Origin: Populus alba
Lineage: Eukaryota; Streptophyta; Magnoliopsida; Malpighiales; Salicaceae
Length of the DNA: 64,000 bases
Assembly (NCBI RefSeq): GCF_005239225.2
Contig: NC_133288.1
Location: forward strand, 13,398,169 to 13,462,168
Direction of reading: 5' to 3'
Positions 1 through 64,000 of the stretch are shown one piece after another (within the stretch, counting starts at the first letter, position 1; each line of letters starts with the position of its first letter). Below the pieces are notes generated by a model. The model was not told the origin of the DNA and searched no databases. It saw nothing but the letters and a program-made list of their open reading frames with translations. A program made the position numbers and the translations under genes.

Positions 1-528
1 GTAAATAGAAGAATGAAAAATGATTTGTTTTTGTAATTTCAAATTTCAAATTTCAAAAAAAAAAAAAAAAGCACCTAACTGTGCATCAATGATTTTTATC
101 CTCTTTTTTAGGTATCTATATGTGTTTGCATTGGCACACTCAAATCATATTTTAGTTATTCATCATAAGCTTTCCTAAATATTTGTGTTCCTCTTTTATG
201 TTTATGCGTAAATTGTAGAAAGTATGATTCAGTGCTCAATCACCACCACTCCTGAGCAACTTATTAAAATTATTAAAAAAAAACTAAGAGCGCTCAGTAA
301 AATATTGTGCCATCTGAGAGGAAACACTTGGATTCACACAATGTTTTTTTGTTTTGTTTTGTTTTTTTTCTGGTTAATTTTGTTCAATGTGATCCTTCCA
401 AATTTAGTTAATTTCAAGGTTATAATTGGTGATTTGTCTTGGCTAACTTCTAACTTCTTGAGGGCTTATCACACATTAAATTCAATATTCTTGATTAAAC
501 ATAAATAAGGCTTTAAGGACCAAAATTG

Positions 529-673
529 ATTTTTAGAAGATCAGAATGCAGTGGACCAAAATTTATGGAGTTTGATTATTCAGGAAACCTGAACTGTTAT
601 CTGGAAATACAATCTGAGAGGAAAAGTTGCAATAGCCTTTGCATGACCACTGCATTCTGATCTTCTAAAAATC
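529..673. repeat. 27-bp perfect inverted repeat (hairpin or MITE-like)
   Basis: Arms 529-555 and 647-673 are perfect reverse complements (core AGAAGATCAGAATGCAGTGG) around a loop of about 91 bp. A further copy of the right arm with one mismatch occurs at 797-823. The size and fold suggest a small foldback element or MITE remnant in the intron. I could not identify a target duplication. Confidence 0.7.
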
Positions 674-822
674 TACTTTTGGTGATTTGAGGGGAAACCT
701 GAACTGTTGCTTTTATGGAGTTCGACTTTTCAGGAAACCTGAACTGTCATCTGGAAATACAATCTAAGATGCAAAGTTGCAATAGCCTTTGCAGGACCAC
801 TGCATTCTGACCTTCTAAAAAT
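563..822 (+). repeat. Diverged tandem duplication, period about 150 bp
   Basis: Segments 563-672 and 713-822 match over about 110 bp, including CAGGAAACCTGAACTGT and GTTGCAATAGCCTTTGCA, with scattered substitutions. The second copy extends the foldback structure at 529-673. Confidence 0.75.
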
Positions 823-1348
823 CTATATTTGGAGGTTCTCTTTTGTGATACTTGATAATAGCATGCGCAAATGCAGTTATCATTTCGGTAACCAGCAGGT
901 CCTGGAAATTCCTAAACCATTGATGTAGACTAGCACCTAAAAAGTTGTGTACACTTGGTACACAGTTTAAGATGAAACAATTATTCATCCCTCATGTAAA
1001 TGGTTGATTAAGGTTGGGTCTATAAGTGTTATTCTGTGCATTGCCAGTATGCCAGGAAGATGACCAGCACACATTGATTGTAGCTTTTTGGCCATCTTCA
1101 TCTGCTTGCCTTTTTAAATTCAACAGCACAATCAATTTTTTTGGATGATAGATTATCTAGACAATGCTGAACAAAGTGCTTTCATCAATTAATTGTTTCT
1201 TTCTTTCTTCCTTTTTTCCTTGGTAATTCGCTTGCCTGATTAACAACTTAAAAAGAAAAAGGTTTCCTGCTTCTTATCTGATTAACTATGGTGGTAAAGA
1301 ATTCATAATTTTATAGACTGTCTGCTGCTGTTGATGCCTACATGTTAA

Positions 1349-1351
<3 letters not shown>

Positions 1352-1395
<44 letters not shown>
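1352..1395 (+). repeat. (CT)22 microsatellite
   Basis: An uninterrupted CT dinucleotide run of about 44 bp lies 37 bp upstream of the exon at 1432. It could contribute to the intron's pyrimidine-rich 3' end. Confidence 0.95.
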
Positions 1396-1398
<3 letters not shown>

Positions 1399-1431
1399 CA
1401 TTTTCTTACTGTATATGTATGACTACATCAG

Positions 1432-3710
1432 GATGCAACGAAATAAGGGTCAATTTACTTCTGCCAAGAAGTCTGAGGGAGGATATGGCTGGGATGGTGT
1501 TCAGGATTCAGGACTAGATGATAGCCAACAAGAAACCTCGTAAGTTGCTATATCCTTAATTAGTCAAATATATACTGGAATGACTTTTATTGCTTACTTG
1601 GTTGAGTAATCGTATCTTGTGTCCTCATCTAGGTGTACGCATTGTGGCACTAATTCAAAATCCACCCCAATGATGCGGCGTGGTCCATCTGGTCCAAGGT
1701 CACTTTGCAATGCCTGTGGGCTTTTTTGGGCAAACAGGGTATCTATTCTATTGAACTTTATAAAATGTGGACATACGCATGCTTTCATAACTCGTCCCTT
1801 TTTATATTGTTATTGCTTTCGTGTAAAGTGTGTTTGTATATTCTCAGTGCAGAGATAAGGGCCAGGCATTTACTATTGTTATGTTTGTCATTTATTATCA
1901 AGTCAGTAAAATAGCTTTCAGTTCTGTACATACTGTGTGAAAACTTGCATGTGATTTTTTGATGGATATTGTGTTTGCTTGTTCCTCCCCTCCCTTTCAA
2001 ATATAGCTTGTCACTGTTGATTATGGTTGGAAGTTTAGGTATATGTTGACACATTGCCATTGATATAAGTGTCAAAACTTTTATTTTTGTGCACATCCTC
2101 TTAATTGCATATGATGCAGAATTACAGGAAGGTGTTCAGTTTGATAAATGATGGATTGATAACAATGTCAAGATAATACTTTCATTGTGTAAATCGTGTG
2201 TCAAAAAGGAATAGACTTAGAAATGCAAATGGAATGAGTGGAGGAAAGAAAATTTAGAAAGAAAAAAAGAAGATTTAATAACCCAGGAGGAAAAAATCTA
2301 GATGTTATAATTCATGAAGTAATATTGGACTATGTAGTAGGTGGAATTAGGGACGAAAAGAAGCCCAGTGGCTGCAAGCTTGCTGTTCAAGACTCTGAGC
2401 ATGGCAGTGTCGGGCAAATAAAATTTTATGAGCTCAAACTCATTTGAGCTTCCAAAAGCAATGAGATTGTCTGGTGTGACTACCTGGCAAGCTCATGAAT
2501 CAAGATACAGTGAAGCAAACAAGCCCTCTGATATGAGGCTTTAAAATAAGCTTGTGTTAAAGCCCATGCCATGCTTTAATGTATCTGTAAGGTGGAGGGT
2601 GGGAACACTTACAATTGGCTCTTGAATTTGGATTATGTCTAGATCTTCTAGGGTCATCAGCTGGTTTCTGTCAATTCATGGAGGTGGTCATTTTTATGAA
2701 TTGATGAGGGTTTTATTTTTTTGGTGGGATTTATGCTTAAAAAGAATTTGGTCTACTGAGATTGTTTTTTGGCTTCTCAAGAACTTTGAATTCTAGCCAT
2801 TGCAATGAAGCATAGTACCAGATAATGGAGATGGTGTAGGTATAGCTTATTGAAGAAGGATAAGGGCATCCTGTTGGGTGATTGGGAAAGTGTGTGGAAT
2901 ATATGAAGCTGGGTTAGTGAGACAAGAAGTATGATCTATGATAGCATGTAAGAGTAAGAGGGGGTCTAGGGCTAGATTAATATCTAGAAATAAGATTCAC
3001 TGTACTCGCAACAAGGTTTGTCAATTTGGAGTTTGGATACACATTTTGTTATGATGATGAGGATAGAGTGTGGACTATGGAAGTGCATCACTTGTGTGGA
3101 TATGCATTATTTTGGAATTAGACTCAATTAGATTCCTGATTCAATGGTATTTGGCATTTATGCTTCACTGTTTTAAACCATCTGATTTTAACCATTGCTT
3201 TTTGTGTGGAAGTCTGTTCTTGTTTGCTGCACTTTAACTTTTATCTGCATGCTACAATTCACTGGAAATTAGTCTCCGCTGTAATGCTTTCTCAAATAAT
3301 GTTCACCTCACCAAAGTGCAATCCTTAACTTCATTTCATGCATCCAATTGACTGATGCATCCGTTAGTTGTTGACCTTGAATAAACAGAACATTATGCAA
3401 CCCGCCATATTTAAACAACAGACATTGAATTCTGTATTTGACTTATAAAACTCTGCAGGGAACTTTGAGAGACCTCTCCAAGAAAACAGATCATTCTGCG
3501 ACTCTGATTGAGCAGGTATACTCCGTATCTGCATAAAGTTGTATAAGTATCTTCATGCAATGTAAATGCGGTACTTGTCCTCTTCCTTTTCAATTTATTT
3601 AGGGTGAAGCTGAAGCCAATGATTCGGACTCTGGAACTGCCATTGATACAGACAACAATCATGTTACTTACGCAAATGGTGGTGATACAGCCTTAATAAC
3701 AGAGCATTGA
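1432..3710 (+). CDS. TIFY/ZML-type GATA zinc-finger transcription factor, 3' part (four exons)
   Basis: Four exons join in frame: 1432-1539, 1633-1738, 3459-3515 and 3603-3710 (TGA). Each is bounded by AG/GT sites and the phases agree (TC+G across the first intron, phase 0 afterwards). The first exon starts [13 protein letters not shown], the usual end of a CCT domain. The second encodes the finger CTHC...CNAC with 20 residues between cysteine pairs (CX2CX20CX2C) and [20 protein letters not shown], typical of the CCT/TIFY-GATA class (ZML1/ZML2, GATA24/25/28). The third encodes GTLRDLSKK. Such proteins are nuclear and bind GATA motifs. The TIFY and CCT exons lie upstream of the window. WANR replaces the commoner WANK. 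The exact paralogue cannot be assigned. Confidence 0.9.
1739..3458 (+). other. Long third-position intron of the GATA gene
   Basis: About 1.72 kb between the finger exon (donor GGTATC at 1739) and the GTLRDLSKK exon (acceptor CTCTGCAG ending 3458). Frames such as 2238-2447 are not flanked by convincing splice sites, and I see no repeat or transposon inside. Confidence 0.75.
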
Positions 3711-4661
3711 CTGTGTTTCTGAGTTGCATTTGAAGAATGGCTATAGCAGTCGGCATCAATTAAAGTTGAAGGTTTTCTAGTAATTAATTCCAGCTTGTCC
3801 AGTGGAATGTACAGATGTTATAGTGCCATCATCAATACATGAAGTTATATCGTCCTTACCTTTGTAGTGCATGAGATTTACCTCTATAGGATTCTACTCT
3901 GGATGTATCACATAGAAGTTTCGATGATCTAGCTTGGTGGTTATATATAGTACCAAATGCTTTAATCAATATGCAAATAACTTCACGGGATCATATGTGG
4001 GGCTTTTCCCTTTTCTGGAAATGAAGAAGACCCTCGGGGAAAGAATGAACGAAGGTTTTCATCAATATCCGAGCCCATTCGTATGTCCTCGGAAGAAGTT
4101 GTCACCTTAAAAAACAATGTCAGCTTCCACTTTACATGCCATTTCTAAGGTTATGGTTGGTATGAATTTTTAATTTTTGTATTCTAGTTTTTTTATTTTA
4201 TTTTTACTATTAAAATACGTGAATTTTTTTTTATTTTTTTTTAAGTTCAAGCTTTTAATTATTTATTTGAGAATATTTCAATTGATTTATGCCCCTTACC
4301 TTTACTTTCTTTGTTAATCTAAAATCTATTTATTTTTATTTTTTAATTTATTCAATTAAGATTAAAATTAGTATTCCTTAAAAAATAGATTTTAGATTCA
4401 TTCAATTTCTTTAAGTTGAAAAATTAACAATAGAAGTATAAATCTAGAATATGGTTTATTGTGGTACTCCATCACTATTTAACAGTTTTTTTTTTTTTTA
4501 ATTCCCATATAAAGTCAGAAAGTGGAAACATCAAATATTAATTAAAAAAAATAAATTATGCGAAGGTAATTTAATTACCTTCAGACTGTTCATGCATGCG
4601 TGAAATCACTTCATGCGTGCTTTCTTTGATTTTTGCCCAGCCGGGTCATTGGCTTGAAATC
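3711..4661 (+). other. GATA gene 3' UTR and AT-rich flank up to transposon
   Basis: Noncoding. The first few hundred bases are presumably 3' UTR; no unambiguous AATAAA signal stands out. From about 4150 it is AT-rich with poly-T runs. A perfect 21-bp palindrome (GAAGGTAATTTAATTACCTTC) lies at 4562-4582. The flank ends abruptly at about 4661, where sequence homologous to the middle of Athila gag begins. Confidence 0.6.
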
Positions 4662-5790
4662 TAGAGATAGATAAATGGTTGAATTGATCTGCAATGAAAT
4701 TTTTGAAGATAAAGACTTTAATGAAGCAATAAAGTATCTAGAGTCTCTAGCCGAAAATATTTAAAATTAGGACACCACAAGTACTTATGAGACACCAAGT
4801 AAAACTCAACCTCGTACATCTAGTGGAGGAATGCATAACCTTAGGGAATATCATGATTTCCAAGCCAAGTTTGCATTTTTAGCTAGAAAAGTTGAAGCAC
4901 TTGAATTGAAAAAGAGTAGTCAATTAAAATCTGTTCAAGACATTGTGTGTCAAATTTATGAAACCAAGGAACACTCAACAAATGATTGTCCAACTTTGCC
5001 TTCTTTTAGGGAATGCCTCCATGAACAAGCTCATGCTTTAAACAGTTTCCAAAGGCCCAATCATAACCCATACTCACAAACGTATAATCCTGGTTAGAGA
5101 AATTACCCAAATTTCAGTTGGAAGAGTGATAGCAACAATGCACAAACTTCATAGCCACTGTTTTAAACACACCATGATTTCCAAAATTCTTATGGACATG
5201 CACCTTCTTATGCTCCCCCTCCTAAAAGAAATCTTAAAGAAACATTGCATGCATTCATTGAAAATCAGGAGACAATCAACACTCAACTTGCTCAAAGCAT
5301 GACATATTTTAAAGATACTTCTGTAAAATTAACATTTTCTCTTAGTTTTCAAGAGAAATGTAAGTTTCTATCTCAACCACAGCAACATCCAAAGGGGCAA
5401 TACAATGCAAATGCAAGTAGTTCTGGAAGCCAACACAAGGATCAAGTCAAATCAGTCATCACTCTTCGTAGTGGTAAGGTTATTGAAAAACCCACTCTTG
5501 AACCTTATGAGAAAGATGAAGAGTCTATCTCTGAGGGTAAGGAAGATGTTGAACCTGAACATTGCAAAGAAAAGGTTGATTCCCCGCCAGCACTCCTATT
5601 TTCTCATGCCATAACCAAACAAAGGAAAGTCAATCACAACTCTGCAATCTTTGAAACTTTCAAACAGGTATGGATCAATATTCCTTTGTTGGATGCTATT
5701 AAACAAGTTCCTTCTTATGCTAAATTTTTGAAAGATTTGTACACCGTGAAGAGAAAACTGAATGTGAAAAAAGAAAGCCTTTTTAGCTGA
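4662..5790 (+). pseudogene. gag C-terminal part, copy A
   Basis: Homologous to the end of gag in copies B, C and E, from the RDRQMVEL region through the zinc knuckle to the linker before protease. The knuckle reads CQIYETKEHSTNDC, so the second Cys of CX2CX4HX4C is Tyr. In-frame stops appear at 5096 (TGG to TAG) and near 5152 and 5161. Longest open pieces are 4831-5097 and 5245-5790. Not functional. Confidence 0.85.
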
Positions 5791-6298
5791 ACAAGTAAGT
5801 GTCATTCTTCAAAACAATAATGCTTTGAAATATAAAGACCCTGGTTGTCCTACGATTTCTTGCTTTATTGGAGAACAGAAAATTGAAAGAGCCTTACTTG
5901 ATCTTGGAGCTAGTGTGAATTTACTTCCATATTCAGTCTTTCAAAGTCTCAATCTAGGTGAGTTAAAACCAACCTCTATAACTCTTTTACTTGCTGATAG
6001 ATCTGTAAAAGTGCCTAGAGGAATAGTTGAGGATGTGTTAGTACAAGTTGATAAATTCATTTATCTTGTAGATTTTGTTGTCTTGGATACACAACCTGTT
6101 GAAGCATGTAATTCAATTCTTGTCATTTTAGGACGTCCATTTCTTGCCACTTTTAATGCATTGATTAGTCGCAGGAATGGACTGATGAAGCTATCATTTG
6201 AAAACATGACATTAGAGATGAATATGTTCAACATTTACAAGCAGCCTGGAGATGATAATGATTTACAGGAAATGGACTTTATTGAAAAATTAGTTTAA
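5791..6298 (+). pseudogene. Aspartic protease region, copy A
   Basis: A frameshift near 5785 separates it from gag. The open stretch 5825-6298 contains LLDLGASVNLLP, the Athila version of the retropepsin active site (DLGAS where DTGAS is commoner), and the downstream ILGRPFLAT flap/C-terminal motif. A TAA at 6296-6298 replaces a codon that is open in copies B, C and E. The region is useful because B and E have lost the active site. Confidence 0.85.
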
Positions 6299-7760
6299 GA
6301 TTAATTTCAAACCACTTCTAGTGAAATTGAGATTGATGAATTTGATGATTTGCAAATGGTCTATTTTAAGGAAGAATCAAAGACATGTAATTGGAGACCA
6401 CAAATTGAAGAATTGCCATCACAATCAATTGAGTCCATAACTTCAAGTGTTCAACCACCAAAACCTGATTTAAAGTCGTTACCATTTAATCTCAAATACT
6501 CATTTTTGGGAGAAAATGAAACTTTTCCGGTAATAATCTCTTCCAAACTTAATGCACATCAAGAAGGTAAGTTATTACAGACTCTGAAAATGCACAAAAA
6601 TGTATTAGGATGGAGCATAGCTGACATATAAGGAATTAGCCCTTTGATTTGTGCACGTAGGATTTATTTGGAGGAAAATGCTAAACCCTCGAGAGAAATG
6701 CAATGAAGGCTTAATCCTAATATGAAAGAAGTAGAGAAAAATGAAGTTATTAAGCTTCTAGATAATGGAATCATTTATCCTATTTCTGACAGCAAATGGG
6801 TAAGTCCTACCCAAGTTGTACCCAAAAAGTCCGGAGTCACTGTGATAACAAATGAGAAAAATAAGTTAATTCCAACTAGGACTATTATTGGTTAGCGCAT
6901 GTGCATTGACTATAAAAAACTTAATTCAATGACTAGAAAAGATAATTTCCCTTTACCTTTCATGGATCAAATCCTAGAAAGAGTTGCAGGTCATGAATTT
7001 TATTGTTTCCTAGATAGCTATTCAGGTTACAATCAAATTGAAATTGCATTGGAAGATCAAGAGAAGACTACTTTCACATGTCCATTTGGTACTTTTGCAT
7101 ATCGAAGGATGCCTTTTGGATTATGTAGTGCACCAGCCACGTTTCAAAGATGCATGCTTAGCATATTCAGTGATATGATTGAATGTTATGTAGTGCACCA
7201 GCCACGTTTCAAAGATGCATGCTTAGCATATTAAGTGATATGGTTGAATGTTTTCTTGAGATTTTTATGGATGATTTTTTTGTTTTTGGTGATTTATTTG
7301 ATGATTGTTTGACTAACTTAGAAAAGGTTTTGAGCAGGTGTGAAGAGAAAAATCTTGTACTGAATTGGGAAAAATGTCACTTTAGGGTAATAAATGACAT
7401 TGTACTTGGTCACATTGTTTCATAAAAAAGAATTGAGGTTGACAAATCTAAAATCGAGTTAATTGACAACTTACCAACACCAAAATCTATTAAAGATGTT
7501 AGATCATTCTTAGAACATGCTAGTTTTTACAGAAGGTTCATCAAAGATTTTAGTGTAATATCTAAGCCCTTGAGTAACCTTCTAACAAAGGATAATATTT
7601 TTGAATGGACTGAACATTGTGAAGAAGCCTTTGTTAAACTTAAGAACTTGCTTATTTTTGCACCTATCATTTAACCTTCTGATTGGTTATTACCTTTTGA
7701 AATAATGTGTGACGCTAGTGATTATGTTGTGGGTGTTGTCTTGGGATAAAGAAAAGATAA
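6299..7760 (+). pseudogene. Reverse transcriptase and start of RNase H, copy A
   Basis: RT motifs visible: a [12 protein letters not shown]-terminal block, FYCFLDSYSGYNQI (first catalytic Asp), [14 protein letters not shown], and FMDDFFVFG (the YMDD-type box) near 7265. Stops occur at 6629, 6703, 6893, 7425, near 7674 and 7748. A 65-bp tandem duplication (7121-7250) inside RT shifts the frame. Not functional. Confidence 0.85.
7121..7250 (+). repeat. 65-bp tandem duplication inside RT of copy A
   Basis: 7121-7185 and 7186-7250 are near-identical (both contain GCACCAGCCACGTTTCAAAG). Other copies have a single unit. As 65 is not a multiple of three, it breaks the RT frame. Confidence 0.9.
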
Positions 7761-7770
7761 GAAACCCTAT

Positions 7771-9391
7771 GTGATTTACTATGCAAGTAAAAATTTAAAT
7801 AATGCTCAAATGAATTACACCACCACTGAAAAAGAATTACTTTCAGTAGTATTTGCATGTGATAAATTTAGGTTTTATCTTGTTGGCTCACCTGTTGTTG
7901 TTTTTAGTGATCATGCAACATTGAAATATCTTCTTTCTAAGAAAGATTCTAAGGCTAGATTGGTGCGGTGGATTTTGTTACTTCAAGAATTTGATATCAC
8001 AATCAAAGACAAGAAAGGCACCGAAAATGTTGTCGCAGATCATTTGTCAAGATTGACAACATATTCAAAATTTGACATTACACCAATCGATGACTACTTT
8101 CCTGATGAATCTTTATTTTCTATTTCTACGATGCCTTGGTTTGCTAATATTATTAATTTTCTTGTCTCAGGACAATTGCCAGCTCATTTGAGTACCCAGG
8201 ACAAAAGAAAGTTCTTGAACGAAGTGAAGAGCTTTTATTGGGATGACCCATATTTATTTAAATATTGTCCTGATCAAATATTTCAAAGACGCATTCCTGA
8301 CAATGAGGTAAGCAGTGTCATTAGATTTTGTCATTCTGAGGTATGTGGTCATTTCTCGTCAAAAAAGACAACTGCAAAAATCTTACGAAGTGGATTTTAC
8401 TGGCCCACCATGTTCAAGGACTCACATGCATTCTGCAAGACTTGTGAAAATTGTCAAAAGTTGGGATCTATTTCAAAACGTCACATGATGCCTTTAATGC
8501 CTTGTCATTGAGATCTTTGACTGTTGGGGTATAGATTTCATGGGTCCATTTCCTCCATCTTTTGGTTTCGTGTACATATTAGTCACGGTAGATTATGTTT
8601 CAAAATGGATAGAGGCAATTCCAAGTCGAAAAAATGATCACAAAATAGTGATAAAGTTTTTAAACGACAATATTTTGAGTCAATTTGGAATCCCTCGAGC
8701 CATGATAAGTGATGGTGGAACACATTTCTGCAACAATCCATTTGATTCTTTAATGAAGAAATATGGAATCACAGACAAAGTTGCCACCCCTTATCACCCT
8801 CAGACAAGTGGACAAGTAGACCTTGCTAATAGGGAGATCAAACAGATCTTGGAGAAAATAGTGAACCCTAATAGGAAAGACTGGTCTTTAAGACTTAATG
8901 ATACACTTTGGGCTTATCAAACTGCTTATAAAACACCATTAGGTATGTCACCTTATAGACTAGTCTATGAAAAACCTTGTCACTTGCCTGTGGAAATTGA
9001 ACATAAAGCTTATTGGACTATTAAAGCTTTCAATTCAAACCTTGATGATGCTAGTCAGTTGCGAAAATTGCAAATAAATGAGCTTGAGGAAATAAGAAAT
9101 GATGCATATGAAAATTCAAGAATTCATAAAGCAAGAATCAAAGAGTTTCATGACAAGAAAATACTAAGAAAAACATTTAATGTTGGTAAAAAAGTCTTCT
9201 TTAATAATTATCGACTCCATTTATTTCCTAGAAAACTAAGATCAAGATGGAGCGGTCCTTTTATTGTGAAACATGTGTATCCATATGGGGCTTGTGATAT
9301 CGAGAATCCAAAGAATGACAATGCTTTCAAGGTAAATGGGCATCATTTGAAAGTTTATTTTGACAATTTTTTAGTTGAAAATGACTATTGA
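7771..9391 (+). pseudogene. RNase H and integrase, copy A (one frameshift)
   Basis: Two long open stretches, 7771-8511 and 8540-9391, encode RNase H ([23 protein letters not shown]) and integrase. Integrase has the HHCC finger (CHSEVCGH...CKTCENC) and the DDE core: [18 protein letters not shown], and E in the REIKQ segment. A short deletion near 8495 (CCTTTAATGCCTTGTC where C/E read CCTTTAAATCCTATTCTTGTC) breaks the frame between finger and core; copy B has the identical lesion. The C-terminus ([10 protein letters not shown]...ENDY) is complete, unlike B and F. Confidence 0.85.
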
Positions 9392-9474
9392 ATTAAGTAA
9401 TCCTGTATATAAAGATTGATTCTTGTTCTCACATTGTTTTGTGTTTTGTTTTGGTGTAACTTTTGTTTTGCTAG
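9332..9474 (+). other. Candidate retrotransposon intron at the integrase/cargo boundary
   Basis: In A the sequence runs CAAG/GTAAAT (donor at 9332) to TTTTGTTTTGCTAG/T (acceptor ending 9474). In B (24639/24640) and F (52958/52959) CAAG is joined directly to TTTCTCTCACCC, i.e. this 143-bp segment is absent with its ends at the splice sites, apart from one CT unit and one base. It also encodes the last 20 or so integrase residues, so splicing would end pol and produce a shorter RNA for the downstream ORFs. Intron identity is inference from the indel boundaries. Confidence 0.65.
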
Positions 9475-9630
9475 TCTCTCTCTCACCCTGGTCAAATGGC
9501 GGATAACGGTACTCCGTAACTTAAGTCGGTTCTTTCAGTTTCTCATAATAATTGATATCGGTGTATATATTTGTACAATTCTTTGCTCTTTCTCCCTTCT
9601 TTGAATCTTTTCCCCAATTCTCGTTTGAAA

Positions 9631-10095
9631 ATGAACATCACTCTTGAAAAATTGAAAAGGTATTTTCCCGCTATGCCTCCAAATACGATTATAAAAATTT
9701 ATCGTGCTAGATGTGCAAGATTGAGGTTGTTAATTCATCATAGAAATCTTGAAGATATTCGCTGGTTAATTGAAGCAAAGGTTCGATTATCAGGTGAGTC
9801 CTCTAATTCTTTCATTTCACACATGCATGGAATAGGTAAAAGCACTTTTGCAAAGAAACATCGTGCAAAACAATTGAAAGTCTGTCACAAATGTGCTAGA
9901 TGGACTTGTAATTCAACATGTTGTTCTTTAGGAATGGTATCTGTAAACCGTAAAGATAAAATACAATTCATTAAGGATGGCCTGAGGAAAGGGTCTTTAG
10001 ATAATCTTTTGTTGACCCTTGAGACTCATCCTAGTGGAGATGTGCATTGTGCAATTCATGATTTATGGCCACAATTCCATAAAGAACATGCTTGA
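9631..10095 (+). CDS. Basic four-cysteine nucleic-acid-binding-like cargo ORF, copy A
   Basis: 154 residues, start chosen at the ATG shared with copies B and F. Layout: charged N-terminal region (1-60), glycine-rich turn HGIGKSTFAKK (66-76), basic block 75-83, then C85-X2-C88-X4-C93-X3-C97, followed by a conserved acidic/basic tail. It is not gag, pol or a transmembrane env. The order Gly-rich turn, Arg/Lys block, four-Cys finger recalls the small cysteine-rich proteins of carlavirus-like plant RNA viruses, which bind nucleic acid and in some cases suppress silencing; homology is not proven. The stop (TGA) lies about 16 codons earlier than in B. The frame is otherwise open despite decay of the rest of A. 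Confidence 0.6.
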   Translation: MNITLEKLKRYFPAMPPNTIIKIYRARCARLRLLIHHRNLEDIRWLIEAKVRLSGESSNSFISHMHGIGKSTFAKKHRAKQLKVCHKCARWTCNSTCCSLGMVSVNRKDKIQFIKDGLRKGSLDNLLLTLETHPSGDVHCAIHDLWPQFHKEHA

Positions 10096-10303
10096 CTTAG
10101 TCTTAGGAATCTGACTAAAAAAGACCCTACCCATAGAGGGCGTTTAAGCTGTTTTTGGACATAAAATCAAGGAAAGATGTGAGCCACAATCACAACTACC
10201 TGTACATACATCCTTTTTTCAAAATAAATAAATAAAGAGAGAGAGTGTGAGACTACAGTTGTCTTACATATAGGTGGTATGATTGCATTTTCAATTTCTT
10301 ATC

Positions 10304-10310
10304 TATAAAT
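10304..10310 (+). promoter_or_regulatory. TATA-like box upstream of LOG ORF, copy A
   Basis: TATAAAT 71 bp before the LOG ATG (10375), followed by a CT-rich stretch. The same box and spacing occur in B and F. Confidence 0.4.
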
Positions 10311-10374
10311 TCTTCTCTTCCTTCCCTTATTTCTACTCAACCCATACATTCATCAAATATAGAAGTGTGTAGAA

Positions 10375-10452
10375 ATGGCAAGTTCCTCAAGTCATCATAT
10401 AAGAAATATTTGTGTTTTTGTGCATCCAGTCTTGGGAAAGAAAAAGAGTTTA
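10375..10452 (+). pseudogene. LOG-like ORF, 5' fragment, copy A
   Basis: Begins MASSSSHHIRNICVF, matching the start of the LOG-like frame in B and F, but is cut after about 26 codons. It is then joined to an inverted scrap of LTR end (AAAAGTGTCGAAGTAAT). Confidence 0.75.
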
Positions 10453-10603
10453 AAAGTGTCGAAGTAATTATTATTGTTGTTGTTGTTGTTATTTATAATT
10501 TATATAGTTAACCTCCCAATGGTTCAACCCCGGTCTTACCGGGTTATTTATTACTTCGACACTCCTGCACTTGGAAGAAGACATTAATCTTTTGGTCGTG
10601 TCA
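10453..10603 (+). repeat. Truncated LTR 3' end (plus strand) joined by an inverted scrap
   Basis: 10453-10470 is the reverse complement of an LTR segment. From about 10467 the sequence is the direct-orientation LTR end, finishing TTTTGGTCGTGTCA at 10603. It lacks all LTR sequence upstream, including TATA. Confidence 0.75.
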
Positions 10604-11034
10604 ATGTACAAGAAACCAAATGATGAAGGAAATAGACCCATGAAATCTATACCTTAATAGTTAAAGATCTCAATGAAAAAAATAGGATTTAAAGGTATCA
10701 TGTGACATTTTGAAATAGATCCCAACTTTTGATAATTTTCACAAGTCTTACAGAATGCATGTGAGTCCTTGAACATGTAGGCTAGTAAAATCCACCTTGT
10801 AAGATTTTTGCAGTTGTCTTTCTTGATGAGAAATGACCCTTACATACCTCATAATGAAAAAATTTAATGACACTACTTACCTCATTGTCAGGAATGCATC
10901 TTTGAAATATTTGAATAAATGAGGGTCATCCTAATAAAAGTTATTCACTTCGTTCAAGAACTTCATTTTTGTCTTGGGTACTCCAATGAGCTGGCAATTA
11001 TCCTGAAACAAGAAAATTAACAATATTAGTAAAT
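10604..11034 (-). pseudogene. Integrase fragment, minus strand
   Basis: Read on the minus strand this is the Athila integrase N-terminal region, from the segment around WFANIVN through the HHCC finger to GFLYI, with stops and small deletions. It corresponds to about 62540-62980 of copy E. It is flanked on both sides by LTR 3' ends pointing toward it (10603 plus strand, 11035 minus strand). Confidence 0.8.
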
Positions 11035-12664
11035 TGACACAATCAAAAGATTGATGTCTTCTCCCAAGTGTAAAAGTGTCGAAGTAATAAATAACTTGAC
11101 AAGACTGGGATCGAACCATAGGGAGGTTAATTGTATAAATTATAGACAACAATAATACAACAACAATAACAACAACAACAACGACGACAACAATAATAGT
11201 AGTTAATAATAATAATAATAATAATAATAAAGATGAAGAAGAAAATGAGAACTTTGAGATGGAAGATTAATGTAAGGATTAAACAATGATAAAAACAAAT
11301 GTCAAGGTTATAATTTCCACTAATAGTATTTCAAATAAGTATAGTATAAACTCTTATTATTCAACTGGAAACCACACACAAAGAAGGTTCCAATCGGATG
11401 ATTTGTCATTAATAGCTCATTATAAATTGTTAACATGATCATATTAATTATCTTATTTAAGTAACACCAAACTTTTAAATATTGTCAGGAATTCATGATG
11501 CTAACTTATGGTAACAACAAATCAAGTTCATTTCATAGCACAAGTGTAGTTAATACCATACGGTTGGGCTATGAGAGTGCCAACCATTTGTTGTACCAAG
11601 TGTTATACAACACAAATCTAGATTAAGCATTTAATAAGCAAGGTATTACGAATTAGTAAGATAAAAAGATAAGACATGTTAATATTAAACATTAAGGTTC
11701 ATGTTGAGTTTACACCATACTTATTCTTACACCATTAGTGTAGCCTTTTCACTTTGATATAATAGACTTAGCTAAACATAATAAAGAAATGAAACATAAA
11801 TAAACAAAATAAGAACATAAATAAGATATAAGTTAACTAAGTAAAGGAAAGGAAATGAAAAGCATAAACAAGATATTAATGAAAGCAAAACTTAAGAATT
11901 ACAAAAAAATATATATAAAGAGAGAGAGCAAGAGCAAGTTCTTGATCTGAACAACCAAGCCCCTAAATACATGGCAAATGCCTCCTTTTATAGGACAACA
12001 TTTGGAACTATTGATTTGATGACTAATTGTTGAGTGGGTAACCAACTCTTGACTTGGTGAAAATTCTTATCTTCTTGTCTGAATAAAATATCATTTCTAG
12101 CATCAGAACTGGAACCACCTGTATGTATGAAAGTTATAGGAAATTGTCTTATCTTTCCAGGAAAAAAAATTCAGGTCATTTGGATTTCTAGAATTCGAGA
12201 TATGGGCTGAACACTGAACACTGTCTAGGCAGCATGACAGATTCAGACTTTTCCGTTGTTGCTATAATTTGGACTTGAAAAAAATATTTTTAAATCTTGG
12301 ACTCCACATGAAAGTTGTAGGCCTATGTCTTATCAAATCTTTCCTAAAAACTGAAGTCATTTGGACATCTAGAACTCTAGATATGACCTAATTATTGAAT
12401 AGTGTTCAAGTTTGGACTGCACCAACATCTCTTTTCTAAGTTTGGTCCTCTCTTTGTCCTTTGAATTTCAATACTGAAACTCATGAATCAATCCTTTCAT
12501 TTATGTGATAGGCCTGCATTTAAGATTAACATTTATCATAAATTAAAGGTATCTTATATTATTAGGTATGTTATTATAAAACATGCTTTAGTTAAGGAGT
12601 TATCGATACTTTGCAAAATGATGATATATAACCTTGATAAAAATGCACTTTTAAGTACTAATCA
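11035..12664 (-). repeat. Full-length-type LTR, minus strand
   Basis: On the minus strand it starts TGATTAGTACTTAAAAGTGC (12664 leftward) and ends TTTTGATTGTGTCA (at 11035). A polypurine-like run (CGGGGGTG) abuts its start at 12665, so it is the 3' LTR of a minus-strand copy. Diverged from the B/E LTRs. Confidence 0.85.
11985..11992 (-). promoter_or_regulatory. TATA box in minus-strand LTR
   Basis: TATAAAAG on the minus strand, about 675 bp into the LTR, the same position as in the other LTRs of this family. Confidence 0.55.
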
Positions 12665-13687
12665 CACCCCCGACCAGATTATTATTAGTCCCTAGTAATC
12701 AATGCATTAAAATATAATTTTTTTTTGCAAATTCCACAAAGCAAGGCATTCATCATTTAACTTCCATTAATTTATCCGGATAAACAAACTCTCATTAAAT
12801 TCATATATCTGCTCAATACCTCTTAAACAAGATATTAGTAAACCTTTTTTTTGTGCTTAAAATATCAACATATAGTTATGGGGCTTTACTTGAAAGAAAG
12901 CAAAATTTTTGTTCTAATGTTTAAAGTTAACTTCCTTGGGTTGAGATTATTATCTTTTTTTTTTTAATATATGTACATATAACTTAAAACACAATGCATC
13001 TTTAACTCATGTAACGAGTTTTCAGCTAATAACTCCCAAACCAGTTGGTCTTAGGGCATTAGGTGTTGAGACACCCTTACGAGCTTAGTAACTCGGGTTG
13101 CAGATACTGATAAGTAGATAGTGCAATGTTTGATTTCCTTAAGCATTTGTCCTTAACACATGTAGCAAGTGTTGGGCCAATAGCTCCCAAGTTAGTTGAC
13201 TTTAGGGTATTAAGTGTTAAAACACCCCTTCGGGCTTAATTGCTTAGGTTGGGGAGGCCATGAAACTAAAATTATCTACGTTTTTATTTTTATTTTTTTG
13301 TTTTTTTTCAAATTATATACTATCCCTTTCCCTTTAGTTGTTACCTTTAACAAAAGAACATAAATAATATAATAATTCAGTGTGCAACCCACAATCATAT
13401 GTTAAAGTGTGTGTGTGTGTGTGTGAAAATAAAGATTTAAGAATACTTGTTAAATGAGCATATGAGCAGGATCAAGTGATAACAATACGAGAGTTTTATA
13501 AACTTGAATATTTAAAGAAGTATTATGATAGACCTTGTTAAGAATGTTTACTAAGATGCGTCTCAAGAGTCACTTTAACAAAAAAAACTCCTGCCATCTT
13601 AGTAATAACAATTTTGCAAATAGTTTATGAAATAGAAAACATAGTTTTTTTTTTTTAAAAATATCAACTACTACCCTTTCCCCCCAA
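12665..13687 (-). mobile_element. 3' noncoding internal region of a minus-strand Athila copy
   Basis: Reverse complement of the region that follows LOG in B, F and C, including the diverged 151-bp tandem repeat with hairpins (about 12990-13270) and the TTGGGGGG-type purine run at its right end (about 13680). No coding frame. The rest of the element is deleted. Confidence 0.8.
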
Positions 13688-14162
13688 ACTCAAGATATGG
13701 GCTGAACACTGAATAATGTCTAGGCTGCAGGATAGATTCAGACTTCTCCGTTGTTGCTAGAATTTGGACTTGAAAACGGCCTTTTTAAATCTTAAACTGC
13801 ACATGAAAGTTTTAGGCCTATGTTTTATCTTTCCATCCATATAAAGCAGACCTAAATCCAAGATCTACAGCTCTAGATATGACCCAATTACTAAACAATG
13901 TTTCAGTTTGGACTCAACCAACATCACTTTTCTAAGCTTCCTCTCTCTTTATCTTCTCAATTTCAGTAGTTGAATTCATCAATCAATCCTTTGATTTATG
14001 TGATAGGCCTGCATTTAAGATGAACATTTACCATACATTAATGTATCTTATAGTATCAGACATGTTATTATAAAACATGTTTTAGTTAAGGAGTTATTGA
14101 TACTTCAAGTGCAAAATATTGATCTAAAACCTTCATAAGAATGCACTTTTAAGAACTAATCA
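13688..14162 (-). repeat. Truncated LTR, minus strand
   Basis: First about 475 bp of an LTR (starting TGATTAGTTCTTAAAAGTGC at 14162 leftward), broken at GCCCATATCTTGAGT and joined to the internal purine run. This is a deletion that removed the rest of the 5' LTR and almost all internal sequence. Confidence 0.8.
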
Positions 14163-14374
14163 ATTTGTTTTTAAGAATTAACATAGTAAACTCAAAATTT
14201 TAACAAATTAAAACATTTTGAAAAATAATTGGTGAAATAGCACAGTTTGTACATGTCATCTATTGAATATTGCAATTTAAAAACACGATAACTTATGATG
14301 TTGTGATTGTGAATCGTGACAGGTCATGCAATTTAACCCAACCTCTTTTTCTCCCCCTTACAATTGCAACCCCC

Positions 14375-14377
<3 letters not shown>

Positions 14378-14425
<48 letters not shown>
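14378..14425 (+). repeat. (TA)n microsatellite
   Basis: About 24 TA units. Confidence 0.95.
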
Positions 14426-14429
<4 letters not shown>

Positions 14430-14711
14430 TATCATTTACACCATCTTTCTCTCTTAGAAAACCAGTCAAAATTGCCTCATAGCCTAAAAACACACCAAAA
14501 AATCATTGTTTTTAGTGTTAGAATCACCACCTAAAGCATCACCACCACTCCTAAGATATGAGTACCAAACTACCACCACTCTCCAATTGAAAAAAGCAAG
14601 GTAAACAACCTACACTTATATTTTGTGTATTTCATATTTAATTTATGTTTAATTTGTGTTTGCTTGAATTAGGGTTTAATTTGAAAATTAGGTTTGTTTG
14701 AAATTAGAGTT

Positions 14712-15030
14712 TCATTGAATTGTGTTAAATTAGCCATTAATTTTTACAATTAGGGTTGATTTCATGCAATTAAACATGAAAATAACATGAATTAAGTTAA
14801 ATTGTGATCAATTTTCTTTGCATTGATTTTTTTGGTAAGTTGCTGAAATTGAGGATTTTGATTGAATTTTGTTAAATTAGTTATGAATTTATGCAATTAT
14901 AATTGATTTCAGGCAATTGAGCATGAAAATAACATGAATTAGGTTAAATTTTGATTATTTATGTTTTGCTTTGAGTTTTTAGGTAAGTTGCTAAAATTAA
15001 AGATTTTGATTGATTTGTGTTAAATTGACC
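14712..15030 (+). repeat. Diverged tandem repeat, period about 146 bp
   Basis: Two-plus units built around GTGTTAAATTAG and CATGAAAATAACATGAATTA, with frequent substitutions, inside the presumed leader intron. Confidence 0.65.
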
Positions 15031-15059
15031 GGAATTGGTTTTTATTTTTTTTCTACAGA

Positions 15060-15635
15060 ATGTCTTATAATATTTTTATGTTATGTTATTACGGTGTTAC
15101 TGTTTCTCTTTATATGAACAATAACATCACTTACAATGACGGAAGCAATGTGTTGTTGAATGGTAATTTAGGCATGTCTTTTATGGATGTTAAACAAGAT
15201 ATATGTCACGAACTTGAGTGAAATTATAAAAATATTGAAGTTGATATGACTTGGAGGTGTAAAGTTAGAGAACATTAGTAATATTCTTTACCAATTGCAT
15301 ATGATGTTAGTATTAAGACTGATTGATTTTCTTATATTTAATATGAATTGAACATGATGAAATTGTATATGGGTAGTGAATTTATTGAGGATGGGGATGA
15401 TGTTACGAAAGATGATGATTTTAAGCATAAAACTATTGGTCATGGAGATGTTTTTTAGCAGTCTAGGATGGGTAGTGAATTTATGGAAATTTTCTTATAT
15501 TTAATATGAATTGAACATGATGAAATTGTATGTGGGTAGTGAATTTATTGAGGATGGGGATGATGTTACGGGAGATGATGATTTTAAGCATGAAACTATA
15601 GGTCATGAAGATGTTTTTTAGCAGTTTAGAGGTTG
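15060..15635 (+). pseudogene. Mutator-like (MULE) transposase N-terminal remnant
   Basis: Starts ATG at about 15060. It reads SFMDVKQDIC, then NIEVDMTWRCKV, then QYSLPIAYDV and MMKLYMGSEF, the order seen at the N-terminus of plant MuDR-type transposases. It has several stops (for example GAG-TGA near 15219). A 163-bp tandem duplication (15328-15490 / 15491-15635) repeats the YMGSEFIEDGDD part. No catalytic domain and no terminal inverted repeats were found. Confidence 0.5.
15328..15635 (+). repeat. 163-bp tandem duplication in the MULE remnant
   Basis: Both units start TTTCTTATATTTAATATGAA and carry GATGGGGATGATGTTACG. Only a few substitutions separate them, so the duplication is younger than the decay of the gene. 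Confidence 0.85.
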
Positions 15636-16078
15636 AAGGAATGATGAGTTTAAATATAGGGGCCAATTCAACTAAAAAGAGGATTTTCCAAATTCTCAAA
15701 ACTGTGACGATGTGGATGGTGATTTGGACTATATTAAACAAAAATTTATAGTTTTCAAGTTAAAAATGATCTTGAAGCTTATTTGGAGTGGGAAAAGAAG
15801 GTGAATGATATTTTTTAATGCCATAATTATTTTGAGAAGAAAAAAGGTGAAGTTTATGGTGATTGAATTTGTTGATTACATAATTATTTGGTGGGATCAA
15901 CTTGTGACTTCTAGGAGGAGGAACATGGAGAGACCTATTGATTCATAGGATGATATGAAGGCTTTGATGAGAAAACAATTTGTTCCTAATTGTTATTATA
16001 AGAAGCTTTATCATAAACCACATGGTTTGAGTCGATGTTCTAAATTTATGGATAGGAAGGCCACCATGACTAGGTTTC
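15636..16078 (+). pseudogene. Old Ty3/Gypsy gag, left part (interrupted by copy B)
   Basis: Reads EAYLEWEKKV, then KVKFMVIEFVDYIIIWWDQLV, then RPIDS and MKALMRKQFVPNCYY, the classical Retrotrans_gag layout of Gypsy elements of the Tekay/del or Reina type, unrelated to Athila gag. Stops are present. The frame runs into the LTR of copy B at 16079 and resumes at 28275 (MTRF / LNGPNMDIANVVEL), so B inserted into it. Confidence 0.75.
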
Positions 16079-17793
16079 TGATTAGTATTTAAAAGTGCAG
16101 GTTTATCAAGGTTTTATATCATCATTTTGCACTTGAAGTATCAATAACTCCTTAACTAAAGCATGTTTTATAATAACAAGTTTGATATTATAAGATACCT
16201 TAATTTATGGTAAATGCTCATCTTAAATGCAGGCCTATCACATAAATAAAAGGATTGATTGATGAGTTTAAGTATTGAAAGTGAAAGGACAAAGAGATGG
16301 TCAAACTTAGAAAAGAGATGCCGGTGCAGTCCAAACCGGAACATTGCTCGGTAATTGGATCATATCTGGAGCTCTAGATCTCGGATTTAGGTCCATTTTA
16401 TATGGATGGAAAGGTAAGACAAAGGCCTACAACTTTCATGGGAGCCCAAGATTTAAAAAGGTCGTTTTGAAGTCCAAACTGAAGGAACAACAAAGAAGTC
16501 CGAAGCTGTCCTGCAGCCCAGACACTATTTAGTGTTCAGCCCATATCTTGAGTTCTAGAAGTCCAAATGACCTCATCTGTTTTTTGTTGGAAAGCTGAGA
16601 CAATTTCCTAGAACATTCCTGAGGATTTTGGGCAAATTATGATGTTAGCAATGACGTCTTGTTCAGACAAGAAGATAAGGATTGTCACCAAGTCAAGATG
16701 TGGCCACCCACTCATCAATTAATTAACAAACCAATAGTTCCAAATTTTGGCCTATAAAAGGAGGCACTTACCATGTATTGAGGCATCTTGGTTTCCAGAT
16801 CAAGATCATGCTCTTGCTTTCTCTCTTTGTATTGCTTATGTTTTGCTTTCATTAATATCAAGTTTATGCACTTCATTTCCTTTCCTTTACTTAGTTAACT
16901 TCTTTCTCATTTATGTTCTTATCTTGTTCATCTATGTTTCTTTCTTTCATTATGTTTAGCTAAGTTAATTATGTCAAGGTGAAAAGGGTACACTAATGGT
17001 GTAAGAATAAGTATAATATAAACTTAACATGGACCTTAACGTTGGATACTAACATGTTTATATTTTGTTATCTTGTTCACTTTTAATACTTTGCTTGTTA
17101 AATGGTTAATCTAGATTTATGTTGTATAACACTTGGTACAAAAAATACTTGGTACTTTCATAGCCCATACTGTATGGTATAACCGACACTTGAGCTATGA
17201 AAGGAACTTGATTTGTTGTTAACATAAGTTATAATCATGAATGCCTGCCAACATTTACAAGTATTAGCTTTATTCAAATAAGATAACTAATGTAATCATG
17301 TTAATAATTTATAATCTAATTGGAACCTCCTTTATGTGTGGTTTCCAATTGAGTAATAAGAGTTTATACTATACTTGTTTGAAGTACCATTAGTGGATCC
17401 TCTAACCTTGACATTTATTTTTATCGTTGTTTAATCCTTACATTAATCTTTCAACTCAAAGTTCTCATTAATTTCTTCCTTCTCTTCTTTGTTATTGTTA
17501 TTATTATTATTATTATTATATGTTCATAAACTCAAATATATAGGCTGGAAACCTGTGACCCGATCTTTTAGATCATTCTCATGTATAACAACGCCACATA
17601 CTGAGTATTATTATTACTATTACTATTACTATTAATACTATTGTTATTATTATCGTTATTATAATTATTGTTGCGTTGTTATTTATAATTTATACAATTA
17701 ACCTCTCTGTGGTTCGACTCCGGTCTTGCCGGGTTATTTATTACTTCGACACTCCTTCACTTGGGAGAAGACATCAAACTTTTGGTCGTGTCA
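16079..17793 (+). repeat. 5' LTR of copy B
   Basis: 1715 bp, TGATTAGTATTTAAAAGTGC to TTTTGGTCGTGTCA. TATA at 16753 implies a U3 of about 675 bp and an unusually long R/U5 of about 1 kb, containing AT-rich trinucleotide arrays (TTA/TTG) before the terminal 130 bp. Confidence 0.9.
16753..16760 (+). promoter_or_regulatory. LTR promoter TATA box, copy B
   Basis: TATAAAAG within GGCCTATAAAAGGAGGC. Conserved in the LTRs of C (5'), E and F and on the minus strand at 11985. Confidence 0.65.
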
Positions 17794-17799
17794 TGTTTT

Positions 17800-17816
17800 T
17801 GGCGCCGTTGCCGGGG
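17800..17816 (+). promoter_or_regulatory. Primer binding site, tRNA-Asp type, copy B
   Basis: TGGCGCCGTTGCCGGGG is complementary to the 3' end of plant tRNA-Asp(GUC), 6 bp after the LTR end. tRNA-Asp priming is usual for Athila. Confidence 0.85.
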
Positions 17817-18025
17817 AGGTAAATTCTTGTATAAATTATAATATTTAATTTATTTTCTCTTTTCACTTTTCATTTTATCTAACTTTTGTTTTCTTTGTTT
17901 TGTTTTGTTTCTTTTTCTTCTATTTTCTTTTCTTCCTTTTCTTCTCTTTTTACACGTGCATGCGAGTTTGGTCACGTACATTAAGTGGTCGACTTTGTAG
18001 GGTATCCTCATCATTTTCAGAAAAT

Positions 18026-19198
18026 ATGGCCGAAGAAGATAATCAATCGCTTCATAATGAGAATAATGAGAATAACCGTATGAGAACACTTAGAGACCAC
18101 ATGAATCCCACAAGAACAAGTGCACCCTCATGCATAGTTTTCCCTCCAGATGCATCTCATTTTAATTTTAAGCCAGGCATTATTCAACTTTTACCATCTT
18201 TTCATGGTTTAGACCTAGAAAATCCATACTTGCATTTAAGGGAATTTGAGGAGGTCTGTAATACATATAATGACTCAAATTGTAGCATGAACACCATTCG
18301 ATTAAAGCTTTTTCCTTTTTCATTAAAAGATAAAGCTAAAACATGGCTACAAAATTTGAGACCAGGATCCATTCGTGCTTGGGATGAAATGCAACAACAA
18401 TTTTTAAAGAAGTTTTTTCCGTCTCACAGAACAAACTCTTTCAAAAGACAAATCATTACTTTCACTCAAAAACCAGGAGAAACATTTTACCAATATTGAG
18501 ATAGGTATCGAGATTTGCTTAATACTTGCCCTCATCATGATTTTGAAACATGGAGATTGATTTCACATTTTTATGAAGGTTTAACACCTAGAGATAGGCA
18601 AATGGTTGAATTGATGTGCAATGGAACTTTCAAAGATAAAGACCTTAATGAAGCATTTGCTAGCCGAAAATGCTCAAAATTGGGACACCCAGGTACTTAT
18701 GAGGCACCAAGTAAAACTCAAGCTCATACATCTAGTGGAGGTACGCACAACCTTAGGGAAGATCATGACCTCCAAGCCAAGTTTGCATCTTTAGCTAGAA
18801 AAGTTGAAGCACTTGAATTGAAAAAGAATGGTCAATTAAAATCTATTCAAGACATTGTGTGTCAAATCTGTGAAGCCAAGGAACACTCAACAAATTATTG
18901 TCCAACTTTGCCTTCTTTTAGGGAATGCCTCCATGAACAAGCCCATGTTTTAAACAGTTTTCAAAGACCCAACCATAACCCATACTCCCAAACGTATAAC
19001 CCTGGTTGGAGAAATCACCCAAATTTTAGTTGGAAGAGTGATAGTAACAATGCACAAACTTCACAGCCACCATTTCAAGCACACCATAATTTCCAAAATT
19101 CTCATGGATATGCACCTCCTTATGCTCCACCTCCTAGAAGAAATCTTGAGGAAACATTGCATGCATTCATTGAAAAGCAGGAGACAATCAACACTTAA
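18026..19198 (+). pseudogene. gag, copy B (one nonsense codon, one frameshift)
   Basis: Start MAEEDNQSLH at 18026; the upstream Phe-rich extension is leader sequence. Athila gag core: GIIQLLPSFHGL, HLREFEEVCNTY, KLFPFSLKDKAKTWL, GSIRAWDEMQQQF. TGA at 18497 replaces a Trp codon. A deletion near 18657 breaks the frame relative to E. The knuckle CQICEAKEHSTNYC (CX2CX4HX4C) is intact, unlike A and C. The segment ends at TAA 19196 (CAA in copy C). The TGA and TAA are shared with E, so they were present in a common ancestor that still multiplied. Confidence 0.85.
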
Positions 19199-19210
19199 CT
19201 TGCTCAAAGC

Positions 19211-20187
19211 ATGACAGATTTTAAAGATGCTTTTGCAAAATTAACATCGGCTCTCAGTTTTCAAGAGAAAGGTAAGTTTCCATCTCAACCACAACAAAAT
19301 CCAAAAGGGCAATACAATGCAAATGCGAGTAGTTCTGGAAGCCAACACATGGATCAAGTCAAATCAGTCATCACTCTTTTTAGTGGTAAGGTTATTGAAA
19401 AACCCATTCTTGAACCTTATGACAAAGATGATGAGTCTATCTCTGAGGGTAAGGAAAGGGTTGAACCTGAACATTGCAAAGAAAAGGCTGATTCCCCGCC
19501 AGCACTTCCATTTCCTCATATCATGACCAAACAAAGGAAAGTCAATCACAACTCTGAAATCTTTGAAACTTTCAAACAGGTAAGGATCAATATACCTTTG
19601 TTGGATGCTATTAAACAGGTTCCTTCCTATGCTAAATTTTTGAAAGATTTGTGCACTGTGAAGAGAAAACTGAATGTGAAAAAGAAAGCCTTTTTGTGGA
19701 TTTTGTTGTATTGGATACACAACCTGTTAAAGCATGTAATTCAATTCCTGTCATTTTAGGACGTCCATTTCTTGTCACTTCTAATGCATTGATTAATTGT
19801 AGGAATGGACTGATGAAGCTATCATTTGGAAACATGACATTGGAGATGAATATTTTCAACATTTACAAGCAACCTGGAGATGATAATGATTTACAGGAAG
19901 TGGACTTTATTGAAAAATTAGTTCATGATCAATTTCAAACCACTTCTAGTGAAACTGAGATTGATGAATCTGATGATTTGCAAATAATCTACTTTCAGGA
20001 ATCAAAGGCATGCAATTGGAGACCACAAATTGAAGAATTGCCACCACGATCAATTGAGCCCATACCTTCAAGTGTTCAACCACCAAAACTTGAATTAAAG
20101 TCGTTACCATTTAATCTCAAATACTCATTTTTGGGAGAAAATGAAACTTTTCCGGTAATAATCTCTTCCAAACTTAATGCACATTAA
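19211..20187 (+). pseudogene. gag-protease linker with protease active site deleted, copy B
   Basis: 19211-19690 is the linker (conserved [20 protein letters not shown]). At 19691 about 283 bp present in copy C (36578-36860) are missing, removing DLGAS and shifting the frame. The remainder (VLDTQPVKACNSI, ILGRPFLVT, then the RT-proximal linker) continues in another frame to TAA at 20185. E carries the same junction. No protease can be made from this copy. Confidence 0.85.
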
Positions 20188-21243
20188 GAAGGTAAGTTAT
20201 TACAGACTCTGAAAATGCATAAAAATGCATTAGGATGGACCATAGCTGACATAAAAGGAATTAGCCCTTTGATTTGCACACACAGGATTTATTTGGAGAA
20301 ATCCAACGAAGGCTTAATCCTAATATGAAAGAAGTAGTGAAAAATGAAGTCATTAAGCTTCTAGATAATGGAATCATTTATTCTATTTCTGACAGCAAAT
20401 GGGTAAGTCCTACCCAAGTTGTACCCAAAAAGTCTAGAGTCACTGTGATAACGAATGAGAAAAATGAGTTAATTCCAACTAGGACTGTTACTAGTTGGTG
20501 CATGTGCATTGACTATAGGAAACTTAATTCAATGACTAGGAAAGATCATTTCCCTTTACCTTTCATGGACCAAATCCTAGAAAGAGTTGCAGGTCATGAA
20601 TTTTATTGTTTCTTAGATGGCTATTCAGGTTACAATCAAATTGAAATTGCATTGGAAGATCAAGAGAAGACTACTTTCACATGTCCATTTGGTACTTTTG
20701 CATATCGAAGGATGCCTTTTGGATTATGTAATGCACCAGCCACGTTTCAAAGATGCATGCTTAGCATATTCAGTGATATGGTTGAACGTTTTCTTGAAAT
20801 TTTTATGGATGATTTTTCTGTTTTTGGTGATTCATTTGATGATTGTTTGACTAACTTAGAAAAGGTTTTGAGTAGGTGTGAAGACAAGAATCTTGTACTA
20901 AATTGGAAAAAATGTCACTTTATGGTAACAAACGGCATTGTACTTGGTCACATTGTTTCATCGAAAGGAATTGAGGTTGACAAATCTAAAATCGAGTTAA
21001 TTGCCAACTTACCAACACCAAAATCTGTTAAAAATGATAGATCATTCTTAGGACATGCTGGTTTTTACAGAAGGTTCATCAAAGATTTTAGTGTAATATC
21101 TAAGCCCTTGAGTAACCTTCTAACAAAGGATAATATTTTTGAATGGACTGAACATTGTGAAGAAGCCTTTGTTAAACTTAAAAACTTGCTTACTTCTGCT
21201 CCTGTCATTCAACCTCCTGATTGGTCATTACCTTTTGAAATAA
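20188..21243 (+). pseudogene. Reverse transcriptase, copy B (split by hAT insertion)
   Basis: Open from 20274. Contains [44 protein letters not shown] and FMDDFSVFG with both catalytic Asp residues, then the connection domain. A roughly 25-bp deletion near 20300 removes the EENAKPSRE segment. The frame ends at 21251, where the hAT-type element begins. RNase H resumes at 23022. Confidence 0.85.
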
Positions 21244-21270
21244 TGTGTGACCATGGTTGTTAAAAATGCA

Positions 21271-21308
21271 TTTTGACTCGTAAAATCGTACGATTTTACG
21301 AGTCAAAA
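21271..21308. repeat. 38-bp perfect palindrome near the hAT left end
   Basis: TTTTGACTCGTAAAATCG, TA, CGATTTTACGAGTCAAAA. The ACGATTTTACGA core recurs in the right subterminal array. Confidence 0.9.
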
Positions 21309-22812
21309 TACAAAAAACGTGTAGAATCGGGGTTAAGACTCGAAAACCAGTAAAATCAGGTTGACTCGGTCAAACTTGTAGAAAAACCGGTTGACTCATA
21401 AAAAACATTAAAAACGTTACGATTGCCCGAGTTTAGGCAAATGTCCTGCGAAGGCCGAAGTGCAAAATTGCGAATTGTAATCTCTTTTCCACTTAGCCAC
21501 CAAATAAAGTCAGGGCAGTGAGTAGTACTGTAGTAGTCTCTTTTCTTTCCTAAATTCGCAAATCCCACCCGAGTGCCCGACCAACCGACCTCGTCTTCTT
21601 CGTCTTTGTCTTCGTCTTCATCTCCGTCTTCGTCACTGTCTCGCGACTTTGTCACTGTCTCGCGACTTCGTCCCTGTCTCAAGGTCACCCCCTGTGACTT
21701 CATTGTCCCTGTCTCAGTCTCACACAGTCACATGGTGTGACTCACACCCTCCCTGACTCCAGAGTCATCCCCTTCGTCCAATCATCCCATCTCTGTCTCA
21801 CACTCCAGAGCGAGATGAAGGTACGAATTGGGAACCCAAGCTTTGTTTTTTTCTGTCTAATGGTGGTGAATCGGGTGATTAGAGACAAAAAATGATCTGG
21901 GTTTGCTGTGAATCTATGTTCATCTTCTGGGTTTGCTGTGAATCGGTGATTAGAGATAAAAAATGATTGGGAATCGAATGCCTTTTGTTGTAAAGATGTA
22001 CCTATTTGGAATGCCTTTTGAGCTTGAATGTTCAATTGAATCAATTGTATTATCAGTGATGTGGATGGAAAATAAATTGAATTATCTTTTTGCCCATTGA
22101 TCAGTTCTGCTGAATGTATTTTGTGAATGTATTGACGATTAAGGAGTCAGGGAGGGTGTGAGTCAATTGTATTATCAATGTTCATCTGCTGAATGTATTT
22201 TGTGAAAATAAATCTATGTTCATTTTGATCGAAGACTGCGTAGATAGATTAAGGAAGACTTATTGACGATTGATGATAATGGAATGGAAGACTTATTCTG
22301 TGAAAGAAACAGACTTCGAATTGATAAAGCTAAAGGAATTAAAAATGGTTGTAAACTTGTAATAATGATTCGTTTTAAGACTTATTAGTTTTAGCATGGA
22401 TGATTGGATGGTAAAAAAATGGAGGTTGCTTATTCTGTGAACTCTCAAGTTTATTTTCAGAATTGCTAATTAAAAAACAATTATTGGAGCAAAAAATGCT
22501 GAGTAATCAAAATTACTAAATAGAAAAACTATGTTTAAATAAAAGTATTTTATAAAAAAACAATTCACGTTTAAACTATCATGATTTACCCATCTAGGAT
22601 TACAGTTCCAATAAAAAAAATGATGCTGAGTAAACTAGCAAGTTTTGAAAGGCAATGACCTAAAGTGACTCTTCTTTGTTAACATGTGAATGTATTTTTA
22701 TAGGATACAACATGCATATTTGTAAATTGTAATTCTTAAACAAATGATTGAATTACTTTTATTTGAATTATGTAATTTAATATGTTTGGATATTTGTATT
22801 GTTTATAATATT

Positions 22813-22952
22813 TTACTTGCGATTTTACGATTTTAGTTTAAAAAAATTTACTTCCGATTTTACGATTTTAGTTTAAAAAAATTTACTTCCGATTTTACGA
22901 TTTTTAGTTAAAAAATTTTACTTCTGATTTTACGATTTTACGATTCGAGTTT
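22813..22952 (+). repeat. Four 35-bp subterminal repeats at the hAT right end
   Basis: Units start at 22813, 22848, 22883 and 22918, each TTACTT(G/C/T)CGATTTTACGATTTT-like followed by an A-rich spacer. Such arrays are typical transposase-binding sites in hAT elements; binding is inferred. Confidence 0.85.
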
Positions 22953-23021
22953 ACGAGTCGATTTTAAATTGAATGTTCCGTGTCGTGTCAAAAAAGCGTT
23001 TTTGACAACCTTGTGTGTGAC

Positions 23022-24660
23022 GCTAGTGATTATGCCGTGGGTGCTGTCTTGGGACAAAGAAAAGATAAGAAGCCTTATGTGATTTACTATGCAAGTAAAA
23101 CTTTAAATAGTGCTGAAATGAATTACACCACCACTGAAAAAAAATTACTTGCAGTAGTATTTGCTTGTGATAAATTCAGATCTTATCTTGTTGACTCACC
23201 TGTTGTTGTTTTTAGTGATCATGCAGCATTGAAATATCTTCTTTCTAAGAAAGATTCTAAGGCTAGATTGGTGCGGTGGATTTTGTTACTTCAAGAATTT
23301 GATATCACAATCAAAGACAAGAAAGGCACCGAAAATGTTGTCGCAGATCATTTGTCAAGATTGACAACATATTCAAAATTTGACATCACACCAATCAATG
23401 ACTACTTTCCTGATGAATCTTTATTTTCTATTTCTACGATGCCTTGGTTTGCTAATATTATTAATTTTCTTGTCTCAGGACAATTGCCAGCTCATTTGAG
23501 TACCCAGGACAAAAGAAAGTTCTTGAACGAAGTGAAGAGCTTTTATTGGGATGACCCATATTTATTTAAATATTGTCCTGATCAAATATTTCAAAGACGC
23601 ATTCCTGACAATGAGGTAAGCAGTGTCATTAGATTTTGTCATTCTGAGGTATGTGGTCATTTCTCGTCAAAAAAGACAACTGCAAAAATCTTACAAAGTG
23701 GATTTTACTGGCCCACCATGTTCAAGGACTCACATGCATTCTGCAAGACTTGTGAAAATTGTCAAAAGTTGGGATCTATTTCAAAACGTCACATGATGCC
23801 TTTAATGCCTTGTCATTGAGATCTTTGACTGTTGGGGTATAGATTTCATGGGTCCATTTCCTCCATCTTTTGGTTTCGTGTACATATTAGTCACGGTAGA
23901 TTATGTTTCAAAATGGATAGAGGCAATTCCAAGTCGAAAAAATGATCACAAAATAGTGATAAAGTTTTTAAACGACAATATTTTGAGTCAATTTGGAATC
24001 CCTCGAGCCATGATAAGTGATGGTGGAACACATTTCTGCAACAATCCATTTGATTCTTTAATGAAGAAATATGGAATCACATACAAAGTTGCCAGCCCTT
24101 ATCACCCTCAAACAAGTGGACAAGTAGACCTTGCTAATAGGGAGATCAAACAGATCTTGGAGAAAATAGTGAACCCTAATCGGAAAGACTGGTCTTTAAG
24201 ACTTAATGATGCACTTTGGGCTTATCGAACTGCATATAAAACATCATTAAGTATGTCATCTTATAGACTAGTCTATGGAAAACCTTGTCACTTGCCTGTG
24301 GAAATTGAACATAAAGCTTATTGGGCTATTAAAGCTTTCAATTCAAACATTGATGGTGCTAGTCAGCTGCGAAAATTGCAAATAAATGAGCTTGAGGAAA
24401 TTAGAAATGATGCATATGACAATTCAAGAATTCATAAAGCAAGAATCAAAGAGTTTCATGACAAGAAAATACTGAGAAAAACATTCAATGTTGGTCAAAA
24501 AGTCTTGCTTTATAATTCTCGACTCCATTTATTTCTAGTAAAACTAAGATCAAGATGGAGCGGTCCTTTTATTGTGAAACATGTGTATCCATATGGGGCC
24601 TGTGATATTGAGAATCCAAAGAATGGCAATGTTTTCAAGTTTCTCTCACCCGGGTCAAAT
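23022..24660 (+). pseudogene. RNase H and integrase, copy B (one frameshift)
   Basis: RNase H resumes in frame at [18 protein letters not shown]. It contains [13 protein letters not shown] and VADHLSRL, then the integrase HHCC finger. The frame breaks at about 23805 (same lesion as A) and continues 23848-24669 with [22 protein letters not shown] and REIKQILEK. The C-terminus is cut at the CAAG/TTTCTCTC junction (24639/24640), where A has the 143-bp candidate intron. Confidence 0.85.
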
Positions 24661-24795
24661 GGCGGATAACGGTACTCTGTGACTCTTCAGTCGGTTCTTT
24701 CAATTTCCCATGATAACTGATATTTGTGTATATAATTGTGCAATTCTCTGCTCTTTCTTCTTTCTTTGAATCTCCCATCAAATTCTCATTTGAAA

Positions 24796-25308
24796 ATGGA
24801 CACCACTCTTGAAAAAATGAAAAAGTATTTTCCCGCTCTGCCTCAGAATGCGATTACAAAAATTTACCGTGCTAAGTGTGAAAGATTGAGGTTGTTAATG
24901 AACCATGGAATTCCTGAAGATATTCGTTGGCTGATTGAAGCAAAGGTCCAATTATCAGGTGAGTCCTCCAATTCTTTCATTTCACACATGCCTGGAACAG
25001 GTAAAAGCACTTTTGCAAAGAAACGTCGTGCAAAACGACTGAAAGTCTGTCACAGATGTGCCAGATGGACTTGTAATGCGACATGTCGTTCTTTAGGAAT
25101 GGTATCTGTAAACCGTGAAGATAAAATACAATTCATTAAGGATGGCCTGAGTAAAGGGTCTTTAGATAATCTTTTGTTAACCCTTGAGACGCATCCTAGT
25201 GGAGATGTGCATCGTGTAATTCATGATTTATGGCCACAATTCCATAAAGAACATGATCGACTTAGTCTTGGGAATCTGACTAAAAAGACCCTGTTTGCTA
25301 GTTTTTAA
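24796..25308 (+). CDS. Basic four-cysteine nucleic-acid-binding-like cargo ORF, copy B
   Basis: 170 residues, fully open. Start at the ATG conserved in A and F (MDTTLEKMKKYFP). Residues 62-72 HMPGTGKSTF contain a P-loop-like GTGKST string. Residues 74-83 are a basic block (AKKRRAKRLK). C85, C88, C93 and C97 form CX2CX4CX3C (CHRCARWTCNATC). No signal peptide or membrane segment. It lies 156 bp after the splice-like junction and 273 bp before LOG. Related by eye to carlavirus-type Cys-rich RNA-binding proteins (four-Cys finger after an Arg block), but the finger spacing is shorter. Function is unassigned; nucleic-acid binding is the best guess. The Walker-like string lacks the surrounding fold of an ATPase. 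Confidence 0.65.
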   Translation: MDTTLEKMKKYFPALPQNAITKIYRAKCERLRLLMNHGIPEDIRWLIEAKVQLSGESSNSFISHMPGTGKSTFAKKRRAKRLKVCHRCARWTCNATCRSLGMVSVNREDKIQFIKDGLSKGSLDNLLLTLETHPSGDVHRVIHDLWPQFHKEHDRLSLGNLTKKTLFASF

Positions 25309-25509
25309 GAAAACTGGATAGAAAGCCTATCCCCGACCCATAGAGGGCATTTAAGCCGTTCTTGGACTTAAAACCAAGGGAAGATGTGAGCCACAATCAC
25401 AACTACTTGTACATACATGCTTTTTCAAAATAAATAAATAAAGAGAAAGAGTGTGAGACTACAGCTGGCCTACATATAGGTGGTATGATTGCATTTTCAC
25501 TTTTTCATC

Positions 25510-25516
25510 TATAAAT
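25510..25516 (+). promoter_or_regulatory. TATA-like box upstream of LOG ORF, copy B
   Basis: TATAAAT 72 bp upstream of the LOG ATG (25582), followed by CTTCTCTTCC. Conserved in A and F, so it could be an internal promoter or part of a captured 5' region. Confidence 0.45.
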
Positions 25517-25581
25517 TCTTCTCTTCCTTCCCTTCATTTCTACTCATCCCATACATTCATCAAATATAGAAGTGTGTAGAA

Positions 25582-26234
25582 ATGGCAGGTTCCTCAAGTC
25601 ATCATATAAGAAATATTTGTGTTTTCGGTGGATTCAGCCCTGGGAAAGAAAAAGAGTTTTTAGAATCAGCAAATCATCTTGGTCACGTACTAGTTGAGAG
25701 AAAGATTCATTTAGTGTATGGGGGAGGCAGCCTTTGGTTAATGGGAGGTGTGTCAATGGCTGCATTTTTAGGAGGCAGTCAAGTTTTGGGGGTTGTCCCC
25801 AAAGCTTTAGCAAATGGAGACTCATTGGAAAAACAATTGGAGAGGAACTACAGGTCCCAATAATGTCTGATCGACTGAATGCCATGTTTAGCCATGCTGA
25901 TGCCTACATTGCCTTACCAGGTGGTCTGGGCACATTGGAAGAGATCTTTCATATTTCATCTTGGGCCCAACTGCACATTCACCATAAACCTATAGGTTTG
26001 TTAAATGTTAATGGTTTTTATGATAACTTGTTGTCTTTCCTTGATCAAGCTGTGGAACAGGAATTTCTAACATCTTCAGCACGACAAATCATAATCTCTA
26101 CTGCTACTGCTGAACAATTGATTGACCAACTACAATCTTTCATCCCTGTCATTGATCCTTGCATGAGTCTCCTAGATTGGTCAGCTAAGGAAAGCCGTAA
26201 AAAGCTTAGATTAGATTTGAGCCTTCATCTATGA
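25582..26234 (+). pseudogene. LONELY GUY (LOG)-like cytokinin riboside 5'-monophosphate phosphoribohydrolase, copy B (frameshift)
   Basis: LOG enzymes release active cytokinin base from its riboside monophosphate in the cytosol. Residues 1-80 (MAGSSSHHIRNICVFGG...VVPKALANGD) and the rest, in another frame from about 25822, together span the normal LOG length of about 217 codons. One missing A (GACTCATTGG against GACATCATTGG in F) causes the shift. Motifs: VYGGGSLWLMGG (Trp replaces the usual Gly), [52 protein letters not shown]. The Arg and the PGGxGTxxE active-site residues remain. No introns, although plant LOG genes have several, so capture from mRNA is likely. CVFGG replaces CVFCG. Confidence 0.85.
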
Positions 26235-27476
26235 AACCTTGTGTCTTTTGATTTTATTAATAGCATATTATTTTGTTTTGTTACTTCTTATATTTGTTTA
26301 AGTGTGTTTCAGGTTTATCATTGTTCGTTGTTTCAGGTGATGTCTTCTATACTCTATCTTTCTACCTTAGGACGTTGAGGACAATGTCTCGTTTTGGTTG
26401 GGGGAGAGGGTAGTAGTTTTTTTTTTTAAAAAAAAAAAACTAACCAGCTAACTGTTTTTGTTTTTAAAAAACCATTTGGCAAAACTGTTATTACTAGGAT
26501 GGCAGAGTAAAGAGGAATTATTCTTGAGACGCATCTTAGTAAAAATTTTCTAATGGTTATTTGCAATATTCATAACAAGGCCTATTAGAATACTTCTTGA
26601 AATATTCAAGTTTACAAACTCTCGCATTGTTATCACTTGATTCTACTCATTTACTCATTTAACAAGTATTATTAAACCTTTATTTTCACACACACACTTT
26701 AACATATGATTGTGGGTTACACATTGGATTATTACATTATGTTCTTTTATTGAAGGTAACAACTAAGGGAAAGGGATAGTATATAATTTGCAAAAAAAAA
26801 AAAATATTGATAATATTGATGATAATAAAAACGTAGATAAGTTTGGTTTCGTAGCCTCTCTAACCTAAGCAATTAAGCCCGAAGGGGTGTTTTAACACCT
26901 AATACCCTAAAGTCAACTGACTTGGGAGCTATTGGCCCAAAGCTTGTTACATGGGTTAAGGAGAAAAGCTTAAGGGAATCAAACATTGCACTATCTATGT
27001 ATTAGTATCTGCAACCCGAGTTGTTAAGCTCGTAGGGGTGTCTCAACACCTAATGCCCTAAGATCAACTGGTCTGGGAGTCATTAGCCTAAAACACGTTA
27101 CATGGGTTAAAGATACATTGTGTTTTAAGTTGTATGTGTATATAAATATATATAAAAAAAAAGAGAAAAAAAAAGTAATAATAATAATAATCCCAACCCA
27201 AGGAAGTTCACCTTAAACATTTGAACATAATATTGTTTTCTTCCAATAAAAGCCCCATCATTTATGTTTTCATATATTGAGCACATAAAAAGAAGGTTTA
27301 TTAATATCTTGTTTAAGAAGTATGAAGTAGTAATATAAATTTAATGAGAGTTTGTTTATCTGGATAGATTAATAAAAGTTGAATGATGAATGCCTTGCTT
27401 TGTGATACTTGCAAATTTTTTCTCTATTTTAACGCTTTAGATTACTAAGGACTAGTAATAAACTGGTTGGGGGGTG
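26235..27476 (+). other. 3' noncoding internal region of copy B
   Basis: No coding frame. Contains GTTGAGGACAAT followed by the purine-rich run GGTTGGGGGAGAGGG (26396-26410), A-tracts, the 151-bp tandem repeat (26850-27150), and ends with the polypurine tract GGTTGGGGGGTG (27465-27476) directly before the 3' LTR. Confidence 0.75.
26850..27150 (+). repeat. Diverged 151-bp tandem repeat with hairpins
   Basis: Two units, aligned from TTAAGCCCGAAGG (26873) and TTAAGCTCGTAGG (27024). Each holds a small hairpin (GGTGTTTTAACACC or GGTGTCTCAACACC) and ends TTACATGGGTTAA. The pair is kept in C, F and the minus-strand copy, although the two units differ from each other. Confidence 0.8.
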
Positions 27477-28269
27477 TGATTAGTACTTAAAAGTGCATGT
27501 TTATCAAGGTTTTATGTCATCATTTTGCACTTGAAGTATCAATAACTCCTTAACTAAAGCATGTTTTATAATAACAAGTTTGATACTATAAGATACCTTA
27601 ATTTATGGTAAATGCTCATCTTAAATGCAGGCCTATCATATAAATAAAAGGAACTTGATTTGTTGTTAACATAAGTTATAATCATGAATGCCTGCCAACA
27701 TTTACAAGTATTAGCTTTATTCGAATAAGATAACTAATGTAATCATGTTAATAATTTATAATCTAATTGGAACCTCCTTTATGTGTGGTTTCCAATTGAA
27801 TAATAAGAGTTTATACTATACTTGTTTGAAGTACCATTAGTGGATCCTCTAACCTTGACATTTATTTTTATCGTTGTTTAATCCTTACATTAATCTTTCA
27901 ACTCAAAGTTTTCATTAATTTCTTCCTTCTCTTCTTTATTGTTGTTGTTGTTGTTGTTGTTATTGTTGTTGTTGTTGTTATTCTTATTATTATTATATGT
28001 TCATAAACTCAATATATAGGCTGGAAACCTGTGACCCGATCTTTTAGATCATTCTCAGGTATAACAATGCCACGTACTGAGTATTATTATTATTATTACT
28101 ATTACTAGTACTATTATTATTATTATTATCGTTATTATTGTTATTGTTGCGCTGTTATTTATAATTTATACAATTAACCTCTCTGTGGTTCGACCCCGGT
28201 CTTGCCGGGTTATTTATTACTTCGACACTCCTGTACTTGGGAGAAGACATCAAGCTTTTGGTCGTGTCA
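27477..28269 (+). repeat. 3' LTR of copy B with internal deletion
   Basis: 793 bp, same ends as the 5' LTR but about 920 bp shorter. AAAGGA at the breakpoint joins AATAAAAGGA to ACTTGATTTG, sites separated by about 0.92 kb in the 5' LTR, so the TATA region is lost. AAAGGA is present at both parental sites (microhomology). Confidence 0.9.
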
Positions 28270-28700
28270 GTTTCTTAATGGGCCAAATATGGATATTGCT
28301 AATGTAGTAGAGTTATAGCATTATATGGATTTGGAGGACTTGGTTCATATGACGGCGAGGATGGAGAGATAAATTAAAAGGAGCGCTAACTCATGACCAC
28401 TATTCAATTTGGCTTCATCTTCCTTTGCTTGAAGGATGAATGTGAAGACAGATGATGTTGCTCAATCTAAGCCCTTTATGCATTCTAAGGTTGAACCATT
28501 TAAGGCTAAAAAGGAGATTTATATGGATGCTGAAGGTAAACTCAAAACTTAACCTACTCATAACTGTGATATAAAATGTCTTAGGTGTTTAGGGGTTAGA
28601 AACTGATGTGAACCTTATGATCACGTGGTCACGCAACCTATAATAAAATTGAAAATCAACCCAAGAAAGTTGAATACCAGGTTTGAAACCCTGACCTAGA
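28270..28700 (+). pseudogene. Old Ty3/Gypsy gag, right part
   Basis: Continues the gag interrupted at 16078: FLNGPNMDIANVVEL, stop, HYMDLEDLVHMTARMERQIKR, and near 28570 a decayed zinc-knuckle segment (CDIKCLRCLGV). Several stops. No pol follows. Confidence 0.7.
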
Positions 28701-28744
28701 GGTAACCCTGTACATAAGAATCAAATGTATTGGAAAAAAAAACT

Positions 28745-29580
28745 TGGACCTAAAGATAATCATGTACCAAAAATCCTAAAGTATACCAATGTGATGCTTT
28801 TATTAATTCCATGTCTAGGCTCTCTTTTGCTAAGGTGTTGATTGAGGTGGACTTGCTTACCAACTTGCCCAACTCAATCACCATTATCTTGCCTAATAGG
28901 GTCCCTTTATTGCAATGGTTGTGTATGAGACCCTCCCGAAGTTCCAAAGCTCTACACATATTGTCATCTTCTTGAGCATCCTACCCTATAGCATGCTCCA
29001 AAACTTCTACTACTAAGGGCAAGAAAGTTTCTCAACTAGCTAACCTCCCTGCGAAGGCCTATTAGAGTCGTCATCCCTCTAGTTCTGGTTCTCCTGTGGA
29101 GATAGGTGCTGTGGATAGCTAGCAGGGTGATAGGGTAATGTCTCATGGTGAGCAGCCTCCAAGTCCCCAGGGTGCTAATGTTAAGGCTGTGGCTGGGAGA
29201 ACGGTAGCAATAGGTGGCAGGAAAAAGACCAGAATCACCTTTATCGTTATGGACAAAGATCAAGCTATTGATCCTCTTGCCCCAATTACTATTGTGCAGG
29301 CACTTGATGATACTGTACCATTTAAGGATATCACTTCAGCAGAGGGGAAGAAACTTGTCACAGTTAGGAGGCAGTACATTACGCGAAGTAGGAGCCTGCT
29401 GGTATATGATACTCTAGCACTGCCTGGTAATCCAAAAGGAAAAGCCTCAATTATAGATACTATTGTTGTTTCCCTTAGAAGACCGAGTCAACCTCGACTG
29501 GGCGTGGATAATACCAGTGCTTCAGATAGGGATAAACCCCTTAGGCTTTCCCCTACTTAATGGTTTCTTGTTGGTCTATC
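28745..29580 (+). pseudogene. LINE (L1-type) ORF1-like remnant
   Basis: Plus-strand translation gives MSRLSFAKVLIEVDLLTNLP, then ILPN, then VVYETLPKF after a frameshift, a pattern of the C-terminal part of plant L1 ORF1 (DUF4283 region before the zinc knuckle). The open frame 29138-29560 (140 codons, Pro/Thr/Arg-rich) follows where the ORF1 tail would be; I do not recognise it. A string near 29563 (MVSCWSIR) could be the decayed start of an endonuclease ORF2, but nothing follows. Confidence 0.4.
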
Positions 29581-29657
29581 AGGCGAACTTGTAACATTCC
29601 TTGTTCCGGATAAAAACAACAATCTCTTGTTAACCAAAAAATAGAGTAATTAATTTT

Positions 29658-29660
<3 letters not shown>

Positions 29661-29703
<43 letters not shown>
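29661..29703 (+). repeat. (TA)n microsatellite
   Basis: About 21 TA units. Confidence 0.95.
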
Positions 29704-29706
<3 letters not shown>

Positions 29707-30406
29707 TGGTGTTCATATTAAAGTCTATCAAAATTTTGAAGAAGTCTTCCTTATACTAGAAGGTCCCAAGTTATCAACATTTAACATGTTTACACTTCTA
29801 ATAACCTGCATCTCCTAACTCAATCCCAACCCAATCATCCTGGGTCTCAATCCTAGAAACATCATCATACATATCAACCACAACATTTATGATATACATT
29901 ATATAACAAATATCATTATGGATAGATAAAAATATAAATACGCATACATGAAACATGGTTTTATGAACTATAAAGGTAAGTTCATTTAATCAAGTTTAAA
30001 CATTAAGTATACAAATTAAGTTATACAAACATTTATATGTTTACAAAATACAAGAGTATACTCCATAGAACCTATATTACAAGAAGTGAACATAAGCTAG
30101 GATCAACTCTTGTCGTGCATGTGATGGTCTTGAAACAAAATACATATTATTGAAACATGAATATCACAATAAATATAACAACACAAAAATTTAATAATAA
30201 CGGGTAACATGCATTCATATTTTGTTCACTTCTCCCTTCTAGTTTTCATTAAAATATCTTTCTTATTCAACTACTAAAAACCGTTTCCCCTCTCATTATC
30301 AACCTTTATTCCCGATTTTATAAGATCAATCATGATTATTTCTACTTAACACATTACCGATACCAATTTCACTAGTATAATCATCACTCCATAAGAGTTA
30401 ATGCAA

Positions 30407-30512
30407 GGTGATCCCCTTACCTAGGATCCTGACATACGCTAAATGTATGCTAGCCAAACATGGTGATCCCCTTACCTAGGATCCTAACATACACTAAATG
30501 TATGCTAGTTCA
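30407..30512 (+). repeat. 55-bp tandem duplication
   Basis: Two units starting GGTGATCCCCTTACCTAGG at 30407 and 30462, two or three substitutions apart. Confidence 0.85.
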
Positions 30513-31078
30513 TGCCCCAAATCACACTTCTCATATTTCCTTTGTCAGCGTAATTTCATCACATGGCAATTTATATAACAACCTTTCATCTTGAATACAT
30601 ATACATTCAGAATACTATCCAAAATATCAACATCATTACGCAAATTTTCCTCCTTTCACCTAATATCCAACATTTAGTAATTAACATTTCACATCGGTAA
30701 CATATTAAATCATGGAATTTAACAAGAAAGTATAGGTATGATTCACCTACCTGCAATAAAAGCTCTATTTGTGCTCCCTTCCTGCTATTGTTGCACCATG
30801 CATGTGGTCCCTCCTGCAAATCACAGATTCTTCTCATAATTTTTTCCTTATTTAAGAATATGTTTTATAATAACCATATCAATAACCAATAAGTCTTTCT
30901 TTCAGTCATTTCTTTATATTTTATGTTTTTCTCAATACACCCATTAATATTGTCGTTCTTTGTCCAACCATAGTTATCATTCCTTTCTTTATACTTGAAT
31001 TGTTACTATTTAAATCTCAAATTATTACTATCTAGACATTGGATTGTTACTGTCTTGACATTAAACTATTAGTGTCTG

Positions 31079-31425
31079 ACATCTCCTAAGATTTTTAACT
31101 ATATCTAGAGTTATAAAACTTTGTTTCAAGTGAGATTGGTCTCGTTGGAAAGATAAGACACGAGGCTATAAGTTTATGAAGGAAAACCTAATTCTACCCC
31201 CAAGACAGTTAACATTGTTCATCAACAAACATTGGACTGTTATTGTCCAACTGTTACTGTTTTGATATCGAGTTGTTATTGTCCAACCTCTTCTCAGATT
31301 ATTAACTACATCTAGAGTTATAGAACTCCATTTTAAGTGAGATTGGTCTCGTTGGAAAGTTAAGCCACAAGGCTACAAGTTCTTTGAAGGAAGGAGAACC
31401 CCCCAAGACAGTCAAAATGGCTTAT
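31079..31425 (+). repeat. Diverged direct repeat, about 140-bp units
   Basis: 31079-31230 and 31291-31425 share TCTAGAGTTATA, GTGAGATTGGTCTCGTTGG and CCCCAAGACAGT in the same order. Confidence 0.75.
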
Positions 31426-31522
31426 CAATGAACCAGACCTACTGCCCTATAGGGTCTATCATGACCCAGTCTTAGTTGGTGATCCATAGCTGGAGTTCTA
31501 TAACTCCAAATTAAGCAAGACT

Positions 31523-31648
31523 AATTTCTTTAGTTAGTCAACATCCAAAACTATAATTTCTATGAAAGAACATGATCCTAATTCCAATTTCTTTAGTTAG
31601 TCAACATCTAAAACTATAATTTCTATGAAAGAACATGATCCTAATTCC
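31523..31648 (+). repeat. 63-bp tandem duplication
   Basis: Units at 31523 and 31586 (AATTTCTTTAGTTAGTCAAC...) differ at one base. Confidence 0.9.
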
Positions 31649-31925
31649 TTCATCCTCTTACCCGAAATCTCTTTGAAAGTCATGAGATGAAACTGTCCAG
31701 ATTCGTCAACCTTTCCATTTAGCAACTAATACTTTTTCCTCAATTCAAGTCTAAGAACCATAATCTATAATTCAACATCCAAGCATCAATTCATAATCAA
31801 CTTTGAAAAAACTCATAAGACCATGTTTAGAACACCTTACCCGGTAAGAATCAAGGTTTCGATCTTCAACTCCTTTCTTTTGTTTCTAATGACAATTGAC
31901 CCTCCCCTCTCATCTTCTTGTTAAT

Positions 31926-33344
31926 TGATTAGTACTTAAAAGTGCATGTTTATCAAGGTTTTATATCATCATTTTACACTTGAAGTATCAATAACTCCTT
32001 AACTAAAGCATGTTTTATAATAACAAGTCTGATACTATAAAATGCCTTAATATATGGAAAATGTTCATCTTAAATGCAGGCCTATCATATAAATTAAAGG
32101 ATTGATTGATGAATTCAACTACTGAAATTTTGAAGATAAAGAAGGGTGAAGCTTAGAAAAGAGATGTTGGTGTAGTCCAAACTGGAACATTGTTCGGTAA
32201 TTGGGTCATATCTCGAGTTCTAGATGTCCAAATGATCTCAACGTTTTACACATATTTGGTAAGACATAGGCCTACAACTTTTATGTGGACACCAAGATCT
32301 AAGAAGACCGTTTTCAAGTCCAAATTATAGCAACAACGGAGAAGTTCGAATATGTCCTCCAGCTCAGACACTGTTCAGTGTTCAGCCCATATCTTGAGTG
32401 CTAGAAGTCCAAATGACCTCAATTTTTTTTTCCTAGAAAGCTAAGAGAATTTCCTAGAACTTTCATGAGTACATATGGTTCTAATTCTGATGTTAGCAAT
32501 GACATTTTATTCAGACAAGAAGATAAGGATTTTCACCAAGTCAAGATGTGGCCACCCACTCAATAATTATTCATCAAATCAATAGTTCCAAATTTTGGCT
32601 TATAAAAGGAGGCATTTGCCATGCATTTAGGCATCTTGGTGTTCAGATCAAGATCATGCTTTTGCTCTTTTTCTTTGTATTTTGTAATGTTTAAGTTTTA
32701 TTTGATGTTATATTAATCTCTTGTTTATGCTTTTCATTTCCTTTCCTTTATTTGTATAATTATGTTCTTATCTTGTTTATTTATGTTTCTTTCTTTCATT
32801 ATGTTTAGCTAAATATATTATGTCAAGGTGAAAAGGTTACACTAATGGTGTAAGAATAAGTATAATATAAACTCAATATGGACTTTAATGCTTGATACTA
32901 ACATGTTTTATATTTATTATCTTGCTCACTTTTAATACATTGGTTGTTAAATGGTTAATCTAGATTTATGTTGAACAACCCTTGGTACAATAAATGCTTG
33001 GCACTTTCATAGCCCAACCGTATGGTATATAACCTACACATGTGCTATGAAAGGAACTTGATTTGTTGTTAACATAAGTTATTACCATGAATATCTGATA
33101 ATATTTACAAGTATTGGCATTACTTGAACAAGATAATTAATGTAATCATGTTAACAATTATAATCTAATTGGAACCTCCTTTGTGTGTGGTTTCCAGTTG
33201 AATAACAAAAGTTTATACTATACTTGTTTGAAATACCATTAGTGGATCCTCTAACCTTGACATTTGTTTTTATCATTTTTTAATCCTTACAGTAATCTTT
33301 CATCTCAAAGTTCTCATTAATTTCTTCCTCTTCTCTTTTTTTTT

Positions 33345-33379
<35 letters not shown>

Positions 33380-33773
33380 TTATTGTTATTTACATTCTTA
33401 TTATATTTTATGTATGCTAAGTATGCTCTATGTTTGATCAAGGATCCTGACATTGTTGGTCTTCCTTTGTTCATTCGCATCAGAAATCTGTTTATATTAT
33501 ATAATATATCTCTTTGATCTTTTCATAAACTCAGTATTTAGGCTGCAAACCTGTGACCCGATCTTTTAGATCATTCTCAGGTATAACAACATCACGTACT
33601 GAGTATTATTATTATTATTACTATTACTATTATTGTTGTTGTTGTTGTTGTTGTATTCTTATTTATAATTTATACAATTAACCTTTTTTTGGTTCAACCT
33701 CGGTCTTGCCGGGTTATTTATTACTTCGACACTCCTACACTTAGGAGAAGACATCAATCTTTTGGTCGTGTCA
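31926..33773 (+). repeat. 5' LTR of copy C
   Basis: 1848 bp, TGATTAGTACTTAAAAGTGC to TTTTGGTCGTGTCA. Carries a CTA-repeat and an extra segment around 33385-33515 not seen in the B LTR. Confidence 0.85.
32601..32608 (+). promoter_or_regulatory. LTR promoter TATA box, copy C
   Basis: TATAAAAG in TTGGCTTATAAAAGGAGGC, same relative position as in B. Confidence 0.6.
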
Positions 33774-33779
33774 AGTTTT

Positions 33780-33796
33780 TGGCGCCGTTGTCGGGG
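33780..33796 (+). promoter_or_regulatory. First primer binding site (tRNA-Asp type), copy C
   Basis: TGGCGCCGTTGTCGGGG, one mismatch (T for C) against the tRNA-Asp(GUC) complement, 6 bp after the LTR. Confidence 0.8.
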
Positions 33797-34670
33797 AGGT
33801 AAATTCTTGTATAAATTTATAATATTATATTTTATTTTCTCTTTTCACTTTTCATTTTATCTAACTTTTGTTTCATATTTGTTTTGTTTCTTTTTTCTTC
33901 TCTTTTCTTTTCTTCCTTTTATTCTCTTTTTATAGGTGCATGAGAGTTTGGTTACGTACATTAAGTGGCCGACTTTGTAGGGTATCCTCATCATTTTCAG
34001 AAAATATGGCCGAAGAAGATAATCAATCGCTTCATAATTAATGTAATCATGTTAACAATTATAATCTAATTGGAACCTCCTTTGTGTGTGGTTTCCAGTT
34101 GAATAACAAGAGTTTATACTATACTTGTTTGAAATACCATTAGTGGATCCTCTAACCTTGACATTTGTTTTTATCATTGTTTAATCCTTACAGTAATCTT
34201 TCATCTCAAAGTTCTCATTAATTTCTTCCTCTTCTCTTTTTTTTTTTTTACTACTACTACTACTACTATTAATATTGTTATTTACATTCTTATTATATTT
34301 TATGTACGCTAAGTATGCTCTATGTTTGATCAAGGATCCTGACATTATTGGTCTTCCTTTGTTCATTCGCATCAGAAATCTGTTTATATTATATAATATA
34401 TCTCTTGATCTTTTTCATAAACTCAGTATTTAGGCTGCAAACCTGTGACCCGATCTTTTAGATCATTCTCAGGTATAACAACATCACGTACTGAGTATTA
34501 TTATTATTATTACTATTACTATTATTGTTGTTGTTGTTGTTGTTGTATTCTTATTATAATTTATACAATTAACCTTTTTTTGGTTCAACCTCGGTCTTGC
34601 CGGGTTATTTATTACTTCGACACTCCTGCACTTGGGAGAAGACATCAATCTTTTGGTCGTGTCAAGTTTT

Positions 34671-34687
34671 TGGCGCCGTTGTCGGGG
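34671..34687 (+). promoter_or_regulatory. Second primer binding site, copy C
   Basis: Same 17 bases with the same mismatch, created by the tandem duplication; the preceding LTR-end copy finishes at 34664. Confidence 0.8.
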
Positions 34688-34894
34688 AGGTAAATTCTTG
34701 TATAAATTATAATATTTATTTTATTTTGTCTTTTCACTTTTCATTTTATCTAACTTTTGTTTCCTTTTTGTTTTGTTTCTTTTTTCTTCTCTTTTCTTTT
34801 CTTCCTTTTATTCTCTTCTTATAGGTGCATGAGAGTTTGGTTACGTACATTAAGTGGCCGACTTTGTAGGGTATCCTCATCATTTTCAGAAAAT

Positions 34895-36089
34895 ATGGCC
34901 GAAGAAGATAATCAATCGCTTCATAATGAGAATAATGAGAATAACCGTATGAGAACACTTGAGACCACATGAATCCCATAAGAAAAAGTGCACCCTCATG
35001 CATAATTTTCCCTCCTGATGCATCTCATTTTAATTTTAAGCCAGGCATTATTCAACTTTTACCTTCTTTTCATGGCTTTGACCTAGAAAATCCATACTTG
35101 CATTTAAGGGAATTTGAGGAGGTCTGTAATACCTATAATGACTCAAATTGTAGCATGAACACCATTAGATTAAAGCTTTTTCCTTTTTCATTAAAAGATA
35201 AAGCTAAAACATGGCTATAAAATTTAAGACCAGGATCTATTTGTGCTTGGGATGAAATGTAACAACAATTTTTAAATAAGTTTTTTCCGTCTCACAGAAC
35301 AAACTCTTTCAAAAGACAAATCATCACTTTCACTTAAAAGTCAGGAGAAACATTTTACCAATGTTGGGATAGGTATCGAGACTTCCTTAATACTTGCCCT
35401 CATCATGGTTTTGAAACATGGAGATTGGTTTCACATTTTTATGAAGGTTTAACACCTAGAGATAGGCAAATGGTTGAATTGATGTGCAATGAAACTTTTG
35501 AAGATAAAGACCCTAATGAAGCAATGAAGTACCTAGACTTACTAGTCGAAAATGCTCAAAATTAGGACACACAGGTACATATGAGGCACCAAGTAAAACT
35601 CAACCTCATACATCTAATGGAGGTATGTATAACCTTAGGGAAGATCGTGACCTCCAAGCCAAGTTTGCAACTTTAGCTAGAAAAGTCGAAGCACTTGAAT
35701 TGAAAAGGAGTGATCAATTAAAATTTGTTCAAGACATTGTGTGTCAAATCTATGAAACCAAGGATCAATCAACAAATAATTGTCCAACTTTGCCTTCTTT
35801 TAGGGAATGCCTCCATGAACAAGCCCATGCTTTAAATAGTTTCCAAAGGCCCAGCCATAACCCATACTCACAAACGTATAACCCTGGTTGGAGAAATCAC
35901 CAAAATTTTAGTTGGAAGAGTGATAGCAATAATACACAAACTTCACAACCACTGTTTCAGGCACAGCATAATTTCCAAAATTCTCATGGATATGCACCTC
36001 CTTATGCTCCACCTTCTAGAAGAAATCTTGACGAAACATTGCATGCATTCATTGAAAAGCAGGAGACAATCAACACTCAACTTGCTTAA
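34895..36089 (+). pseudogene. gag, copy C
   Basis: MAEEDNQSLH start at 34895. A 1-bp deletion near 34960 (ACACTTGAGACC against ACACTTAGAGACC) shifts the frame. Stops at 35218, about 35260 and 35335 replace CAA codons. The Trp codon that is TGA in B and E reads TGG here (about 35364). The knuckle is degraded (CQIYETKDQSTNNC: Tyr for Cys and Gln for His). TAA at 36087 separates it from the next segment. Confidence 0.85.
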
Positions 36090-36092
36090 AGC

Positions 36093-38436
36093 ATGACAGA
36101 TTTTAAAGATCCTCTTGAAAAATTAACATCTGCTCTCAGTTTTCAAGAGAAAGGTAAGTTTCCTTCTCAACCACAACAAAATCCAAATGGGCAATACAAT
36201 GCAAATGCAAGTAGTTCTGAAAGCCAACACAAGGATCAAGTCAAATCAGTCATCACTCTTCATAGTGGTAAGGTTATTGAAAAACCCACTCTTGAACCTT
36301 GTGAGAAATATGAAGAGTCTATCTCTGAGGGTAAGGAAGAGGTTGAACCTGAACATTGCAAAGAAAAGGTTGATTCCCCGCCAGCACTCCTATTTCCTCA
36401 TGCCATGACCAAACAAAGGAAAGTCAATCACAACTCTGAAATCTTTGAAACTTTCAAACAGGTAAGGATCAATATTCCTTTGTTGGATGCTATTAAACAA
36501 GTACCTTCCTATGCTAAATTTTTAAAAGATCTATGCACCGTGAAGAGAAAACTGAATGTGAAAAAGAAAGCCTTTTTAGCCGAACAAGTAAGTGCCATTC
36601 TTCAAAACAATAATGCTTTGAAATATAAAGACCCTGGTTGTCCTACAATTTCTTGCTTTATTGGAGAACATAAAATTGAAAGAGCCTTACTTGATCTTGG
36701 AGCTAGTGTGAATTTACTTCCATATTCAGTCTTTCAAAGTCTCAATCTAGGTGAGTTAAAACCAACCTCTGTAACTCTTTTACTTGATGATAGATTTGTA
36801 AAAGTGCCTAGAGGAATAGTTGAAGATGTGTTAGTACAAGTCGATAAATTCATTTACCCTGTAGATTTTGTTGTATTGGATACACAACCTGTTGAAGCAT
36901 GTAATTCAATTCCTGTCATTTTAGGACGTCCATTTCTTGCCACTTCTAATGCATTGATTAATTATAGGAATGGACTGATGAAGCTATCATTTGGAAACAT
37001 GACATTGGAGATGAATATTTTCAACATTTACAAGCAACCTGGAGATGATAATGATTTACAGGAAGTGGACTTTATTGAAAAATTAGTTCATGATCAATGT
37101 CAAACCACTTCTAGTGAAACTGAGATTGATGAATCTGATGATTTGCAAATGGTCTACTTTCAGGAATCAAAGGCATGCAATTGGAGACCACAAATTGAAG
37201 AATTGCCACCACGATCAATTGAGCCCATACCTTCAAGTGTTCAACCACCAAAACCAGAATTGAAGCCGTTACCATTTAATCTCAAATACTCATTTTTGGG
37301 AGAAAATGAAACTTGTCCGGTAATAATCTCTTCCAAACTTAATGCACATCAAGAAGGTAAGTTATTACAAATTTTGAAAATGCATAAAAATGCATTAGGA
37401 TGGACCATAGCTGACATAAAAGGAATTAGCCCTTTGATTTGCACACACAGGATTTATTTCGAGGAAAATGCTAAACCCTCTAGAGAAATGCAACGAAGGC
37501 TTAATCCTAATATGAAAGAAGTAGTGAAAAATGAAGTCATTAAGCTTCTAGATAATGGAATCATTTATCCTATTTCTGACAGCAAATGGGTAAGTCCTAC
37601 CCAAGTTGTACCCAAAAAGTCTGGAGTCACTGTGATAACGAATGAGAAAAATGAGTTAATTCCAACTAGGACTGTTAGTGGTTGGCGCATGTGAATTGAC
37701 TATAGGAAACTTAATTCAATGACTAGAAAAGATCATTTCCCTTTACCTTTCATGGACCAAATCCTAGAAAGAGTTGCAGGTCATGAATTTTATTGTTTCA
37801 TAGATGGCTATTCAGGTTACAATCAAATTGAAATTGCATTGGAAGATCAAGAGAAGACTACTTTCACATGTCCATTTGGTACTTTTGCATATCGAAGGAT
37901 GCCTTTTGGATTATGTAATGCACCAGCCACGTTTCAAAGATGCATGCTTAGCATATTCAGTGATATGGTTGAACGTTTTCTTGAAATTTTTATGGATGAT
38001 TTTTATGTTTTTGGTGATTCATTTGATGATTGTTTGACTAACTTAGAAAAGGTTTTGAATAGGTGTGAAGAGAAGAATCTTGTATTGAATTGGGAAAAAT
38101 ATCACTTTATGGTAACAAACGGCATTGTACTTGGTCACATTGTTTCATCGAAAGGAATTGAGGTTGACAAATCTAAAATCGAGTTAATTGCCAACTTACC
38201 AACACCAAAATCTGTTAAAGATGTTAGATCATTCTTAGGACATGCTGGTTTTTACAGAAGGTTCATCAAAGATTTTAGTGTAATATCTAAGCCCTTGAGT
38301 AACCTTCTAACAAAGGATAATATTTTTGAATGGACTAAACATTGTGAAGAAGCCTTTATTAAACTTAAAAACTTGCTTACTTCTGCTCCTGTCATTCAAC
38401 CTCCTGATTGGTCATTACCTTTTGAAATAATGTATG
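36093..38436 (+). pseudogene. Protease and reverse transcriptase, copy C (one stop, then interrupted by D)
   Basis: 36093-37694 is one 533-codon frame: gag-protease linker, protease with LLDLGASVNLLP (DLGAS at residues 201-205), ILGRPFLATSNAL, then the RT N-terminus. TGA at 37692 replaces the Cys of RM-C-IDYRKLN; E has the same stop. RT continues at 37719 with [28 protein letters not shown] (both Asp present). The frame is cut at 38436 by element D. Confidence 0.85.
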
Positions 38437-40081
38437 TGTTGCGATGTCGCGGTCGCACAAATTAATTACCCTAGCTTAAAACACAACACACAAGATAGTA
38501 TAGAGCAAGCAAGGGGTCGATCCCACGAGGAAGTTTGAAGTCAGATTTTTATGTTGTACGTTATGTAATTGGGGGGGATTTGATTTATGATGATCTAAAA
38601 TATAGAAGAAATTAAACTAGCAAACAAAATCAATTGAAACTAAAATATATCAAGAAAACAAACCTTGGTTGCAAGCACACGTCCACCAACGGAAATTAGA
38701 ACCGATCCTTGAAACGAAACTCCAGTTTATATTATGAATTTTATCTTTTCTTAATATTGGTTAATTAACGGATCCGCCGTATAACTAGCCCTAACCAACA
38801 AACAATCACAGTGTCCGCACTAATGATTTAATCCAATGGCAGCCTTAAGATCTAGATAAATTCATTAATCTTAACAAACAAGTTGTCAATTTGTGTTGCT
38901 ATGATCGAATGTTCTCCCTAAGTTTAATAACGTAGTTCCGCTACAATTATCAAGCTTAGTTGCTTCACAAGTTTATATACCACAACTCCGGTTTTGATAT
39001 CAAACTTAGCAATAGATTGTTCACAATAATAACTTAGAGTCCGCTCTAGCAATTAAGATAAACAATCATAAGAAATATGCATAGGAAAACAATCATACTC
39101 ATTCATAACATAAACTGAAAATAAAAGGAAGAATAAATCTCACGGTTCTTGAAATCCGAAGGTTTGTTGTGTCCTTGCAACCAAGAAAACGAGCTTAGCC
39201 TTGCATATCTATTGAACAACTACTCCTAAAGATTAAAGAATACATAATTTCTGATTTGTAGAGAGGAGAGTTTGTGTTTCCTCCTTCTTCTTTCTCTTCC
39301 TCTTCTTCCTTCTACTCACCCTCTATTTATACACAAATTGTAAGTAAGAAAATATCAAAGCTCAAGTGTGAACATCAATAGATGGTGGTAGTGTGAAGGC
39401 TGCTGGCTGCTGGGTTGAGGTTGGTGGCTGCCTTGAGGTTGGTGGCTGCCTTCCTTGAGGTTGGTGGCTGCCTTCCTTGACCTTCTAGAATATTTACTAG
39501 AGGAGCTAAATTGCTGGTCGGTTTGGATGCTTCTGGATGAAATTTTGATTCGTTTCTTCACGCAACCTGCTTGCTGGCAGAATTCAGCTGTCATCTTTGA
39601 AAAATCATATCTCCCTCATATGACATCGTTTTTGGCTGAAATTTGGAGCGTTTATAGATCTTTGAGTAAGGAATCCAAAAAAATTGAGTTTTCATCAATT
39701 GGACTTCTGAAGCTCCAGATATTGAATTTTTAATGGGCAAAGGTCAACATTGGCAGACTGCGAGATTTGACTTTGAAGGATGTGATTTCCATGATTTTTC
39801 TCTTTTTATTTTTCTTGCATTACATTTCCAAAAAGGTATGGATGTTAGCTTTTTAATGCCACTGGAATCACTTCATTTCGATCTCTGGAACTCACGCTCT
39901 GCACAAAATACCGACTGAACGTCAAATCTGCCAATTACCTCCAATTTACTCCTTTTTGCATCTTTCATCCAAAAATGCCTTCAAAACATAAAACAAAGAA
40001 TATCAAGGCATTTTATATAAATAACATATGCAAAACACTAGTTAAATGCGGGTGAAACTATCAAATAATATGGTTACATCA
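38437..40081 (-). repeat. 3' LTR of element D
   Basis: 1645 bp; unrelated in sequence to the LTRs of copies A-F. Contains GGTTGGTGGCTGCCTT-type 18-bp repeats near 39410-39480, one unit fewer than the other LTR. Confidence 0.9.
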
Positions 40082-40098
40082 AATACCCCCACACTTAG
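40082..40098 (-). promoter_or_regulatory. Polypurine tract of element D
   Basis: On the minus strand GCTAAGTGTGGGGGTATT lies immediately before the LTR start, preceded by CTCGAGGACGAGCAAG, a sequence context typical of Athila elements. Confidence 0.8.
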
Positions 40099-41598
40099 CT
40101 CTTGCTCGTCCTCGAGAAAGGATAAATAAAATTAAATTGAAAATAACTATGATCAATTTCTTAATCTCCCATCAATGTCTAAGAGTACAAGCATTATAAA
40201 CAAGAATACAATCATGAAGGATAAATAATATAATTCTCATGAATTTATTTACATGCAAACTTCAAAACTCAATCAATCGTCTGGATTTAAATGAAATCTA
40301 TGCCATGCCAAAGTGATAGGTCCTCTCATTGATATACACTCCAACACTCATGTGTTTAGGGTTTATGTGTTTAAATCTCTCAAATTCAATCAAAGAGTAT
40401 GTTCTACCATAAGCTTGCTTTTCAATCTCATCTCCATTAGCAACTTATTACAATTACTACATGAATCAAAAGGTCTTATTTTCCAGATGTAATGGGGCTG
40501 AGGTTAAGGTAAGGTAAAAGAAAGTAAAAGGAAAGGTTCAAACCAAAGAAAGTAGAGCATTTTGACAAATGATACTTCAAACAAGATATTCCATCAAAGC
40601 TCAAAAATTTTTTTCATCTTTAATCACCAATGCTTAACTCCTTTTGATTTCAAGCTCTTTCAACATAAAACCTTAAGAACATAAAGGAATACTTTTTTTT
40701 TTATTATTATTCTGTTTTTTTTTTTTTTTTTTTTTTTTGGCAACTTTGCCCATCTTTTCATCAAGCATCACCTCTTTCTTTTCACATAATTTCCAACCAT
40801 AATTCCATTAAATATTACAAGTATATGCTCTACTAATCCTTGGCCAGGGGGAAAAGAAAAAACATATATAAAGTTAAGGCTTATACATGGATAAAGCAAA
40901 GAAAAGATAAACAAGCTCAAAACGGGCTCACTAAGGATAATATGCTTTAAGTTGGCTTTTTGGCTCGAGGGGTAAAAATTCCTAATGCCTTTATCATCTT
41001 CATGTATATTTGTAAATAATCTTAATAAGATATGAAGCAAGTTCTAGAGATACTTATCATTGAAAGAATGCACACTCAAAGAATATAATGTTGAAGGCTC
41101 AAAAGCTTGCATTGGTATAACACTATAAAGTCAACATGGCATATTCTCAAAGTCAATCCCTAAACCAATTAAACCTTAAAATTTGCATGCATACTCCTTC
41201 ATTTGATTTATATCTTCATCTATCTCAATTAATTCTCATATATAATACTGATATTCTAAAAAACCAATAGGAGTTAAAAAGATCAAACACAATGTTTTTT
41301 TTTTTTTAAAAAAAAAAACAACAAAGAAAATGAAAATAAGAAAACCAAAATTCTCCCAATACCCCCACACTTTTATTTCAACATTGTCCTCAATGTTGAA
41401 ATAAAAGTGTGGGGGTATTGGAGAATTCAATGTTGAAATAAAAGCAAAGGAACATAAGAGAATGACAAAGATAAAGTAAAATACGAAAAATAAAAGATAA
41501 GGAAAAAGAAAGCAAATCTGATTTTTTTTTCTTTTTGTGCTGGGTTGCCTCCCAGTAAGCACTTTTGTTTTATGTCATTGGCTCGACATGTTGCATGC
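40099..41598 (-). other. 3' noncoding region of element D
   Basis: About 1.5 kb without a coding frame I recognise, AT-rich with long A/T tracts (40690-40738, 41290-41320). It contains the long hairpin at 41356-41421. Confidence 0.7.
41356..41421 (-). repeat. 30-bp-arm perfect hairpin carrying a polypurine-like run in each arm
   Basis: Arms 41357-41386 and 41391-41420 are exact reverse complements separated by TCCT. Each contains AAAAGTGTGGGGGTATT in one orientation. The loop end matches ACATTGAGGACAATGT, a box also present in the 3' regions of C, E and F. Confidence 0.9.
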
Positions 41599-41711
41599 TC
41601 ATTCTTCATAGATTGGTTCAGCTAACTCTGCAGAAGCGGTGAGTTCTGCCGTCCAACCTTCATAGAAAGGTTTCAAACGATGCCCATTGACTTTGAGTAT
41701 GTTGTTCGTTT

Positions 41712-44429
41712 CTAAACTTGTAATTTCAACGCACCATAAGGAAAAACATTAGAAACAACAAATGGTCCAATCCAACGAGAGCGTAACTTTCCAGGAAAAA
41801 GTTTTAAACGCGAATGATAAAGAAGGACTTTGTCTCCAACATGAAACTCCTTTCTTGTAAGCATTCGGTCATGAAGATTCTTAGTCTTTTCTTTGTAAAT
41901 CCTTGCATTCTCGTAAACATCATTTCGAATCTCTTCCACCGTAATTCCAATCTTTTTGGGCACCAAAAGGATAGGCGCCACCCATTCACTGTTCGTGATG
42001 GGGTAAATGACACCTGCATCATGAAGGACAATTTGCAAAGCTTGCAAATCCAATGTTGATTCATGCATGTTTTGGGGAACACATATATGCCTTTCCATCT
42101 CTTCTATCTTGGTAAAATCATAGTCATTGCTCAAAGCCATGCTTAATCCATACTCATCATCAAAATCACAAACTTGCTGCACACACTTATCAACTTGGTC
42201 ATAACATGTGATAGAATAAACATTGCTATAAGGATATGTCATTGCATCATGAAAATTAAATTCAATTTTTTCATCTCCTACCTCCATAGACAAGGTATCC
42301 TTACCACAATCAATCTTTGTGTTGGCAGTTTTCAAGAATGGTCTCCCAAACAATACAGGAGTGCTGGTTGATGAATCACAAGAATCATGTTCCATATCAA
42401 GAATATAAAAGTCACATGGAATAACCAAACTATCAATCTTGACTAGGACATCTTCTATCACACCAAGTGGGTAAACAAAACTACGATCCGCAAGTTGCAT
42501 TACAATACTAGTTTTATTCAAAGGCTCTAGACTAAGAGAATCATAAACATGTTTAGGCATAACACTAATGGATGCACCTAAATCGCATAAAGCACTTTTA
42601 AAACTAGTATTACCAATAACACATGGGATAGTAAACGCACCTGGGTCTTTTTGTTTCAAAGGCAAATTCTTTTGAACAACAGCAGATATAACTTCACCCA
42701 TACTTACCGTTTCATGACCTTTCAGTTTGAAAGTTCTCTTGGTAGTACACAACTCCTTCAAGAATTTTGCATACTTGGGAATTTGCTTAATAGCATCAAG
42801 CAAAGGAATGTTGAGTTCTACTTTCTTAAAAACCTCTAAAATCTCTTTTTCTTTGTCCTCTTTCTTTGACTTAGAAGAACTCACGGGAAAGGGTGGAATT
42901 GTTTTAAAACTGGAATTCATTGAGTGAGGATTTACCTTTGGAGTGTTGGTCTTTGTTTCAGTTTGTGGAGGAGGAGGATGATGTTCCTTCTTTGTACTCA
43001 ATTTAGTTTCTATCTCTTCTTCTTCCTCCATCTCAATTTGTTTTGACCTTTTCTCTTCAAGTTCTTTCCCACTTCGCAGCATGATTGCACTAACATTCTC
43101 TATTGGATTTAATGCTTGGGAGGGCAACTTTCCATTCATTTGTGCTTCCAATTTCCCCACACTTGAAGCTACTTGCCCCATTTGCTTTTCCAAGTTGTGA
43201 ATACTTGACCTTGTTTCCTGTTGAAAAGACATGACATTTTGTTGCAAAGTAACAGTATTAGAAGCCAAAGTTTTCATCATCTCACGAAGATCATCATTGG
43301 ATGATGATTGTCTTGCTTGATAATTCTGTTGGGGTTGAAATCCATTGGGATGGAATTGTTGGCCTTGATTGCCTTGTTGAGGTTGGTTCCCATATCGTAG
43401 GTTAGGATGATCTCTCCATCCAGGATTGTACATGTGGGAAAAAGGATCATACTTACGCTGAGGTTGTCCGTTGAATGCTCCATCTATTGCATGAGCTTGT
43501 TCAATGTAATCTTCTTGCATTGTTGGGCACATATTTGAAGCATGTCCTTGTGAGGAGCATATGCTACAAACTTTCACCTGCTGCACATTTCCACAAGCCA
43601 AAGAACGCACAAGAGAAGTAAGATCATTAACTTTATTTTCAAGGTTAGAAATACTTACCTCATTTACTCGTTTGTTGGAGAAGTCTCCACGAGTGCCAAA
43701 TTGTTTCGAGTTGGCTGCCATGTTTGAGATCAATTGGCGTGCAGCCTCAGGTGTCTTATCTACCAATGCGCCTCCACTTGCAGCATCAATGATACTACGG
43801 TCAGTAGGCATCAATCCTTCATAGAAATATTGAATGAGCAGTTGATCGGGTATTTGATGATGAGGGCATTGAATACACAGTTGCTCAAATCTTTCCCAAT
43901 ACTCTGAGAGAGTCTCTCCATGAGATTGCCGAATCCCACATATTTCTTTCCTTATGTTGGCAACTCGAGATGCTGGGAAATACTTCTCAAGGAAAATCTT
44001 CTTCATGGCATTCCAAGTTCCAATAGATCCTGGGAGAATAGAGAAAAGCCATGCCTTTGCTGCCCCTTTTAAAGAGAAAGGGAAAGCTTTCAACTTAACT
44101 TGTTCTTCATCAACTCCATTCGGTTTCATGCCAACACAAACCATATGGAACTCCTTGAGATGAGTATGAGGATCTTCTCCTGCAAGACCATTAAATGTTG
44201 GTAACAAATGTATAAAACCAGATTTGAGCTCAAAGTTTACATTATTGTCAATGTTTATGCACAATGGTTGATTTTCCACGTTAGGAGCAGCAAGCTCCTT
44301 GAGTGTTTGTTGTCGTGCAATCGCCATGGTGTTGAGGTGAACTTCCTTTCTTAACTTGCGTAAAGTGTTTTCTATTTCAAGATCAACCTGCACTAGACTC
44401 TGATTAGTAGAACGGGTTACTGGCATCAA
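41712..44429 (-). CDS. Gag-protease polyprotein fused to integrase C-terminus, element D
   Basis: 905 codons without a stop. Residues 60-240: Athila gag core ([39 protein letters not shown]). Zinc knuckle 288-301 ([16 protein letters not shown]2CX4HX4C intact). Glu-rich linker 456-485. Protease active site DLGAS 616-620 and [10 protein letters not shown] near 692-701. Residues about 803-830 are the RT N-terminus ([20 protein letters not shown]); at about 831 this joins integrase tail sequence ([10 protein letters not shown]...[15 protein letters not shown]). The RT-to-integrase deletion is in frame. A frameshift near 41735 puts the last integrase residues (KVNGHRLKPFYEGW, stop 41599) in another frame. 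Likely makes particle protein and protease. Confidence 0.9.
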
Positions 44430-44795
44430 TCGCTAAGAAAACTCAAAAGAAAGCAACCACACAAGAGAAAAAAAAAATGAAAATTATATGAAAATCCTAT
44501 GCTAAAAAAAACTAAAACTACCTAAAAACCTTAGAAAACAGCAGAATTTGGCCTCGATGGGGTGGGGCTAGTGGTATACCACTAGTCTTGTTCAGAACGT
44601 CGTTTCACTTCAGAAAATGAAGGTTAGAAACCTAATTCCACAAACAATTCTGTCTTCAACAGTACCGCTGCGGCAAGTGAACAGTAACACCGCAAGCAAA
44701 AATTCTGTTTTTGTTTTTTTTTTTTCAGAAATGTAAATAACAATCACAGAAACTAAAAATAACAGTACAAGCACAAGAATCAACTAAAATTACCT
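44430..44795 (-). other. Leader between primer site and gag, element D
   Basis: Noncoding 366 bp. It contains the perfect 18-bp palindrome CTAGTGGTATACCACTAG (44568-44585), a possible RNA dimerisation loop by analogy with retroviral leaders. Function is inferred. Confidence 0.5.
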
Positions 44796-44812
44796 CCCCG
44801 GCAACGGCGCCA
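44796..44812 (-). promoter_or_regulatory. Primer binding site (tRNA-Asp type), element D
   Basis: Minus strand TGGCGCCGTTGCCGGGG, perfect to the tRNA-Asp(GUC) 3' end complement, 5 bp after the LTR. Confidence 0.9.
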
Positions 44813-44817
44813 AAATT

Positions 44818-46480
44818 TGTTGCGATGTCGCGGTCGCACAAATTAATTACCCTAGCTTAAAACACAACACACAAGATAGTATAGAGCAAGCAAGGGGTCG
44901 ATCCCACGAGGAAGTTTGAAGTCAGATTTTTATGTTGTACGTTATGTAATTGGGGGGGATTTGATTTATGATGATCTAAAATATAGAAGAAATTAAACTA
45001 GCAAACAAAATCAATTGAAACTGAAATATATCAAGAAAACAAACCTTGGTTGCAAGCACACGTCCACCAACGGAAATTAGAACCGATCCTTGAAACGAAA
45101 CTCCAGTTTATATTATGAATTTTATCTTTTCTTAATATTGGTTAATTAACGGATCCGCCGTATAACTAGCCCTAACCAACAAACAATCACAGTGTCCGCA
45201 CTAATGATTTAATCCAATGGCAGCCTTAAGATCTAGATAAATTCATTAATCTTAACAAACAAGTTGTCAATTTGTGTTGCTATGATCGAATGTTCTCCCT
45301 AAGTTTAATAACGTAGTTCCGCTACAATTATCAAGCTTAGTTGCTTCACAAGTTTATATACCACAACTCCGGTTTTGATATCAAACTTAGCAATAGATTG
45401 TTCACAATAATAACTTAGAGTCCGCTCTAGCAATTAAGATAAACAATCATAAGAAATATGCATAGGAAAACAATCATACTCATTCATAACATAAACTGAA
45501 AATAAAAGGAAGAATAAATCTCACGGTTCTTGAAATCCGAAGGTTTGTTGTGTCCTTGCAACCAAGAAAACGAGCTTAGCCTTGCATATCTATTGAACAA
45601 CTACTCCTAAAGATTAAAGAATACATAATTTCTAATTTGTAGAGAGGAGAGTTTGTGTTTCCTCCTTCTTCTTTCTCTTCCTCTTCTTCCTTCTACTCAC
45701 CCTCTATTTATACACAAATTGTAAGTAAGAAAATATCAAAGCTCAAGTGTGAACATCAATAGACGGTGGTAGTGTGAAGGCTGCTGGCTGCTGGGTTGAG
45801 GTTGGTGGCTGCCATGAGGTTGGTGGCTGCCTTGAGGTTGGTGGCTGCCTTCCTTGAGGTTGGTGGCTGCCTTCCTTGACCTTCTAGAATATTTACTAGA
45901 GGAGCTAAATTGCTGGTCGGTTTGGATGCTTCTGGATGAAATTTTGATTCGTTTCTTCACGCAACCTGCTTGCTGGCAGAATTCAGCTATCATCTTTGAA
46001 AAATCATATCTCCCTCATATGACATCTTTTTTGGCTGAAATTTGGAGCGTTTATAGATCTTTGAGTAAGGAATCCAACAAAATTGAGTTTTCATCAATTG
46101 GACTTCTGAAGCTCCAGATATTGAATTTTTAATGGGCAAAGGTCAACATTGGCAGACTGCGAGATTTGACTTTGAAGGATGTGATTTCCATGATCTTTCT
46201 CTTTTTATTTTTCTTGCATTACATTTCCAAAAAGGTATGGATGTTAGCTTTTTAATGCCACTGGAATCACTTCATTTCGATCTCTGGAACTCACGCTCTG
46301 CATAAAATACCGACTGAACGTCAAATCTGCCAATTACCTCCAATTTACTCCTTTTTGCATCTTTCATCCAAAAATGCCTTCAAAACATAAAACAAAGAAT
46401 ATCAAGGCATTTTATATAAATAACATATGCAAAACACTAGTTAAATGCGGGTGAAACTATCAAATAATATGGTTACATCA
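44818..46480 (-). repeat. 5' LTR of element D
   Basis: 1663 bp, nearly identical to 38437-40081, with one more 18-bp GGTTGGTGGCTGCC unit near 45815. Confidence 0.92.
45704..45712 (-). promoter_or_regulatory. TATA box of the element D promoter
   Basis: Minus strand TATAAATAG followed by AGGGTGAG, a strong plant TATA context; the same box is in the other LTR near 39323. Confidence 0.65.
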
Positions 46481-46485
46481 GTATG

Positions 46486-47813
46486 ACGCTAGTGATTATG
46501 CCGTGGGTGCTGTCTTGGGACAAAGAAAAGATAAGAAACCTTATGTGATTTACTATGCAAGTAAAACTTTAAATAGTGCTCAAATGAATTACACCACCAC
46601 TGAAAAAGAATTACTTGCAGTAGTATTTGCTTGTGATAAATTCAGATCTTATCTTGTTGGCTCACCTGTTGTTGTTTTTAGTGATCATGCAGCATTGAAA
46701 TATCTTCTTTCTAAGAAAGATTCTAAGGCTAGATTGGTGCGGTGGATTTTGTTACTTCAAGAATTTGATATCACAATCAAAGACAAGAAAGGCACCGAAA
46801 ATGTTGTTGCAGATCATTTGTCAAGATTGACAACAGATTCGACATCTGACATCACACCAACCGATGACTACTTTCCCGATGAATCTTTATTTTCCATTTC
46901 TACGATGCCTTGGTTTGCTAATATTGTTAATTTTCATGTTTCAGGACAATTGCCAGCTCATTGGAGTACCCAAGACAAAAGAAAGTTCTTGAACAAAGTG
47001 AAGAACTTTTATTGGGATGACCCTTATTTATTCAAATATTGTCCTGATCAAATATTTCGAAGATGCATTCCTGACAATGAGGTAAGTAGTGTTATTAAAT
47101 TTTGTCATTCTGAGGCATGTGGGGGTCATTTCTCATCAAGAAAGACAATTGCAAAAATCTTACAAAGTGGATTTTATTGGCCCACCATGTTCAAAGACTC
47201 ACATGCATTCTGCAAGACTTGTGAAAATTGTCAAAAGTTGGGATCTATTTCAAAACGTCACATGATGCCTTTAAATCCTATTCTTGTCATTGAGATCTTT
47301 GACTGTTGGGGTATAGATTTCATGGGTCCATTTCCTCCATCATTTGGTTTCGTGTACATATTAGTCGCAGTAGATTATGTTTCAAAATGGATACAGGCAA
47401 TTCCAAGTCGAAACAATGATCACAAAACAGTGATAAAGTTTTTGAAAGACAATATTTTGAGTCGATTTGGAATCCCTCGAGCCATAATAAGTGATGGTGG
47501 AACACATTTCTGCAACAAGCCATTTGCTTCTTTAATGAAGAAATATGGAATCACACACAAAGTTGCCACCCCTTATCACCCTCAGACAAGTGGACAAGTA
47601 GAGCTTGCTAATAGGGAGATCAAACAAATCTTGGAGAAAATAGTGAACCCTAATCGGAAAGACTGGTCTTTAAGACTTAATGATGCACTTTGGGCTTATC
47701 GAACTGCATATAAAACACCATTAGGTATGTCACCTTATAGACTAGTCTATGAAAAACCTTGTCACTTGCCTGTGGAAATTGAACATAAAGCTTATTGGGC
47801 TATTATCCTATAG
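46486..47813 (+). pseudogene. RNase H and integrase, copy C (C-terminus fused to LOG remnant)
   Basis: Open from 46503 for 436 codons. RNase [44 protein letters not shown]. Integrase: HHCC finger (CHSEACGGH...CKTCENC), [18 protein letters not shown] and [10 protein letters not shown] with DD35E spacing. After HKAYWAI the frame runs into LOG-derived sequence and stops (47813), so the integrase C-terminal domain is missing. The junction is identical in copy E. Confidence 0.88.
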
Positions 47814-48052
47814 GTTTGTTAAATGTTAATGGTTTTTATGATAAGTTGTTGTCTTTCCATGATCAAGTTGTGGAACAGGAATTTCTAACATCTTCGGCAC
47901 GACAAATCATAATCTCTGCTGCTACTGCTGAACAATTGATTGACCAACTACAATCTTTCATCCCTGTCATTGATCCTTGCATGAGTTGCCTAGATTGGTC
48001 AGTTAAGGAAAGCCGTAAAAAGCTTAGATTAGATTTGAGCCTTCATCTGTGA
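47795..48052 (+). pseudogene. LOG C-terminal remnant, copy C
   Basis: [20 protein letters not shown]... through CLDWSVKESRKK to the normal LOG stop, about 80 codons. It overlaps the end of integrase in another frame. The catalytic PGGxGTxxE is absent. Confidence 0.85.
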
Positions 48053-49289
48053 AACCTTGTGTCTTTTGGTTTTATTAATAGCATATTATTTTGTTTTGTT
48101 ACTTCTTATATTTATTTAAGTGTGTTTCAGGTTTATCATTGTTCGTTGTTTCAGGTGATGTCTTCTATACTATATCTTTCTACCTTAGGACATTGAGGAC
48201 AATGTCTCGTTTTGGTTGGGGGGAGAGGGTAGTAGTTTTAAAAAAAAAAAACTAACCAATTAACTGTTTTTGTTTTTAAAAAACCATTTGGCAAAACTGT
48301 TATTACTAGGATGGCAGTGTAAAGAGGAATTATTCTTGAGACGCATCTTAGTAAAAATTTTCTAATGGTTATTTGCAATATTCATAACAAGGCCTATTAG
48401 AATACTTCTTGAAATATTCAGGTTTACAAACTCTCGCATTGTTATCACTTAATTCTGCTCCTATACTCATTTAACAAGTATTATTAAACCTTCATTTTCA
48501 CACACACACTTTAACATATGATTTTGGGTTGCACATTGGATTATTACATTATTTATGTTCTTTTGTTGAAGGTAACAACTAAGGGTAAGGGATAGTATAT
48601 AATTTGCAAAAAAAAAAAAAATTGATAATATTGATGATAATAAAAATGTAGATAAGTTTGGTTTCGTAGCCTCCCTAACCTAAGTAATTAAGCCCGAAGG
48701 GGTGTTTTAACACCTAATACCCTAAAGTCAACTGACTTGGGAGCTATTGGCCCAAAGCTTGTTACATGGGTTAAGGAGAAAAGCTTAAGGGAATCAAACA
48801 TTGCACTATCTACGTATCAGTATCTGCAACCCGAGTTGTTAAGCTCGTAGGGGTGTCTCAACACCTAATGCCCTAAGACCAACTGGTCTGAGAGTCATTA
48901 GCCTAAAACTCGTTACATGGGTTAAAGATACATTGTGTTTTAAGTTGTATGTGTATATAAAAAAAAAGAAAAAAAAAAGAAAAAAAAGTAATAATAATAA
49001 TAATCCCAACCCAAGGAAGTTCACCTTAAACATTTGAACATAATATTGTTTTCTTCCAACCAAAGCCCCATCATCTATGTTTTCATATATTGAGCACATA
49101 AAAATAAGGTTTATTAATATCTTGTTTAAGAAGTATGAAGCAGTAATATAAATTTAATGAGAGTTTGTTTATCTGGATAGATTAATGGAAGTTGAATGAT
49201 GAATGCCTTGCTTTGTGGAACTTGCAAATTGTTTCTCTATTTTAACGCTTTAGATTACTAGGGACTAGTAATAAGCTGGTTGGGGGGTG
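48053..49289 (+). other. 3' noncoding internal region of copy C
   Basis: Same organisation as in B: ACATTGAGGACAATGT (48190-48205), TTGGGGGGAGAGGG run (about 48216), the 151-bp tandem repeat (about 48660-48940) and the polypurine tract before 49290. No gene. Confidence 0.75.
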
Positions 49290-50601
49290 TGATTAGTACT
49301 TAAAAGTGCATGTTTATCAAGGTTTTATATCATCATTTTGCACTTGAAGTATCAATAACTCCTTAACTAAAGCATGTTTTATAATAACAAGTTTGATATT
49401 ATAAGATACCTTAATTTATGGTAAATGCTCATTTTAAATGCAGGCCTATCACATAAATAAAAGGATTGATTGATGAGTTTAAGTATTGAAAGTGAAAGGA
49501 CAAAGAGATGGCCAAACTTAGAAAAGAGATGCAGATGCAGTCCAAACCGGAACATTGCTCGGTAATTGGATCATATCTGGAGCTCTAGATCTTGGATTTA
49601 GGTCCATTTTATATGGATGGAAAGGTAAGACAAAGGCCTACAACTTTCATGCGGAGCCCAAGATTTAAAAAGGCCGTTTTGAAGTCCAAACTGAAGGAAC
49701 AACGAAGAAGTCCGAAGTTGTCCTGCAGCCCAGACACTATTTAGTGTTTGGCCCATATCTTGAGTTCTAGAAGTCCAAATGACCTCATCTTTTTTTTGTT
49801 GGAAAGCTGAGAAAATTTCCTAGAACATTCCTGAGGATTCTGGGCAAATTATGATGTTAGCAATGATGTCTTGTTCAGACAAGAAGATATTGAGGCACTT
49901 ACCATGTATTGAGGCATCTTGGTTTCCAGATCAAGATCATGCTCTTGCTTTCTCTCTTTGTATTGCTTATGTTTTTCTCTCATTAATATCAATTTTATGC
50001 ACTTCATTTCCTTTCCTTTACTTAGTTAACTTCTTTCTCATTTATGTTCTTATCTTGTTCATCTATGTTTCTTTCTTTCATTATGTTTAGCTAAGTTAAT
50101 TATGTCAAGGTGAAAAGGGTACACTAATGGTGTAAGAATAAGTATAATATAAACTTAACATGGACCTTAACGTTGGATACTAACATGTTTTATATTTGTT
50201 ATCTTGTTCACTTTTAATACTTTGCTTGTTAAATGGTTAATCTAGATTTATGTTGTATAACAGTTGGTACAACAAATACTTGGCACTTTCATAGCCCATA
50301 CTGTATGGTATAACCGACACCTGAGCTATGAAAGGAACTTGATTTGTTGTTAACATAATTTATAATCATGAATGTCTGCCAACATTTACAAGTATTAGCT
50401 TTATTCGAATAAGATAACTAATGTAATCATGTTACTAGTTTATAATCTGATTGGAACCTCCTTTATGTGTGGTTTCCAATTGAGTAATAAGAGTTTATAT
50501 TATATACTTGTTTGAAGTACCATTAGTGGATCCTCTAACCTTGACATTTATTTTTATCGTTGTTTAATCCTTACATTAATCTTTCAACTCAAAGTTCTTA
50601 T
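49290..50601 (+). repeat. 3' LTR of copy C, entering the gap
   Basis: Starts TGATTAGTACTTAAAAGTGC. About 85 bp present in other LTRs, including CTATAAAAGG, are missing at 49888 (AAGAAGAT/ATTGAGGC). The LTR end is lost in the N run. Confidence 0.85.
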
Positions 50602-51101
50602 NNNNNNNNNNNNNNNNNNNNNNNNNNNNNNNNNNNNNNNNNNNNNNNNNNNNNNNNNNNNNNNNNNNNNNNNNNNNNNNNNNNNNNNNNNNNNNNNNNN
50701 NNNNNNNNNNNNNNNNNNNNNNNNNNNNNNNNNNNNNNNNNNNNNNNNNNNNNNNNNNNNNNNNNNNNNNNNNNNNNNNNNNNNNNNNNNNNNNNNNNNN
50801 NNNNNNNNNNNNNNNNNNNNNNNNNNNNNNNNNNNNNNNNNNNNNNNNNNNNNNNNNNNNNNNNNNNNNNNNNNNNNNNNNNNNNNNNNNNNNNNNNNNN
50901 NNNNNNNNNNNNNNNNNNNNNNNNNNNNNNNNNNNNNNNNNNNNNNNNNNNNNNNNNNNNNNNNNNNNNNNNNNNNNNNNNNNNNNNNNNNNNNNNNNNN
51001 NNNNNNNNNNNNNNNNNNNNNNNNNNNNNNNNNNNNNNNNNNNNNNNNNNNNNNNNNNNNNNNNNNNNNNNNNNNNNNNNNNNNNNNNNNNNNNNNNNNN
51101 N
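50602..51101. other. Assembly gap (500 N)
   Basis: Exactly 500 N, probably a placeholder of unknown true length. It separates the C 3' LTR from the middle of RT in copy F. Confidence 0.98.
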
Positions 51102-52975
51102 AAGATGTTAGATCATTCTTAGGACATGCTGGTTTTTACAGAAGGTTATCAAAGATTTTAGTGTAATATCTAAAGCCCTTGAGTAACCTTCTAACAAAGG
51201 ATAATATTTTTTGAATGGACTGAACATTGTGAGGAAGCCTTTGTTAAACTTAAAAACTTGCTTACTTCTGCTCCTGTCATTCAACCCTCCTGATTGGTCA
51301 TTACCTTTTTGAAATAATGTGTGACGCTAGTGATTATGCCGTGGGTTGCTGTCTTGGGACAAAGGAAAGATAAGAAACCCTTATGTGATTTACTATGCAA
51401 GTAAAAACTTTAAATTAGTGCTCAAATGAATTACACTACCACTGAAAAGAATTACTTGCAGTAGTATTTGCATGTGACAAGTTCAGATCTTATCTTGTTG
51501 GCTCACCTGTTGTTGTTTTTAGTGATCATGCAGCATTGAAATATCTTCTCTCTAAGAAAGATTCTAAGGCTAGATTGGTGCGGTGGATTTTGTTACTTCA
51601 AGAATTTGATATCACAATCAAAGACAAGAAAGGCACCGAAAATGTTGTCGCGGATCATTTGTCAAGATTGACAACCGATTCGAGATCTGACATTACACCA
51701 ATCGATGACTACTTTCCTGATGAATCTTTATTTTCTGTCTCTACGATGCCTTGGTTTGCTAAATATTGTTAATTTTCTTGTTTCAGGACAATTGCCAGCT
51801 CATTGGAGTACCCAAGACAAAAGAAAGTTCTTGAACGAAGTAAAAAACTTTTATTGGATGACCTTATTTAATTCAAATATTGTCCTGATCAAATATTTCG
51901 AAGATGCATTCCTGACAATGAGGTAAGTAGTGTCATTAAATTTGTCATTCTGAGGCATGTGGGGGTCATTTCTCATCAAGAAAGACAACTGCAAAAATCT
52001 TACAAAGTGGATTCTATTGGCCCACCATGTTCAAAGACTCACATGCATTCTGTAAGATTTGTGAAAATTGTCAAAAGTTGGGATCTATTTCGAAACGTCA
52101 CATGATGCCTTTAAATCCTATTTCTTGTCATTGAGATCTTTGATTGTTGGGGTATAGATTTCATGGGTCCATTTCCTCCATCATTTGGTTTCTTGTATAT
52201 ATTGGTCGCAGTAGATTATGTTTCAAAATGGATAGAGGCAATTCCAAGTCGAACCAATGATCACAAAATAGTGATAAAGTTTTTGAAAGAAAACATTTTA
52301 AGTCGATTTGGAATCCCTCGAGCCATGATAAGTGACGGTGGAACACACTTTTGCAACAAGCCATTTGAGTCTTTAATGAAGAAATATGGAATCACACATA
52401 AAGTTGCCACCCCTTATCACCCTCAGACAAGTGGACAAGTAGAGCTTGCTAATAGGGAGATCAAACAGATCTTGGAGAAAAACAGTGAACCCTAATAGGA
52501 AAGACTGGTCTTTAAGACTTAATGATGCACTTTGGGCTTATCGAACTGCTTATAAAAACATCATTAGGTATGTCACCTTATAGACTAGTCTATGGAAAAC
52601 CTTGTCACTTGCCTGTGGAAATTGAAATAAAGCTTATTGGGCTATTAAAGCTTTCAATTCAAGCCTTGATGATGCTAGTCAACTGCGAAAATTGCAAATA
52701 AATGAGCTTGAGGAAATTAGAAATGATGCATATGACAATTCAAGAATTCATAAAGCAAGAATCAAAAGAGTTTCATGACAAGAAAATACTGAGAAAAACA
52801 TTCAATGTTGGTCAAAAAAGTCTTGCTTTATAATTCTCGACTCCATTTATTTCCTGGAAAAACTAAGATCAAGATGGAGCGGTCCTTTTATTGTGAAACA
52901 TGTGTATCCATATGGGGCCTGTGATATCGAGAATCCAAAGAATGGCAATGTTTTCAAGTTTCTCTCACCCCGGTC
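51102..52975 (+). pseudogene. RT end, RNase H and integrase, copy F (many single-base indels)
   Basis: Starts in the RT connection region ([11 protein letters not shown]) and runs through RNase H ([18 protein letters not shown]) and integrase ([31 protein letters not shown]). Frames break repeatedly because of 1-bp insertions or deletions (for example near 51150, 51175, 51210, 51287, 51345, 51870, 52480, 52556). Substitutions against C/E are few, so many indels may be sequencing errors. It ends at the CAAG/TTTCTCTC junction (52958). Confidence 0.75.
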
Positions 52976-53114
52976 AAATGGCGGATAACGGTACTCCGTG
53001 ACTCTTAAGTCGGTTCTTTCAGTTTCCCATGATAACTGATATCTGTGTATATAATTGTGCAATTCTCTGCTCTTTCTTCTTTCTTTGAATCTCCCATCCA
53101 ATTCTCATTTAAAA

Positions 53115-53677
53115 ATGGACAGCACTCTTGAAAAGTTGAAAAGGTATTTTCCCGCTCTGCCTCAAAATGCGATTACAAAATTTACCGTGCTAGGTGTGAA
53201 AGATTACGGTTGTTAATGAATCATGGAATTCCTGAAGATATTCGCTGGCTAATTTGAAGCAAAGGTCCGATTACAAGGTGAGTCCTCAATTCTTTCATTT
53301 CACACATGCCTGGAACAGGTAAAAAGCACTTTTGCAAAGAAACGTCGTGCAAAACGACTGAAAGTCTGTCACAGATGTGCCAGATGGAGCTTGTAATGCG
53401 ACATGTCGTTCTTTAGGAATGGTATCTGTAAACCGTGAAGATAAGATACAATTCATTAAAGGATGGCCTGAGTAAGGGGTCTTTAGATAATCTTTTATTG
53501 ACCCTTGAGACGCATCCTAGTGGAGATGTGCATCGTGTAATTCATGACTTATGGCCACAATTCCATAAAGAACATGATCGACTTAGTCTTGGGAATCTGA
53601 CTAAAAAAAGACCCTGTTTGCCAGTTTTTAAGAAAACTGGATGGGAAGCCTATCCTCGACCCATAGAGGGCGTTTAA
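53115..53677 (+). pseudogene. Basic four-cysteine cargo ORF, copy F
   Basis: Same protein as 24796-25308 by content (start MDSTLEKLKRYFPALP; CHRCARW; SLDNLLLTLETHPSG), broken by about six single-base indels. The C-terminal frame 53435-53677 runs past the B stop and ends PRPIEGV. Given local indel density the breaks may be assembly errors. Confidence 0.65.
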
Positions 53678-53839
53678 GCCGTTCTTGGACGTAAAACCAA
53701 GGGAAGATGTGAGCCACAATCACAACTACCTGTACATACATGCTTTTTCAAAATAAATAATTAATAAAGAGAGAGAGAGTTTGTGAGACTACAGCTGGCC
53801 TACATATAGGTGGTATGATTGCATTTTCACTTTTTCATC

Positions 53840-53846
53840 TATAAAT
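53840..53846 (+). promoter_or_regulatory. TATA-like box upstream of LOG ORF, copy F
   Basis: TATAAAT 72 bp before the LOG ATG at 53912; same as A and B. Confidence 0.45.
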
Positions 53847-53911
53847 TCTTCTCTTCCTTCCCTTCATTTCTACTCATCCCATATATTCATCAAATATAGA
53901 AGTGTGTAGAA

Positions 53912-54563
53912 ATGGCAGGTTCCTCAAGTCATCATATAAGAAATATTTGTGTTTTCGGTGGATCCAGTTCTGGGAAAGAAAAAGAGTTTTTAGAATCAGC
54001 AAATCATCTGGCCGGGTACTAGCTGAGAGAAAGATTCATTTAGTGTATGGGGGAGGTAGCCTTGGGTTAATGGAGGTGTGTCAATGGCTGCATTTTTAGG
54101 AGGCAGTCAAGTTTTGGGGGTTGTCCCCAAAGCTTTAGCAAATGGGGACATCATTGGAAAAACAATTGGAGAAGAACTACAGGTCCCAACAATGTCTGAC
54201 CGACTGAATACCATGTTTAACCATGCTGATGCTTCATTGCCTTACCAGGTGGTCTGGGCACATTGGAAGAGATCTTTTCATATTTCATCTTGGGCCCAAC
54301 TGCACATTCACCATAAACCCATAGGTTTGTTAAATGTTAATGGTTTTTATGATAAGTTGCTGTCTTTCCTTGATCAAGCTGTGGAACAGGAATTTCTAAC
54401 ATCTTCGGCACGACGAATCATAATCTCTGCTGCTACTGCTGAACAATTGATTGACCAACTACAATCTTTCATCCCTGTCATTGATCCCTGCATGAGTCGT
54501 CTAGATTGGTCAACTAAGGAAAGCCGTAAAAAGCTTAGATTAGATTTGAGCCTTCATCTGTGA
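53912..54563 (+). pseudogene. LOG-like phosphoribohydrolase, copy F
   Basis: About 217 codons with single-base indels near 54010, 54073 and 54233. Sequence is closer to a normal LOG than B: CVFGGSSSGKEKEF, VYGGGSLGLM (Gly kept where B has Trp), GDIIGKTIGEELQVP, SDRLNTMFNHADA, then LPGGLGTLEE readable across a frameshift (54239-54270), and [20 protein letters not shown]. No introns. The catalytic Arg and Glu positions are present. Whether it is intact in the plant depends on resequencing. Confidence 0.8.
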
Positions 54564-55107
54564 AACCTTGTGTCTTTTGGTTTTATTAATAGCATATTAT
54601 TTTGTTTTGTTACTTCTTATGTTTGTTTAAGTGTGTTTCAGGTTTGTCATTGTTCGCTGTTTCAGGTGATGTCTTCTATACTCTATCTTTCTACCTTCGA
54701 ACATTGAGGACAATGTCTCGTTTTGGTTGGGGGGAGAGGGTAGTAGTTTAAAAAAAAAAAAAAAAAAATACTAACTTTGCTAACTGTTTTTGCTATTATT
54801 AAAACCATTTGACAAAATTGTTATTAGGATGGCAGAGTATGGAATCAATTTTATTGACTCTAGAGACGCATCTTAGTAAGTTTCATTACCAAGGTCTATC
54901 ATAATACTTCTTGAAATATTCAGGTTTACAAACTCTCACATTGTTATCACTTGATTCTGCTTTTATACTCATTTAACAAGTATTATTAAACCTTCATTTT
55001 CACACACACACTTTAACATATGATTATGGGTTGCACATTGGATTATTACATTAATTATGTTCTTTTGTTGAAGGTAACAACTAAGGGAAAAGGATAGTAT
55101 ATAATTT

Positions 55108-55145
<38 letters not shown>

Positions 55146-55824
55146 TAGTATTGATGATAATAAAACGTGGATAAGTTTGGTTTCGTAGCCTCCTAACCTA
55201 AGCAATTAAGCCCGAAGGGGTGTTTTAACACCTAATACCCTAAAGTCAACTGACTTGGGAGCTATTGGCCCAAAGCTTGTTACATGGGTTAAGGAGAAAA
55301 GCTTAAGGGAATCAAACATTGCACTATCTACGTATCAGTATCTGCAACCCGAGTTGTTAAGCTCGTAGGGGTGTCTCAACACCTAATGCCCTAAGATCAA
55401 CTGGTCTGGGAGTCATTAGCCTAAAACTCGTTACACGGGTTAAAGATACATTGTGTTTTAAGTTGTATGTGTATATAAATAAAAGAAAAAAAAAAAGAGA
55501 AAAAAAAAAAAAAAAAGAAGAAGAAGAAAAAAAAATAATAATCCCAACCCAAGGAAGTTCACCTTAAACATTTGAACATAATATTGTTTTCTTCCAACAA
55601 AAGCCCCATCATCTATGTTTTCATTGAGCACACAAAAAGAAGGTTTATTAATATCTTGTTTACGAAGTATGAAGCAGGAATATAAATTTAATGAGAGTTT
55701 GTTTTATCTGGATAGATTAATGGAAGTTGAATGATGAATGCCTTGCTTTGTGGAACTTGCAAATTGTTTCTCTATTTTAACGCTTTAGATTACTAGGGAC
55801 TAGTAATAAGCTGGTTGGGGGGTG
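54564..55824 (+). other. 3' noncoding internal region of copy F
   Basis: ACATTGAGGACAATGT at 54701-54716, TTGGGGGGAGAGGG run (about 54727), long A-runs (54751-54768, 55111-55143, 55499-55515), the 151-bp tandem repeat (about 55195-55460) and the polypurine tract up to 55824. Confidence 0.75.
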
Positions 55825-57549
55825 TGATTAATACTTAAAAGTGCATGTTTATCAAGTTTTATATCATCATTTTGCACTTGAAGTATCAATAACTCCTTAA
55901 CTAAAGCATGTTTTATAATAACAAGTTTGATATTATAAGATACCTTAATTTATGGTAAATGCTCATTTTAAATGCAGGACTATCACATAAATAAAAGGAT
56001 TGATTGATGAGTTTAAGCATTGAAAGTTAAAGGACAAAGAGATGGCCAAACTTAGAAAAGAGATGTCGGTGCAGTCCAAACCGGAACATTGCTCGGTAAT
56101 TGGATCATATCTGGAGCTCTAGATTTTCGGATTTAGGTCCACTTTATATGGATGGAAAGGTAAGACAAAGGCCTACAACTTTCATGAGGAGCCCAAGATT
56201 TGAAAAGGTCGTTTTGAAGTCCAAAATTGAAGGAACAACGAAGAAGTCCGAAGCTGTCCTGCAGCCCAAACACTATTTAGTGTTCAGCCCATATCTTGAG
56301 TTCTAGAAGTCCAAATGACCTCATCTTTTTTTTTGTTGGAAAGCTGAGACAATTTCCTAGAACATTCTTGAGGATTCTGGGCAAATTATGATGTTATCAA
56401 TGACGTCTTGATCAGACAAGAAGATAAGGATTGTTATCTAGTCAAGATGTGGCCACCCACTCATCAATTATAGTCAACAAATCAATAGTTCCAAATTTTG
56501 GCCTATAAAAGGAGGCACTTACCATGTATTGAGGCATCTTGGTGTTCAGATCAAGATCATGCTCTTGCTTTCTCTCTTTGTATTGCTTATGTCTTGCTTT
56601 CATTAATATCAAGTTTATGCACTTCATTTCCTTTCCTTTGTCTAGTTAACTCTTTCTCATTTATGTTCTTGTCTTGCTCATTTATGTTTCTTTCTTTTAT
56701 TATGTCTAGCTAAGTTAATTATGTCAAGGTGAAAAGGTACACTAATGGTGTAAGAACAAGTATAATATAAACTTAACATGGACCTTAACGTTGGATACTA
56801 ACATGTTTTTATATTTGTTATCTTGTTCACTTTAATACTTTGCTTGTTAAATGGTTAATCTAGATTTATGTTGTGTAACACTTGGTACAACAAATACTTG
56901 GCACTTTCATAGCCCATACTGTATGGTTTAACCGACACCTGAGCTATGAAAGGAACTTGATTTGTTGTTAACATAAGTTATAATCATGAATGCCTGCCAA
57001 CATTTACAAGTATTAGCTTTATTCGAATAAGATAATTAATGTAATCATGTTAACAATTTATAATCTGATTGGAACCTCCTTTATGTGTGGTTTCCAATTG
57101 AGTAATAAGAGTTTATATTATACTTGTTTGAAGTACCATTAGTGGATCCTCTAACCTTGACATTTGTTTTTATCATTGTTTAATCCTTACGTTAATCTTT
57201 TATCTCAAAGTTCTCATTAATTTCTTCATCTTCTGTTATTATTATTATTATCATTATTATTATTATTATTATTTACATTCTGTTTATATTATATAATATA
57301 TATCTTTGATCTTTTCATAAAGTCAGTATATAGGCTGGAAACCTGTGACCCGATCTTTAGATCATTCTCAGGTATAACAACGCCACGTACTGAGTATTAT
57401 TATTGTTGTTGTTGTTGTTGTTGTTGTTGTCTTGTTATTTATAATTTATACAATTAACCTCTCTGTGGTTCGACCCCGGTCTTGCCGGGTTATTTATTAC
57501 TTCGACACTCCTGCACTTGGGAAGAGACATCAAGCTTTTGGTCGTGTCA
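55825..57549 (+). repeat. 3' LTR of copy F
   Basis: 1725 bp, TGATTAATACTTAAAAGTGC to TTTTGGTCGTGTCA, TATAAAAG at 56504-56511. Confidence 0.9.
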
Positions 57550-58620
57550 ATTAACAAACCAATAGTTCCAAATTTTGGCCTATAAAAGGAGGCACTTACC
57601 ATGTATTGAGGCATCTTGGTTTCCAGATCAAGATCATGCTCTTGCTTTCTCTCTTTGTATTGCTTATGTTTTGCTTTCATTAATATCAAGTTTATGCACT
57701 TCATTTCCTTTCCTTTACTTAGTTAACTTCTTTCTCATTTATGTTCTTATCTTGTTCATCTATGTTTCTTTCTTTCATTATGTTTAGCTAAGTTAATTAT
57801 GTCAAGGTGAAAAGGGTACACTAATGGTGTAAGAATAAGTATAATATAAACTTAACATGGACCTTAACGTTGGATACTAACATGTTTTATATTTGTTATC
57901 TTGTTCACTTTTAATACTTTGCTTGTTAAATGATTAATCTAGATTTATGTTGTATAACACTTGGTACTTTCATAGCCCATACTGTATGGTATAACCGACA
58001 CTTGAGCTATGAAAGGAACTTGAGCTATGAAAGGAACTTGATTTGTTGTTAACATAAGTTATAATCATGAATGCCTGCCAACATTTACAAGTATTAGCTT
58101 TATTCAAATAAGATAACTAATGTAATCATGTTAATAATTTATAATCTAATTGGAACCTCCTTTATGTGTGGTTTCCAATTGAGTAATAAGAGTTTATACT
58201 ATACTTGTTTGAAGTACCATTAGTGGATCCTCTAACCTTGACATTTATTTTTATCGTTGTTTAATCCTTACATTAATCTTTCAAACTCAAAGTTCTCATT
58301 AATTTCTTCCTTCTCTTCTTTGTTATTGTTATTATTATTATTATTATATGTTCATAAACTCAATATATAGGCTGGAAACCTGTGACCCGATCTTTTAGAT
58401 CATTCTCATGTATAACAACGCCACGTACTGAGTATTATTATTATTATTACTATTACTATTAATACTATTGTTATTATTATCGTTATTATCGTTATTGTTG
58501 TGTTGTTATTTATAATTTATACAATTAACCTCTCTGTGGTTCGACCCCGGTCTTGCCGGGTTATTTATTACTTCGACACTCCTGCACTTGGGAGAAGACA
58601 TCAAACTTTTGGTCGTGTCA
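57550..58620 (+). repeat. Truncated 5' LTR of copy E
   Basis: Begins in mid-LTR (ATTAACAAACCAATAGTTCC, equal to about 16722 in B) right after the F LTR and ends GTCGTGTCA at 58620. TATA at 57581-57588 is kept. A 17-bp tandem duplication (GAGCTATGAAAGGAACT) is at 58005-58040. Confidence 0.88.
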
Positions 58621-58626
58621 TGTTTT

Positions 58627-58643
58627 TGGCGCCGTTGCCGGGG
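58627..58643 (+). promoter_or_regulatory. Primer binding site (tRNA-Asp type), copy E
   Basis: TGGCGCCGTTGCCGGGG, 6 bp after the LTR end, identical to B. Confidence 0.85.
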
Positions 58644-58852
58644 AGGTAAATTCTTGTATAAATTATAATATTTAATTTATTTTCTCTTTTCACTTTTCAT
58701 TTTATCTAACTTTTGTTTTCTTTGTTTTGTTTTGTTTCTTTTTCTTCTATTTTTTCTTCTTCCTTTTCTTCTCTTTTTACACGTGCATGCGAGTTTGGTC
58801 ACGTACATTAAGTGGTCGACTTTGTAGGGTATCCTCATCATTTTCAGAAAAT

Positions 58853-60040
58853 ATGGCCGAAGAAGATAATCAATCGCTTCATAATGAGAATAATGAGAAT
58901 AACCGTATGAGAACACTTAGAGACCACATGAATCCCACAAGAACAAGTGCACCCTCATGCATAGTTTTCCCTCCAGATGCATTTCATTTTAATTTTAAGC
59001 CAGGCATTATTCAACTTTTACCATCTTTTCATGGTTTAGACCTAGAAAATCCATACTTGCATTTAAGGGAATTTGAGGAGGTCTGTAATACATATAATGA
59101 CTCAAATTGTAGCATGAACACCATTCGATTAAAGCTTTTTCCTTTTTCATTAAAAGATAAAGCTAAAACATGGCTACAAAATTTGAGACCAGGATCCATT
59201 CGTGCTTGGGATGAAATGCAACAACAATTTTTAAAGAAGTTTTTTCCGTCTCACAGAACAAACTCTTTCAAAAGACAAATCATCACTTTCACTCAAAAAC
59301 CAAGAGAAACATTTTACCAATATTGAGATAGGTATCGAGATTTGCTTAATACTTGCCCTCATCATGATTTTGAAACATGGAGATTGATTTCACATTTTTA
59401 TGAAGGTTTAACACCTAGAGATAGGCAAATGGTTGAATTGATGTGCAATGGAACTTTCGAAGATAAAGACCTTAATGAAGCAATGGAGTACCTAGACTTG
59501 CTAGCCGAAAATGCTCAAAATTAGGACACCACAGGTACTTATGAGGCACCAAGTAAAACTCAAGCTCATACATCTAGTGGAGGTATGCATAACCTTAGGG
59601 AAGATCATGACCTCCAAGCCAAGTTTGCATCTTTAGCTAGAAAAGTTGAAGCACTTGAATTGAAAAAGAGTGGTCAATTAAAATCTATTCAAGACATTGT
59701 GTGTCAAATCTGTGAAGCCAAGGAACACTCAACAAATTATTGTCCAACTTTGCCTTCTTTTAGGGAATGCCTCCATGAACAAGCCCATGCTTTAAACAGT
59801 TTTCAAAGACCCAACCATAACCCATACTCCAAAACGTATAACCCTGGTTGGAGAAATCACCCAAATTTTAGTTGGAAGAGTGATAGCAACAATGCACAAA
59901 CTTCACAGCCACCATTTCAAGCACACCATAATTTCCAAAATTCTCATGGATATGCACCTCCTTATGCTCCACCTCCTAGAAGAAATCTTGAGGAAACATT
60001 GCATGCATTCATTGAAAAGCAGGAGACAATCAACACTTAA
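58853..60040 (+). pseudogene. gag, copy E
   Basis: MAEEDNQSLH start at 58853. TGA at 59324 (as in B). A TAG near 59522 follows ENAQN. The knuckle CQICEAKEHSTNYC is intact. TAA at 60038 as in B. Nearly identical to the B gag, but without the B deletion near 18657. Confidence 0.85.
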
Positions 60041-60052
60041 CTTGCTTAAAGC

Positions 60053-61371
60053 ATGACAGATTTTAAAGATGCTTTTACAAAATTAACATCTGCTCTCAGT
60101 TTTCAAGAGAAAGGTAAGTTTCCATCTCAACCACAACAAAATCCAAAAGGGCAATACAATGCAAATGCGAGTAGTTCTGGAAGCCAACACATGGATCAAG
60201 TCAAATCAGTCATCACTCTTCTTAGTGGTAAGGTTATTGAAAAACCCATTCTTGAACCTTGTGACAAAGATGATGAGTCTATCTCTGAGGGTAAGGAAAG
60301 GGTTGAACCTGAACATTGCAAAGAAAAGGCTGATTCCCCGCCAACACTTCCATTTCCTCATGTCATGACCAAACAAAGGAAAGTCAATCACAACTCTGAA
60401 ATCTTTGAAACTTTCAAACAGGTAAGGATCAATATACCTTTGTTGGATGCTATTAAACAGGTTCCTTCCTATGCTAAATTTTTGAAAGATTTGTGCACTG
60501 TGAAGAGAAAACTGAATGTGAAAAAGAAAGCCTTTTTGTGGATTTTGTTGTATTGGATACACAACCTGTTAAAGCATGTAATTCAATTCCTGTCATTTTA
60601 GGACGTCCATTTCTTGCCACTTCTAATGCATTGATTAATTGTAGGAATGGACTGATGAAGCTATCATTTGGAAATATGACATTGGAGATGAATATTTTCA
60701 ACATTTACAAGCAACCTGGAGATGATAATGATTTACAGGAAGTGGACTTTATTGAAAAATTAGTTCATGATCAATTTCAAACCACTTCTAGTGAAACTGA
60801 GATTGATGAATCTGATGATTTGCAAATGGTCTACTTTCAGGAATCAAAGGCATGCAATTGGAGACCACAAATTGAAGAATTGCCACCACGATCAATTGAG
60901 CCCATACCTTCAAGTGTTCAACCACCAAAACCAGAATTGAAGCCGTTACCATTTAATCTCAAATACTCATTTTTGGGAGAAAATGAAATTTTTCCGGTAA
61001 TAATCTCTTCCAAACTTAATGCACATCAAGAAGGTAAGTTATTACAAATTTTGAAAATGCATAAAAATGCATTAGGATGGACCATAGCTGACATAAAAGG
61101 AATTAGCCCTTTGATTTGCACACACGGGATTTATTTGGAGGAAAATGCTAAACCCTCTAGAGAAATGCAACGAAGGCTTAATCCTAATATGAAAGAAGTA
61201 GTGAAAAATGAAGTCATTAAGCTTCTAGATAATGGAATCATTTATCCTATTTCTGACAGCAAATGGGTAAGTCCTACCCAAGTTGTACCCAAAAAGTCTG
61301 GAGTCACTGTGATAACGAATGAGAAAAATGAGTTAATTCCAACTAGGACTGTTAGTGGTTGGCGCATGTGA
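60053..61371 (+). pseudogene. Protease-deleted linker and RT N-terminus, copy E
   Basis: The linker (60053-60536) ends at the same 283-bp deletion as B (junction GCCTTTTTGTGGATTTTG), so DLGAS is absent and the frame shifts. The overlapping frame from 60493 carries ILGRPFLATSNAL, then the linker to RT, ending at TGA 61369, which replaces the Cys codon before IDYRKLN. C has the same stop. Confidence 0.85.
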
Positions 61372-61395
61372 ATTGACTATAGGAAACTTAATTCA

Positions 61396-63441
61396 ATGAC
61401 TAGAAAAGATCATTTCCCTTTACCTTTCATGGACCAAATCCTAGAAAGAGTTGCAGGTCATGAATTTTATTGTTTCCTAGATGGCTATTCAGGTTACAAT
61501 CAAATTGAAATTGCATTGGAAGATCAAGAGAAGACTACTTTCACATGTCCATTTGGTACTTTTGCATATCGAAGGATGCCTTTTGGATTATGTAATGCAC
61601 CAGCCACGTTTCAAAGATGCATGCTTAGCATATTCAGTGATATGGTTGAACATTTTCTTGAAATTTTTATGGATGATTTTTATGTTTTTGGTGTTTCATT
61701 TGATGATTGTTTGACTAACTTAGAAAAGGTTTTGAGTAGGTGTGAAGAGAAGAATCTTGTATTGAATTGGGAAAAATATCACTTTATGGTAACAAACGGC
61801 ATTGTACTTGGTCACATTGTTTCATCGAAAGGAATTGAGGTTGACAAATCTAAAATCGAGTTAATTGCCAACTTACCAACACCAAAATCTGTTAAAGATG
61901 TTAGATCATTCTTAGGACATGCTGGTTTTTACAGAAGGTTCATCAAAGATTTTAGTGTAATATCTAAGCCCTTGAGTAACCTTCTAACAAAGGATAATAT
62001 TTTTGAATGGACTAAACATTGTGAAGAAGCCTTTATTAAACTTAAAAACTTGCTTACTTCTGCTCCTGTCATTCAACCTCCTGATTGGTCATTACCTTTT
62101 GAAATAATGTATGATGCTAGTGATTATGCCGTGGGTGCTGTCTTGGGACAAAGAAAAGATAAGAAGCCTTATGTGATTTACTATGCAAGTAAAACTTTAA
62201 ATAGTGCTCAAATGAATTACACCACCACTAAAAAAGAATTACTTGCAGTAGTATTTGCTTGTGATAAATTCAGATCTTATCTTGTTGGCTCACCTGTTGT
62301 TGTTTTTAGTGAGCATGCAGCATTGAAATATCTTCTTTCTAAGAAAGATTCTAAGGCTAGATTGGTGCGGTGGATTTTGTTACTTCAAGAATTTGATATC
62401 ACAATCAAAGACAAGAAAGGCACCGAAAATGTTGTTGCAGATCATTTGTCAAGATTGACAACAGATTCGACATCTGACATCACACCAATCGATGACTACT
62501 TTCCCGATGAATCTTTATTTTCCATTTCTACGATGCCTTGGTTTGCTAATATTGTTAATTTTCTTGTTTCAGGACAATTGCCAGCTCATTGGAGTACCCA
62601 AGACAAAAGAAAGTTCTTGAACAAAGTGAAGAACTTTTATTGGGATGACCCTTATTTATTCAAATATTGTCCTGATCAAATATTTCGAAGATGCATTCCT
62701 GACAATGAGGTAAGTAGTGTCATTAAATTTTGTCATTCTGAGGCATGTGGGGGTCATTTCTCATCAAGAAAGACAACTGCAAAAATCTTACAAAGTGGAT
62801 TTTATTGGCCCACCATGTTCAAAGACTCACATGCATTCTGCAAGACTTGTGAAAATTTTCAAAAGTTGGGATCTATTTCAAAACGTCACATGATGCCTTT
62901 AAATCCTATTCTTGTCATTGAGATCTTTGACTGTTGGGGTATAGATTTCATGGGTCCATTTCCTCCATCATTTGGTTTCGTGTACATATTAGTCACGGTA
63001 GATTATGTTTCAAAATGGATACAGGCAATTCCAAGTCGAAACAATGATCACAAAACAGTGATAAAGTTTTTGAAAGACAATATTTTGAGTCGATTTGGAA
63101 TCCCTCGAGCCATAATAAGTGATGGTGGAACACATTTCTGCAACAAGCCATTTGCTTCTTTAATGAAGAAATATGGAATCACACACAAAGTTGCCACCCC
63201 TTATCACCCTCAGACAAGTGGACAAGTAGAGCTTGCTAATAGGGAGATCAAACAAATCTTGGAGAAAATAGTGAACCCTAATCGGAAAGACTGGTCTTTA
63301 AGACTTAATGATGCACTTTGGGCTTATCGAACTGCATATAAAACATCATTAGGTATGTCACCTTATAGACTAGTCTATGGAAAACCTTGTCACTTACCTG
63401 TGGAAATTGAACATAAAGCTTATTGGGCTATTATCCTATAG
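61396..63441 (+). CDS. RT-RNase H-integrase, copy E (open frame, defective residues)
   Basis: 681 codons open, the longest pol frame here. RT: FLDGYSG (Asp 29), FMDDFYVFG (DD 93-94). RNase [10 protein letters not shown] (D240); two changes at conserved sites, TTTKKELL (Glu 279 to Lys) and FSEHAAL (Asp 306 to Glu). Integrase: HHCC finger (H447, H454, C482, C485), D517, D576, E612 (DD35E). The last residues AIIL come from the fusion to LOG sequence, so the C-terminal domain is missing. Upstream RT is cut off by the stop at 61369. Expressed activity is unlikely. Confidence 0.85.
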
Positions 63442-63680
63442 GTTTGTTAAATGTTAATGGTTTTTATGATAAGTTGTTGTCTTTCCATGATCAAGCTGTG
63501 GAACAGGAATTTCTAACATCTTCGGCACGACAAATCATAATCTCTGCTGCTACTGCTGAACAATTGATTGACCAACTACAATCTTTCATCCCTGTCATTG
63601 ATCCTTGCATGAGTCGCCTAGATTGGTCAGTTAAGGAAAGCCGTAAAAAGCTTAGATTAGATTTGAGCCTTCATCTGTGA
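63423..63680 (+). pseudogene. LOG C-terminal remnant, copy E
   Basis: Same remnant and same fusion point as copy C (47795), from [15 protein letters not shown] to the LOG stop. Without the N-terminal two thirds it cannot be an enzyme. Confidence 0.85.
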
Positions 63681-64000
63681 AACCTTGTGTCTTTTGGTTT
63701 TATTAATAGCATATTATTTTGTTTTGTTACTTCTTATATTTGTTTAAGTGTGTTTCAGGTTTATCATTGTTCGTTGTTTCAGGTGATGTCTTCTATACTC
63801 TATCTTTCTACCTTAGGACATTGAGGACAATGTCTCGTTTTGGTTGGGGGGAGAGGGTAGTAGTTTTAAAAAAAAAAACTAACCAATTAACTGTTTTTGT
63901 TTTTAAAAAACCATTTGGAAAAACTGTTATTACTAGGATGGCAGAGTAAAGAGGAATTATTCTTGAAACGCATCTTAGTAAAAATTTTCTAATGGTTATT
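63681..64000 (+). other. Start of the 3' noncoding region, copy E
   Basis: Noncoding; ACATTGAGGACAATGT at 63818-63833 and the TTGGGGGGAGAGGG run at about 63844-63857. The window ends before the tandem repeat. Confidence 0.75.

Follow-up and report, generated by a model that had tools for sequence, protein, structure and literature searches.

Why should a retrotransposon of Populus alba carry a frame that resembles the LOG genes of plants, and what might the frame do there? The question is raised by the window (the whole stretch of 64,000 nucleotides analysed here). In an earlier note, its LOG frame was described as an intron-free, cytokinin-activating gene, captured from spliced mRNA by an Athila-type retrotransposon family and multiplied with it. 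That inventory was right about the homology to LOG and missed a second extra ORF, which specifies a carlavirus-type nucleic-acid-binding protein (CRP). Our main reading, to which we give a probability of roughly 0.6, is that an Athila-type element holds an old accessory cassette of CRP and LOG, which is under selection, has its own promoters and would alter the host. The pair is real and apparently old; its function is putative.

The LOG frame of the window belongs to an LTR retrotransposon, here called element B (16079-28269; Table 1); alignment of its two LTRs shows 27 differences over about 778 positions. No introns interrupt the element copy, as had been claimed, but it is not one open frame in B, where two ORFs are listed (25582-26231) with a frame shift near residue 84, and the copy in F is broken. 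None of the five LOG copies of the window is intact; all are broken or cut.

Table 1. Features of element B and of the other element copies in the window (window positions)
Feature	Position	Strand	Remark
Target-site duplication GTTTC, left, element B	16074..16078	.	same five bases at 28270-28274
5' LTR, element B	16079..17793	+	
Primer-binding site TGGCGCCGTTGCCGGGGA, element B	17800..17817	+	presumably of tRNA-Asp type
gag ORF, PF03732, element B	17900..18499	+	broken further on
Reverse transcriptase ORF, element B	20274..21263	+	
RNase H and integrase zinc-binding domain, element B	22980..23819	+	
Integrase core (rve), element B	23848..24669	+	
CRP frame, carlavirus-type nucleic-acid-binding protein, element B	24796..25340	+	listed ORF 24736-25308; frame change near end
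TATAAAT, possible internal core promoter, element B	25510..25516	+	first base 72 nt 5' of LOG ATG, then CT-rich stretch
LOG-like frame, element B	25582..26234	+	one frame change near residue 84
3' LTR, element B	27477..28269	+	internally deleted
Target-site duplication GTTTC, right, element B	28270..28274	.	
CRP copy, element F	53115..53663	+	broken
LOG copy, element F	53912..54560	+	broken in several places
CRP copy, element A	9631..10131	+	
5' end of LOG, element A	10375..10419	+	first 15 residues
LOG residues 135-217 joined to cut integrase, C/D	47801..48049	+	
LOG residues 135-217 joined to cut integrase, E	63429..63677	+	junction as in C

The copies in A, B, C, E and F were found where they had been placed, but C and E do not count separately; moreover, C and D are one element divided by a nested LTR element, C being the 3' half, with a matching empty site in E at 62106. 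The integrase-to-LOG junction is identical in C and E (47806/47807 and 63434/63435). A search of the whole genome for this junction, with up to 2 mismatches, returned these two places only, and between the stretches there is 98.8% identity; hence C and E are not independent evidence. The deletion form probably arose by one deletion and a subsequent local duplication. Separate transpositions of a cargo-less form were rejected as its source, since the junction occurs at only two genome places. The nested LTR element, in reverse orientation at 38437-46480, splits one element in two. Its LTR matches (38434-40081 and 44815-46480) are 98.4% alike, its target duplication is GTATG, and it contains a 905-residue gag-protease ORF, the end of which matches integrase residues 182-255. 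A run of 500 N (50602-51101) is an assembly gap between the 3' LTR of C and element F.

The lineage of the host element was assigned from its domains. Pfam matches of ORF 61396-63441, which is cut in the integrase, were RVT_1, two RT_RNaseH models, H2C2 and rve only, and rve was the only match of ORF 23848-24669, in which the integrase end is included. The order of reverse transcriptase, RNase H and integrase, with neither a chromodomain nor a second (archaeal-type) RNase H, is that of Athila by the Ty3/Gypsy lineage criteria in the consulted part of PMC6317226. The extra sense-strand ORFs between pol and the 3' LTR (CRP and LOG, 24796-26234; 3' LTR from 27477) are a further Athila trait. The Athila ORF-1 domain PF03078 was absent from the Pfam matches of the scanned window ORFs. 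Its absence is usual, the domain being present in 16% of Athila elements. We regard the host element as a non-chromovirus Ty3/Gypsy element that is Athila-like by its domain content. Domain order and extra-ORF position agree with the family proposed earlier.

Genome-wide, a 35-base probe for the LOG active site (up to 3 mismatches) matched 934 places and a CRP probe 769, against 0 for each reversed control. On contig C1, an exact LOG site lies 0.75-0.89 kb downstream of 27 of the 47 exact CRP sites on the same strand (chance expectation 0.0008 per site), a lower bound in which exact LOG sites alone were counted. CRP matches were present in 67/71 LOG-bearing sequences (70 loci and the window), and each of the first 30 loci had CRP and a piece of integrase or RT/RNase H on the same stretch as LOG. 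In 139 of 150 scored places (of 1492 candidates), no stop interrupted LOG across 185 or more of the 195 query residues. On the strength of the probe counts, the C1 spacing and the 30 loci, LOG is part of the element family and was multiplied with it, which upholds the earlier proposal on both points; a chance neighbour of a single element was rejected, given 934 probe matches versus 0.

Some loci depart from this layout. In L009, L010, L017 and L026, the RNase H/zinc-binding sequence runs directly into the C-terminal part of CRP, and the integrase core and the start of CRP are missing; L026 has an open 217-codon LOG frame. Three further LOG copies (G000:C8:17246080-17246634, G000:C22:10352-10906, and G000:C11:409833-410387) match AtLOG3 at 51-53% over residues 2-186. 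They contain stops, and their open-frame length is unlike that of the main family; perhaps they represent a second element subfamily.

The assignment to LOG was borne out by profile searches. PF03641 matched positions 25734-26234 of the element B frame (E 2.3e-33), and the best solved structures were those of Arabidopsis At2g37210 and At5g11950 (AtLOG3 and AtLOG8). An open 217-residue poplar protein (P0127) scored 130 bits with PF03641 (cut-off 27) and 165 bits with TIGR00730 (cut-off 96), so that homology extends across most of the length. Its score with the NCBI equivalog for cytokinin phosphoribohydrolase was 112 bits against a cut-off of 300, a weak indication, the model having been run without ordinary plant LOGs. 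Structure models were poor (pLDDT 36.5 for LOG, 51.6 for CRP). In an IMG/VR scan, LOG gave one 49% locus (L071).

The catalytic residues and the base pocket have fared differently. In CgLOG, Arg99 and Glu122 are proposed to be catalytic, and Met96, His97, Lys100, Glu121, Glu125, and Trp129 form the adenine/prenyl sites; with the exception of S19, crucial residues changed to alanine leave almost no activity, the mutants not being individually named in the available text (PMC4979012). The eight positions read MHRKEEEW in 26/26 ordinary plant LOGs, a set that includes P0276, so that all six pocket residues are constant there. Among the 47 ungapped P. alba copies, 44 read MSRLEEHW, one reads MSRLKEHW, and the two others have C or F at H97. 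Thus, H97, K100, and E125 are replaced by S, L, and H in 45/47 copies, M96 and W129 are kept, E121 is kept in 46/47, and the catalytic Arg and Glu appear in every eight-position pattern printed for these copies. The PGGxGTxxE motif and a stop-free frame were found together in 41/47 copies, and with ATG and Arg as well in 40/47. Not every member of the wider element-type clade (n=31) complies: the motif occurs in 27, Arg in 21, and Glu in 30, with the catalytic Arg missing in 10 and the catalytic Glu in the Citrus member. Both Lys100 and Glu125 are retained only in the two Xanthoceras rows and the Acer row of the 31. Because three published adenine/prenyl-pocket residues have changed in poplar, the cytokinin production suggested in the earlier note appears doubtful for the poplar element LOG. 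That the poplar pocket was altered and then kept constant, beside retained catalytic residues, speaks for a new substrate or for less cytokinin activity.

Where the LOG came from was approached through its relatives. The search was made without the 217-residue poplar copies; among the 120 listed of 2070 matches, element-type LOGs bore the names of Xanthoceras, Acer, Reevesia, Orobanche, and Citrus. These genera belong to different plant orders. The label "element-type" was set from identity and annotation before the tree was made, and the element context was seen for poplar members only. In a LOG tree of 59 rows, built without P0276 and the long-branch row P0325, 31 element-type LOGs fall on one side of a branch (100/97). 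Twenty-five ordinary plant LOGs, including one from a moss, group together (89/92), and three bacterial rows lie outside; the program warned of long branches, and the exact root is unsure. P0276 was rejected as an element-type LOG on its place among ordinary LOGs in an earlier tree. Two predicted proteins, P0277 of Orobanche gracilis and P0270 of Acer yangbiense, each contain CRP sequence upstream of LOG. Of 118 new proteins, these two were matched by a profile built from 35 element CRPs (E 1.1e-73 and E 6.2e-56, respectively). In P0277, Pfam recovered both of the CRP families; in the truncated Acer protein, it recovered neither. These fused proteins are database gene models, known from predicted proteins alone. 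In the Xanthoceras predicted proteins P0241-P0244 and P0246, two LOG copies or pieces stand in tandem, which may be gene-model joins or local duplications.

Ordinary poplar LOG genes were listed at 18 places at >=63% identity. The 10 fetched match in separate pieces, in line with the statement that plant LOG genes contain introns. As the element LOG matches the exons of these 10 (of the 18 listed) at just 29-60%, no recent donor is in sight, and capture from any of the 10 was rejected. The proposed capture from a host LOG mRNA is accordingly not traceable, and the element clade lies outside the sampled ordinary plant LOGs. With the CRP and LOG pair in the Acer and Orobanche proteins and a single LOG clade, CRP-LOG is probably an old module and not a poplar capture.

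CRP occupies the ORF between integrase and LOG (24736-25308). Two viral families, Viral_NABP (PF05515, 32.1 bits, cut-off 23) and Carla_C4 (PF01623, 28.4 bits, cut-off 20.9), matched it above their curated cut-offs. The match of P0002 was modest (28.7 and 26.0 bits versus 23 and 20.9), and P0086 was slightly below the PF01623 cut-off. Among 35 CRP relatives picked for diversity, Carla_C4 matched 34 and Viral_NABP 32 at E<=1; any other family matched 4 at most. According to the consulted part of PMC12172455, viral CRPs are silencing suppressors and pathogenicity determinants, and that of chrysanthemum virus B is a transcription factor that induces hyperplasia. CRP might instead be non-viral: convergence may have given a basic zinc-finger protein of the element its likeness to carlavirus proteins, or viruses may have taken it from plants or elements. 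We consider such an origin possible and do not prefer it. A match that covers only residues 36-116 of 182, the basic and C4 part, suits it, as does an IMG/VR scan in which 54 stretches fitted the CRP pattern and no relative was found, plant RNA viruses perhaps being scarce there. It is opposed by the two above-threshold families in the window ORF and by their recurrence, to the near exclusion of others, among the relatives. No report of a carlavirus-type protein in a retrotransposon was found in one open-licence literature collection.

Selection was estimated from 47 LOG and 47 CRP copies out of 71 sequences, those ungapped over >=93% of the query; gapped or partial copies were dropped. Pooled dN/dS among these element copies, an analysis that the earlier note had proposed, was 0.29 for LOG and 0.37 for CRP, whereas neutral simulations in which mutations followed the spectrum of the noncoding flanks gave means of 0.88-0.97 and a lowest 5% bound of 0.63. 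Shared variants of LOG comprised 32 synonymous and 31 nonsynonymous changes versus 26 and 64 among singletons (p=0.007); for CRP, the counts were 37 and 45 versus 28 and 94 (p=0.0012). Expressed per site, the nonsynonymous/synonymous ratio was about 0.75 for singletons and about 0.29 for shared variants in LOG, and about 0.99 and about 0.36 in CRP. Divergence per site between copies was 0.027 for LOG, 0.059 for the 3' flank, 0.050 for the 5' flank, and 0.047 for CRP. The 70 loci were ranked by similarity to the LOG query, which lowers dN and stop counts and favours intact LOG; the contrast between singletons and shared variants is less affected. Stop-free copies numbered 41/47 for LOG (59-61% expected under neutral simulation) and 29/47 for CRP (47-52% expected). 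Since the 18/47 CRP copies with a stop are little under the 48-53% of neutral simulations, frame intactness supports LOG and supports CRP weakly. In addition, CRP dN/dS climbs to 0.47-0.52 among the closest and the most distant pairs. The intended controls, one pair each, were uninformative (dN/dS 0.61 for integrase, 0.47 for RT/RNase H). By these patterns, purifying selection is well supported for LOG and moderately supported for CRP.

Putative promoters were sought upstream of both frames. TATAAAT lies exactly 72 nt 5' of the LOG ATG in 41/47 copies and within 120 nt in 46/47, compared with 0.03 occurrences per mononucleotide-shuffled copy; a CT-rich stretch follows it in the real copies. 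For CRP, TATATAA at about -67 was present in 24/59 copies only. Internal promoters for LOG and CRP may be proposed, and because the copies are young relatives of one another, conservation of the TATA motif is by itself no proof of a promoter.

Taken as a whole, the evidence makes it most probable that CRP and LOG form a selected pair of accessory genes by which the host cell is altered. The cassette, with CRP followed by a LOG-derived phosphoribohydrolase, sits between integrase and the 3' LTR, and each gene would have a TATA-type promoter of its own. The first protein may, in analogy to its viral counterparts, act in the nucleus or on RNA, as a weak suppressor of silencing or as an activator of transcription. 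With its altered base pocket, the LOG-like enzyme would cleave a nucleoside monophosphate. Jointly, they might render the host cell more permissive, or maintain its division, during element expression. A bolder version, in which an ancient mobile CRP and LOG module had its pocket rebuilt for a non-cytokinin substrate and serves as a virulence-like toolkit against the host, is offered tentatively.

A simpler enzyme function, in which the element LOG would turn cytokinin riboside monophosphates into active cytokinin and drive division, seems unlikely. It must accommodate S, L, and H at three positions of the adenine/prenyl pocket that are invariant in ordinary LOGs, the near inactivity of alanine mutants at crucial residues and, for what it weighs, the low equivalog score, even though family scores are well over cut-off, Arg and Glu are kept, and a viral CRP can induce hyperplasia by itself (PMC12172455, in the part consulted). 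More improbable is a captured gene without function that a successful element carried along as it multiplied. Gene transduction is known for plant LTR elements (PMC13317346, in part), every LOG copy of the window is broken or cut, many CRP copies hold a stop, and one deletion form lacks CRP and most of LOG; that form, however, consists of two local copies only, and a passive gene would not be expected to show dN/dS far under neutral simulation, the shared versus singleton contrast, less divergence than its flanks, and LOG frames that are open in relatives from other plants. We therefore retain the selected, host-altering accessory pair as the preferred reading.

Extra ORFs of plant LTR elements are mostly without recognisable relatives or evidence of use, as far as the consulted parts of two sources go (PMC7264820; PMC11728184). 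CRP and LOG are two recognisable proteins that occur together in hundreds of copies, with signs of selection and recurrence in other plants. The role of extra ORFs for an element thereby becomes testable with two assays, one of the enzyme and one of silencing. Element copies can inflate the LOG counts of plant genomes. Steinbauerova et al. (2011) reportedly described two Athila-like elements with LOGL4 similarity. The LOG cargo, of which the earlier note knew no description, is already in print, since a YgdH (LOG) domain was reported in the Gypsy consensus of two Citrus species and, without a filter, of P. trichocarpa, in a passage that cites Steinbauerova et al., 2011 (PMC9289625). The CRP-LOG pairing, the signs of selection and the altered active site appear to be new; for the CRP partner, shared clade, selection, and pocket change, no report was found in one open-licence literature collection, subscription papers being mostly outside it.

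Among known systems, the Gypsy elements of Citrus sinensis, C. clementina, and Populus trichocarpa, the last of the same genus, resemble the window family in their extra LOG-domain ORF; the consulted part of their description does not include a CRP partner, selection, pocket change, internal promoter, or shared clade (PMC9289625). Gypsy elements of Phalaenopsis with an AlkB-type RNA demethylase likewise keep an extra enzyme ORF over several replication rounds, but that enzyme is a different one, it was tested in vitro, and CRP is unmentioned in the same part (PMC9289625). The plant LOGs AtLOG3 (2a33) and AtLOG8 (1ydh) are homologous to the element LOG over nearly the whole length (200 and 173 bits) and have the PGGxGTxxE motif and the catalytic Arg and Glu in common with it. 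Distinct from plant LOGs, the element LOG is intronless, falls in a separate clade and has H97, K100, and E125 replaced in poplar. The element CRP shares a basic stretch and a C4 zinc-finger region with carlavirus CRPs (PF05515 and PF01623). Unlike them, it has conserved N- and C-terminal parts beyond the match and resides in a retrotransposon, not in an RNA virus.
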